Below, one piece after another: positions 1 through 64,000 of a stretch of 64,000 nucleotides of DNA. The stretch is from the NCBI RefSeq assembly GCF_028009165.1, contig NC_079245.1, positions 3,658,001-3,722,000 on the forward strand. Direction: 5' to 3'. The position numbers and the translations under genes are program-made. The DNA comes from Akanthomyces muscarius (lineage: Eukaryota; Ascomycota; Sordariomycetes; Hypocreales; Cordycipitaceae). The notes below the pieces were generated by a model that was given only the letters and a program-made list of their open reading frames with translations, was not told where the DNA came from and did not search any database. Numbering within the stretch: position 1 is the first letter of the stretch; the number at the start of each line of letters is the position of its first letter.

Positions 1-481
1 TTAATAAGTAAAAGCTATGAATGCGAACCCTCACTGCAACCTTGGGATATGCCTGTGCTGAGACTGGCCCGAACAAGACACCGCCGATCTTTCCGATTTG
101 TCCGCCCTGCGAGATCCGCTCCACCCACTCACACTAGTTATCACTCACACTCACCCACTCACTTACACGACCAAGTGGACGTCAAGAAAACGCGCCGCTC
201 TCATAGCAAAGAGGGATGTTTAGGATATCTGCATCTTGTTCCATTGCTATATTTGACGAGTGGTGTTTCTTGATCTGCATCATTTCTCTTATTTTAACTT
301 TTTCTTCTTCTTTTTGTTCCCTTTCACTGTAACTCAAAGCTGCCGACCTCTTCACACCCTCGGATCTGCCATTGCCTGTATTTGGTACGTCAAGTATTGA
401 TAAAGAGAAACGCCTCGCCAACCGAGAACAGAAAAAGGGGACCACAGGCTGTTAAAAACTACAATCGCTTGAAAGTAACAT
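1..481. other. gene-free left edge
   Basis: No convincing coding sequence. Short open frames on both strands have low-complexity composition (TTCTTCTTCTTTTTG-type pyrimidine tracts around 300-320) and no recognisable domain. It is probably the 3' flank of the peroxidase gene plus intergenic DNA. Confidence 0.5.
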
Positions 482-1678
482 TTATCCTGGTATCAAATCC
501 CCCGCCTCTAGTGCTGCGTCTGCATTCCCCCCCAGCTCACCGTTGGCATATCTCACCATCTGCTCCTCGTCCGGGTTTTCAAATCTCCACCCTGTAAAAC
601 CCGGCAGAACCTTTGTGCACTCAGTCAGATCATTGATATTGTACACGCCGAGCAGCGACAGCCGCACGTACGCGCGCGCATAGTCCTCGTTCCACCGCAT
701 CTGTCCTGTGAGCTTCCCCGCGTACATGCCAAAGTACGCATTCGTGCGTGGATCCGTCGCGAGATTCCTGTCGCTGACAAAACGCACAATCTGCTGCGGG
801 CACCTTTCGGCTATTGTTTCCCGAAAGTACACCGTGTCCCAGACGCCGGGGGTCGTGTCCTGTGGCGCGCCGGTCCTGTTGCGGTCGATGGTGGTCTGCT
901 GGCTGGCCGTGTGCGCGCCGAGGAGCGCCACGAGGTCTTGCGCGGAAATCGTCTTGTCGGCAAACATGCGAAGGAGACTGTCGGCGGACGCAAACGCCGA
1001 GGGGAGATTGCCATGAGGTGCTGGCGTCGCATTGTCTTGGCGGCCGACAAAGGATCGGATCCGGGGCCCTTGCGGACAGACGACGGTGCCGACGGTGGCA
1101 CCCATTTGGATGAGGTCGGCCAGACTGATGCCGTAGGACTTGTACTTGGCCCACCAAACGCGCATCTGTGCGCAAATGACCTCGAGTCCGCCGTTCTCGC
1201 GGCGCTCCTCGCACTCCTTGGCCAGGAGGATCGAGCCGTCAGCGCCGCCGCCCAATCCTGTTTTGCGCGACCATCCGCCGGCGTCGTGGAACCCGAGCCG
1301 AACGGCGCCGCGCGCGAGCTTGTTGCAACGACTCGCGGTGCCGACCATGGCGGCACTCAGTTCGTCGGCAATGTGCTTCCATATACAGCACGTGTCGGCG
1401 GCGCAGGCAGGGGAGTCTTTCATGGGGACAGCGTCGTAGGTGGACACGAGGCTCTGCGGGCTGAGCTGGCCGAGGAGGATGTGCTTGATGGCGCGGCCGG
1501 TCGGCGTGAGGCTGTGCTCGGAGAGGTGCACGAGGTCCCCGATGAGCTCTGGCTCTGAAGAGGGCGACGCGGCAGCTTGGCTACTGATTTGGCCGATGGT
1601 GTCTTTGATGCCGGGGTAGCTGACGACTGCTCTCACCGCCATCACCACGGCGGCGACATTGGCTGTTGAAACTTTCAT
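482..1678 (-). CDS. secreted class II-like heme peroxidase
   Basis: Single-exon gene of 398 residues. It would be an extracellular H2O2-dependent heme peroxidase of the plant/fungal superfamily, related to the ligninase-type class II enzymes. The N-terminus (MKVSTANVAAVVMAVRAVVS) looks like a secretion signal. The distal heme site is visible as RLGFHDA, with Arg127 and His131, followed by a GGGADGS calcium-site motif near 143-149. The proximal heme ligand lies in LVALLGAHTAS with His256. Cysteine pairs around 92-98, 118, 155 and 201 fit the disulfide-rich secreted form. The length is somewhat above the usual 340-380, owing to a roughly 50-residue N-terminal stretch before the catalytic domain. 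Ascomycete members are known as class II-like peroxidases, but whether this one oxidises manganese or lignin-like substrates cannot be read from sequence alone. The family assignment is firm; the substrate is unknown. Confidence 0.88.
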   Translation of the reverse strand: MKVSTANVAAVVMAVRAVVSYPGIKDTIGQISSQAAASPSSEPELIGDLVHLSEHSLTPTGRAIKHILLGQLSPQSLVSTYDAVPMKDSPACAADTCCIWKHIADELSAAMVGTASRCNKLARGAVRLGFHDAGGWSRKTGLGGGADGSILLAKECEERRENGGLEVICAQMRVWWAKYKSYGISLADLIQMGATVGTVVCPQGPRIRSFVGRQDNATPAPHGNLPSAFASADSLLRMFADKTISAQDLVALLGAHTASQQTTIDRNRTGAPQDTTPGVWDTVYFRETIAERCPQQIVRFVSDRNLATDPRTNAYFGMYAGKLTGQMRWNEDYARAYVRLSLLGVYNINDLTECTKVLPGFTGWRFENPDEEQMVRYANGELGGNADAALEAGDLIPG

Positions 1679-2509
1679 TTCCTCCAGCTGTCCGAAAGAC
1701 TCGATTTCTTGACAAAGCGAGTGAAGGAATTGGGAGCAGAAAAAAGTGTGGCAGCCGGCAACGCAGCCGAATGGAAACTATCCGGAACGAACGACAGTCG
1801 TCCTCAGCAACGGCGCCGTTGGGGCCCTGAGACATGATTTGATTACATCCCTCTGAGGTCCCATGCTGGTATGATTATTGCCTGCAGGACCCAGACTTTC
1901 CCCGGACCATGCGGCAAGGGTGACAATACGATACATTGGTCTTTTTCACACAAACTTTCGGCTGCAAAAGCGAACTTGGCCTCTTGTGGACTCAGCGCAG
2001 GCACAGGGCGACGAACGGTTGGGCGTTGCATTGAGCCAACATTTCTCGCCCTACTCATTTGCTGCGATGGAACCAAAAACCCCAGAACAAAAATTCCTCC
2101 TTTTGAATTTGCTTCGGCCATGCTGCTGGAAACCGCGCCGTCATGCCAGCGAGCGATGTCGAGTCTGTCGTGTGGACTCTATTTTCAAGGCTGCAACAGA
2201 TGTGAGATTCCGGTGACGCTTCTGTCCTTGCAAAGTCCCCCTTTCCATTGGGCGCAGGACGGCAAAATACGGGGAGATTGCGCCCAATCTCAGATGCAAC
2301 ATCTCGTTACAGTTTCATTTTAGCGTTGCTGTCTTGGCACGTGCAGCTGTAGATCCTTGTACTAATAAATGCTCCAATTCGTCGCATCACTCGTTGAGTG
2401 GCGTGTTGCGAGCCAGTGTTTGGGGATCGAGAACGCCGGATGCTGGCTACTGCTGATCGAAAGAGTAATCCTTCTCTACTGGGATCTCGAGACGAATGCT
2501 TTTGTCCTA
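1679..2509. other. intergenic region
   Basis: Upstream region of the peroxidase gene and 3' flank of the WD40 gene, with no supported gene. Overlapping open frames of 90-150 codons on both strands at 1843-2323 lack a domain, a signal peptide or consistent splice signals, so I leave them out. Confidence 0.5.
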
Positions 2510-3832
2510 TCACGAATCTTGCTGGCTAGTAATCGACCATAACTTGATGGCTGACCCACCGAGTATTTTCGTCTTGACCTTGCCGCCATTCGAGCCGCCC
2601 TGTGTGCTGTCAATATCGCCATCTGAAGGGTGTCGCCAAGCTCCAGCACAAGTAGCAACTACAGAGCCACTCGGGTGAACGATGGTGCTGCCTATTGGTG
2701 TGTCGCTCGCATCCCAGTCCCATTTTGGGTCAACAACGCCGTAATGCAGACCAACTTCATCCCAGACCTTGACTGACCCTGATTCTGTGCCAGCCCAGAG
2801 CTCGAAACCGGGGCCGTCATTTGAACTTCCAAATGTGTCGCATGTCAGTCGCTGCTGCGTCTCACAGTTGCGCCCATTTAAAACACTGAGAAGCTTTCCG
2901 TTGCCGCGGATATCATAGACAAGGAGGCCCGACGCGTGCCTTTCGTTGATGACGAGATATCTCCCGCAAGGGCTCCAGCTCGTTTGTACGATACCTTGGC
3001 CACCAAAATTTCTGCCGAACTCTTGTGTATCGGCATCCGCAATGTTCCAGTTGGCGACGGCCTTGTCCACGCGATACATGTCGTACAAGCCCATCCAGCG
3101 TGTCCATGTTCCAGCGGCTATAACACCAGCACCAGGAGCACCGGGAGGAGAGTCGGAGAGGGCTGATACTGTGCCCTTCATTCCCACGCCGCCACCTTTC
3201 AAGAGATGCCTCTTTGATGGTATGGTGTGGATAGTGTGAACAGGGCCACCGGAGCCAGGGCGAGAGGCATCAAAGTAGTCTATGCGGTTTGCCGAGCCAC
3301 AGAAGAAATGGGTCCCCGGAGATGGCCAGAGCATGGAAGATGGTGTGATGTATGTTTCCGTCTCATGTCTCATGAGCTTGTACATGCATAGTGGCGCAGG
3401 CTTCTCTGCTTCCGTGGGAAAGGCATGGTAAAGATGCAGCGGGTGATCACGACTGCCGACGAGAAAGGTTTGCGTAGCTGGATGAGATAGAGAGAAATAG
3501 GGAGCCGGAGCGATGCACTGGGAGGGCTCCGGCAGCTGAATACTGGCCTGCGGCTGCAGAGGCTGGATGGGATCGGCCTCCAAAAGGTCGGACGGCAGGA
3601 TAAAAGTTGCGACTTTGCTATCAGATGCGCTGACCAGCAGAGATGTGCCATCGGCTGTCCATTGGGCTGAAGAATAGAAGAACCTGTTGGCTTCTGTTTG
3701 GTCGGAATTGGCAGCACACTGTGCAATCAAGGCAGCAGAGGAGCCAGAAGCACTCTGCGTCTGCGGCTGGGCAACATCTTGTGGTTGCGTGGCCGAGTTC
3801 ATAATTATCCAGTAGGTGCTGTTCCGTTTCAA
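2510..3832 (-). CDS. WD40 protein, WRAP53/TCAB1-SWT21 family
   Basis: Intronless frame of 440 codons. The more likely start is the second Met, at 3802, giving 430 residues. The protein looks like a WD40 propeller of the WRAP53 (TCAB1) / yeast SWT21 group, which act in small nuclear RNP and Cajal-body RNA biology. Supporting segments are an early AQWTADGTSLLV blade, a run matching the family spacing (HTFLVGSRDHPLHLYHAF-like, then YITPSSMLWP, FFCGSANRIDYFD), a QTSWSPCGRYLVINER blade and a C-terminal FELWAGTESGSVKVWDE blade. A Gly/Pro-rich loop (SPPGAPGAG) interrupts the middle. Repeats are degenerate, as usual in this family. It stands alone between the peroxidase and the PQ-loop gene, so context adds nothing. 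A different WD40 subfamily is possible. Confidence 0.75.
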   Translation of the reverse strand: MKRNSTYWIIMNSATQPQDVAQPQTQSASGSSAALIAQCAANSDQTEANRFFYSSAQWTADGTSLLVSASDSKVATFILPSDLLEADPIQPLQPQASIQLPEPSQCIAPAPYFSLSHPATQTFLVGSRDHPLHLYHAFPTEAEKPAPLCMYKLMRHETETYITPSSMLWPSPGTHFFCGSANRIDYFDASRPGSGGPVHTIHTIPSKRHLLKGGGVGMKGTVSALSDSPPGAPGAGVIAAGTWTRWMGLYDMYRVDKAVANWNIADADTQEFGRNFGGQGIVQTSWSPCGRYLVINERHASGLLVYDIRGNGKLLSVLNGRNCETQQRLTCDTFGSSNDGPGFELWAGTESGSVKVWDEVGLHYGVVDPKWDWDASDTPIGSTIVHPSGSVVATCAGAWRHPSDGDIDSTQGGSNGGKVKTKILGGSAIKLWSITSQQDS

Positions 3833-4780
3833 TCTGTATTATGGTTCGCCGAGATATATGCCATGCTACCTAGCCAAGGCTTCTCACAATAAGCATCAAT
3901 GCATGGCCCTTGGAGCACCAGTCGGAATGGGGTTCGGTAACCAAGCAGATCGTCAGAGGCTGTTTGCAGATTTGCAGGTTTGACTTTGAACCAGTCGACT
4001 CCAATAAAGCCCACAGTTCTTGTCTGGGCGGTGGGGTATTGCCGTCACTGGACAGCACTGTAATTCCACTGGTTTTAGCGGCTGCTGAGTGACGTTGCAG
4101 CCAGAACGGCGTCCTGCTGGCCCTCAAAGCCCTGTAGGTACCTACCTTACAGTGACTGTGCCCGCTGGAAGGAGGCAGCAGCCCGCCTGAGAATACGTCA
4201 TTTGTGCCTGATAGCCCATGCGCGCTGGCCCAAGTTCCGCCAGCCAGTTGCCAGCCTGTGGCAGCGTCAGCCTTCAGTGGCCGGCTCAGCCCAGCCAGCC
4301 CGGCCTGGCCGCCAAGCAACCAAGGCCCGCCTTTCCTCCGGCCGCACTGCCTGCCACACTGCCACTTGCATGATTGGCAATTGGATCCTCCACCCACACC
4401 CAACAAGGCTGCCTGCTGTCGCTGCCGCAGCGTAGCTTCTCTTGTGCCGCGACAAGCTCATCACCCGTCACCCGTCACCCGTCACCCATCCGCAGCAGCC
4501 TTTCAGCTCCACTGCTCTCGGCCTCTGTCCATACCTCCAGCATCTCAATCACGCACTCGTCGCGGCAGATATTTCAACACCTGCGCTCGCGATACACACA
4601 CTCGTCTATCCACTTCCGCCTCTTCGCCAACTCGGAAACGCTGCCGCCAGCCGCCGAGTCCATCGCCGCCGGGTGACGGGCGGCCCGGATCCAGATTGCA
4701 ACACAGAGCTCATCCGCCGAACCTGTCTCCCACCACCTCTATCTTGCACATCAGGGCGTTGTGGCGCCTTTGCTGCTATC
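3833..4780. other. divergent promoter region with long pyrimidine-rich leader
   Basis: Lies between the minus-strand WD40 gene and the plus-strand PQ-loop gene. From about 4380 onward it is rich in C and T runs typical of fungal core promoters and 5' leaders. It contains a short tandem repeat at 4461-4488. Frames across it on both strands are low-complexity Pro/Ser/Arg and are not supported as genes. Confidence 0.5.
4461..4488. repeat. four tandem 7-base repeats
   Basis: Four head-to-tail copies of TCACCCG, the last ending CCCA. They sit in the pyrimidine-rich leader about 300 bases before the PQ-loop start codon. Probably a simple microsatellite-like expansion in promoter DNA. Confidence 0.8.
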
Positions 4781-5979
4781 ATGGACTTCTTCAACGACGC
4801 CGCCTCGCGGTGCGACGCTTTCAGGACCCCTAGATACCTCGAGGTGGTCATTTCTATGTGCGTCATGCCTCTGTACGCCGTGCCCCCTTCGCCGCAGACT
4901 GCTAACATGTCCCTGAATATAGTTTGATCCTCGTCGGGCTTCTCGTCTCCTATCTACCACAGCACTATCGAATCATATCACGAGGAACAGCAGAGGGCAT
5001 TTCGCCATACTTTGTGCTTCTCGGAACCACATCGGCGACTGCCGGATTTGCAAACATATTAACTGTCCCGCCCTCACGTGCGGCCATGAGCTGCTGCAAA
5101 GAAATCGAGAGCCTCGAATGCGCAGCTGGCATGCTTGGAATCGCCCAGCTTGGTGGGCAGTGGCTTTGCTTCACTCTCATGTATGGACCTGCCCAAACCG
5201 AGGCTGGCCCATTGGATCGCTGACATGTGTCTAGTCTCGTACTTTTCCTCATCTTCTTCCGCTACGAGGACGCTGCGGTTCCGCAGGACGAACTTGCTGG
5301 TGAATCACCAAAGTGGCAAACCGCTGCGGCCGTCGGACTGCTTGCTTTCTTGCACGGACTCATCACCATCATCATCACTGGCGTCTTTGCAATTGCCCTG
5401 CCCCAGCACCTAAACTTTTGGGCCCACCTTCTCGGCGTGTTGGCCGCTGCACTAGCTGCCGTGCAATACGTACCGCAAATCTGGACGACATACCATCTCA
5501 AGCATGCCGGCAGCCTCAGTATCCCAATGATGTGTATACAGACACCGGGTGGACTCTTGTTTGCTGGTAGCCTGTACATGCGACTGGGCTTGGAGGGCTG
5601 GAGTACATGGGCTATTTACCTGCTTACGGCCGCCATGCAGGGATCTGTGCTCTTCATGTGTGTTTACTACGAGCTTGCTCGGCGTCGCGAGCGTGCTGCC
5701 GAGCCGGAAGGCGCGCCTCTCATCAACGAACCCGACTCGCCTGTTGACCAATCTAATCAGCAAAGACCCATTGCCAACCGCACATACTCTGAAGGCTGGG
5801 AGCGCGGTCTGCCGGGACCTTTTACTGGGCACCCAGAACGCTACGCGGAAACCGAGGAAGATTTGGAGCATATCCAGGATCGCGAAGAGCGAGCGATTGC
5901 ACGAGAGAGCCAGCCTCTGCTGAAACCCGGCGGCATCGGCAATCCGCACAAGAGCTACAAGTCGTCGAATCACCATTAG
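4781..5979 (+). CDS. PQ-loop repeat membrane transporter, vacuolar type
   Basis: Three exons, 4781-4857, 4923-5180 and 5235-5979, give 359 residues. Both introns have GT-AG borders, and the second has a GCTGAC branch site. The protein has the two PQ-loop repeats of the cystinosin/Ypq/Stm1-like seven-helix family: a first PQ at Pro38-Gln39 (SYLPQHYRI) and a second in QYVPQIWTTYHLK near 190-194. About seven hydrophobic segments run from residue 20 to 258. The family includes lysosomal or vacuolar amino-acid exporters and organelle-membrane regulators. The acidic cytosolic tail (about 260-359) carries two acidic-dileucine motifs, EGAPLI (270-275) and ESQPLL (336-341), of the type that directs cargo to the vacuole by AP-3. 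The exact substrate is unknown. Confidence 0.85.
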
Positions 5980-6629
5980 TTTGTTGTATGCATATGGCGC
6001 ATCACGGATTCCTTTTCATTGTTAGTTTACTTTAGCTTAGAAGTAATGCTACTTTCAGCGTTAACTCTACATGCTTCCCGAAGCCGATCCTCGAACACCA
6101 AATCCTTGCATTGGCTGGATGCAGTTCCTCTGGGTAGCCCTCGTCTCCAGCGACATGCTGGAATATTCGCGGAGAAGGAACGCGTCAGTCTTTGTTCGCA
6201 AATTGATAAACACCATTTCTAGATACGAGGTCCTCTGTCATTAAAGTGTTCGCAGGTAGCGCTCATGAACCCTGCTGGGCTGTGACGCATCTTGAAGTGC
6301 GATCCACTAAATCGCTCCTCATGCCTTGCGCTAGCATGCTGATTGGCCGCACAACTCACTCGAGGACATCTAGCGCCCTGGCATGCACGCATGTCACGAC
6401 AATGGAGTCATAAAGCCAGTTCCCCAGGTTTAAGCCCTCTCGGTCGTTATCATTTTCAATCCCTCATCATTTCGCAGCCCACACATTGATTGAGTGAAAC
6501 AAAGAGCTCGTGCTGAGCCGGCATAGCGCATCGTTACAATTGTGACGCTGCATCTCTTCCGAGACCTCCTGCAACCGATCGAACCGGCCCAGTACTCGGA
6601 CCCCTCCATACATACCTACTCGCTCAACC
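5980..6629. other. intergenic region
   Basis: 3' flank of the PQ-loop gene and promoter of the next gene. I see no gene, repeat or RNA in it. The start codon downstream sits in a favourable context (accATGG). Confidence 0.5.
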
Positions 6630-7772
6630 ATGGCCATCGGCAGTCCGGCTCCCCCGCAGCACGCTGCGCAATCACCTTCGGTGCACAGCACCGGCATCGA
6701 CATTGATGCGTGGACGATATCGGCACTTCAATCGCTCAGCGTCTCGCCGATCGCCCGCGGCACTGGCACGCCACTATCCATCCCGATTGACGAACATGTA
6801 CTTCCGAAAACGCGCACAGTGACGGCAGATGGCCGAGCCGTCAAATTCGATACCGAAGAGGCCGTGACGCCGCCCCGGCGGCCCCCCTCGCGACGCGATA
6901 GCATGGCGCGCCGCGAGGCGCTCCTCAAAGGCAAGGAAGGCAGCCGTCAGCGCCGCCGCTGGGAAAATGGTAAGGGCCCTTGACGCAAAAGAGTGCACAT
7001 GGCTGTGCGACCCAAAGTATGAAGACACCTCTGGTCTCGCTAACATCCGACAGACCGTCTCATTGGCGTCCCCAATGCGCAGCCGCCGCAGCCGACCGAC
7101 TGGCAGGTCCAGCCCACGCACCCCATCCACGACGTGCCGTACCAGCTGGCGCAGTTTTGGGACCGCGGCGTGCGCGAGCGCGTCGGCGACAAGACGCGGC
7201 GCCTGCAGGCCACCCGCAAGAAGCAGCAGCTCCTTAGCGGCAGTGCTACGGGGCTGGGCGTCGGCGAGGTCTCGCGCGACCTGCGCGAGTCGGCCAAGCG
7301 GTCGCCCGTCGTCAAGGGCTGGGTGCGCGCGCTCGAGGAGCCGGTGCGGCAGTTTATCCACGCGCGCACCATGGGCGGCGGCGCGGAGCGGCCGGCTGAG
7401 GAGCAGGAGGACGATGATGAGCTGGACTCGGATGAAGAGGAGATTGTGTTTGCGGGCCGCTTGGATGCGATGCGCGAGCTGCGCGAGAAGAAGAAGGCGG
7501 CCGGCAAGCGGCGCGCGGCGCGCAGGGAGGTGCAGAGGGAGACGGTGGACGAGGGCGTCGTGTTTGACTCGTTTGGGGACGACGAGAGCAGCGCGTCGTT
7601 TAAGCGCTGGCTGACGCACTCCATCTCCGACTACTACGGCCTGGCGTCGAGGTCCGTCCTGGTGAGCGGCTCGTCGCACAAGGTGGTGTATGTTGGGCTG
7701 AAGCAGGCTCATCACATGGCGCCAGTGGCAGCCATCTCCAGGATGCCACGGCCTCTGTGGGAGCTGTGCTGA
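6630..7772 (+). CDS. R3H-associated N-terminal domain protein
   Basis: Two exons, 6630-6969 and 7054-7772, give 352 residues. The intron begins GTAAGG and has a CTAAC branch site 14 bases before its CAG end. The order of segments fits the fungal R3H-associated N-terminal domain family: a Ser/Pro-rich N-terminus, a basic stretch RRDSMARREALLKGKEGSRQ, the central PYQLAQFWDRGVRERV block, a very acidic run (EEQEDDDELDSDEEE) and the C-terminal MPRPLWELC ending that marks the complete protein. Members may bind nucleic acid, but the function is poorly known. The central exon is unusually GC-rich with many Arg and Ala codons. The gene converges on the unrecognised 584-residue gene with only 220 bases between the stop codons. 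Confidence 0.75.
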
Positions 7773-7992
7773 ACCGGACACAACGGAAACGTAAGTTTTG
7801 CATTTTCTTCTTTTTTTCTTTTTTTTCTTTTCATTTTATTGTTATATACACGGGAAAACTTGGCTCCAGATGTCTGGTCTGCTTTGCAGCCGCCCTTTAT
7901 ACTTTGGCACCTAGACAGTTGGATACATGACCATAGAGTGGATACACATTTCAAAACACGCAATCTATTATCTTACGTCTTGCCTAGCGAGG

Positions 7993-9837
7993 TCAACTGC
8001 GAGGTGCGGCTCGCCGCTTCTTGACGCCTCGAAGGGTCATGAATGCTGAGACTAGCTTCGACGTGGCGCCCGGGTCGTTTGCACTCGGGAGGATGGGCGT
8101 GGGAGTCTTGGGTTGCGGCGGCAGAGTGTGAGACGATGACGGTGGCGCTCGCTCGGACGCCCTTCTCTGCAGCCGGAGTCTTACCAAGGAATCGAGCGAG
8201 TTCTTCAAGGGCGGTTGGGGCTTCGTAGCCTCCTTGGTTTCTGCGCACTCCTCTACTTCAACATCTTCGATGTTTCCAATGATGCCGATGAGCATAGGGG
8301 TAGTTTCCAGTGCATTTGTCGTTGGGTGCTTGCTTGGCTCTTCAAGAGCTTCTTCACCAAACTGACCACCCCGGCGAGGAGGAAGAGGTGTCCATGAAAG
8401 CGCTGCCTCCATGGTTGCGTCAATATTTAGTGGTGGGAGCTGCCTTTGGTACTCCCAATTGAGCGTACTGAGCATGGACAGCTCATCTGGTGTGATGTGG
8501 TTTGGACCAGACGTCGATAGAATGGGCAGGGGTATCAGAAGGTTGTCGATCCGATCCAGGATTAAAGCTATGCTCTGCATTTCGATGTCCTCATCGTCCT
8601 TCTGCTCGTCGTTGACGAAGAAAGCGTCGTCGAAGAAGGAGTTGCTCGGACTGCTGCGCCCATCGAGCTCAAGCGGATGTGTTCTTATTCCGTCGCTGGC
8701 GTCTTTGATACCATTGCCCGCAACTAGGGTCTTCACGTTGTCACCAGCTGTGAAAGCTGATCCTGTCGCAGCTTCAGGCACTAGATGGAGCGCTTGTGAT
8801 CCAACTTTGTCATTATCACAGGATTTTGAGTTGGGCTGCTGTTCTATTTCCCCAAGCGGTGGCTCCGTAGCGCTTAGCAAAGTAGCCTTCTTCATGAAAA
8901 AAGTGTTCGGTGTACGGGCACGGCTGCTTCTTGGTGATTGAGGTGGTGTCAATGTATTTTCGCGCATACAAAATACCTGCGCAGAGTCAGAGTAGCTCGC
9001 ACCACGAGCCAAAAGTGCTACTCTACCTCCTGATTCGTTTTGACTTCATCGTCACATATATTATGCCGGCTTTTCAGATTCTCAACCTGCTCGCTGTCTA
9101 CCTTGTACTGGAGTGCTTGATGCAGCCGGTTGATGTGGCGTGGAAAGTCTAGACCTTCGTCTGTTTTCTGGTCCACCGATATGAGAGGGAGATATTGGGT
9201 AGCAAGCCAATTACTTGGAATAAACCCAAGGATGTCTGAAAGATGCTTAAAAACAATCGGCGAGCTCGGTCCCATTTCTGGTAATTCGAGTAGCAAGTCA
9301 TGCAGGGAGCCTGATCGATAGGAAAACGGCGACCTTGTTTGTCGGATAGATCCTGGCTCACCCTGTACATCCTCAGTCAAGCGCTCCTCGTCGAATTCTA
9401 TCGAATTTCTGGGAAAATCTATATTTTCACTCGGAGCAGCATCTTTGAATGATTCTGTGACTGGATCGTCGAGACAATTTTGGATGCTGGCCAAACAGCT
9501 TTGTGGCGAAAACGTGCCATGCCTATGACTATGGAACAGGCCATGTCTCTGTGCATATTTCAAGGCAGATTCTTGAGTATTGTTCATTTCATAGCCACCT
9601 TGAGAAGGCTGTCGGTATATTTCATGAGATGTGAATGCTTGAGTGGCGAATGAACGGCCGCCGATATGCCCTTGTGAGGACGACGCACCATTATCGCTGG
9701 AGGCAGTGATGGGGCACCGATCTGCAGCGTCAAAACCACTTGCAAAACCACATGATGATTTCTAGGCTACAGTTTGAGTAAACGCAATCTTCTTTTCATA
9801 CAGAGGTCTCAAATAAACGAATCTTTAATTCGTACAT
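7993..9837 (-). CDS. unrecognised 584-residue protein
   Basis: Proposed exons on the minus strand are 9837-9802, 9761-9027 and 8976-7993, giving 584 residues. The second intron (8977-9026, 50 bases, GTAGAG to GCGCAG) is well supported because it removes an in-frame stop and joins in phase. The first (9762-9801) is only 40 bases long; without it the protein would start at 9587, but the frame is open with coding-like composition back to 9761. The protein is Ser/Pro/acidic and largely disordered. It has a folded-looking block near 130-200 (LLLELPEMGPSSPIVFKHLSD) and ends in a basic tail, SAFMTLRGVKKRRAAPRS. I do not recognise it. The abrupt basic end suggests it may be a shortened relative of a longer protein. 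It is divergent from the DDB1 homologue, 222 bases away. Confidence 0.55.
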
Positions 9838-10059
9838 CGCCGTCACTCTCGGAGTTTGTCTGGGATATTTTGCATCGACGGCTCTAAACTCCGGCACCCC
9901 ACCAGCGGCAGCAGCAGGCAGCGCGGGCCAACGCCGAACGCTAAAGTTGCACCAGAGGCTGCTAGTGACGCACTTCTCTCGGCATGCAGCTCTTCTCGAA
10001 GCTCTTCGAGGGAGCATAACTTGCCTCCTGCAACGCACTCGTGCCATCCACCTTTCATC

Positions 10060-13000
10060 ATGGCTTATGTGGCGCCAGTGCATCTGCCGACCAGCATCCG
10101 CCATGCGATCCGACTCCAATTCAGCTCCCCGGACCATGATGACTTGATTGTCGCGTACGTCTGCCCATCTTTCTGGTGCCGGCGTCATCGGGCCCTGCAC
10201 TGGCAGTTTATCCCCGGCTTGATTGCTAATCAGCTCTTTTATTAGCAAAGCGAATCGACTCGAGATATGGCGCGTCACGCAAGAGGGCATGACGTGTCTG
10301 CACACCAAAGTCGTGCATGGCACGATATGCATGCTGCAGCGCTTGCGACCGAAAGATGCCGTCACCGATCTCCTCTTCGTCGGTACCGAACGACTGCAAT
10401 ACTTCAACGTCTCCTGGAATCCGGAAAAGAACGAAATGGAGCTCAACTATGAGGCTATTCACGACATTGCCGAGCCGTACATGCGCGAATCGCAAAGTCA
10501 GAACAAGTGCCTGGTGGATCCCACGGCGAAATACATGGTGATGCACATGTGGGAGGGCGTGCTCAACGTGTTCCGCTTGCCTAGTAGGCGCGGTGCATCT
10601 GACAAGCTCGAACAAATGGACCAGATCCGCCTCACGGAGCTGTGGATGAAGGACAGCGCGTTCATCCATAGTCGTACAGGCCATCCTCGCATCGCATTTC
10701 TCTACAAGACCCAGCTTGACCAGGAGGAAGCTCGTGTCGCCGTTTACAGACTGACAAAAGACGACAAAGGCAGCGATGTGTCGAAGTTCGACCCGCACAA
10801 GGATCGAGAGCTTGATCAAGTCATCGCCGACCCGTACGCATCCATGTTGATTCCTGTGCCGGTCGCCGAGGAAAAACGATACCATGTGCGAAAGACTGAA
10901 GGCACGAGGGCACATTTGGGCGGTCTACTGGTCGTGGGCGAGACCTTGTTGACGTATTTTGATAGCTTGACATATTCGAGCGTGTCATCTGCGCTCGACG
11001 AACCGAAGATATACGTCGCATGGGCCATGTACGATGAAACCCACTATTTCCTCGCCGACGACTACGGACGACTAGACTTGATGACTCTGGAAACCTACGC
11101 AGAGCCAACCGGGGTTGTTGTTACGGGCATGACTGTTGAGTCTCTCAGGTTTCCGGACTCCAAGGACTTGACCTCCCGGGCATCAAATCTTGTTTACATG
11201 GGCGACGGCATGCTTTTCGTGGCCTCCCACCACGGCGACTCTCAGCTCTTGCAGATCGATCTCGCCTCTCGTACCATGTATCCGATAAAGCTTCTTTCCA
11301 ACAACGGACCGATTTTGGATTTTGCAATCATGGATATGGGAAATAGAGAAGGTGACAACCAGCAGGGCAACGTATTTTCGTCGGGGCAAGCCAGAATTGT
11401 CGCGGGCTGCGGTGCATACAGGGACGGGTCCTTACGCAGCATCAGAAGTGGTGTTGGGCTGGAAGATTATGGCATTCTGGATGAAATCCAAAACACAAAA
11501 GGACTGTTCACAATAAAGTCGCACGGCTCCAAGAAGGTCGACACGCTTGTTGCTTCTTTCGTCATGGAGACCCGCGTCTTTAGATTCGACGCAGATGGTG
11601 ATATCGAGGAAGTCTATGAATTCGCTGGCATGAATTTAGAAGCTGAGACATTGGTCGCGACCAACTTGCCTAATGGGCACCTGCTCCAAGTCACAACATC
11701 AGAGGCCGCGGTCTTTGACCTTGAAAATGGCATGAGGATATCGTCATGGGCGACAGAAAGTGGTGGAGAAATCACAGCTGCCTCATGCAACGGGAAATGG
11801 GTGCTGCTTTGCGTTGACGGAACCATACTTGTGTCGTTGAATGTTGACAAAGACTTGGCAGCTTGCACACAGCGCTACCAGGGGACCAATGACTCGAGCC
11901 AGTCTGACCAAATCTCATGTTTACATGCCTCGCCGGATCTGAAAGACTATGGCGTCGTTGGGTGGTGGAACTCTGGCAAGATTACAATCGTGGATCTCTT
12001 GACACTCAGCGCCAAGCATGGTGAAACCCTTCAGCAGACTAGTGATGCCGCTTCAGTACCTCGCGACATATCGCTGGTCCAGCTCCATCCCCGCAGCGCA
12101 TCAGGCCCCACACTTTTGGTTGCTTTGGAAGACGGAACTGTTGTCAACTTTAACGTCTCTGTTGAGGATCTCGCTCTGTCAGGTAAAAAGAGTGTCACGC
12201 TGGGGAGTAGTCCTGCTCGTCTACATATTCTGCCTGAGGGCGATGGCACCAGTAGCGTCTTTGCCACTACAGAGCACGCCAGCCTCATCTACAGCTCTGA
12301 GGGGCGCATCGTATACTCTGCCACAACCGCGGACGATGCCACCTATGTCGTTCCCTTCGATTCCGAGGCATTCCCCGACTCTATACTGCTCTCGACTGAT
12401 AAACACGTTCGTTTATGCCATGTCGATAAAGAGCGCCTCACGCACGTCAAGTCACTACCAGTATTTGAGACAGTTCGACGTGTCGCTTACGCCCCAGGTG
12501 TAAAGGCATTTGCTCTCGGCTGCGTCAAGAAAGAGCTCGTACATAACGAAGAAGTCATCACATGCTCAGTGAAGCTCGTTGACGAAATCATATTCCAAGA
12601 ACTTGGCGCTCCACTCCAACTCAATGCCTCTAGCACACTGGAAATGGTTGAAAGCGTCATCCGCGCTGAGCTTCCCGACCACACTGGTGCTCTAGTGGAG
12701 CGTTTCATTGTGGGCACAAGCTTTGTCACTGGTGAAGAAGTCGGTGAAGCCGGGGAGACACGTGGTCGGATACTGGTCTTGGGAGTAGACGAGGAACGCC
12801 AGCTATACACTATCGTATCGCACAATCTGAAAGGCGCGTGCCGCTGCTTGAGTGTCATAGATGAGTACATTGTTGCTGGTCTTTCCAAGACAGTTGTTGT
12901 CTACAGCTATACGGAAGAAACCAGCACCGAGGGCTCTCTGCAGAAGCTTGCGGCTTACCGCCCAGCGACCTTTCCACTGGCAATTGATGTATCTGGGAAC

Positions 13001-13699
13001 ATGATTGGCGTTGCTGATCTGATGCAGTCATTATCTTTGGTGGAGTTCACGCCACCAAAACATGGAGAACCCGCCAAACTAGAGGAGAAGGCTAGGCATT
13101 TCCAATCAGCGTGGGCGACTTCAGTTTGCCATCTGGATGATGAGCGATGGCTGGAGGCAGATGCGCAGGGTAACATTATTGTGCTGGCGCGGAATTCGGA
13201 TGCGCCAACGGAGCAAGACCGCGGCCGTCTCGAAATAACGAGCGAGATACACCTTGGCGAACAGATCAACAAGATGCGAAAGCTGAATGTGGCGCCGACG
13301 GACAATGCTGCCGTATCACCAAAGGCGTTTCTTGCCTCTGTAAGTTGCTCGTATTGACTGCCGCATTCCGACGCTAACCATGAATTCTTTTACTTGTAGA
13401 TTGAGGGCACGCTATATCTCTACGGCGACATTGCGCCACAATATCAAGACCTACTCATTACGCTCCAGACAAATATAGAGCAGCACGTCAAAACGGCGGG
13501 AGGCATCAACTTCCACGCTTGGCGATCCTTTCGCAACCAGACTCGAGAAGCGGATGGCCCGTTCCGGTTTGTGGACGGCGAAATGGTGGAGAGGTTTCTT
13601 GACTTGAACGAGGCAACGCAGGCTGAGCTCTGCAAAGATCTCGGCCCCAGCGTGGAGGATGTGCGGAACCTGATTGAGGAATTGCGTCGGATGCATTAA
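10060..13699 (+). CDS. DDB1 homologue, DNA damage-binding / CUL4 adaptor
   Basis: Three exons, 10060-10154, 10246-13339 and 13400-13699, give 1,162 residues, close to the 1,140 of animal DDB1. The first junction restores the conserved LIVAKANRLEIWRV strand; the second joins FLAS to IEGTLYLYG. The layout is an N-terminal MMS1/CPSF160-type propeller, a middle propeller and a C-terminal CPSF_A region ending FRFVDGEMVERFLDL and then VRNLIEELRRMH, which matches the helical end of DDB1. DDB1 links substrate receptors to the CUL4 ubiquitin ligase and acts in nucleotide excision repair, replication control and, in some fungi, heterochromatin formation. The related splicing and polyadenylation proteins (Rse1, Cft1) are larger, so DDB1 fits best. 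Divergent from the unrecognised 584-residue gene. Confidence 0.9.
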
Positions 13700-13872
13700 T
13701 TCTGTGCAGAGTCATGCCAAGCAGAAAAGGCATGCACATTTCGTTTTTGTAACATACTTGGGAGCGTACTCCAGAAGGCAACTGGCACAATAGATATAAA
13801 TTTAATCGATACGGAGAGCAACTGAATTGCATATCTAGACCTCCAGAACCGCGCTCAGCACTTTCAGCAGGA

Positions 13873-15510
13873 CTATGCACCGACACAGACGTTATACTTG
13901 GCCCAGAGCTTACAGTCGGTGCCGACATTCCACTTCTTGATGCTACTCTCCTTGACCCCGTACTTTTGGGCGAGCGACCAGCAGTTGTCGCCGTCTTTCA
14001 TGAGATGCCATTTTTTGCATTTGCAGATGGCGCCCGGCTGCGTGGGCGTGGGGTGCGGCGTCTTGCACTCTGTCGGGGGCTTGACGGGCTTGGCAGGCTT
14101 GCTCTTGGTGCCTAGTAGTGAATGCGGTCAGATGATGCTTACTCTTGCTGCAAGGAGATGAGTGTGTCTAGGCCGAACTTACCGACGCAGTAGGCGTACT
14201 TGACCCATATGCCGGAGCAGTCCTTGCCGACAGCGGGGTTCCACTTGATGAAGGTGTTCTTGTCAAAGTTGGAGTAGCCCTGGACAATCTTGTCGCAGTA
14301 GTCGCCCGACTTGGCAATGTACCAGTCGCGGCAGTCCTTGGTGATGCCCGTCTGCGTGGGACCCGGCGCCGTCGGGCCGGTCGATGTCGGCTTGCTGGGC
14401 GTCGAGGTCGGCGTGAAGCCCTTGGTCTTAACGCAGATGTAGTAGCCGGCCCAGAAGCCGTTGCAGTCCTTGTCAATGGCCGTGTTCCACTTGACCAGGA
14501 GAGCCTTGCTTATGCCGAACTTCTCCGTGACGCTGTCGCACGTATCGCCCTTGGCGACCTGGTAGTACTTGTTGCAGTCCTTGGTGATGCCCGTCTGGTG
14601 CGGGGTGGGCACCGGGTCTTTGGTGGGCGTCGTGCCCGGGGAGGTGGTGCTGGCGCCGGCCGCGTGCACGCAAATGTAGTACTCTGCCCAGAAGCCGTTG
14701 CAGTCCTTGTCAATGGCCGAATTCCACTTGATGAGCTGGTCCTTGGAGATGCCAAACTTGCCCGTCACGCTGTCGCACGAGTCGCCCTTGACCACCTTGT
14801 AGAACTTGTCGCAGTCCTTGGTGATGCCGGTTTGGTGCGGCGTGGGCACTGGATCGCTGGTGGGTGTCGCGCCGGGCGACGTGGTGCCGGCGCCGGCGAC
14901 GTGCACGCAGCAGTAGTACGCGGCCCAGAAGCCGGCGCAGTCCTTGTCCACGGCCTTGTTCCACGCGGTGAACTGATCCATGCTGATGCCGTACTTTGCG
15001 GTCACGCTGTCGCAGGTGTCGCCCTTGACGATGAGGTGGTACTTGTCGCAGTCCTTGTCGATGCCGTCGAGCGTGGGCGACGGCGCGGGCGGAAGCGTCG
15101 ACGTGGGCGGCGACGTGATGGTGCCGCCGTTGTTGACGTCGACGCAGTAGGAATAGCCAACCTCGATGCCGGAGCAGTCATCCTTGACGGCGGGATTCTG
15201 TACACAATAACAAAGTTGGCAACATGTTTGATGTAAGTCGGCGCGCGCGCAGCCGGGCCTGCACGTGGCGTGAAGCGGTTCTTACCCAGGCCACAAAGTT
15301 GGCGTGACTGATGCCCCAGTAGCCCTCAATGAAGCTGCAGGTGTCATCTTGGGATGAGGTGGTAAAGTAGTACGTGCACTGGTCCGTGGTGCCAGGTGCG
15401 ACTTTGCCGTCGGGCTTCTCACCACGGCGGACCTTGCTGGGGTGGTCATACGCTGCCGCGGCAGAGACGGCGGACAGAGCGAGGGCAATGCTTCCGATGC
15501 GCATTTTCAC
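13873..15510 (-). CDS. secreted protein with six LysM domains
   Basis: Three exons on the minus strand, 15510-15286, 15197-14183 and 14111-13873, give 492 residues. A signal peptide (MKMRIGSIALALSAVSAAAA) is followed by six LysM units: about 45-92, 113-160, 180-227, 248-295, 318-368 and 420-465. Each has the form of an aromatic-rich start, a GD.C turn, and an N or WN near the end followed by a closing Cys-Val. Linkers are Thr/Pro-rich and probably glycosylated. LysM modules bind chitin or related N-acetylglucosamine polymers. Multi-LysM secreted proteins of this kind (compare TAL6 of Trichoderma) protect hyphae or shield chitin from host sensing, and no catalytic domain is present. Units 2 to 4 are nearly identical, including their linkers, which points to recent internal duplication. 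A possible TATA box lies at 15588-15594. Confidence 0.9.
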
Positions 15511-16375
15511 AACAGGCTTGCAGAATTGTTTACCGACTACAGAAATGCGAAACGGGACGTATCCGTTTGAGGATCAGAGGGGGCAAGTATATACCTACAG
15601 CGGATAGCGGATAGCGGCCAACTCTAGACATTGTGGCTTTAGGCAAGCAATCGCGAGCATAGGAGCATAACGAAAAATGGAAACGCGGCCGGAAATAGAC
15701 TCGATGCGGACTCTTCCGAGTGAAGTTCGTCGTTGGATATATCCAAATGGAAACTATTCGATGACGATCCCTCCTAGGCGGTCCAATTGAGCGTCGCCCG
15801 GTGATGAGCTGGGAATATGCCAAGCCATCCGTAATCCTCTAGCAATCAATGTTTCCGGAAATTTCGCATAAATTGAGTCGGGGCCACTGTTTCAATATAG
15901 AGATTCATCCTTCGCGGCGCTGTAGCACAGGGGATTGGCGCAAGTGTGTTGGATCGAGGTGCGTTGACGAAGGGAGGCAAGTACCCACGTACAGTGCGAA
16001 TCAGCTATCTACACTGTCTATGCAGGGGACCATATTGAAAGCATCGGCCTCTGCTCTTTTTGGCGTCTCGCTTGTCGATTCCCTCGCTCAAGGCGGGCTG
16101 CAGTCTCGTTTAAATGATAGTTGCTCATGTAGTCTGCGGCCATGTCGAATGCCAAGAAAGTAATATGCTAGGATGCCATTTACACATTTTCAGCTGAAAG
16201 ACGGTGCTGACACCGCGCGGGTACAATTGCCTGATTTCTACATGATCTAATTGCCTCAAGTACAGAATGCATACTATCTGACACTGACTCGCTGCGACAC
16301 AGTTTGAACCCTCCTCTATCCAAGTTTCTTAATGGACGTCCCGTTCTATACTAGTCAATCTGCATATTTATCCAT
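15511..16375. other. intergenic region
   Basis: Promoter of the six-LysM gene and 3' flank of the UstYa-like gene. No supported gene; a 104-codon frame at 15849-16163 has no domain or signal peptide. Confidence 0.5.
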
Positions 16376-17441
16376 CTAGCTTCCCTTCCCGTTGAAAGCT
16401 GTGCGGCTCAGAGACTCCTTGAACAAAATCGGAGATGGCCTTCGCTTGGTGCCTTTTGGTGCGACCATAGCGCTCCACTCAGCAGTGTTGATTGTCTGCA
16501 CTCTGTGCTCGTCCTGCCACTCGAGCAGTTGGTCATAGTTCCAGCATTTCCGCGTCATGTCAAAGTCTGGAAAGGGTCCCTCGTGGCCTTCAACCCAGTT
16601 GAAAGTGAACAAATCCATGCTCGGCTGGCACATGAGCCACTTGGCCAGTGCCTCTTGGCAGTGCATTAAATGGGCCGCGTAGACATTTGGGATACCGTTG
16701 GGGTGGTAGTAGTCGAAATTATAATGCAAACTTTGGCGCATAGAATTGAGGCAGTGCGCGAGGTGCACTGCGTCAATTTGTGCAAGATAGGTTGCATTAC
16801 CCACGCCCCAGCTGGGCGGCGCCTTGACTGTCACGGCAGTGTCCTTGCCAAGCTTGATGACTTGTTCCTCAGTCAGGCCAATGACACCCATATCTGCAAA
16901 TCTATGCCATGCGGTATCCACGTGCGGGCTCGGGTCCTGCCGGAGTACCGATCCGTTCGAGCTAAGGTGTTTCGTGACTACCTCCGAAACTCCCCAGGTC
17001 GGTGTAAGTGAGTCGAGAGGCGGCGCTACACGTCGACATCAGTACTCATTATTTAATACCTTGTCCTTGTTAGAGGTAAAAGTTCGAAAGACTCACAATA
17101 GAATGTCTTTTCTCGCAGAATGCGGCTGCCGTCAATTGCCTGCGTCGTCAAGACCAGATGCGCTGATAGGGCAAGACAGCCCAGAGATATGGCCAAGAGA
17201 GCAATATTAACTATGGCCACTTTTCGCCAAATTCTTGAAAGATTATCTGGGCGGTAGCACTCCGCCTTTTTGCCGAATGGCTTGTGCTCTGCGGAAGGGA
17301 GATCGTCGCTGGCTAATTTAGTGTATGACTGCAGCGAGACGGCAGCCTATTCGGTCAGTATTTAGAGAAAAAGATGTCGCAAAAAGATCAATATATGCAT
17401 ACCGATGTGCCCAGTACGCTTTTTATTCTAGAAGACCTCAT
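16376..17441 (-). CDS. UstYa-family (DUF3328) membrane oxidase-like protein
   Basis: Three exons on the minus strand, 17441-17403, 17346-17097 and 17025-16376, give 312 residues. The introns (17347-17402 and 17026-17096) both join in phase, and the first has a CTGAC branch site. A single transmembrane segment lies near 56-78, followed by the family's DSLTPTWGV-like and SPHVDTAWHRF segments. The two signature metal-site motifs are HLAHC at 184-188 and HLMHC at 215-219, followed by a conserved Cys at 229. UstYa-type proteins catalyse oxidative crosslinking, cyclisation or hydroxylation in dikaritin peptides such as ustiloxin, phomopsin and asperipin, and also in cyclochlorotine. The gene is divergent from the GHSWY-repeat peptide gene with 568 bases between start codons, so co-regulation is plausible. 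All signature residues are present, so the enzyme should be active. Confidence 0.88.
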
Positions 17442-18009
17442 TTAACTTTTTCGTGCGGCTGTATTGGAGCAAATAGTAGGAGGGAGAATGCAGAGTAGCG
17501 AGGGACAGACGCGATGGGGGACTGGGCGATACTACCCTTCCATCTATTACGTAGGATCGGACCTTTACTATGCGCAAGCTCCAATCAGGTGCATTGGTCA
17601 AGCGAATGACTCTATTATTCTCGCTTAGGCTGCATCAGGCTGTATAAGGCTGGCGTAGCGAAGGCGCAGCTGCAGCCGACTGGCCGCTCGCATCGTGTAA
17701 CCTCAAAACTGCCAAAGAATTTTCCGGAATGTGGCAGCCTATACTCATGTTGTAACTACGTGTAGGCGTACGTATAGCTTCAAAAAATCTCCGGCACGAG
17801 GGGGCCCATAATCTTGTTATGCCTACGTATGGACATCTTTTGAGAGGGTGTGGGAGTGCATATGTGTATATATATATATCCCGTTGACCGTCCAAGCGAA
17901 CACTTTCTTTGAGCCCAACAGCTTCTCACCTTTTATACTCTCTTGACCTTGATAATCCACAATCTATCACTACTTCAGACTTGATTTCATCTGCCAGCCA
18001 CCATCTATC
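17442..18009. promoter_or_regulatory. shared promoter of UstYa-like and repeat-peptide genes
   Basis: A 568-base divergent intergenic region. Toward the peptide gene, an alternating TATATATATATAT tract at 17867-17879 sits about 130 bases before the ATG, where a fungal TATA element would be. The pyrimidine-rich stretch after it (17910-17960) fits a transcription start zone. No binding site can be named with confidence. Confidence 0.5.
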
Positions 18010-18402
18010 ATGCGTTTCCAGGCTTTTATTGTCCACGCTGCCGCGCTTGCCCGGCTGGGTCAGGCTAATCCTCTGCCTGGGTCGGAATCTGGTCACAGCG
18101 TTGGTGATAACTGGTATCCGCAGCCTACTGATACTCCGGATACGCAGTATCGGGCAGCCTCAGACTCCCATATGCCTCGCGGCCACTCTTGGTATATCGC
18201 GCCGAGCCTGCCCACCCCCGTCCCTATCGCGCAAGATGGCAAAAGCAGAGACTCCGGAGCAGCCGCTCAGCCTGAACCTGCTCAAGAAGAAGGCGGCCAC
18301 TCTTGGTATCACGGTTGGCCCGTGCATTCTATTCACACAGAAGGTGGCCACTCCTGGTATGGACGGCCCAGGACGACTCCTACGTCTGCGGCTGAGCCGT
18401 AA
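18010..18402 (+). CDS. secreted GHSWY-repeat peptide, candidate RiPP precursor
   Basis: Single exon of 130 residues. A short signal peptide (about 1-19, ending LGQA) precedes a low-complexity Pro/Ser/Thr chain with few aliphatic residues. The pentapeptide GHSWY occurs three times, at 58-62, 96-100 and 113-117, and a diverged form (GHS followed shortly by NWYP) lies at 28-37. Two copies have an added Gly in front. Spacers differ in length and sequence, while the cores are kept exactly, as expected for a repeated product sequence. No KR, RR or KK site occurs; the first core follows Pro-Arg. Start choice: the first ATG after the TATA tract, in the only frame with a signal peptide and repeats. 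The divergent UstYa-like gene supports a role as a modified-peptide precursor. A metal-binding or structural secreted protein is the alternative. Confidence 0.7.
   Translation: MRFQAFIVHAAALARLGQANPLPGSESGHSVGDNWYPQPTDTPDTQYRAASDSHMPRGHSWYIAPSLPTPVPIAQDGKSRDSGAAAQPEPAQEEGGHSWYHGWPVHSIHTEGGHSWYGRPRTTPTSAAEP
18181..18360 (+). repeat. three coding repeats of GHSWY
   Basis: Copies at 18181-18195, 18295-18309 and 18346-18360 encode identical pentapeptides. The third differs from the others by silent changes at the Gly and Ser codons (GGT, TCC), consistent with selection on the peptide and not a fresh DNA duplication. Confidence 0.9.
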
Positions 18403-20138
18403 AGCCGCAACTTCCACGCTCAATTGAATGCAGCATGACTATTTTATCGCTTTCGACTCTAATTTGCACGGAAGAGACCCGAAGGCGCGGCCGCTACTGG
18501 TCCATCGGTCGTTGGAACTGGTAGCATTTGGCTTGGAATTAGCTACAGCAAAGATGCTGCGCGGCCGTGGGCGGGTATGGAGCTGTATCAGAGTACACAA
18601 TCATTTATCTAGATTTTCTATGGCCATCGCTAGCCCAAATACAGATTCTCAGTGTCTCAAATTCTCCAATTTACGGCCAATCTCTATTCACACTTCGGCG
18701 CTGCATCGCGCGCCGCGGAGCTAACGTGCGGGTCGAGCGCTTGATAGCAAACAGAAGTGGTTAAATGGTGCGCGGGTCATTTTAGAACACTTTGCTGTCG
18801 GCTGACTCTTCCCGAGGTGCTTCCAGTAGTTACAAGAAATTTAGTTTCCGAGTGTCTCGCAGCCTGCTTCCCAGCGGCGTCATCTGAGCCGTACGCTCAG
18901 CACTTACAGTCCGCTGTCTGCCTTCCTCGTTTAACGGCAGCAAGGCTACCAGCTACGTTCGCCCCCTCCGTCTCTGTTTGCATTCGCACCCCGCAATTAC
19001 CAACCCGAGTCTATGCTGCCTCTGAGAAACATGGTGGCACAGCATAACACAGCGTACGGTGGTGGTCTTAAGAAGCACACGAAACAAAAAGAATTTTCCT
19101 TGTCGAGGGCAAGATACAATACTAGGATGACGCGACCAGCTGGTGTATCCGCCGAGCAGCCGCCGACGGTGCATATACTCGAGAGAGGACGGCACCAAAT
19201 TGTTTCGCTCGGAGACTTCCAGTCTTTTTCCGGGGGTTTTCGCAGCTGTTGGGTTTTAGCACCGGCTGAATCTTGTTACGCTGGTGCGCTGCACTAAGGT
19301 TCTCGCAGCGGCCTGACCTTGGCTGCAACCGTTTCATCATCGCGATCACTTCCGGTTTCGGCTGCGCGGTAAATTAACCAGACTACATGCCACTGCGAAT
19401 CGATTCGCCTACTCTCAAAGATGCTGGGCCAAAGTATGTTGCGCTGGAGCTTGCAATTACTAGGTCACGTCAGTTTCTACCAAAATCTACCGTCGCACGA
19501 CAAAAAACCAACCAAGGCCGCTCTCCAGTGATAGCACTACATGATTTGCAATGTTCAACAACCGCCAATCAATGAACTGCATCTATATCTAAATGACTTG
19601 GCAAATGTGGGATATGAATAGGGAGAGTAAAGTGGTGCCACGGGATGAGTCGCGGGCTTTCTGTGCCAAACTCACTTCGGCTAATTTAGAAGCGGCCGTT
19701 AAGTCAATGTACTCAACTGTTGCGTTGATCTTTCTAGTTTTGCAACGCTACCCTGCCATATATTGTCTGGAACCTTGCCAATAAAACCTGTCGCATGCTG
19801 GGCGGGAGCAGCCGCATGAATCATGACCTATAGCAAGACCGACTAAGAGGTCGCAGCAGCATGCGCAGGGTGTCGGATTAGACAAGGTGGGCTAGATATA
19901 TATCTTCCTTTCAGTCTTGTATTCTACCCAGCCATATCTTGCATCTCTATCTATCATTGATGTACATACGCCTTTAGCGTCGAATACAGTGACCGCCTAT
20001 ACCTCAGCGTGTCCATCGCAGCTACTGAATGCGATCGCTCCAGGTTCAATATCAGTCAGTACTTAATCTTCAAACTTTGTGTCATTTAACGTTAACCAGA
20101 AAAAAATAAGCAAAGAATAGGGTTTTCAGTGAATCCGG
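18403..20138. other. 1.7-kb gene-free stretch
   Basis: No supported gene between the repeat-peptide gene and the bHLH gene. Frames of 60-100 codons on both strands have no domain and no matching splice partners. I looked here for further tailoring genes of a peptide cluster and saw none. Confidence 0.5.
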
Positions 20139-21251
20139 GTGAATTACACGCTGGATCATCCTGCTATGAGCCACAACAAAGATAATTTTCCTGCCGAGCC
20201 ACCCTTCACTGAAGAGCCACGGAATTGGCTACCTTTCTTCCATACCCAGCCATCCTTTGCTGAGGAGTCAGAGAATTGGGTACCCTTCTTCCCCATTCAG
20301 CCACCCTTTGCTCTGGAGCCACAGAATTGGGTGCCCTTCTTCCCTTGCCAGCCATCGTTTGCCGAAGAACCACAACAATGGGCGCCTTGCTTGGCCGCGG
20401 CACCAAGGCCGGCAGGATGTGTAAAGACACATGCTAGAGCGCAGCCTCGAAATCATTGTGGCAAAGACGATATCAGTACGATCAAAGAAGAAGAGCATGT
20501 ATCATGGTGTCCCTCGTCGGAAGCACGTCACCAGTCATTGTTCAGCTTTAGGAATGACATGCTACAGAATGCGGAAACATTTCTGAACAGCAACTGCTTC
20601 GCAGACTGGTTACATCCGCCAGAAGAGGTCTCGTCTCAAACATTTGCCAAGGAAGCGCTTCACTGGGGAACTGATTCTATGTCTAATTTGGCGTTGAGGT
20701 TTCCCCTGGGTAGAGTCGCTGTCGGTCAAGGGAAACTACTCGGACTGGAGACTAGGTCCGACTTTGGGGAATGGGACAAAAAAGACGACATGGACAAAAT
20801 AGCCAGTTCCGTGCCCGTTCCCGCTCCCAAAAAAAGCCCGCCCTATTCTGCCACGGCTTCGGCCACGATCAAGCCGTCTGAGGCAGAAGAGTGCGACAGG
20901 AAGAAACCATCGAACGCTGAGCATTATACAGTTACCCAGAAGGGGATACAGTCTACATATAGCAAAATCATACGACAGCGCAAGAGGGTCACCATAGAGC
21001 AGAAGCGTAGCAACCACATTCGCTACGAGAAGAAGCGCCGTTCATTGATCAACCAAGGTTTTAGCGACCTTGTAGAGCTCATTCCAGGGCTCGTGGGAAG
21101 AACATGGCCCAAGTCTACAGTTCTATTTGAGACAATAAGCTATCTACAGGACCTGATACAGGTAAATGAGGCACTGGAAATACAGGCGGTAGCGGCCAAC
21201 AAGTTCCTTCACATCAAGCCACGAGAGACAGCTCCACCACGGGGATTTTGA
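20139..21251 (+). CDS. bHLH transcription factor with N-terminal repeats
   Basis: Single exon of 370 residues; a second in-frame Met at residue 10 is an equally possible start. Residues 20-87 are four tandem 17-residue units of the form (Q/E)P-x-F-x-E-E-x-x-N-W-x-P-F-F, acidic and aromatic like an activation domain. The middle is Lys/Ser-rich. The C-terminus (about 290-346) is a basic helix-loop-helix: the basic region NHIRYEKKRR has the His-Glu-Arg pattern that contacts CANNTG (E-box) sites, then helix 1, a loop containing a Pro-rich turn (ELIPGLVGRTWPKS) and helix 2. The class resembles INO4-like and other HLH factors with the KSTVL-type second helix. It is the nearest regulator to the UstYa/repeat-peptide pair, which makes it a candidate pathway regulator. 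Target genes are unknown. Confidence 0.85.
   Translation: MNYTLDHPAMSHNKDNFPAEPPFTEEPRNWLPFFHTQPSFAEESENWVPFFPIQPPFALEPQNWVPFFPCQPSFAEEPQQWAPCLAAAPRPAGCVKTHARAQPRNHCGKDDISTIKEEEHVSWCPSSEARHQSLFSFRNDMLQNAETFLNSNCFADWLHPPEEVSSQTFAKEALHWGTDSMSNLALRFPLGRVAVGQGKLLGLETRSDFGEWDKKDDMDKIASSVPVPAPKKSPPYSATASATIKPSEAEECDRKKPSNAEHYTVTQKGIQSTYSKIIRQRKRVTIEQKRSNHIRYEKKRRSLINQGFSDLVELIPGLVGRTWPKSTVLFETISYLQDLIQVNEALEIQAVAANKFLHIKPRETAPPRGF
20196..20399 (+). repeat. four 51-base coding repeats
   Basis: Four adjacent 51-base units encode 17-residue repeats within the bHLH protein. Units 2 and 3 are most alike; unit 4 has lost the FF pair. The length is an exact multiple of three throughout, so expansion keeps the frame. 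Confidence 0.88.
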
Positions 21252-21588
21252 CGATATATAGAAGTTAAGAGTGAAGAATTAATATAGATTTGATCTCTAA
21301 GAAGAATCAAAGAATTGGGACGAGAAGGTTCCTACTTTTCTTCTGCGCTATCGTGAGCGCACCATCCCTATTGTCGATAGAGTGGACAGCAGTTGGCAGG
21401 GAGGTCGCGACTGCGCGGTTGCGGTCTGGCCCGTCGTGACGGCGCAACGAGAGCCTTAGCCCTAGTTCTATATAGCTTCTAACCTGGGACATTTCGTATA
21501 GGGCTTGGACAGATCCAGACAGACAGGTAGATTTATGACGCACCTGTTTTAGCTAAACACGCAGCGAACTAGCGTAGCGACAGAAGAC

Positions 21589-21633
21589 GCACAGACGGCA
21601 AATGCGCAGACGGCGGATGCACAGACAGCGGAT
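21589..21633. repeat. three tandem 15-base repeats
   Basis: Three units of the form GC(A/G)CAGAC(G/A)GC(A/G)(A/G)AT, with 2-3 mismatches between copies, in noncoding DNA between the bHLH and HsbA-like genes. Confidence 0.8.
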
Positions 21634-21878
21634 GCATACTACGCCCCCGGGGTGGGAGTTCGGCTTGTTTGAGAGACACGAGACCCAAATATGCCGGCAG
21701 TTTTGGATACGGGAGCATGAGCTTGTAAGTCATGGCGAGGTATCGAGTAGAACATATGTCCCGTGAGCATGATGAATGCATCTCTCTTCCTCAGCCGCGG
21801 CAAGAGCGTGGGCTACTCAAGCATCGCATGATAGAGACATGATAGCATATGCAGGATTTGTGGAAGAAGAAGAAGGCA

Positions 21879-21884
21879 TATAAA
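21879..21884 (+). promoter_or_regulatory. TATA box of the HsbA-like gene
   Basis: TATAAA, 139 bases upstream of the ATG at 22018, with a CAACCAAAATAAAAG-type leader following. A strong TATA element fits a highly and conditionally expressed secreted protein. Confidence 0.6.
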
Positions 21885-22017
21885 GGGTTGGTGGGAGCAG
21901 CCTCAACCAAAATAAAAGACACCATCACTCAATCCACTTAACAAAGAATTTCTATTCAGTCTGCTCTCTTGAAGATCTATACCGCTTTATATTTCATCAT
22001 AACCCACCTTCGTCAAA

Positions 22018-22560
22018 ATGCGTTTCACTGCCTCTGTTGTCCTTTTTGCTGCCGCTGCTACTGCCAGCGCCAAGCCCCTCGTCATCGAGCGCAGTCTGGC
22101 GAGCATCACCGACGTCCTGAACAGCGTCCAGACCAGTATTGACGGTCTTGACACGGCTGTCAAGGGCTTGAACACGGACGCTGCTCCCGTGCTTGCCGCT
22201 TCCAACAAGCTCGTGGGTACCATTGGCTCAGGTACCACTACTGTCCAAGCCAGTGCCGGTCTTGCCCTATTCGATGCCCTTGGTCTTCTTGCTCCTGTCG
22301 AAGGGCTCATGAAGCACGCGCAGACCCTTCTCGTCGACCTCAAGGGCAAGAAGGATATTGTGCAGAAGAACGGCTTCTGCCAGGCTATTGGCACTCAGAT
22401 CAGCGCCATCAATGACAAGGGCAATGGCCTCATCAACGCCACCGTCTCCAAAGTTCCTGAGGCTTACCAGGGCATTGCCAAGGGACTGGCCCAGGGCTTC
22501 GCCGACATCTTCGACGACGCCCAGGATAACTTTTCTGCTGGCAATTGCGTCAATGCCTAA
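22018..22560 (+). CDS. HsbA-like secreted hydrophobic surface-binding protein
   Basis: Single exon of 180 residues. A signal peptide (MRFTASVVLFAAAATASA) is followed by a mostly helical Ala/Leu/Lys-rich domain of about 160 residues with the pattern VLNSVQTSIDGLDTAVKGLN, typical of the HsbA family (PF12296). The prototype from Aspergillus oryzae binds hydrophobic surfaces and recruits a cutinase-type esterase; relatives in insect and plant pathogens are secreted during surface contact. Only two Cys (at about 120 and 178) are present, probably paired. Its start context (tcaaaATGc) and TATA box are clear. Nothing suggests truncation. Confidence 0.85.
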   Translation: MRFTASVVLFAAAATASAKPLVIERSLASITDVLNSVQTSIDGLDTAVKGLNTDAAPVLAASNKLVGTIGSGTTTVQASAGLALFDALGLLAPVEGLMKHAQTLLVDLKGKKDIVQKNGFCQAIGTQISAINDKGNGLINATVSKVPEAYQGIAKGLAQGFADIFDDAQDNFSAGNCVNA

Positions 22561-23280
22561 GCCTTTGGCTGGTCCCTTTCCAGCATGTGCGCCACCGTTA
22601 GCGACAACAATGGGCCCATTTTATGCTGGTTGAGACAGTTCTCGGAGACAAAGGGTTAGTCTGGTCTAGGGTGAGCTAGTAATGAAGCTTAGAAAAGGGA
22701 GTTTGATCTAGGATGAGATAGCAATCAACTTCAACATAACCACTTCGCCATTTGTCTGTACGTGTTAAATGACAACTTTGCCGTTTTGCCCCATGACGGT
22801 GACAGGGGTACACTGTTACCGGCGCGCCGTCCCTCCCTCTATAAAAGTTGGAGTTTAGTCGTCTAGCATCCCATCAAAGGCCCAAAGCAACCTGCCGTGT
22901 TGCGAACGAGTGATCTGGATAGTTCCCTGCGTTGATTTTGGTCTGGTCCACCAAGACTTGGTCCGATTCGAAGATTTCTCGAGATCATAGTTGGAACGCT
23001 CTGATCAATTGGATACTTTACCCCAGATGAGAGGAGTAGCCGATGGAGGCTCGTATTTTCGTATCAACTCAGCCACTGCATGCAGTGCTATGCTATGCTT
23101 GCTATTTTTGCATCAGTCCCTTACATAAAGCCATGAAAAGAAGCAAATGTCCTTTCCCTCAAACACAAAAGTCATGTGGGGATGGTTGAGAGCAGAGAGA
23201 TTTGTCATTCTATTCGCAGGGTCGACACTGTCGCGCTTTATTGTCTCCCGCCGCTGCGCCCAGACTTGCAGATAAATAAA
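22561..23280. other. intergenic region
   Basis: Common 3' flank of two convergent genes. No gene, RNA or notable repeat seen. A short TATAAAAG motif at about 22840 has no gene after it. Confidence 0.5.
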
Positions 23281-24522
23281 TCATCTGCAATTTGGTTTTA
23301 GATCTGCAACAATTCGAAGAAAACAACCCGACCTGGTACAGTTTGATTTGTTTGAGTCATTTAGCTTATATCTGTAGTTCCTCGCTTTTCTCCGAAAGCG
23401 ATATAAACTGCGTAGTCCCATAATGCTCGCTCCAAGCTGTCCTCTCTGTAAATTAGCCCTCTGCCCTGTGAAAACAAAACTGTACTCTGTTTCAAATGGC
23501 ATAGTTAGAACCGACAATGGATCAATGGCCATCCTAGACAGTCGTGAGCCATGGCGCCAACGCAGAAGCTGGTACTGAATAGGGTCGTCCACTAGGCACT
23601 CTCCCGGATCGGCTAGGATTCTGGAGTCAGTTTTTTTGGAGTTGATTAATGCAAAACAGATTACTAACACATTCTCAAACTTGCAGACGCGACCGAATTT
23701 GTCGCACTGCTTGCAGCGTGGGACGCCAGGATCGCATTTGATCTTTCTCTCTCGGCATCCTTTGCAGGCTATGGCAAGTCTTCTTCGAGGCTTACCAGCC
23801 TTGGTGACTCCCAACCACGCATTGACTTCTTTGCCTTCGATCGTCGTCTGGCAGTGGCTTCCGTCATCGTAGAAGTAGCACACGCCTTCACCGGGTGCCT
23901 CCGCAGCCATGACGAATCTAGGCAAAAGGGGTGTGCCCGCCCAAGCCTCGGGACCAAGTATATAATTCGAGGAACAACTTCTTTGAGTTGAATTGTCTGC
24001 CCTGGGTCTAGGGTCGATGGGGAAGGTAACGAGTGACACATTCCCGCGCTTGTTTAATCCAATACTTAGATCCTTTGCAGTATCGAGAGATGAACGACAG
24101 GTTTCGATGTACTGTATATCCAAGGGGCTCTCTCCAACTTCTGAGGACTGTACATCAGCAGATTCATATAGGGCTCTATAAGCGGTGCAACTAGTGAAAT
24201 AATTGCCTCGATTATTTCTGGATGTAGCACTAACGGTGGAATACAGGTGACGATGTTGCCATTCGGCTGAAGATATAGTAGAAGGCACAAGGCTCATCCT
24301 CGGAGCTTGCTCGTATTGTCTATTAGCAAACGCTGCATCCCATGAAGCACCGTTTGTACCACTGAGAAGTTTCGACATGGTTTCCCAGTAAGAGCCGGGG
24401 TCTTCAGACAGCGGACTGTTATTGTGATAGGCCATGACAACAGAGTTTTGTTCTTTCGAAAATAAGTGCTTTTTCCGCTCTTGCCGGTAAATGATGTATA
24501 GATCCTTGAGTCTTTGCTTCAT
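23281..24522 (-). CDS. Zn2Cys6 transcription factor, probably eroded at the C-terminus
   Basis: Open frame of 413 codons. The zinc cluster is complete: Cys253, 256, 263, 270, 273 and 280 with spacing 2-6-6-2-6, preceded by a conserved lead-in (CYFYDDGSHCQTTIEGKEVN, then VTKAGKPRRRLAIA) seen in one fungal C6-factor group. Directly after the cluster, at Asn284, a likely intron begins (GTGTTAG at 23670, with acceptors at 23613 or 23621). Neither acceptor restores the frame used downstream, where an ordered segment (DPLSVLTMPFETEYSFVFT) is still readable. The protein then stops after about 60 Lys/Arg/Asn-rich residues, while relatives usually run 600 residues or more. I read this as a DNA-binding protein whose C-terminal half has decayed or been lost; it may still bind DNA. 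The start at 24522 is uncertain. Confidence 0.6.
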   Translation of the reverse strand: MKQRLKDLYIIYRQERKKHLFSKEQNSVVMAYHNNSPLSEDPGSYWETMSKLLSGTNGASWDAAFANRQYEQAPRMSLVPSTISSAEWQHRHLYSTVSATSRNNRGNYFTSCTAYRALYESADVQSSEVGESPLDIQYIETCRSSLDTAKDLSIGLNKRGNVSLVTFPIDPRPRADNSTQRSCSSNYILGPEAWAGTPLLPRFVMAAEAPGEGVCYFYDDGSHCQTTIEGKEVNAWLGVTKAGKPRRRLAIACKGCRERKIKCDPGVPRCKQCDKFGRVCKFENVLVICFALINSKKTDSRILADPGECLVDDPIQYQLLRWRHGSRLSRMAIDPLSVLTMPFETEYSFVFTGQRANLQRGQLGASIMGLRSLYRFRRKARNYRYKLNDSNKSNCTRSGCFLRIVADLKPNCR

Positions 24523-27500
24523 AGAAGCGCCTCAACATTTTGTCAGTATAGTTGTGTAGTATCTCGCCCGGGTGCCATTGTTACTTACGATATATTTGCT
24601 GAGCCACTCTGTTTTGGAACAACTTCTTTACCAGTGAATCCGCTTGGTACTCAACCTCATTAATCACAAAGTTCCAACCCCTTCTTCCAGTCACTGCATG
24701 GGTTTTGAGCTAAGTATGGCTCGGGGTTTGCCGCTTGATCGAGAATCGTTATATAAGCATCAATTTGATAGAATAGGTCGTTGTAGAAAGATTTAAAAGA
24801 GGAATAAAGCAAGTATATTTGTAAACTCATGATACTTAGCCGAATAAGTCTATATAGCGCCCTACGAGCAGGGATTGGATCTATAGCCTTATCGTGATAT
24901 CTCGGTGTGTTCTTCGCAATGTAACGTTTCAGGCATGTGTAGTGACAGCCGACTACATTATGCTACTTGTGCATTATTGTTCCACCTGTCATAGCCGCGG
25001 GGAGCCTCAGGAAATAGTGCAGATCCCTCCGATCACTGGCGCATTCAGTGCAACATGGAACTAAGATGGTGCCCGCCGAAGACCGGCGCTCACCTTCAGT
25101 CAAAGTTGTCTTACGCAATGCTACCCAGTATCGCCTAGGCTAGTGGTCCTGCATCCTTCATGGTCAACATGTTGTTCCCAGTAGGATTCTTGTCACTAGC
25201 TGTACTGGTGCCACGGTAAGCTCAACGGCGGCTCGATCAAATGGGGAATGCGGGTTGAGTACGTGCACAATGGCCTGACACAGGCTTAAACGAGATGCAA
25301 GTATTAAATTGGCTGGACCCACGTATCTGCTATTTTTACTACACATAAAACGCCGAGTGGTAGCTGAATATTCGGGACGAGATGCTTCAACCTCCTGGAA
25401 TGCGTGAACCACAGAATGCACGTGCGGCCGGCAATTACACACGGCTCACTAGCATGTTACCTCGCAGATCAGTGTCGAGGTCAATGCGCAGAAACGGTAT
25501 TGTAACTAAGAGTACCAAGATCACTAGACATAGTAATCAGCCTTATGAGCTTACTAGCCGTCTCCTTTAGTAGTTGATGCAGTCTTTCAAGCAATCATCC
25601 CAAATAAATCGCCGCGTTTCCAGTCCTATACATCGACAGTAGGAAGTATATCGGTTCACCAGTTTTCACATACTAGCTTAGAGTATGGAAATTGCGTCAT
25701 GACACAAATTTCTCTTAAACATCCCTGCCACTCCTTTACTAACCGTATTTTGTGCTCGGTCCGGCCCGAGCCTCCCTAACTACAGTGTAACCACTGGCTG
25801 AAACAAGTCCCCGCAGCACATACACGGTGAAAACAAGGCCTGTCCCGGGCGTCCGCCCCGGCCGCGGGCTACCTCCTTGTCGGCGGAGCAGAGAAAATAT
25901 TCCAGTAAACGCGCATGGGGATCAGCAATGTGGCTTTTAAACGGCTATTTGTATAATATAGCATGCCAGACTATCACGGCCTCCAGTAGCATGGCCTCAA
26001 CCAGCACAGAAATGGCTACTCTCATTGGAGAAAGCTCCACATGCTGGATAAGGTAGTATCGGCAGCTCGGGCAATTGCCGCTGGTCAAGGGCTGTTGGGT
26101 TGAATCAGTGAACTAAGAGCAGAGAGATCGCCACCCGGTCGCCGAGGCGTATTCGGGTGGCAGTCTGATACCTATTCGTTGGTGCTAGTAGTGGCTTAGC
26201 TTGGCCCATGTTAGCTGCGAGAAAAGTCGGTAGATAGTGGTAGCTTGGAGCCTCAGCATCTATAAATGTATAAATGAACAAGGCCACTAGGGCTTAAGAG
26301 CCTGGCAACTGAGAAGAAGCTCGGTGGGGAATGGAGGGCCGTGGAGATTCACGTATTATTATGCTTGGAAATTGAATAACGATCCGACAATAGTTGGTGT
26401 AACGAAATGGATATAAGGGTGAAGTCTACATTGAACTTTTTTTGGGTCCATTACGCGTCAACTTCAGCCTCTTGGACTTTTAGTTTTCTCTTCTCGCTCA
26501 GCGTCAGGGTTTTGCCACCATCGTTGCCGCACAACCCTGGTAACGCTAGCGGCAGAGAATGTCACCAGGGGAGCACATTGATTCGGCATGCGGGCATACG
26601 AGCCACAGCCTAATTTTCCCACCTATGGGTGTCTTTTCAACCGTCGCTTATATTCAGAGAGCCAGAAGATTTCTCACTGGATATGATAAATAAACATAAC
26701 ACAGGGTTAATTAAACTGTGTAGGCATTGTGCACTAGTGACAGGGAATAGTATTGTGCAGAGCTTTCTCATTGTCCAACTTAATGAGAATCTGAAGTCAG
26801 AATTATACTCACCCTAAGCACTAGAAGTGCTAGTGAAGCTCACGTTTATATACTGATATGTATAATAGGCTAGCTAGTATGCATTAACTAGTAATTGTAA
26901 AGAATGAAGTTTATGAAATTTATGATGTTTACAGAAGAAAATAGCATGTCTTGTACCGTGGTGTGCAGATACGGTGCTCGCCTCGATGCCGACAAAGCGT
27001 GGGTACCATGACATCAAGCCAAACCCACCATGATGAACAAGAGCACATTTCATACAGTACTGCCTGCAGAAACCAAACCTCGGTAGCGGACCATCATGGC
27101 CGTAAGGTGTAACATGTGAGGTTGGCGTCTTACCCCGGTCAATGACTGCGCGACCCCGCTGTCAGCGATCAATCATTATGCAAAACATTTACCACGCGGG
27201 AAATCTATGATAATCTTGTCTAGTACTCTACCCTGCACAAGCAGTTGGACAGCTACAGTATCTTGCATTCTAGAGGTTACCGTGGCTAAGAACGCAAGAG
27301 ACATTCTTTTCTAGCCGAAGACAGTTTTCAAGGCAAGTAATTACGGTAAATTCCGCGTATAGGCTTATTGCAGTAGTGTATACCTGGAAGATTGATTGAC
27401 TATGCGTGCATCCTTGCAACCAGGGCCCTCTTGATGCAAACTAGGATATGAAAGCCTCTCCGGCCGCAACGGCACCGAGGTGAATAGCGGATTTTCCATG

Positions 27501-27975
27501 GCTTTGACTCAATGCATTATAGCTTCTCTTATCTACAGACGCACCATGTGGATCCTCGTATGTGAAATCGTTGGAAGAATGAATGACTGACTCCGAAAGT
27601 AAGACAGTGGGAGCCATGTGTTTCGCAACATAATCAGATATAGCTAGCCTTCGGCAGATCTCAAAAGCTTCAGTACCTTGTTCAAGTTACATTAACAGAG
27701 CCCTGCTATATAATTAGTTGGTCGAAGCTGCTAGTAGCTGTACTCTAAAAAGAGCACGAGGTCTTTATCGGCACAGACTCGTGGCGCACAAATCAGCTAG
27801 CGCCAACGGTAGAATGCAACGGACCATCTGAGCCCCACGGCCTAATCAGAATCAGAAGTTCGAGAACGTAGTCTATAACAGAGGTTCACTTGGATTTAAA
27901 CAGTTGTATACATCTACTGTATATACCGAGTACTAACCCTATGTGTGCAGGGCTTACTCTCTACTCAAACCGTCA
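24523..27975. other. 3.5-kb gene-poor stretch
   Basis: The longest empty stretch in the accessory part. Stops are dense in all frames, composition shifts toward AT in places (24780-24900, 26680-26940), and no domain, terminal repeat, target-site duplication or tRNA could be recognised. It may hold decayed transposon or gene remains, but I cannot demonstrate any. Confidence 0.5.
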
Positions 27976-29139
<1,164 letters not shown>

Positions 29140-29917
29140 ACGTCGCACGTATTTATTTTACTTGAATAGTAATCATTATAAATTATGGTATCATTATTAT
29201 TACTGTACAATACTTTTCAATCCAGTTTAGTTATATATATTTGATTTGAAAAATATATCTACTTTAAGCAAGCATAGTTTAGCTTTCTTTAGAGGCTGAA
29301 AATTCAGCCGCTACGCTCACTACCAAACTACTTACCTGCGGATAGAAATCTGGGCGATGCCATCGTGCTTACCCTTGGCTCTCACAAGGGATGTGACAAA
29401 AGTCCCTGACTTGCGGGCGTGTCTTTTCCCCAAATTCGACAACATGACCCGCTGATGCGGCGGCGGTTCCCCGCGGCTTATACGACGGTGACTCAGATCG
29501 CCTGATGTAGTTCTACGACACGCTAATTGATGTTGTTGTGGTCGTGCTCCATTTTCCACCCAAATATACCACGCTCCTTCTTTGCAATTACTGTACATTT
29601 TGCTCTCCGCCTTTCTATTTCTTCCCTTTTTGGGATGCTAGCAGCTCCAGCGGCGGGGGAACTTTTTTTTAGTGTGCAGGGTAGCCTTGTTGGTCCTGGA
29701 ATGCGCTGGCAGGGGATTAGATCGGTCGAATTCAACCAGTAGCAACAGGTTGTGTGCTCCATGATCCAATTCTATTGCATGTGGCTTGAGCTACGAAGTT
29801 TGACTCATACGCGAGCCTGGTCGTCAGGGTCGAGGTATTATTGATAAACGTAGTTTTGGTCCTGGCCGACAAAGGACGACAAAGGCCTGCATTGCTAGCG
29901 TTTCGCTGTGTTTTACC
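29140..29917. other. intergenic region
   Basis: Strongly AT-rich at 29140-29280 (3' flank of the zinc-finger gene), then the ABC-transporter promoter. No supported gene. Confidence 0.5.
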
Positions 29918-32900
29918 ATGGCGAGTATCCGGTCACGAACATACCACCTATCGGGACACGAAGCAGTCGACTTGGCACTGATCGCTGGAACGGCAGCAGT
30001 ATCCGTTTTGTCATTTTTTACTCTGATACGATCTTTGCGCACGCTACTTGCAGGAAGCTCACAGGAAATCTATAGCGATGAAGATGGCGAAGCAACAAAA
30101 AGCTCGCAGGCGTTCTGCAGGGCTGTGGTCCCAAGGCTAATCGTAAGCGGCGCGACTGTCGCAGGAATATCGATCGCCACGCATGGCTTTTTCTCTTTGC
30201 AGAGCAGCTTGGCCCCGCATAGCGACATGGGATGGGTTTCGGTTCTCAATTGGGTATGTATAATCTATCTCACAGTAGACAGATGGCGGCATAGACTCAT
30301 AAAAGTTAGGCTCTCCTATCGATGCAGGCGCTTGTTCTTACGATTGCATCTGGATTCGTTGAGCGATACACTCATGGGATAAGGCTAGCTTGCTCGGCGG
30401 CTTTCAGCTTGCCGTCGGTCTTGTGCGAGCTCAAGCTTGAAACGGGACACAAGTTTCTGTCGAACTACGCTGAAATCTGTTTGCTGCTAGTTATTCTGGT
30501 GGCGAGCTTATCGATCGCCAGGCGCCCATCAGTTATGCATCACGACAAAATGCTCGATCGCCAATTTTCTGTCTCACTTCTGGATAGACTGACCTTTGCT
30601 TGGGGGCCGTTTCATCAGGCTGGAGCAATTGCGCCCGCCAGCATGAAATTGAGCGACCTACCAGAAGTTGGGCATCTATCGCGAATTCGGACAGTGAAGC
30701 AAATCTTCGAGAGTGGTAGAGGAAGCGGCGACTTTTGGCAACAGCTGATACTAGCCTTCTGGCCAACAATTCTGCGACAATGGATGCTCGTCTTTGTCAC
30801 TGCATCATCTCAGTTTGGCAGTCGCTTCGCGCTTTTCAAGTTACTCCAGGCCCTAGAGGTGCAGCCCGAATTCTTCGTTGCATGGGCGTGGGTGCTAGGT
30901 CTCGGGCTCGGGTTACTCGTGGAGGCTTTCTCAAAAAGCTGGCTGGTCTGGGTCACTCAGATGAGACTGCAGATCCCGATTGAAGGTTTGCTGAAAACTT
31001 TTGTTCTTGAAAAGACGACCCGAAGGAAGCTGGGTAGTGAAAGTTCTTCCCCAAAGGTCGCAAAGGGGGGCGATTCCGCTCCACGGGAGAAGCTATCCTT
31101 AACAGAAGCCATCACCAACGATTGGTATGAACACCGACGCGTTACACAGGACCAAAGCTAATTTACAGAGTTAGCATGGAAACTGCGAATGCTTGCGCTC
31201 ATACTCACCATTTTCTTATGGTTGCATTCAAGCTGGTTTTAGACGTCAGTTACCTAGCGCGGCTTCTAGGCATGAAGAGCGTCTTAGTGGGCAGTGTAGC
31301 GTCCCTGCTACTCACACCCTTTTCGACAGTGCTATCGAAAAAGCATCGAGAAGCGAGATCAAAAAGAACTAAAGCCCACTCTGTCGTGTCAAATCTCATT
31401 TCAGAAGCCCTGCAAAGTCTTCGCCACATTCGTCTGTCGTCTGTGGAGCAGATGTGGCAGAAGAGATTGACGTCTGCGAGGGAGTCAGAGCTGGAGCAAA
31501 TGTGGAATGCTGGTGTTGCAATGGCTATGCTGAGTCTGGTCTTGAATCTAAGCCCTGTTCTATTGGCATCTTTATCTCTGTCTACACATGCATACGAGAC
31601 TGGGAATCTCGGCTCCTCTGTTGCGTTTCTTTCTCTCAATCTGTTCAGCAGCCTCCACGCAGCATTCAAGGAGCTACCCTCGCGCCTTACTGAGGCCCGC
31701 GTCTCCTGGTCAAGTTATGAGCGCCTTCAACGTTATTTACAAGAACCGGAAAGAGAGGTTTCGGCAGAGCCTTCTGACGCCCTGCAGCTGAAAAACGCTG
31801 ACCTCCACTGGGACCGACCCACTGGCGATTTATACAAGTCCTCGAGCTTTACGTTGCGCGATCTCAATCTGAGTTTCCCTCGAGCCGAGCTCAGCATAGT
31901 AACAGGCAGTACCGGCTCAGGCAAAAGTCTGTTGATGGCTGGGCTCCTCGACGAGGCCGACCTTAGCACGGGAAGTCTTTTGCGACCAGCTACACAGCTT
32001 GTGTTTAGCGACGGGCAAGCCGATGTGGCACCAGGAAGCACTGCTATAGTCTCGCAGCCACCGTGGGTTGACAACTGTACTGTACTTGACAATATTTTAT
32101 TTGGGTCGCATTACAACGCGGATCGCTACAGAAAGGTGTTGCAGGCATGCGCTTTGGACAAGGACCTCGCCGTCCTGCCAATGGGCGACCAGACTGTTGC
32201 AGGCCTGAACGGAGCACTCTTAAGCGGTGGGCAAAAATGGCGGGTGGCTCTCGCTCGAGCCTTTTACTCAAATGCGGAAACTATTATACTCGACGATGTG
32301 CTGAGCGCTGTTGACACGCACGTTGCAAAGCACATTTGCGAGCAGGCGTTGACTGGTGGCTTGGCGCGAGGGCGCACTGTCATACTGGTCACTCATAGTC
32401 CGGACGTGTGTCTCCTGGCCGCCAAGTACCATGTTACTGTGGGAAATGGTACAGCCGTCGGAAAGATTCTAGATCCCAGCTCCGGTGACACCCGGAAGGT
32501 CGGCCAACACGGAGAGAAAGAGAAATCCGTGGCAAACCTTGACGAAATACCTGCATCGGCAGAAACTCCTAGTTTGAAGCGAGGTAAATTGGCTGCGTTG
32601 AGCGGAAAAGATGTCTTTTTGGCTTATATATGGGCCAGTGGGGGTTTTCGTCCACTGGCTACCGGAATATTGGTCACTCTTCTAGCTCGCGCGGTCGCTA
32701 ATAGTGGCTCTTGGTGGCTAACACGATGGACAGCACGAGCAGACTTGAACGAAGTAGATTCTGCTATCGCTGCCAATATCGGAATATATTTGGCACTCTC
32801 CTTGAGCTCCACCATTGTCGTGGAACTCAGATCGCTCATACTGCAAAGCATGAGTCTGCGTGCTTCGCATTCGCTCTTCCAGAGGCTCTTCAGCAGTGTT

Positions 32901-34405
32901 CTCTTTGCGCCGCTCTCGTGGATCGATAGCATGCCGCTAGGAGAAATGATCCAGACTCTCGAGAATGATATGTACTCCATGGACAACAAAACAACTCAAA
33001 CAATTCACAATCTGTTAGGAAGCGTCATTCATTTGGTCTTCATCTTGATTACCAGGTAAGGAACTTCCGACAAGAGTTTAGACGCAGACTAACACTCGTC
33101 AGCTTTTTGTATGCTCCCCAGTCGATATTTTTAAGCATTGCCATAATATTTGTGTATGCAAAAGTCGCCACGCAGCAACTTGAAATTTCTCGCCAGCTCC
33201 TTGGACTCATTGACCAGTCACTTCGACCGATTCTGGAGCACGTTACATCGGTTGCGAGCGGCTTGGCGACTATCAGAGCTTTCAATAGGACGAGTCTATA
33301 CATTGAACAGATGAATGGTCTTCTCGACCGGGGGGCTAAACTGGGCTTACACCTCATCCTCGGGCAACAATGGCTTGCTGTTCGACTTGGATCCTTAGGC
33401 GCGGTGTTTGTTACTGCGGTAGCGGCCGCGCTCGTGTACCAGGGTACGGATGCAGCAAAGACAGGGTTGATTATCAGCCTCGCACTTCAGCTCCAAAGTG
33501 CTCTGAGCGGCGCGACCGGTAGCTTCAACGTCCAAAACATGCTGAATCGGACCATTGGCAGAATCGCCAGCCTCGCCTCTGTCGAGACAGAGAGCCAAGA
33601 GGGAGACGAGCCAGGAGCGTGCTGGCCGGAATCTGCAAGTATTGAGGTGCGGGACTTGATTTTAAGCTATGATAACTCGTCGCGACCGGCACTCAATAAT
33701 GTGAGCTTCTCCGTGAAACCGTGCCAACGCCTGGGTATCGTTGGCCGTACCGGAGCTGGAAAGACGAGCTTGACAAATGCACTTCTTCGCTTCATCAAGC
33801 CAACTTCGGGTACAATCTCCATCGATGGCCTCGATATCGCAGCAATAAAGCTGGAACGACTTAGAAAGGTACTAAGTCTCATACCTCAAGACCCGTTCCT
33901 CTTCTCAGGAACTCTTCGATCGAATGTCGATCCGGATGGCAGCAAAAGCGACGAATCATTGGTTGCAGCGCTCGTCCGAGTGCATCTCGTGGCTTCTACA
34001 GGTGAAGACAATAAGAGTGGGAAATTCACAAATCTTGATATGGAAATTCAGGCTGGAGGGAAAAATCTTTCCTATGGCCAGCGACAACTAGTCTGCATGG
34101 CGCGAGCGCTGCTTCGCAAGTGCCCTATCCTTATATTGGACGAGGCCACCAGCGCTGTAGATGGTGCAGTAGATGCAGCGATGCAGCAAGTTATTCGGGA
34201 TGAATTCAACGACGCAACAATTCTTGTCGTCGCCCACAGGCTTCTAACAGTAGCCGACTTCGATAATGTTCTTGTCATGAGCGACGGCGAGGTGGCAGAG
34301 TTTGGCCCCCCTGTGCAGCTGATGGCAAACCAAGGACTATTCTGGGACATGGTGCAAAAGAGTGGCGATGCTGGCCGAATCGAATTGGCAATGAAGCAAG
34401 CTTAG
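29918..34405 (+). CDS. ABCC (MRP-type) multidrug transporter
   Basis: Four exons, 29918-30253, 30328-31124, 31175-33055 and 33103-34405, give 1,438 residues. The order is an N-terminal hydrophobic TMD0-like region, TMD1, NBD1, TMD2, NBD2: a full-length ABCC exporter of the Ycf1/Yor1/MRP kind, which moves conjugated or bulky organic anions across the plasma or vacuolar membrane. NBD1 has Walker A GSTGSGKS (about 622-629), signature LSGGQKWR (about 727) and Walker B IILDDVLSAVD, in which Asp replaces the catalytic Glu, as is common in ABCC NBD1. NBD2 has Walker A GRTGAGKT (about 1219), signature LSYGQRQ and Walker B ILILDEATSAVD with the Glu kept. The third exon's acceptor (GTTAG at 31174) is the least certain junction. 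The substrate is unknown; it is 11.5 kb from the repeat-peptide gene, so a cluster role is only possible. Confidence 0.9.
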
Positions 34406-34786
34406 CGACAGCAATGTTTTCTCTTTTCTTTCTTGTCTGAAAATAGTGGTACAGACTTGCAATCAGCGCAGCCCAAACACATATTCTCGTTCTGGTCATT
34501 ACCATGTTTAGTATACGCCGGATGGCGCCACCACAGGGCGTTCAGCTCCGTTCCTTATTGTTCGACTCCCTGTTCTTTATGGGTCATGTCACAATTATTC
34601 TTTATAAAGTCTCCGACGCCGCCAAGCCTGCAAGCTGCAGTCTCCACCACACTAAGAGGAAAGGCCCTGGCCCTGTCTGCCTGTTGCTGTACTTGAGGGG
34701 CCAGAGGGGGTTCGCCGCTCGCTCGCTCGTTCACAGCGGGAAGTGGCCTTCATCTCAAACACGCAACTCATAAACAGCCTAGGACA
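34406..34786. other. intergenic region
   Basis: Spacer between the ABCC gene and the next plus-strand gene. It contains a CGCTCGCTCGCTCG-like tract near 34720 and no supported gene. Confidence 0.45.
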
Positions 34787-35851
34787 ATGCGATCAGAATC
34801 GTTGGGCGAGGATTTAATAGCAGTTGCTGCGTGGGGCGCAATAGCATTCGATCACTATGCTCTGGTCAGTTCACCAGAATACTTTTGGCTAGCGAACACA
34901 ATATCATCGCAGGCGCCTAACATGTGTTACAGGACCACTGGAATTATGAACTGTCTGGCGTGGCAGATGAGGCCCAGTGGCGTGGGCTTGTGAAGGAATA
35001 CCTTGGTAGCTCCGTAAACGCTCGTCAGGTACGCCTAATCTTATGCAAAGAATTTCCATTCTGAATCTTCGCCTGACTTTTTGTCCCAATAGCCGTACAA
35101 AGACAAGGCAATGAAAGTTAGACGAGACGGGCCCGATGGTGGCGAGCAGTCGCTTCTCATAGCCTCGAACATTGAGCGAGTACTCAAACCTTTCCAGAGC
35201 ATAAGAGAAAGAAATTTGAGTCAGCTCGGCAGCCCTGGAGATCCGATCTGGATACCGACATGCTATGAAGAGTCGCTTCACCAGAAGTATTGTGAGCTGG
35301 AATGGCGGTGCGAAGTGGGCGGCGATGGCGTTGATGTGGAAATGGTATTAAGCGACGAGAACGTATACAACATCAATGGGGACATCAAGGCACTTCGTGA
35401 ACGCATTATTGAGCGTCTGCCGGGTTTGTTTGATCACAACAGCGCACTTTCCGTCGGGCGCCGGGGCGGAAGTACAGGGCCAGCCGAGTCTGAGAACTTG
35501 GCGGCGCTCTCTGACCGCATGGAGACGTTGATATACGTGGCAGACAAGGAGAGCGTTTTGCAAAGTTTTGTGAATGTGCTATGGTTTGATGGTTCTGGGC
35601 AACTTCTACTGGTGAGCAAGCTTGAACCTGAAGAGTTGGTGGGAATGACAGCCATGTTCTCGGACGGATACTCCATGGCTGAGGCTGTGGAAGAAAAGTG
35701 TCTCGACGAATTCAAAGCTTCTCGTTCCGAAGCTAAGAAGAGGTCCAAATCCAAAGCAAAGATCAAGAGGCCCTCAAAATCTATGCATAAGGCCGCAGAA
35801 GAAGGTTCTGATGCTGAATGGGAAACAGAATCTGAGTATGGTTCAAACTAA
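34787..35851 (+). CDS. unrecognised 310-residue protein with charged tail
   Basis: Three exons, 34787-34864, 34933-35028 and 35093-35851, give 310 residues. Both introns are phase 0 (GTCAGT...CAG and GTACGC...TAG, the latter with a CTGAC branch site). The protein has no signal peptide or membrane segment. Residues 1-230 look folded, with segments DHWNYELSGVADEAQWRGLV and PIWIPTCYEESLHQKYCELE. The tail from about 255 is first very basic (KKRSKSKAKIKRPSKS) and then acidic (EEGSDAEWETESE), which suggests a nuclear protein. I do not recognise a family. It lies 382 bases after the ABCC gene on the same strand, with no sign of functional linkage. Confidence 0.65.
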
Positions 35852-36009
35852 TGGGCCGTGCCGAGCCGCACACGACGTCCGGGTAATAGCTAGTTACACA
35901 ATATAATTCCATTACCACTTTAAAACATAAAGTATCGAATGTCCAGGTACTATTAATTGCTGCTTCTTGGGGATGTTGTAAAGCCGGACCAGCGCGACCA
36001 GCGAATAGC

Positions 36010-37631
36010 TCAAAAACGCCTCTTCGGCAACGTCGCATTGCCCGCCGTTGCCGCCGCAGCAGTTCCATTCCCGAGGCCTAAGATAACACTTGGAAGACAG
36101 CTACTTGGAAATGCAGTGCTTGCTGGGTAGGTTGTTCCCGGCAGAGGCTGGGTGCAGTACGGCTCGAGCATCTCCGAGCACTCATCTGAGAGCATCTCCC
36201 AGTCAAAGCCAGCTTCAAGAACATCGTCGGAGACCGGGCAATTTGTCACGATCTGGTCCCACTCGGAAGTTGCGGTTGCGTTACCGGAAGCTGTCTGGGT
36301 GGGAGCGTCTGTGATGACGACTGGAATCGATTCGTTGCCGGCTGGTCGACCTGTCGTGGGCAGCGGAGCCCATGTGCCAGTAGGTGGTCGGGTTGGGCCG
36401 GTAGTCCAGGTTACAGTTCCATTTACGTCGTAGTGATCTGTTCCAGGGGGGCTGAAACATGCATTCATTAGAACTATTGTTGTGAGTTGAGGCTCTCGAG
36501 ACTCACGAAATGCAGATGGGGTGGCCGACGAGAGAGTCCAAATTTCCACAGTCGGAGTAAAGGATTGGGTTCCAGGCATGAAGCTCCACGATGGTGAACT
36601 TTTGATCGCGCAGGATATCATTACAGGTTTGGTTTGCTTTGACCTTCGATCCTCTTGTTAGAACGTAAAGCGCACCAGTAAAACAGGTCTTCTCACCTCC
36701 TGGAGCTTGCAGCTAGACCCGATGCACACCTTGTCGCCAGTCTTGAGTGTCTCGCATTTGGCATCAAGATTGTTTTCGGAAAGAAAACGATCGATTGCTA
36801 TGTTGTTGCTCGCAGCAATTGATTTGCAGGTGTCGGACGCGGTGACTGTGTAATTTTTGCCCAGACATTGCCTCTGGTGCGGCGCTGGCGCGGTTGTCTC
36901 CCTTGTTCGCATGAGAAGTAGTCACAAAAGAAGCGAATTAAAAGCGTCCAAGTGCCAATAAATCAACTTACTTTGGTCCGTTCGGTTCACCCAGAGTTCT
37001 CGTTGCGATGGGATAGCTGGATGGATCAGCTGAGCACTCCTTGAGCAAATCCTTGAACTGCGTCTCGCTTATGAGATCAGGTGCCATTTCCACGTCAACA
37101 AAAGAGGAAAGATATCGCAGTGTACAATCATCGCACTTTTTGGCCTTGTGTCCGGCAATAATCGGAACACAAAAATTGCCAGTCTTTTGATCTTTGAGGC
37201 AGGCAACCTCATGATTCCAGACGAGAGTCTGTGCGATTGAGTTGCCGGAGCGATCAAACCCATCACCCCAATCGTAAGCCTTCCAGCCGCAGCTGCCATT
37301 GACTTTCTTTGCATAACTCTGTTGCTGGCCGTTATTATAAATGCTGTGTCAACATTATCGTGTAGCTCACGTCAAGTGATTCGCCGCATTCTTTCTTGCA
37401 GTACTCAGTCAGAAACGCTGGGTCAAGCGCGCCAGGTGCCTGTATCTCGCTGCCTCGAATCAGCCGTGGGCTGCACTTGATGTCCCCTATGAGAGCGATG
37501 CGGCAAGGTGGCGGAACGGTACTGGGAATCTCGCCAGGAGTCTTCCACAGCTGCAGTGAATGCACTGGAACAGCAGCCGCAAATAGAACCACTGCAGCAG
37601 CGAGTGAACGCGTCATTGAATAAAACATCAC
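36010..37631 (-). CDS. secreted LysM protein next to chitinase
   Basis: Five exons on the minus strand, 37631-37371, 37324-36972, 36901-36697, 36643-36507 and 36451-36010, give 465 residues; the start may instead be the sixth codon, at 37616. A signal peptide (LAAAVVLFAAAVPVHS) leads to a Cys-rich region of about 190 residues, then LysM 1 (about 216-262, YTVTASDTCKSIA...) and LysM 2 (about 268-319, with NQTCNDIL...ELHAWNPIL). After these come a Thr/Pro-rich linker and a C-terminal part with several Cys, and the protein ends in Arg-Arg-Phe. This architecture is the LysM partner commonly found head-to-head with subgroup C (killer-toxin-like) chitinases in filamentous fungi, as in the Trichoderma TAL6/chi18-10 arrangement. 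It should bind chitin and may protect the producer's own wall. The shared promoter is 946 bases long. Confidence 0.85.
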
Positions 37632-38577
37632 GAAGTGAAATTTAATGGACTCGAAATCTCAAAGTCCTTTTGCGGCGTGAGGTACAGGATGGCCAGACAA
37701 ATTGGAACTCTCGTCGGGGTCTCTTACATGCGGCCCAGTCCTTTAGTCCTATTCCACAACAGCGTCCTCGATATAGTTTCCTAACCGACTAGCTGTACCA
37801 CACAACCTCTTCGGAGACTTAATTTCGTTCTGCAATATCTCCGGCGATATCTCCATAAATAGACACCGCCGATATGCAGCTTACAGTCGCTGTGCAGCCA
37901 AGGCTCAGCCGCGGCTCAAACCCTGTAAGTACCTTTTTAGTGTCCCGCACTGTGCTCGCTCAGAGGATCTTCATCGAGCGCCATTCACGGCTGAGGCCTC
38001 GTGCAGCCCCATTGAGCAAGGGTAGTGGCCCGGTCAGAACTATATTGTCCCTGAGAAGATGGTATTTCCGTTTGCCAAGTCCATCCTACGACGCCACGCT
38101 GCACTAACAAGCCGACGGCCCATTGCCTACCTGGGCAACTTGGAGACTGCACGTCGACTCTTGTGTACAGTTATGGCAGCACCCATACGCATCATGAAGA
38201 TCAATAAAAATTATATTGAGGCCACTGGGCACGTAATTAGAAGGTAATCTCGGTGTTTCGCGATTTTCGCAATGCCCGAGCGACGTGTGGGCTCGCCAAG
38301 CCGTGAAAGTTTCCGCGCGCTGAAGATGCTTTTTGTGTGATACTTGCTGGCTATGAGATGTCCATATATGCGTAAAGATTTAGGTCCAAATTCGTCTGTA
38401 TACTATATGAATCACTCTAGAACGTCCCCAAGATCGTGTTTACTTATTCTGCTAGAATTGATCTTGCATTGAACCAACTGCGTTGGAATAGTGCTTGGGC
38501 CTTTGCTCTTCTTCTCCTTCTTGTTATTGTATCTGATCCACCTGTATATACTCCAATCGGAGTGTATACACGCAAAA
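37632..38577. promoter_or_regulatory. divergent promoter of LysM-chitinase pair
   Basis: A 946-base region between the two divergent start codons. No gene supported within it; a 77-codon frame at 37874-38107 has no domain. A TATATACTCC tract at about 38546, 30 bases before the chitinase ATG, is probably in the leader. Shared control of the two genes is inferred from arrangement only. Confidence 0.5.
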
Positions 38578-41500
38578 ATGTACAGGAATATACCTTTGCT
38601 GGTATTTATCCTAGCGTTTGGGCTTTTCTCTGCTGTAGTGGCTCAGCAGGACAGCACTTGCAGCAAGTTAAAACAGTGTCACTCGGGTTGCTGTGGGCCT
38701 TCAGGTATACCTACAGTTACGAGATAAAATATTCAATATCACTGCTAATCTATTAAAACTTCAGGCAATTGCGGCTTTGGTCCGGAATTTTGTGGTGAAG
38801 GGTATGTTGAGCCTGAATCAAGATGATCCATATGTATCCTAACAAAAGTCGTCTCTAGATGTCAAGGCACTTGCGATGCCGTCGCCGAATGTGGCAAGTA
38901 TGCCCCAAAGGATCAATTTGACTGCCCGCTTGGGGTTTGCTGCAGGCAAGTAGAGCATACATTAGTTGAACAAACTCTTGACTAACCCACGGGCTGCTAG
39001 TCAATTTGGGTACTGCGGCACGCAGCCCAAATTTTGCGACAAATGCCAGAACAAGGGTGGCTGTCCTGCGGTTGAGTACGTTTCTTCTCAACTTCGTTAT
39101 TCTGGCTTGTCCACTGACTTTTCCGGTCTAAAATTAGACGACCAAAGTGCGATGCGACCGATGACGCCATGAAGTCCCAGGTCAGGATCGCATACTACAA
39201 TGCCGAGGGTGCGAAACGAAAATGCGACGCCGTACAGCCGGAGAATATCCCAGCGGGTGTTTTAACGCACATAAATGTTGCTTTTGAAGGCATCAGCTCG
39301 GATCTGGAAATGACGGACACAATCGGTGAGACCGTCGCTCGTGTCTCTCGACTCAAAAAGATTTACGCTGGCCTGCGTGTCAATATTGCCATTGGCGGCT
39401 GGGTCTTCAATGATCCGCCCACCGAGCATCGCTTTTCCGATATGGTTGCCACATATAATTCTCAACGAAAGTTCATTTCGTCGCTCATCAAGTACATGCA
39501 AAAGTATGCACTCGATGGTGTGGACATTGACTGGGAGTACCCGGTCGCTGATGATAGAGGTATGGCTTCTCATGTCCAGCCCGCAAATTGTCCTGAAAAG
39601 AAAATAGCTAAGCACGCTTTTAGGCGGAAACCCCGACGACATGCCAAACTTTGTGACATTCATGTCTCAAATGAGGGACATGTTCGACAGTGTTGATCCT
39701 GGTTGGCAAATTACCCTCACTTTACCATCCAGCTATTGGTACATGCGCGGCTTCGATATTAAGCAACTCGAAGAATATGTTGACTGGTTTAACATGATGA
39801 CTTATGACATCCACGGTGTATGGGATGAAGGGATTCGCTTCACTGGTCCATACCTCAAAGGTCACACGAACATCAGCGAGATCGAAGACGGCCTAGATCT
39901 GCTGTGGCGAAACAAAATCAATCACGACAAAGTCGTCATGGGCTACGGTTTCTATGGTCGGGGTTTTCATATCAAGGATCCCAACTGTCATACTCCTCCC
40001 AACTGCGAATTCGATGGCCCAAGTCTTCCTGGCTCATGTACCGATACCGCTGGCATTCTCTCCTACTCTGGTATGTGAAGACTTAAAGAGGATTTTCTGT
40101 ACCTGAAAATACATGACTGACCTTTGTCGTAGAAATCCAAAGTCGCAAAAATGAATTGGGTACCACAGTCACATACGACGAGGATTCTACGGTCAAGTAC
40201 ATGATCTATGGGTCGAACCAGTGGATATCGTTTGATGATGCGGAGAGCTTCAAGGACAAAAAAGAATATCAGTCGTCACGCTGCCTGAAAGGACTAATGA
40301 TCTGGTCTGTCGACTTGGACAATTCCAATTTTGACGCCATGTCTGGCCTGTTCGGTGACGAAAACATGTCCAAAGCGCACGGCGACGCTAGTTTGACAGA
40401 CAAGGAGAAGGGTGAGCTTGTGAAGCAGCTTGCGCCATACACCGGTCAAAATTGCTACATCAGCACGAAATGTGCATCGAGTGCGCGGGACACGACCTCT
40501 GGCGCAACATGCTTCACTGGATACAAGCCCGTCGAAATGGCGCATGCACCACGGAGAATCCGCAGCGACAAACATGAAGCTTTAGAAACATGCAAAGAGG
40601 GCAAGTTTCATTACATTTGCTGCCCCGAAGACCAGATGCCGAAAAACTGCGAATGGATCGGTGCTCCAGAACGTTCAGAGATTGGCTGTTCCGGCTTTTG
40701 CGGCAAGAAACAGTTCCAACTTGCGACCGACAGTTACATCGACTACAAGGGAACGGGTAGTTGCTACCAAGGTCGTCGCTCGGTAAGGCAAATTACCGCC
40801 AGGGAATAGTTTTGACTTGAAGCTGACTGTTGCTATCAGTTGTGCTGCGATTCGACTGACTTCTTCGACGACTGCTGGTGGTCTGACTGCGGCGACTGGA
40901 ACGAAAATTGTGGCAGTTCAGGCAAAGTCGTAGCTTGGAGGCTGGATGAAGATGACGGATGTGAGTTTTTTCATTGAGAACTAAGAAGCAATTTCAGCCT
41001 AATCTCTTTTCTTTCGAAAACAGCAAATTGCAAGCCTACCGATCAACACAAGCAGCCGCTGCGATCGTATTGCTGTCCAAAAAAGGGTAGGTGACACCAC
41101 ATTTGATACCTCCTGCCCGTCTAACTTTTGCTGTTTTTCTCTTCAGATCCCCTGGAGAACTGTTTTTGGTCTAATGACATCCGGCTTCTGGATCCTCCCG
41201 ATGGAGGCGACAAACAGTACTCAGATTCTTACGCAGACTTCTTCACCTGCAACAATAAGGAGTGTCCTTACTACGACATCAAGGTCACGAAAGCTCTGAT
41301 TCCTCATACTTCCATTGATTGGATCAATAAGGACTCTATTGACTGTTCAGCTTATCCGCAGATGAACAACGTGGAGCCCGAGTACGGGCTCTGTTGCAAC
41401 CCACCAAATCCATTGAAGAAGAAGCTGCCTGTTGATCCATCATTCCTATGGTCGGACCCCCATAAAGAAGATGGCTCGGAAAATGTGTGGGAGTTTGCCG

Positions 41501-44500
41501 ATGACTTTGGCAACAACAACCAAGATACGACACCAGACAACCAGTACGAGAACCCTGGCAGTGATCCGTATGGCTTCATAATGCTGAACGGGCCAGACGG
41601 CTCGCTCAATGACAATTTCGGCAAGGATTTTACTGTGGTGAGCGAAAAAGAACCGGATGCTCATGAGAAGCGTTCGCTCCTCACCACTAATCGAACCATC
41701 CTGGACAATGTTTTTGAGGACGCGCCGGAAACCATTCACGTCTACTGCAACCATGCGCCAGACTCCAGAGAATGTCGGCGCACCTTCTACAAGGGCGCTG
41801 AGGATACAATTATCCGGCTTCCAGACCACGTTGGCGAAGGTCCATTTGCTCGCATCGTGTCGATGGAGCGCGTTGATCTGCCTCAGCTGCCATCCTGGGT
41901 TCATCGCAAGCGGACCATTGACGCAAACCGAAATGGCGTATACGAACTCAAGTTCGACTACAACTTCGGTGCCATCAAGAGAGCCGAAGACGAGCAAGTC
42001 AACATGCGCGTCGACTTTACTAACTTGATGGATTACTGGGACGATGTCACGGATGAGCCGACCGGAAAGAGCAAGAAGCGAAGCAAGCGCGACTATTCCA
42101 AGCACATGGGCTTTGATGAGTGGAAAGCGCGTGTCGATCAAGCTAAGAAACGCGACCTCGAAGAGGCAGGCCTCGACGAGCATATCCAGAGTCGCAGATC
42201 CTTTACACCAGAGGCGCACGATGTTTCTACCCATGCCATGGAACGTCGATGGTACGGAGCCTTTAAGGAATGGCTCAAAAAGCTCAACAGTATTGTCAAA
42301 GATGAAAAGGGCTTCTTGCCCATGGGCTGGAGCTCCGTCCTGACGCTCTACAGCGGCCGGCTCGAGTGCGAAAGCGATGCAGGCATTAGCTTCCAGGCGG
42401 GTCTCGACGTCACGGCCGACTTTGACTTTGACATGCGCACGCAGTATGCGTACTACTTCTCGGGAACCATTGTCCCGCCCAAGATCATCGACACGTACGC
42501 GTACGTTGGCGCCCACCCATACATGGAAGCCGGCATCACGGTGGCCGGCGAGGCGCATCTCGGGTACACGTCCGACCGCAAGAAGATCATCGACACGCTG
42601 ACATACCCCGGCCTAGCCATCAAAGGCATCGCGTCCATTGGTCCGTCTTTGGACATTTGGGGCCAGATCAAGGGCGAAGTGACGGTCGCGGGCTCCATGC
42701 GGGTCGGCGCTCGGTATACTTTTAAGCCGATCGAGCTGTACATGCCGAATGATGACGAGACACGCAGCAAGGCCTCTAGCGATCTTGAAAAGAATGACGG
42801 CGACGAGGAGGGTCTATCGCCGGTCTTTGAAGCCGAAGTCGAGGCCTCTGTCGGGTTCGGCGTTTTGGTCACGCCAGAGGTGAACCTAGGTCTTAAACTC
42901 GGCGGTGGAATTGGCAAGTTCAAAGTAAGTGTCATAACTTACTCGTGTTGCAGTCAATGTGTGGATGCTGACTTCAAGCAGAAAACTTTGGTCGATGCGC
43001 ATGTCGCTGCGTTCGTCAACACCACGCTGTGGTTCTACGCCAACGCCAAGGCTCAATTAGATAAGGGCTGGTCGTACAAGTACGGAGTCAAATTCTATTA
43101 TAGGGTGGGCTTCTCAGCCATTGTCGAAGCCATACTGATCGGCACATGGAAAACGGACAATTACTACCCGTTTGAGGAGCAAGTTATAGACATCTACGGA
43201 CCTGTGGAGGTTTCTTCCTCTGACACGTCTCGGAAGCGACAGCTGCACAGCTCGCCAGGCGGGCCACTACCCCGGCCGCTTTTTGAGCTGCCTGCATCCG
43301 AGTTTGGCTCTGTTCGCAGGGATCTGCCCAAGTTCGACGGCCCGGGGCTCTTTCAAATGGGGGCCAACATGTCCGCTAACGGCACCTACCGCGGTGGGCA
43401 AGACGCGTCCATGGCAGCGGCTGCAGCCGATGACGGGAAGACGGAAGAGGGATCTTTCAAGTTTGGAGACTTTACTTGCGTGACCGGCGGACTCAATGGC
43501 TGCACTGCCGCCACTATACCGCCAGACCCGGAAGTTCTCAGCAGTGTGGACATGGCCGCCCTGAACAAGAGCGAGTCTGCGGCCCCAGAAGTCGGCATTG
43601 CCAAGCGCGCAGCCGCGTCAAAGGGCGAATGCCCTGAGAAGCTGCCCAAGCTATACTACAACTGTGTCTCATACTTTTCCGACTATACGCTGCTGAAGCA
43701 GAAGCCTCGGGGCAAGAGCACAACGATGCCGGGCATCTGCAACTCGGTGCAAAAGTTCCTCAACAACCGCAACGGTCAGCCAAATAGCAGAGGCACCAAG
43801 AGCAGCTGGACCCTGACCTGGGACTCCAAAAAGGAGCGAGCCAATCGCCGTCGTGGCCAAAGCTGTCCCACCAAGACTCTCACCCGTCTCGGATTCTGCG
43901 AGGGTGACAATTCAGCGCGCCGTCGCGCCGCTTGGGGTGATCCAAAGCTTGGTCGCGCTCTCACAAACTGTGACGAGTTTCCATTCGCTTCGTCTGAGGA
44001 GGGTGGCTCTGACTTTTATGGTCTCTACCCAAGCGTGGCAACTGGCACAGCAAGAACATGCGTGCCAAGTTGGCAGAATGATCAACAAGGTCTTTGCAAC
44101 AGTGAGTTTCATTGTCCCTTGGCCTTTTCTGGGCAGATTTCTAATGGTTTTCTCCAGAACTTCTTAGTGGACTGGACACCAACATAGTGTACTACAACAA
44201 CAGGTAAGCGTAGTCGGCATGATACTTTGGACAAGAGTTTCTGACAGATCCGCCACAGAAAAAAGCCAGAGTCTGATGCTACAAAGGCTGAATGGAAGAA
44301 TTGGGGCCCCGGCGAGGATGGCTGGGTGCAAGCCGGCTGGGGCAAGAAGCAGCGGGTAGCCCAGTACGCAAAGACGAACCTGCAGGCGCACTCTGCAGGT
44401 ATCAGCGCTGCTGTAAGTTCATTTTCCCCAGCTCACAGTAGATCTAGATCTCTAATAGTGGTTTTCCGAGCACAGCAAGATCAGAAACGCCAAAGTTGGT

Positions 44501-45229
44501 ACCATAAGCGCAACTTTACAGTGCAGTTGGCATATCCCAAGACTGCCTCTGCCACCTCGCCAACATTTCCTGGTCTGCGGAGCATGTCTGGCAATTTATT
44601 TGCTGGTAAATCGTATACACCAAGGAACAAGGCTCTCAAGTCCATGGACAATGTCATTTGTGCCGTCAGCACAAATGGGCAGAACCGGTTCCGCAGCAAC
44701 AGTGTCAATGGGTATTGCTGGGATGGTGTGCAGACGCGGAAGAAATGGGGCGGTCTCATTGATGTCATTGTCGCGTTTTCGTAAGTGATGGCTGAAGACG
44801 ATGCTCACGTCCTCGATGAAAGCTAACAGTGTTTCCCCCAACAGATGCCGCTTGAGCTTCAAGACAACAGGCAAGAGAGATCAGATTCCTATTGGCTTCC
44901 TTGGTGATGAGCCAGTATATGGTGCGTGCACATAAATTCTGCAGTGGAAGTATGCAAAGCGTTATTAACTTGGTTATATAGACATTGAAAAGGTTGAAGG
45001 GACCGAGATCGAGATGGAGTTGCCCCAGGGCGTTGAGCTTGGTACGGATGGGGATACGGCAGAGAGTGCGATGCTCGATGACGTTGATGACGCTTCATCT
45101 GACAACACCTCCTTTACCGAAAGAGATATTGACGATGTCTGGGAGGATGTTTTAGGCGAGGAGGGGGGAAGCTCGTGGGATGCTGACATTGCGGATGTGA
45201 TGGAGCACAGCTTGGCGGGCAAAGAGTAA
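38578..45229 (+). CDS. killer-toxin-like GH18 chitinase, subgroup C
   Basis: Sixteen exons give 1,918 residues: 38578-38704, 38765-38801, 38859-38945, 39001-39075, 39138-39559, 39624-40070, 40133-40782, 40840-40960, 41024-41086, 41147-42924, 42982-44101, 44158-44203, 44259-44412, 44476-44780, 44845-44921 and 44982-45229. All junctions join in phase. A signal peptide (about 1-22) is followed by a Cys-rich hevein-type chitin-binding region (about 27-105, ending CCSQFGYCGT), then a GH18 domain (about 110-465) with the active site DGVDIDWE; the acid is Glu242. The long C-terminal part has Cys-rich blocks, Lys-Arg sites and a beta-rich region, as in chitinases related to the alpha/beta subunit of the Kluyveromyces killer toxin. 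In that model the chitinase part opens a target wall. No separate toxic subunit is identifiable here. Highly acidic final 60 residues. Confidence 0.88.
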
Positions 45230-46221
45230 GTCACTGTAGCATCATTTTTCGGTGTCAGAATTCTCCAAGAATAAATTGAGCGCATACGTCCTGTTGTTTG
45301 TCTGTTCCTCAAATGGCTGGTGCAGGCCACAGTCACACTGTTGTCGGGAAAGCTTGAAAGCCACGACGATTGCAGTAGCTGCCTCGCATTTAAGCGCTCT
45401 TCTAGATTCGGTCTAACCATAGACCTTATGAAATGCAAGAATCTTTTTTTGCAGGCTATCGGGAGATGTCGACCTCCCAACACGAGCTTCGTGGGCGAGA
45501 CGAAATGGCGAACGTGTCAGCTTTTTTGTGCGTTTGCTTTGAGTGCAAGATCAATGCGTATATCTTGACCGTGGTTTTCTGCATTGCTGGAAATTTTTCT
45601 GTTTTCCCAAAAGGTAACTGCTCCTATGAAAGTCAGTTGGTCACGTCGCTAGGCATGAACATTTGCATGCTTGGCCGTCATTTGCCACTATGCCACGACG
45701 TAGGCGAGCTTCACAATCGAACAGCAAGTCACAGGTAGTACTGTGAAAAAAAATGGGAAAAAGTCCTGTGCAGCAGAGCGAAACTTGTTCTTGGACGAAA
45801 TGCGCTAGATGACTTGTGCGCGGACTGCAATTGTCGCTTGTTGAGAAAGCAGCTGGTCTAGGTTAGCAGAGAGCTGCCTGGAGGGTGAAGCTTGCTGACA
45901 GGCGCAGCCGAATTCCCAGCGTGCCAGCCAGCTCGGCCGCTGCTGGGAGGCGTCAGGCCAGTTCTGCGGGAGAGTCCGGGTAGCAGCCCCACCAGCCAAT
46001 CAGCGTCGCCCAATTTCCCAGCTTTGCACACATTACGCTGCGAAAAGAATTGGCGCCTCAGGCAGCCCAGTCAAGGACCCGTCCCAAAACTTTCGGCAAA
46101 GGTCACCATCACCACCCAGCAAGGAAAAAGACCTCACAACCGAATCCTTCGACTCCCACCACCCTCTCCCTCGGTCGTCCCCGATTTGCGAAACCCCGCC
46201 GGTCTCTTTTCCAATCGCACA
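45230..46221. other. intergenic region with Rieske promoter
   Basis: No supported gene. Short Cys-rich frames at 45320-45738 overlap each other in different frames with no signal peptide or domain. The last 250 bases are GC-rich promoter with a CCAAT box. Confidence 0.5.
45996..46000 (+). promoter_or_regulatory. CCAAT box upstream of Rieske gene
   Basis: AGCCAATCAGCG, 222 bases before the start codon. CCAAT boxes bound by the HAP complex control respiratory-chain genes in fungi, so the position and gene fit; binding itself is inferred. Confidence 0.45.
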
Positions 46222-47211
46222 ATGGCTGCTCTTTCGACTGCTTCTCGCCTGTGCCTGCGCGCCGCGGCCAAGCCCGCCGTGCCCGCTGTGCGCGCCCTGA
46301 GCAGCACCGCCATGCGCTCCGACGGCGCCCCCAGCTACAGCAGCCCCTTCAAGGGCGAGACCAAGGGCTCCCAGATCCCCGACTTTGGAAAGTACATGTC
46401 CGCCAAGTCCGAGAACAGCAACAAGGTCTTTTCCTACTTCATGGTCGGTGCCATCGGCGCCCTGACTGCCGCCGGCGCCAAGAGCACTGTTCAAGGTAAG
46501 AAATTCCATCAGCCCGAGAGGAGAATGACGTGTTTGGGATACACAACGATCGATTTCCAAGCGATACTTGATCCAATTAACCGCCAATGGCTGTCCCATG
46601 CGCCCCAAACGCGACCCATTGGGGGCTTCAATTGAAATGCGAGTTGCTGACGCTGGCTGTCATGATAGAGTTCCTTGTCAACATGTCCGCCTCTGCCGAC
46701 GTTTTGGCCATGGCCAAGGCCGAGGTCGACCTCAACACCATCCCCGAGGGCAAGAACGTAAGCCTCTTCAACTAGTTCCGCCGCTCGACTCCCATGTGAA
46801 AGCTAACGGACTCTTCCTTCGCAGGTCATTATCAAGTGGCGTGGTAAGCCCGTCTTCATTCGCCACCGTACCGCCGACGAGATTGCCGAGGCCAACAAGG
46901 TCGAGGTTTCCTCCCTCCGTGACCCCCAGTCCGATGACGACCGCGTCCAGAAGCCCGAGTGGCTCGTCATGCTGGGTACGTCGGATCTGACCCGACCCTC
47001 CAGATTCTTGAGAGCTAACATTAGTACAGGTGTCTGCACCCATCTGGGTTGTGTCCCCATTGGCGAGGCTGGTGACTACGGCGGCTGGTTCTGCCCCTGC
47101 CACGGCTCCCACTACGACATCTCCGGCCGTATAAGACGAGGCCCTGCCCCTCTCAACCTCGAGATTCCCGCCTACGAATTTCCCGAGGAGGACAAGCTCG
47201 TCATTGGTTAA
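46222..47211 (+). CDS. Rieske iron-sulfur protein of complex III
   Basis: Four exons, 46222-46495, 46669-46757, 46825-46975 and 47030-47211, give 231 residues. This is the ubiquinol-cytochrome c reductase [2Fe-2S] subunit, equivalent to yeast Rip1 and Neurospora fes-1, which passes electrons from ubiquinol to cytochrome c1 in the inner mitochondrial membrane. The Arg/Ala-rich N-terminus ([19 protein letters not shown]) is a mitochondrial presequence. A transmembrane helix lies near 70-90. The cluster ligands are in CTHLGC (Cys174, His176) and CPCHGSH (Cys193, His196), and the bridging disulfide pair Cys179-Cys195 is present. The protein ends in the family's typical [13 protein letters not shown] segment. 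Nothing is unusual about it. Confidence 0.97.
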
Positions 47212-47962
47212 AGAATCCGAAACCTGAAAAAAGAACAACTATTACGACATGCCGAAATACACACGACACGCCAATTTGCGTTGTAACAATATAAAGACGG
47301 TGTTCTTTGTGTCGAGTTTTTGAAGGACGAAAGGAAGAGGCCAAGGCATTAGAGAGCAACAGGTGTTTTTGTTTCGGGGAGAATAGCAAGAGGGAAAGGA
47401 AGAAAAAAGGACAAAGATTATCCCCCCAAGACCATGGGCATCGATATCTCGTTTCCCTTTTCCTTGCATTAGACGGCGGGGAACTGCTACAGGCAAACAT
47501 TGTATAAATTCAAAAATGTCCCATGAATTAATTTTCTTTTGTTTCAAGAATGGCCACAGCCTTGACATTCAGAGCGCGTGTGATCAGAACGCCGCACCTC
47601 GCAATCTCCCAGGACATGCTTGTGACTGTCGAATGCAACCATGCAAGAGGACATGTGCGGTGCACCATTTGTAATGGTGCACCGTAGACATGCATCCGGC
47701 ACAAACACAGCGAGAGAAACACCCATTCAATATGTTCTATAGTTTAGTTCTGCTGGGTCGTGCGGCCTCTTTGTGGGATTAAAGCATGGCGCAACAAGCT
47801 TCAAGGTATTTCAGGCAGCTGAGTAAGTTGATAAAACCATATCATAGTCTATTTCATAAACTTCTAAGATTGAATTTACATTTTCGCCAAGTTTTGTGTT
47901 CAGCGGTACAAAGGAGGTCTTATACAGAGCTATTCAGCTGCCACCACACAAGCAGAGCGTAC
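47212..47962. other. intergenic region
   Basis: Convergent 3' flanks of the Rieske and MFS genes. A short inverted repeat (GTGCGGTGCACCATT / AATGGTGCACCG) at about 47655-47685 is the only structure seen. Confidence 0.5.
47655..47684. repeat. short inverted repeat
   Basis: CGGTGCACCATT at 47657-47668 is followed, after the four bases TGTA, by its exact complement AATGGTGCACCG at 47673-47684. This makes a perfect 12-base stem with a 4-base loop in the 3' intergenic DNA between convergent genes. It could fold in a transcript; the role is unknown. Confidence 0.75.
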
Positions 47963-49646
47963 CTATTTTTCTTGCTCGCCATTGCCCACTGCTGGAGTCG
48001 AATCTTCATTTGAAGTCGTTTCCAGCGCACTCTCTTCGTCGTGACCGTTTCCAGACCGCACGCTCTGATCTTTCGGCTGACCCCCCGTAGCCTTGTCTTT
48101 TTCACCTGTCGGCGAGAACTTGCTTCTCGCACGAATCTGCGGGCCATATTTATAGAAGAGGAAAGGAATAATGGCCAGAAGGGCCCCTACGCCGCCGACT
48201 AGGGAACCGCCACCACCAACGCCCATGGCGGAGAACATTTGACGTGTAAACAAGGGCGCGGCAGCACCACCGGCAGACCGCACGACAGTGTTGGCCGCGA
48301 GGGCGGAGGCGGCATAGATGAGGTATACGTCGACGAGGTAGTTGAAGTAGGAGACAAACACTAGCAACATGTTGGCGGACAGAACGCCGCCGCCGATAGT
48401 AGGGACGATCCAGTGCACAGAGCTGTGGACGTGTTAGATGGCCAGTAAATATCGAGTAGACGGGAGAAGCTTACTTGTAATTCGCGGACCATGCAAGCCA
48501 GAACATGCCGATGAAGAAGCCAATGCCACCAATCATGGCGAGCGGCAACCGATCTTCGGGTGTCATTTCAGACATTTTAAGTTTGCCATTGGCAATCTTC
48601 TTTTGTCTTATGTGCGAGTCCACAGCGACAATCGTTCCACCACAGGCAGCTCCGATGGCTGTGCCAAGAAGCGGCAGCTCGCCAATGCCGGCGTTCCATC
48701 CACGCATCTCCTGAAAGACGATGGGATAGATGGAGAAGAGCATATAAAGCAGCATATAGACAACAGCCAGGTAGATGGCACAAAGCAGCGAAATCGTGTC
48801 AAAGAGAATGATCCAAGGGCGCGTCAGAGCGACCTTGTATGCCGCTCCCAGAGAGCGATCCGAGTCCTCGATCTGCGCCTTGACGTCGAAGCCGTTGGCG
48901 CGGGCGCGCTTGGCCTTTTGCATCAGGACAATGGGCGGGTACGTCTCGGGGATGGTGATGACGAGCAGCATGGTGAAGGCGCCGAGCCACAGCAGCATCC
49001 AGAAGCACCAGCGCCAGCCCTCGTCGCCCTTTGTGAGCTGCAGGAAGCCGGCGACGACGGGCCCGACGGCGGGGCCGATCCAGACCATGGTCGAGAAGCA
49101 AGCAAAGGCCGTGGCGCGGTGCACGGGGTTCCAGAGGTCGACGAGCACGCCGGGCGCGTTGCTCAGCGGCGCCGACGCAAACGTGCCCGTGAGGAAGCGG
49201 CCGACGAGCAGCGCGGCAAAGTTGGGCGGCCACGACGTCAGGAAGCTAAAGGCGACGTAGCCGGCAAAGGTGATGATGAAGATGAGCCGCCGGCCGTAGA
49301 ACTCGCTGAGCGGCGCGAAGAGGAGCGGCCCGGAGCAGTACCCCAGCAGGAAGAGCGTGACGGTGAGGGCGGACACCTCGGACGACACGTGAAAGTGCTT
49401 GTTGAGGGACATGCTGACGGCGCTGGGCGCGGACGAGGCCATGGTGGCGTTGAGGACGAGCAGCACGGCGATGACGGATATGCCGGCGCGGCGGGCCATG
49501 GTCCAGTTCATGGGGTTCTCGGGGTCGTCGGGCGCAAAGTCGACGTAGCCATTGCTGTTGAGAAAGGGCTCTTTGGAGTGGTCGAGCTTCTTGGTCCGTA
49601 TGGGCTTGTTGGTGGCCGAGGAGAAGACTCTGCTGATGGCCTCCAT
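47963..49646 (-). CDS. MFS exporter, drug:H+ antiporter-1 / polyamine type
   Basis: Two exons on the minus strand, 49646-48475 and 48422-47963, give 543 residues. The intron (48423-48474) begins GTAAGC and joins in phase at an Asn codon. Twelve hydrophobic segments with a cytosolic middle loop fit the DHA1 class. The PENPMNWTMARR segment before helix 1, the LSEFYGRR loop after helix 2 and the GRFLTGTFASAPL segment are typical of fungal polyamine/fluconazole-type exporters (Tpo, Flu1 group). The C-terminal tail is long and polar. Such proteins export polyamines, azoles or secondary metabolites from the plasma membrane. The first exon is GC-rich. The substrate cannot be told from sequence. Confidence 0.9.
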
Positions 49647-51245
49647 GTTGCAGAGAGTGTTGGACCGTAGTCCTGATGCGAATAATGACGGTTCGTGTTA
49701 CTCGTCGTCGGGCTTTGGGATTACTGCTGCGTTTTATACGGCTGATGTGATCTTTAATGCGTGTTTGGTGACTGTGCAAATCATGTCTTGGGTCTAGTGC
49801 CAGTACAAAGGACCAAAGGTCTTGGATTAGGGATTGGAGAGGACAATGCTATTTAGATGGCTCAAACATCGGCACATAGCGGCTTGCTTTGGGCCGATTT
49901 AAACGCGAAGTCCCTTGCGTCGCTCGCAGGAGGTCCGGCTCCGACTGTCTTCCTCCAATCGCGTGGTGTCGTCATAGTCCTCGTCTTAGAGCGGTTCTGG
50001 TAAGATTTCAAATACTCTGCGCTAAGTGCCTCCGCGGAGAATTTTTCTGCGAATACTGATACTGCCGCAAGCACACACTTGTTTTGTTAATTAGCGGCGG
50101 CCGAACCCACCGTTTCGATGGTTTCCGATGGCCACGACAGGGTCATATTCCGACTGATCCACCAGTTGACGCGATGACTGCATCAAGGACTTGAGCAAGG
50201 ATTTACTTGCTGCAACGATCGCAGGTGAAATCTTTTATTGCTTTGATTGACGACAGTGCCAGTATCTGAGTTGCGCAACCAGTCGCTCTTCAAAACCTGC
50301 CCCGGATTTAAGGACGAGTTCCGCGGACATGGGCGCTCTGTGGCCCTCTTCCCCAGTCTTTTCGTCTTACATCGAGCCTATGATATCATGCCAGGCGATG
50401 CTGGCTTCCGACACGTCCGGCTTGTGCCCACGTTGCCATTGGCTTTTGACAATCTTTCTTGCCTTTATAAGCACCTTCTGCCACGTTGTGAGGGCATTTT
50501 TTCATCTCGAGTTCTGCTGCGCCTCGAGAATACTCACTTACTAGTTGTTGTATTTGCCGAGTCGGCACACTCGGCCAGCCCAGCAGCGGAAGACTGTCTG
50601 ACTGCAACGGGCCATGGCGGCTGAACTCTATCAGTAGCGCTGCGCATTAGTCGAACCTCTCTGTGTGGACAACGGAGAGTGCCATAAGCCAGTGCATGGA
50701 TATTTCACCAAATACAAAGAGGCTCTTCCCGCCGTTATACATATATTAATAATAGGTACTGCACCCCGCCGATTCGGAGGCAGCATGGGAGGCGCTCCCG
50801 GAAGTCCCACACGCTATCCATATTAAATGGAGGACTCCGTTTCCGGCCTGCAGCAAGTATTTGCGACCGCAGGATTTGGACACTTGCGTACAGGCGTACA
50901 TGGATGGCAGCTTGAACATGAGTTTTGGGCCTTGCGTGTGCATGCACATCTGCTCTTATACCCCCCTCTTCCATAGTAGATCGATGCAGGACAATGCAAA
51001 GTCTCTGGCGGTTGCTGCAAGGCAAAGCCTCGCCGGCGATAGCACCGTTTTGCCTGCCCCATTGGGATTGGAAACCGGGTACTGACCGTCGCACCGGGTC
51101 CCTTACCCGGCCTTGAACGGAGCTTCAGAGACAAACATCCTAGCTTTCCCCGCGTCGACCAATTCTTTTTAAAAAGCCGTCCCCAGGAACTCAATCTGTA
51201 ACACCTTGTCGTGACAATTCATCCTGTCAATTGAAGTTGCAAGTC
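49647..51245. other. 1.6-kb intergenic region
   Basis: Divergent promoter region between the MFS and M20 peptidase genes. Open frames of 60-125 codons overlap on both strands without a domain or signal peptide, so none is called. Confidence 0.5.
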
Positions 51246-53081
51246 ATGGCTTTTTCCAAGCTTGCTTTGCTCGTCGGTGCGGCGGGCGTTTCTGCTCTCG
51301 TCGCGCAGACCCCGGCCCGCTCCGTCGGCGCCGTCGACATCGCCTCCGAGTGTCGGCTTCCTCCAGCCATTGACCCGTCCAAGGATGGCCTGCCGCACAG
51401 CTCCAAGCTCTGGAGCGGCAAGGCCGCGCTCAAGAAGCAGGTCGAGCGCCACCAGGCCATTGTCCGCGTCCCGTCCATTTGCTTCGATGATCTAGGCGAG
51501 ATTGGCAAGGACAAGCGCTGGGAGCCCTTTAAAGAGCTGCACAAGGTGATTGAGAAGACGTACCCCACAATGTAAGTCGCCAGTCCATTCTGAAGCCTCT
51601 GATATCCCACAAAGACTGACAAATTGCAGTTACAAGCGCGCCAAGGTGGAAAAGATCAACACATATGGCCTGCTGTACACGATCGAGGGAACCGACTCGT
51701 CCCTCAAGCCTACGCTGCTGATGGCCCACGAGGATGTCGTTCCTGTCGCCGACGAGTCCACATGGACCTATCCTCCCTTCGACGCCCACTACGACGGCCA
51801 GTTCCTCTGGGGCCGCGGCTCCAGCGACGACAAGAACAGTCTGACGGCCATCATGTCGACCCTCGAGACGATGCTCGCCGACACCGAGTGGAAGCCCCGC
51901 CGCACCGTGCTGGTCGCCTTCGGCTTCGACGAGGAGTGCTCTGGCTTCCGCGGCGCGCAAAAGATTGCCGCCGAGCTGACCAAGCGCTACGGCGACGACG
52001 GCCTCGCCGTCATCATCGACGAGGGCGGCTTCGGCATCCAGACCATTGGCGACGTCAAGTACGTCCTGCCCAGCATCACCGAAAAGGGCCACGTCGATGT
52101 GTGGTTTGAGCTGCACGTCGTCGGCGGCCACAGCTCGATTCCCTTTCCCCACACCGGCATCGGCATCATCGCCGAGATTGTCAAGACGCTCGAGGCGAAC
52201 CCCTACGCGCCTGTCCTCACCAAGGAGAACCCCGTCTACGCACACATGGCCTGCCTGGCGCGCTACTCCCCCGACGAGATCCCCGAAGTCACCGAGCGTG
52301 TCCGCAGCGGCGACGTCCAGGGCATCGCCGAGGTCCTGGACGGCTCCGGTCTCATGCAGTCCTTCATGGTGCGTACCTCGCAGGCAGTCGACTTTATCAG
52401 CGGCGGCCAAAAGATCAATGCCATGCCGGAGAAGACAACCCTCGGCGTCAACTACCGCGTGACGCTGGACGACGGCATCCCCAAGGTCCTGCACAACATT
52501 GTCCGCTACATCGACCCCATTGTCAAAAAGTACAACCTCTCCGTCTCGGCGTTTGAGGGCGACGAGGACTATGCGGCGTACGCGGGCAAGGCTGCCGCTG
52601 CGCCCATGGCCGGCAAGGGCGACAAGATCGACGCCAAGTACGAGGTCGACTGGCAGGGCAAGCTCATCATCAAGACGGCCGAGACTTCGCAGCCCGCCAA
52701 CGTCTCGCCGATGCACGGCAAGGTCTGGGACACCTTTTCCGGTACTGCCCAGCACAGCCTCGCGTTTGACGGCACCGTCGTCCCTGTCGGCGAGACCATG
52801 ACTGGCAACACCGACACTCGCCACTACCAGAGTAAGTTGAATGCCCTTGAGCCTAATTGGACTTGATTAGTTTTAACAAATTGCCGCTAGACCTCACCCC
52901 CAACATCTACCGCTTCACTCCTGCTACTCCCGGATCGACCACCGGAATCCACACCATCGATGAGCGCGTCGACATGCACGAGCACATGAAGATGCTGTCG
53001 TTTTACTATGACTTTATCCGCAATTTTGACGCCGCCGTGCTCGAGGGCGAGAGCCAGGGCGAAGATAACCAGGAGCTGTAG
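51246..53081 (+). CDS. M20 metallopeptidase, vacuolar Gly-X carboxypeptidase (CPS1-like)
   Basis: Three exons, 51246-51571, 51630-52831 and 52891-53081, give 572 residues. A hydrophobic N-terminus (MAFSKLALLVGAAGVSALVA) is a signal peptide or anchor. The M20 zinc site is complete: His142 and Asp144 in LLMAHEDVVPV, the bridging Asp175 in WGRGSSDDKNS, and the catalytic Glu pair 210-211 in FGFDEECSG. The lid domain shows LHVVGGHSSIP. The length and order match yeast CPS1, which releases C-terminal residues from peptides in the vacuole, and animal PM20D1, which makes and breaks N-acyl amino acids. The secreted or vacuolar location is not settled. It is divergent from the MFS gene and convergent with the P450 gene. 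Confidence 0.92.
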
Positions 53082-53730
53082 AGGCAGAGCTATATAGAAC
53101 TAACCTGGCAATGGTATTCAGCCTGGTTGCGCGATAATTGCGCCTCCTATACATGCATAAATTTTGAATTAGCTCTAATATTTAAGCTTTAACCACCAAA
53201 CAAACATATTCTTAACGTCTGGCTTGTCTACTCTAGTGAAATGATAGCAAGATACACTACTGAGCTCGCCTCTGACTTCCTCGTTGCTGCCGTTCGGCTA
53301 GTTCCTATTCCCCCGCACCGGAACCGAAAACCAAATTCAATCCGCACGAGATCATAGGCCTAAATCTTCAATCAGAGGCAATTCCTACGCGATACAGTTG
53401 TGGCGTCGGAAGAAACGTTCACTAAGTGCGCCTCGTCGCGATCCTCCGACACTACTGAAGCGAGTGGCTTGACGGTCACCCAGTGTTAACAGCCACGTGT
53501 ATGTCGCGACTATGCTAGGGGCCGCGGAAAAAAACCCTTTACTGACAGTAACGAGCTCTCCTTTATTGTAGAAGCGTTGTCAATGAGAAGAGATCCAATT
53601 TGGTAGACTAAGTAGATGCAGTGACAATGCTAGAAGCTAGACAATGTGACCACGCCGGGCCAGCAAAAAGCACAAAACACCATTCCCAAACAAACTGTAA
53701 AGCACAAACTCCACCTCGCGCTATGTCTCA
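53082..53730. other. intergenic region
   Basis: Shared 3' flank of the convergent M20 peptidase and P450 genes. AT-rich at 53150-53200; no gene seen. Confidence 0.5.
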
Positions 53731-55511
53731 TCACGCCAAGTCAAGATCGATTTCGGCTTCGCGACGGCGGAAGCGCAGCGCGACCATGGGGTCAGACACG
53801 AGCGACAGGCCATTCTCATACACCTGCGACTCGACATTCTCGGGTAGCTCAAAGTCGTACTTGATGAGGATGCCGAGAAGAGCGACCTTGATCTCGTTGG
53901 CGGCGAAGAAGCGGCCGGGGCAGGCGTGCTGGCCGTGGCCAAAGGCATTGTGCTCGGGCGTGGTCGAGACGAGGTGGGCGGCGTTTTGCCTCTCCGGGTC
54001 GTCGCGCATGCGGACAAAGCGGTACGGGTCCCACGTGTCGGGATTCTCGTGGTTGGAGGCGTCGCGGAAGTGAGTCGAGGTGACGCCCAGCTTCTGGCCC
54101 TTTTTGAGTGGCGTGCCGTCCTCGAGGGTAAAGCTCTCCTTGACAAGACGAGCCATGGAAACTTTGCGCCAAATGTTAGTCGGTTGCCAAGGAACGTCCG
54201 TTTGACTGCATGCACTTACTCTGAGAAATGGGCTTCATGCGCTGCGTCTCCTTGATGGTGCTGTCCAGAAGCTTCATCTTGTAGAGGGCCGTCTTCTCCC
54301 AGCCGTCAGAGCGGTAGACGGAAACAATCTCCTCGCGCAGCGCCGGGATGATCTCGGGATTCTTGGCGATGCGGAGCAGCGTCTCGGAGAGCAGGTCGGT
54401 GGTGGTGTGGATGGCGGCCAGGGAGAGGGCCAGCTGGAAGTTGACGGGCTCGAAAAATCTCTTGGGGTCGGCAGTAGCGAACCAGTCCAAGGCGTCGTTG
54501 GACTCGACATAGGGCTTCCCGGCGGCGGCGGCGGCGTCGCGGGCAGCGTAGCGCTTCTCGATGACGGGCTTGATGACGGTATGCGCCTCCACGAGCATGG
54601 CCTGGGTGGTGCGGCAGGACGAGAGGAAGCGGTTCACAATGGGGCGCAGGAGGTAGGGCCACTGGCGGAGCTCCTCGGCGGCGTTGAAGGAGGCGACGGT
54701 GTACTCCTTGGTGACGCGCAGCCAGTCCTCGTTGCGGCAGAGCTCGTCGCCGAGAAAGACGCGGGAGGAAATGCGGGCGACGAGCTGGAGGATGGTCTGG
54801 CGGACATTGGCCTCGTGCCATTCTGGCGATGTGGTCAGCCAAGACTTTAACAGAGCGCGGAGCGTCATGTAACATACCAGGGCTGTCAGTCAGAAGCTCG
54901 CTCAGGGCAAGCGAAGTTTCATCTGCAAGAGGGGCGGTAACCTTGGCTGTTTGGGCTGTTAATGACAGGGCGTGTTTATGTTGTTTCGGCAAGTGTTGCT
55001 CACCAAGCTGCTTGGTCAGATCCTTGCGAACAATGTTTTGAATAAGGTGATCGCTCTGGCCGAGGGTGAAGGGCTCGAAACCGTGGAGGTGGCTGTGGAA
55101 GGCCTACGAGCTAATGTTAGCGAAATGCAAAGCAGTGATGAGTCGGATACGCACCTCCATGGTGACCTCCATGAAGCCAAGTCTAGGGTCGTTGCGAATT
55201 TCATTCGCCATGTTCGGAGGTAGAATGGTCATGGGACCCATGTCGCCGTTGATGACGACAGGCTTGTTGGGGTTCTTGGCGAACCAGTCTCGGAGGAGCG
55301 TGGCGGCATTCTTCTGGAAGTTGGCCTTGATTCGGCGATCCGAGATCTCAAATGTGCCCTTGGGGTTGAGGGTCGGCAGCTTGGAGGCGGTCGATATGCG
55401 AAAGACTACGGCGATGACGGCGGCAATAATGGAGGCGAGGATGATGGGCACCGGCTTGAGCGCGGCCTCCTGAGGCAGGGCCTCGAGGTAGCTCATGAGA
55501 CCAGCAATCAT
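53731..55511 (-). CDS. cytochrome P450 monooxygenase
   Basis: Five exons on the minus strand, 55511-55155, 55103-55004, 54955-54878, 54822-54220 and 54161-53731, give 522 residues, the usual length for a microsomal fungal P450. All four introns (48-58 bases) join in phase. A single N-terminal membrane anchor lies near 20-38. The I-helix region reads LSLAAIHTTTDLLSE, the ExxR pair is Glu370-Arg373, and the heme loop is FGHGQHACPG with Cys460 as the iron ligand. The GHG.HACPGRFFA form is shared with the fungal ent-kaurene oxidase-like and CYP68/CYP503-like groups that act in terpenoid and other secondary pathways. There is no terpene or polyketide synthase nearby, so the substrate is unknown. 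The start could instead be residue 6 (MSYLEALPQ). Confidence 0.92.
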
Positions 55512-58500
55512 AATTTGCAACACCGAAGCTCTGATAGGCTGATGTGTAGTCTGACGGTTGAGACAGGGGTTCAGGGTGACAGGAAGAAGACACGATAAGT
55601 CTTCAACTCTGGCAGGCAGTTTCCAGTTTGACCGGGATGGGCCTACGCTGATATATATATAGAGAGACTGATGGGCATGGACAAATGCTACGTAGGCGAG
55701 ACACAGATCAAGGTCGGACGGGGGCTTCACAGACCGAGCACATTTCCAAAGAGGCAAGTCTAGGTCCCAGAAATGACACCCCCCCTTTCTCCAGGTTCCG
55801 CTCCGTGACTAGCCTCGCACTCGCTCCATGTCCGCGCGCCGAAATCTTGGGAGGGGCCGAAGATGGGGACGACGAACCGAGCCAGAGCTGGGATGGCAGT
55901 TGTGAAGATGATGGGCATTGGCCCGCTCTAGGCGGACGCAACAAATTGATCGTGACAGCGGGCTGTGGCAAGACAGGACGGTGATGAGAGTCTCACATTC
56001 GTCAGTCACCTAAACGGCGTTTAAATCACAATTTTACAAAACGACAGCCTTACCTCGAGTTCATCTTGTCTACACCACTGGCGTCGAAAGCGAAGAGATG
56101 CAGGTTTTGCTACTCTTTTCAGTGAGTCTTTACGCCATCGACGACGCTAACTGAGCATCCGTAGCGCAGGGGGTCCGGTGGTCTTGCGATTGCCACTCAC
56201 TCTGCGGCCCGAACTAGGCAAGTAGCTTGGAGGAAAAACTGTTCAGCTCATCCGCATTCCAGTTTTCTACAGGCTAGGTTGAGAAACGTCATGGTTCTTT
56301 TGCAACCTGTACTTGCACGTTACGTGGCCCTGGCCCCCTCCTCCTCGCACTTCTGTACCACAGCCCAGCCATCGGGCAAACAACCAGACACGAGCCGACA
56401 AGATGATTGCTGAGACGCCACGATGACGATGCATCGGACAAAATGATTCCTCCGACTCAAAGTGCTGGGCGGAAAAGCAAAAAAAAAAAAAAAAAAAAAA
56501 AAGGGACAAAGAGAGCAGGACAAGCATCTCTCAGCCACACACAGGGACTTGACGCCAGTTCCACACCGCCGGCACTTGGTCGATCCCGCCCTTTGAACAG
56601 GCGGAGTTGGGCCCTTTCTTTCACACTTTCACACATGTGCAGTATCGGCAGAGCCCAATCGAATCACGGACGATGACGCTCGTCACAACTTTGATTTGCA
56701 GTGTAGAAAAAGAACCCCTGGTGTAATTTGCTCCATCTAATTAGCGGCATGCTTCACACAGAGAAGAGCGCTAGGGTCAGCCAGCCATCCAGCCATCCAG
56801 CGCCATCATCAAGCCGCCTGACAACGAGATCGTACAAGAAATTGTGGAGTGCACGTATTCAAATACGCGTATATAGGCCAGGGCAGCGCAAGACAGAGGA
56901 CCTTTTACGGAGCCGCTTGTTTGGATTGGTCCTGATTTTTCGCCGTCAAATTTCATCGTTTACCTGTCGTGCGTGTGCAACAACCATGAACCACCCCCCG
57001 ACGGAAAATCGTCCAACGGGAAGCGTGCGTCGCGCGATGGAGAACGGACTGGACTCTTGCCGGGAAACATGGGCTGATATTGTCAAAGTCAATGTCAACT
57101 ACCGGCTCGCCAAGTCCCCTTGCCAACTCTCGACTGGTATAAGTCGCTTGCTGGATGTGTCTGGCTGCAGGTCGGACACTGCAGATCTGTAAAGGTATTA
57201 CAAAAAAGAATAACAATGAAACATCACTCAGATGACACGGCCGAGGAAAACGGCTTCGTTTCGGCGCAGTATAAAGCCGCCCCCGTAGTTGCCCTGGGGG
57301 GGTTGAGAGGCGGCAGCGGCCCGATCCCCGGGAAAAGTCAAAGCAGAGACGGCCAATACGGGTACGAAGCCAAAAAGGAAAAAAGAGCCACAGGATCTGA
57401 GCCGCAAAAGCCCCTTTTTAGATCTAGATAAAGGCTCTCCGTGTACCGCGAGCTGTCAATTATCCAACATGGTTAAACCGTCTCACGAATGCTGCTTTTT
57501 ACAATTGTCGTTAAAAAAAAAAAGCCCAAACTTGCTCTCAGCCCCTCGGCCGGACGAGCGACGCAGAAACCACGAAAGATGTATAAAATAGTCAACTAAC
57601 TTTAGTTGACTGGCTGCCTCCGCAGCTGGTCCGCCTGCCAGGGCCACGATGCTACCCTCCATTTCTGCGCCTTTCATCTAGTTACCAGTAGTTTATGCTC
57701 CACACTCTTCAAGTTTTATGCACATGCGCACCGGTGCGACGCCGTTCCGATTGCATATTTTGAGCGCATCGCTTATTTTGAAACAAAGAACTACCGGGTG
57801 ACACGCATGGCAGACGGCACATCACCTGCATCGATACACGTATTCATGCACTCTGCAGTTTGCATGGGGTGGGAGTTCACGAGTCCGCCGTCGGGGTCCA
57901 AACGGTCCTCCAGTCTCCGACTTGTGAGACCAGCGCACATGCTAGAGCCAAAGACTGCCTACGTGGGCTTGTTCACCGACAACTAGGGCTGTGCATCACA
58001 TCGTGACCGGAATCAAGCTCTCTTCTGGCAGTGACGGGCGGATCTATCCTCTTTCGCGATGACCCGCGAGAAGGCCCGCGCGGACCACGTCCGGTGAGAG
58101 TTTGGGGGGGCGGCATGCCGGTGGAGATGACATATTCATCACATAACAGAATCCTACTATTTCGACAATTTCGCGAGATGGGCCGCGGAATAAAATGGGA
58201 CAAAATCGGCCGTCTCTTTCGGACAGTCCGCCCTCGCAGATTGGCCATCCGTGTAACGCGCGGAGTTTGCGCGCGGAAAATCCACCACTAGTGCAACGAT
58301 TTGTTCCGTACCATGGCATCTCTGCTTGGCCGTGAAATGATTCAACCCATCCCACTGCGTCCATTTTGCTTCATCATAGGAGCATCTTCTGTGAGCATGC
58401 TACAATCGACGTGCCTCATTAGAGCGGTTGTTGTGACTTGCACGGCTTGATCGACAGATGTACTACACTCGTGCTTTTTTTTTTATACGAGAAGCTCTCT

Positions 58501-58799
58501 CGTAATGTCCGGCTCCCAAAGCTGCCATCAGATCTTTGCGCCAGAGTCCATTCTCAGTGTATGCTCGCCACGTGTCTGAACGTCGAGGACCTAAGACCGA
58601 AGCGATTCGCTCCACGCGCTCAAAACACGCGCATATGGTATAATTCTCAGCATGTGCTTGCGAATCAAAAGTAAATGAATTAGGAAATTATAAGCAGTCT
58701 AGTCTTGTAAAAGCCACTGGCTCCCGAAGCTAAGAATACGTGCGGAATGGTATCACTCAAGAAATTAACAATATACCAGCCGTCCATCACGCCCTTCGT
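55512..58799. other. 3.3-kb gene-free region
   Basis: No supported gene. It includes the P450 promoter with a TATATATATA tract at about 55650 and a 24-base A run. Several 90-150-codon frames (56728-57192, 57120-57431, 57606-57986, 58044-58364) lie on opposite strands over the same DNA, with no domains, so I do not call them. Confidence 0.5.
56479..56502. repeat. 24-base poly-A tract
   Basis: Uninterrupted run of 24 A. No coding sequence, second target site or retroelement end could be seen beside it, so it may be a simple homopolymer expansion. Confidence 0.9.
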
Positions 58800-61540
58800 T
58801 TACCTCTGTCTCGAATCCGTCCACACATTGTCGTCGCCAATCCCTAATGAACTATCTGCGTTTGGCAAAACGAACCTCGGTTCCCTCGATGAGCCTCTCG
58901 ACGGGCGTGACGACTCTTCAGCCTGCGAGGATGTCTCGCCGTCGCTGCCCGGTACCGGCGGCGGCTCTTTATAGATCCACGCCTCCAGCAGCGGACTGAC
59001 GAGGCTCGGGTTGACAAAGCTCAGTCCCTGCTCGCGAAGTTCGTCCATGGTGCTACCACGACGCAAGAGGCGGCGCGTCGAGTTTCCATTGGGCAGGGGC
59101 TCGTCCTGGCCATCATCAAGAATGGCTTCGTCATCGCTTGCGGCCCCGCGAATGTTGCGCAGCGCAATATACTTGGTGAGCGGTTCGAAGCGTCGTGTAA
59201 AATAATAGCTGTACCAGATAGTAAAAGGAAGAAGGGGCAGGATGGAGACGGATTGGACGAATGCCGAAAGGGACGCAATTCGGCCGACCATGACGACTTC
59301 AAAAACCAGGATGCCAATCACGAGACGGCTGCAGATGATGCGCCAGGCGCCGCCGGTTGCATGCTGCGGCTGGTCCATGGCATATAGCAGCATGTACTTG
59401 AACGTAAAGTAGCCCAGCGCAAAGTAGATGATGCCAAAGATGAGAATGATGTGGCCACCCTTCAGCGCGCTGTAGATGAAGCAGAGGTTGAAGACGAGTA
59501 GTGACGTCGGCAGGTAGAACCCGTACTGAAAGTTGGGCGGTTTCTGGAGCTGGGCATAGTCACGCGGTGTTTTGGCGAACAATCGGTAGATGGGGTAGAG
59601 CACGACGCTGCCTACTTCCAAAATGCGGAAGGGCATCAGGCCGATACCTTGCAGCATGACGAAACTGGTATAGAAACTGACAAGGTCCTCCACATCAGCG
59701 GCTATGATGGCTGGAATCTTGCTCGTGTCCTTCAACAATTCCTGCAAGGAAGAATAAAAGTCGAGACCCGTCTTGGAAATGGCAAACACGAAAAAGGTGT
59801 TGAAAAAGGTGAAGAAGAAGTTTTTGGACACGACAGACAGCTCGACGTCACCTTGGGAAATCATGCCCTGGTGGTTGGAGAGCAGGTCGTAGACGTATGG
59901 AACAGCAATGTTGAGCAAGGAGACGACGAGTGTAGGACCACCGTTTTGAATGAGCGACTTGATAATTTCATGGTCCTCTAGCCAATCGGCAAATGAGGGC
60001 ATCACGTTGCGGATAGTGCAAATGCTGAGCCAGGAGGCTAGGAGAGCAGTAGGAAATATCCAGACCAAAGTGAGAATGGTGATGAACAAGGTGATGGCCC
60101 AGGCTTTGAGGCGACGGATGCCGCGAGGAGCGTACGTGTTTTTCCAGACCATGTCCGACGGTGAGGGAGTGGCCTTGGTCATGAACTGACCCGGACGAGG
60201 GTCGATCTCGGCCTGGATGAGCATCTGGCAAGCGGCAACTGTGTCCATGGTGACGAGAGCCATGTCACATGGAGTGTATTCCTGCCTGCGCGCAGCAACC
60301 ACCTTTTCATCGATTCTCCGCAGCTTTTCTTCGTAGTAGTCAATGGCATCCACATTTTGCCGACGGAATCCCAAAAAGCCATGACGAAGGACAACCTGGG
60401 GGCGGACGCCGTGACGGAGATGTGGCTGGTCGGGATTGCTTTGGAGTAGACCCCAGTTCTCGCCCGACTCTTCATCATGCTCTCGTGCTGTGTCAGTAAC
60501 CAGATGGTTCTCTGAGTCTCGCGGCACATCTGATGCGGGCAACTCTCTATCGTGGGGGTGCTGCGAGTCCAGATATCGAGCCCAAGCCGTCTCAAGTCGA
60601 TTTAACAAGCGGGTTCGCTCCTCGACTAGAGCATCCAATTTTTTCCAGTCGCGGCAGAGAAACACGGTTTCGACACTCCCAATACCAAGCTTCTCGATAA
60701 CGGATTTGAGTTTGACCTCTGATCGCAGGGCGGCAGGAACACCAGAGATTCGGAACGTTCTATCGGTAACAGTCGATTGCGATCCTAGATAGTCTTGGCG
60801 TAGCTTGATGATGCGGAACGTCTCCCGATTGATGGCGTAGAGGGTCAAGGCGACAAAGAGGTAGACAAAGACGACGTGAGACCAAAGAAAGGCGCGCTCT
60901 CGACTCTTATCCTTGCCACCATCTTCATCGTCGCCCTTGCCGTAGGCGCCAAAGGGGAGCCGAACGGAGGCATACGAATTTGGGCGGTAGGTGTACAACG
61001 TTTGGTTGTCGCGGTCATCAGGTTGACCCGGAAGAAAGCCTTCATTGAGATACTTGTGGTTGATGGGCAAAAGCACGACAACGGCAAAGAAGGCCATGAT
61101 GCAAAAGATTCGAATGGCCATTTTGAAAAAAGAGAGAAAGACAAAGGCGTCGAGGCCGGCCGAGGTGAGAATCTGCTCCTCTGTGATGCGATACAGTTTC
61201 GGAATCCAGCCGAAGAAGGTCTTAGGAAGGGTAGGGAGATCCATGTTGGGATGGAGGCGCCTCTTGCGCGCCGAGTATAGGGCTGGCCATCGTGGGCGGA
61301 GAAGCTGTTCTCTGATTAGCGACAACACGAAGCCTCGACGGGTTTGAAAGGACGTACGCAAAAAGTAATGAAGGCTGAGACGCCGAGTGTCAGGGAGAGG
61401 GCGAGCTGGACCTGGAGGGCCTTAGTATTGGCACCCGGCGACACATAGCGAGACCAGTCCCCGTCGCACTTGTCGTCGGAGTGGTTACGCATGGCGTGGC
61501 ATGTCGGGGCGAATGGATCGGACAGGCCAGGATGGGTCAC
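58800..61540 (-). CDS. CSC1/RSN1-like mechanosensitive ion channel (OSCA/TMEM63 family)
   Basis: Two exons on the minus strand, 61540-61358 and 61304-58800, give 895 residues. The intron is 61305-61357; only this acceptor restores the family's FCLLRPR sequence after the first helix. The start may be at 61492 (residue 17). The family is the OSCA/TMEM63 group of osmosensitive, calcium-permeable cation channels, with 11 helices. The features run: helix 1, the RSN1_TM segment FFGWIPKLYRITEEQIL, two further helices, a large cytosolic domain (about 200-400) with a folded ferredoxin-like part (FRISGVPAAL), and a C-terminal helix bundle with FFNTFFVFAISKTG and DYAQLQKPPNFQYG. The polar, Ser-rich C-terminal tail is typical of fungal members. 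Confidence 0.92.
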
Positions 61541-64000
61541 GGCAAAGCTACGTTTAAAGCAGCGATGCGGAGGAGGTGGTAATTTTTAGATGTTGCGGCT
61601 GTATATCTCTCGATCGACAAGATGATAGTACTGCAAGGAGACGGCGATGACAACGACGGCGACGACGGCGACGAGAAAATAGTCTTGTGACGTAAGGCAG
61701 CTAGAGCTTGCTAGACGGCCGGAAAACTAGGCACAGCCGTCGCCACTGCGGACGCGGCCCAATGAGGGGCGGTCTGTGTGCTTACATAAGGAACTGGCAG
61801 CTTGGGCTAAGGGCTCATTGCGTACATGCCATGGTGAGTGAGACTTTTTGGACTTGCATTGGTAAATACAAATAGACTGGACTGGATCGCTGACCGGCTA
61901 CGTCAAGACGTGCTGCATTTCTTAGATGCGGACAGTCTGTGGCGCAGAAACCCCCACAACCCCGGCTCTGCCTGAAGGCATGTTTGCAGTGTACTCGACA
62001 TCGCATCTTGACGTGATTCTTTGGACGCCTCTTTAGAGAAGATGTGTGGTCAAGGTACTTGCTTTTAGTTTGCTATGAAAATTTGACCCCAGATGCTCGG
62101 TATGACTTGAGAGCACAACAGGTCACCAGTATGCTTGGGCGACGGACAAAAAGTCAAAGTGTAGCGTCCTGGTGCCCGGCGTTTGGTTTAAACACAAACA
62201 TGACTTGATATTATTAGCAACTCATTCCGCCAGCATCCTGGCTTTGCGGTGGATTGTAAACGCCAAGTGATTGGGTTGGACGCGTGGCACGAGCTGTACC
62301 TGACTGCCCCAGTATTTAACCATTATCTGAATGTCACTGGCGCATAAAGTGCAAAATATGATATATATCTATATAGGGCGAAATGAGAATCGACACCAGC
62401 CGTTTCAATGTTTCTGTTTTTCAATTGACGCCGTTCAAGCTGGTGCTATTATTAGCTGGCCTCGAGTCACACAAGGTGTGTATAGTGTATATAGTGCTAG
62501 TCGACGCCGCAAAGAAGGGAGGCGTGCGGCAGGGCCCGTTGACCATGTCTCGGGCACGACTAGATAGCATCTCACGAAGCGGAAGACTAGAGTACCAGCA
62601 AGGATTGAACCCTCCACGACGCGTTTACGGTTTGGCGATACATGTTGCCACAGCGAAGGCAACGTGACGATCACAGATAGAGGATCAGGTTAGACTTCAA
62701 TGTATCCAGGCGCCTTCCAGAACAATAAGCTGGCTCTGCCATGGCAAGATATGGAGCTCGTGGGGAGACGCTGCATGTCGTCGGAAATTAACTGGCGCAG
62801 AAGAGGCGCGCTTGATAAGAAGCCCAGTCCGCCCAGCGGGCCTTGGAAGAAGTTTGGGCAGGGTGCAGCAGAGCAAAGCGGCCGCCTGCAGGGGAAAAGG
62901 GAAGCGACGAATGGCTTTTTATTTGCTTTTGTGATTCAGTTTTCGGGCCGTAGGAAAGGCGCATGATTCGATCCGCCAGTTCAACTAGTGAGTAGAAACC
63001 GAGTACCTAGCAACGAGGCGTGGGCTGGCAGTGCTCCGCGGGTTCTGCTTATTAGCGTGTACATGGTCAGAAGGTGCGGCGGTGTCGAGTGACGAGATAT
63101 CGTGACCGGCGGGACAAATCTGAGTTTTGAGAAAGAAAAAAATGAACAGTTCCCAGTTGCTTCACGAGAGACTCTTTACTTGACAATAGCGGTTCCTCGT
63201 TTTTTTTTTTATCATCCTTGGTAGCGCAGACATGTTGCTCGTGTTTTGATATTAAACAGAGGGGATGGTGAGTGGGCTGGGCCACTGAAAGAGCAGCTTT
63301 ACAGAAGGTTCCCTGGCCTGCTGTACGCCGCTAAATACTTGGCGACAGTGGGCATGGCGCCATGATTCGCAGTCCCCCTGCCGAGAAGCAAAAAGACATG
63401 ATGAAAAGAAAAGTATCGAGAGGAAGGAAAAAGTAAAGGTTGTTTCAAAAATGCACGTTATTGTTAGCAAACTAGGCGAAATGAGCTGCATGACGCAAGC
63501 TACGCCCCTTTACACCAACCACCTGCCCAGGCAGGCTGCAGCGGAGGCTTGGCCCAATAATTTGCCTGTGGCATGTGGCCTGTCACCTGTATCGACTCTC
63601 GTATTCTTGCACTCTTTGGTGTAGGTATTCGTATGTGTTTCTCGTAAGTATGGGTCTCTTTTTCTTATTGTTTTGGTCCAGCCCAAAATCTGCATTCCTC
63701 CACGGTCACCGACAATAACTACCTTTTTGCATCCCTGCTCGTCAAGCTGTCTGTCTTTTTTTTACGACAAGCTCACAAAAGTTCAACGTTGACCCTGGGC
63801 GGTGGGATCAAGACAGGAATACGTCAATCCGGTGCAGATCTTTTGCGATCGCGCGCTGCGTGTCCCCATGTCGGTCGGGGCCAGCCTGTCAGCGACCCCA
63901 GCCGGGCCTCCATAGCGCTGCAGGTACGAGCGGGACGGGATGCTATATTTACGCATCATCGGTTTAATAGCAAAAATTGGACAATCTAATCGATGCCGCT
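61541..64000. other. 2.5-kb gene-free right edge
   Basis: No supported gene up to the window end. It starts with the CSC1-like gene's promoter and a (GAC)n-like tract near 61640-61670. Frames of up to 94 codons have no domain. A gene could begin beyond 64000. Confidence 0.5.
61645..61673. repeat. GAC-rich trinucleotide-like tract
   Basis: The run GATGACAACGACGGCGACGACGGCGACG is a degenerate GAC repeat in promoter DNA, about 110 bases upstream of the CSC1-like start codon. Confidence 0.6.

Follow-up and report, generated by a model that had tools for sequence, protein, structure and literature searches.

A UstYa-type gene paired head to head with a GHSWY-repeat secretory protein: a candidate ribosomal peptide locus lacking dibasic sites

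Introduction

Dikaritin loci, such as those for ustiloxin, phomopsin, asperipin-2a, epichloecyclin, and victorin, combine a signal peptide, a repeated aromatic-containing motif, and an adjacent UstYa/DUF3328 gene. The gene pair described here has the same three elements, its signal peptide being recognized by a crude rule, but it differs from the dikaritins in having no kexin sites, an irregular spacing of the repeats, and one UstYa gene. It lies in a window of 64,000 nucleotides (C5:3658001–3722000), the whole stretch of DNA that was analyzed, and the genome searched for comparison comprises 36.2 Mb in 12 contigs. Because kexin sites between the cores are absent, we have not filed the pair as a member of the dikaritins, and we know of no dikaritin core that matches its repeated motif, GHSWY. 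A scan of the genes directly beside the pair recognized no peptidase, tyrosinase, or methyltransferase gene.

By analogy, the function of the pair would resemble that of a dikaritin pathway. Our reading is that the pair is related to a dikaritin-type (UstYa) locus for ribosomal peptides as a sister that has diverged from it. We give a probability of about two in three to its being a UstYa-type locus for a ribosomal peptide that would oxidize GHSWY segments and that arose, with a kexin-type sister on C4, by duplication.

The UstYa-type gene and the repeat precursor

The UstYa-family gene occupies positions 16376–17441 on the minus strand and is the single one detected in the window by a PF11807 search, its last-exon ORF matching the Pfam profile with an E-value of 7.9e-30. 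Our model comprises three exons (17403–17441, 17097–17346, and 17025–16376) with the ATG at 17441 and the stop at 16376, giving a protein of 312 residues; the start codon and both introns, of 56 and 71 bases and each GT-AG, were inferred from the sequence. The translation of this model carries one N-terminal hydrophobic membrane helix (by eye) and intact copies of both HxxHC motifs, HLAHC and HLMHC. In an alignment with 10 paralogues, picked because their domain can be read in one exon, residues H87, H90, C91, H118, H121, C122, C132, and C160 are invariant. The predicted structure has a mean pLDDT of 67.7 and found no match among PDB folds at an E-value of 0.001, and a sequence comparison with the PDB returned a single chance-level match (E 0.093), or none when the alignment served as the query. 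Some 0.9 kb away from the UstYa gene, positions 14139–15504 encode a LysM protein of secreted type, in which a 237-base stretch is repeated in tandem.

The putative precursor is an uninterrupted ORF of 130 residues on the plus strand (18010–18402; ATG at 18010, stop at 18400–18402), separated from the UstYa gene by the 568 bases between the two divergent start codons (17442–18009). Its N-terminus resembles a signal peptide, as judged by a crude hydrophobicity and −3/−1 rule rather than a trained predictor, and its first 27 residues (18010–18090), comprising the signal peptide and the beginning of the mature part, resemble the first 27 of the C4 precursor. Three exact copies of GHSWY follow, at 18181–18195 (context HMPR-GHSWY), 18295–18309 (EEGGHSWYHG), and 18346–18360 (TEGGHSWYGR), and they start 38 and 17 residues apart. 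The initial annotation had described just such a locus—an intact UstYa/DUF3328 protein with HLAHC and HLMHC motifs and one helix, transcribed away from a 130-residue secreted-type protein with three exact GHSWY copies, with 568 bases between the start codons—and this description stands in full, from the PF11807 match and the motifs read in the 312-residue model to the coordinates of the three copies. It had overlooked a fourth, interrupted copy, GHSVGDNWY, at 18091–18117, in which four residues are inserted into the motif.

Such repetition is rarely reached by shuffling: any 5-mer occurred three times in 5 of 200,000 shuffles of the mature part, and GHS followed by WY after a gap of 0–6 residues, a pattern picked post hoc, arose in 28 of 200,000 shuffles of what remains of the precursor once GHSWY is removed. 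Apart from the four-residue insertion, the codon differences among the motif copies are all synonymous (GGC/GGT; TCT/TCC/AGC), while the flanks vary freely, which suggests that selection acts on the motif at the protein level, whatever purpose it serves. We infer that GHSWY is the core of the precursor. A degenerate DNA pattern for GHSWY occurs at 17 places genome-wide, and outside the precursor the motif itself is found singly and unrepeated, in a long ORF at C1:2822188 and in short frames at C2:354834 and C4:2383213; the search of the genome turned up no further copy of the precursor. Searches of viral contigs, plasmids, and the PDB yielded no relatives of the precursor, and its single-sequence model is without structure (mean pLDDT 55.5).

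Absence of dibasic sites

The initial annotation had likened the precursor to kexin-processed peptides and missed that it contains no dibasic site at all, so that this part of the comparison has to be given up. The only basic residues of the mature part are those in QYR, MPR, GKSR, and GRPR. Introns that might bring KR sites into the precursor were sought by eye, and none was convincing. With no dibasic sites, the comparison with kexin-processed peptides does not account for how a GHSWY core would be set free. Kex2-like enzymes might cleave at Pro-Arg or at single basic residues, but such cuts would not liberate the GHSWY copies one by one; another possibility is that the precursor protein stays whole.

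The likeliest of the other explanations, though in our view an unlikely one, is that a protein descended from a RiPP precursor has become a repeat protein of the ordinary secreted kind and carries no modification, either effector-like or a His/Trp-rich metal binder, and that the UstYa protein serves something else or nothing. The absence of dibasic sites, the irregular spacing, and the precursor's want of predicted structure all fit this, and a GGH amino terminus exposed by cleavage would be a copper-binding motif. The synonymous-only differences among the motif copies fit an unmodified protein as well as they fit a ribosomally synthesized and modified peptide. Against it stands the intact UstYa gene, which is still paired with the precursor.

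The paralogous pair on C4

The closest paralogue of the UstYa protein in this genome is the C4 copy, at 52% identity, with the next at 36%; an 11-row tree joins the two with support of 100/99, and the intron before the catalytic exon has the same place and phase in both. The C4 gene likewise has a head-to-head partner, a repeat precursor of secreted type in which four copies of the type IEGWNDTHDRAG[ND]KR place a KR after each core. Over the first 27 residues the window and C4 precursors align without gaps at a score of 46, a value reached by none of 5000 shuffles (mean 1.3, sd 8.8), while three other signal peptides, two from the window and one from C3, score between −2 and 20 against the window precursor. 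The two pairs thus have in common the UstYa protein, the divergent layout, the precursor N-terminus, and an ABC transporter and a GH18 chitinase nearby, but the C4 pair differs in the KR after each core, in its regular spacing and compact gene order, and in cores unlike GHSWY. Between the start codons lie 568 bases in the window, 445 at C4, and about 453 in a further divergent pair on C3, where the UstYa start was set by eye; no DNA similarity was found between the intergenic, or promoter, stretches of the window and C4.

Set beside the four KR sites of its C4 sister, a window precursor with no kexin site might be taken as the remnant of a former dikaritin locus, a degenerating pair that yields no product and in whose precursor the processing sites have been lost. 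We think this improbable: both frames are open, both UstYa motifs are intact, and the codons of the repeated motif vary synonymously only. The observation itself is real and beyond chance, and since the sister pair exists on C4 it is better supported than the initial annotation could know.

UstYa loci across the genome

The PF11807 search of the genome gave 48 exon-level matches, which were grouped into 22 loci. Besides the window, repeat ORFs adjoin five of these loci (L003 383–751, L005 2859–3167, L008 2946–3356, L018 66–368, and L022 461–1069), and all five contain dibasic sites: seven copies of IEYTH, of the type IEYTHPAGGVTDKR, with six KR at C3:2383; four copies of EGWND with four KR at C4:3100; repeats of the type GDILYNNQAGWG with seven KR at C5:2938; two KR at C3:2444; and, counted by hand in the sequence, four KR and two RR within the repeats at C1:1215. 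The resulting 6 of 22 is a lower bound, because only about 1.5 kb on each side was viewed at 13 of the 22 loci. Since dibasic repeat ORFs adjoin these five other loci, the juxtaposition of UstYa gene and putative precursor is a genuine pattern in this organism, whose genome, as far as sequence can tell, is rich in candidate UstYa-type peptide loci.

A stricter filter, chosen once the loci had been viewed a first time, required a signal-like start and one 5-mer present three times in a single ORF. It was passed by 3 of the 22 loci (C3:2383, C4, and the window), in each of which the precursor is divergent from the UstYa gene; at the other three repeat-ORF loci no signal-like start passed; such a start may belong to a different exon or fall outside the stretch viewed. 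The same filter applied to 116.5 kb of other DNA, which is not a random sample but consists of the window outside the pair, 14 pattern-hit loci, and the C4 flanks, returned one ORF, an antisense low-complexity frame. The C3:2383 pair shares the divergent arrangement of the window pair but differs in a UstYa protein of 34% identity, six KR, and the lack of any scored transporter or chitinase match nearby. The pathway first proposed for the pair is strengthened by the paralogous pair of UstYa gene and secreted-type repeat precursor on C4 and by the further divergent pair on C3, and loses its comparison with kexin-type processing. A mere chance neighborhood, in which a secreted repeat protein adjoins a UstYa gene of some other pathway, is very improbable: UstYa proteins also act in non-ribosomal pathways, and in the stretches examined 16 of the 22 loci have no repeat ORF beyond short low-complexity frames, but the closest paralogue has a similar precursor N-terminus and the same divergent layout.

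The wider neighborhood

Beyond the precursor, past regulator genes and an HsbA gene, a possible exporter begins 11 kb away and a chitinase about 20 kb away. The exporter is an ABC transporter (29804–34405, plus strand; Pfam ABC_tran and ABC_membrane), which we take to be of the ABCC type. The C4 UstYa gene has a paralogue of this transporter as its direct neighbor, and three pieces of the window transporter are 29, 40, and 45% identical to that paralogue; among the non-self matches of a 642-residue piece, however, C5:3525015 comes first (42%) and C4 second, with C4 and C2:4561738 both at 40%. ABC transporter matches are also seen 2–3 kb from the UstYa loci at C6:2431344 and C3:2450293. A bHLH protein with 51-base tandem repeats at its N-terminus (20166–21251) is a possible local regulator.

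The chitinase (38473–44784, plus strand, ends estimated) has a GH18 domain (PF00704) with the catalytic string DGVDIDWE, read by eye, and near its C-terminal end a NucA/NucB DNase domain (PF14040, E 1e-7), a layout that is presumably killer-toxin-like. Its C4 relative, about 7 kb from the C4 UstYa gene, has a similar DEFP string (by eye) and no Pfam DNase match; more GH18 pieces matched as well. For a 230-residue piece of the window chitinase the best non-self match is C5:706421, with C4 second of five, and a C-terminal piece of 1020 residues matches only C5:705851 besides itself, C4 being without a match. The genome-wide PF11807 search placed no UstYa match at the C5 sites of these closest transporter and chitinase paralogues. 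For a locus put down at random, the chance of landing no more than 8 kb from any of the five other chitinase matches is 0.002, and from any of the three ABC paralogues that rank next it is 0.0013; in eight stretches from seven other UstYa loci nothing but UstYa was common with the window at an E-value of 1e-4.

Killer-toxin-like (subgroup C) chitinase loci carry LysM genes. The window resembles them at 36–45 kb, where the GH18 chitinase is divergent from a LysM-domain gene, but here two loci are also near a UstYa gene and a repeat precursor. This LysM-domain gene (36010–37658) is the second in the window, and the C4 chitinase likewise has a divergent gene; LysM-type neighbors are not counted as shared by the two loci, because their E-values reach 0.008 at best with no cross-match. 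MFS transporter, M20 peptidase, and P450 genes lie beyond the chitinase at 48471–55808.

The window and C4 loci are not alike in their gene order or spacing. Together with the closest paralogues elsewhere on C5 and the distances of 11 and 20 kb, this is why an extended cluster of pair, transporter, and chitinase is put forward as a hypothesis only, with the chitinase a possible partner. The pairing of UstYa gene and precursor is independent of it.

Proposed pathway and implications

In the pathway that we propose for a UstYa-type ribosomal peptide locus, the protein encoded at 18010–18402 would enter the secretory pathway by way of its signal peptide, and the membrane-anchored UstYa protein would oxidize the GHSWY segments, most likely, from what is known of the family, through a cross-link involving Trp or Tyr. 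The modified segments might then be cut out by monobasic/Pro-Arg or other proteases, which we propose because no dibasic site exists; this is the weakest step. The excised segments would leave the cell, perhaps helped by the ABC transporter, and an oxidized GHSWY peptide is a plausible product.

A broader scheme, which we consider unlikely, would make both loci instruments of a two-part antagonism in which a killer-toxin-like chitinase, with a DNase tail in the window, opens a rival's wall for an oxidized peptide, the latter being a secreted repeat peptide modified by UstYa; an ABC exporter would complete each locus. The window peptide, released without kexin, would then represent a new processing class of UstYa ribosomal peptides, with a GHSWY core. 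If the chitinase neighborhood is conserved, an orphan peptide class would be tied to a testable role in fungal antagonism.

With its KR sites, the sister locus of this genome is a natural point of comparison. Should a UstYa protein modify a precursor devoid of dibasic sites, part of this peptide class would escape any genome mining that makes kexin sites a requirement.
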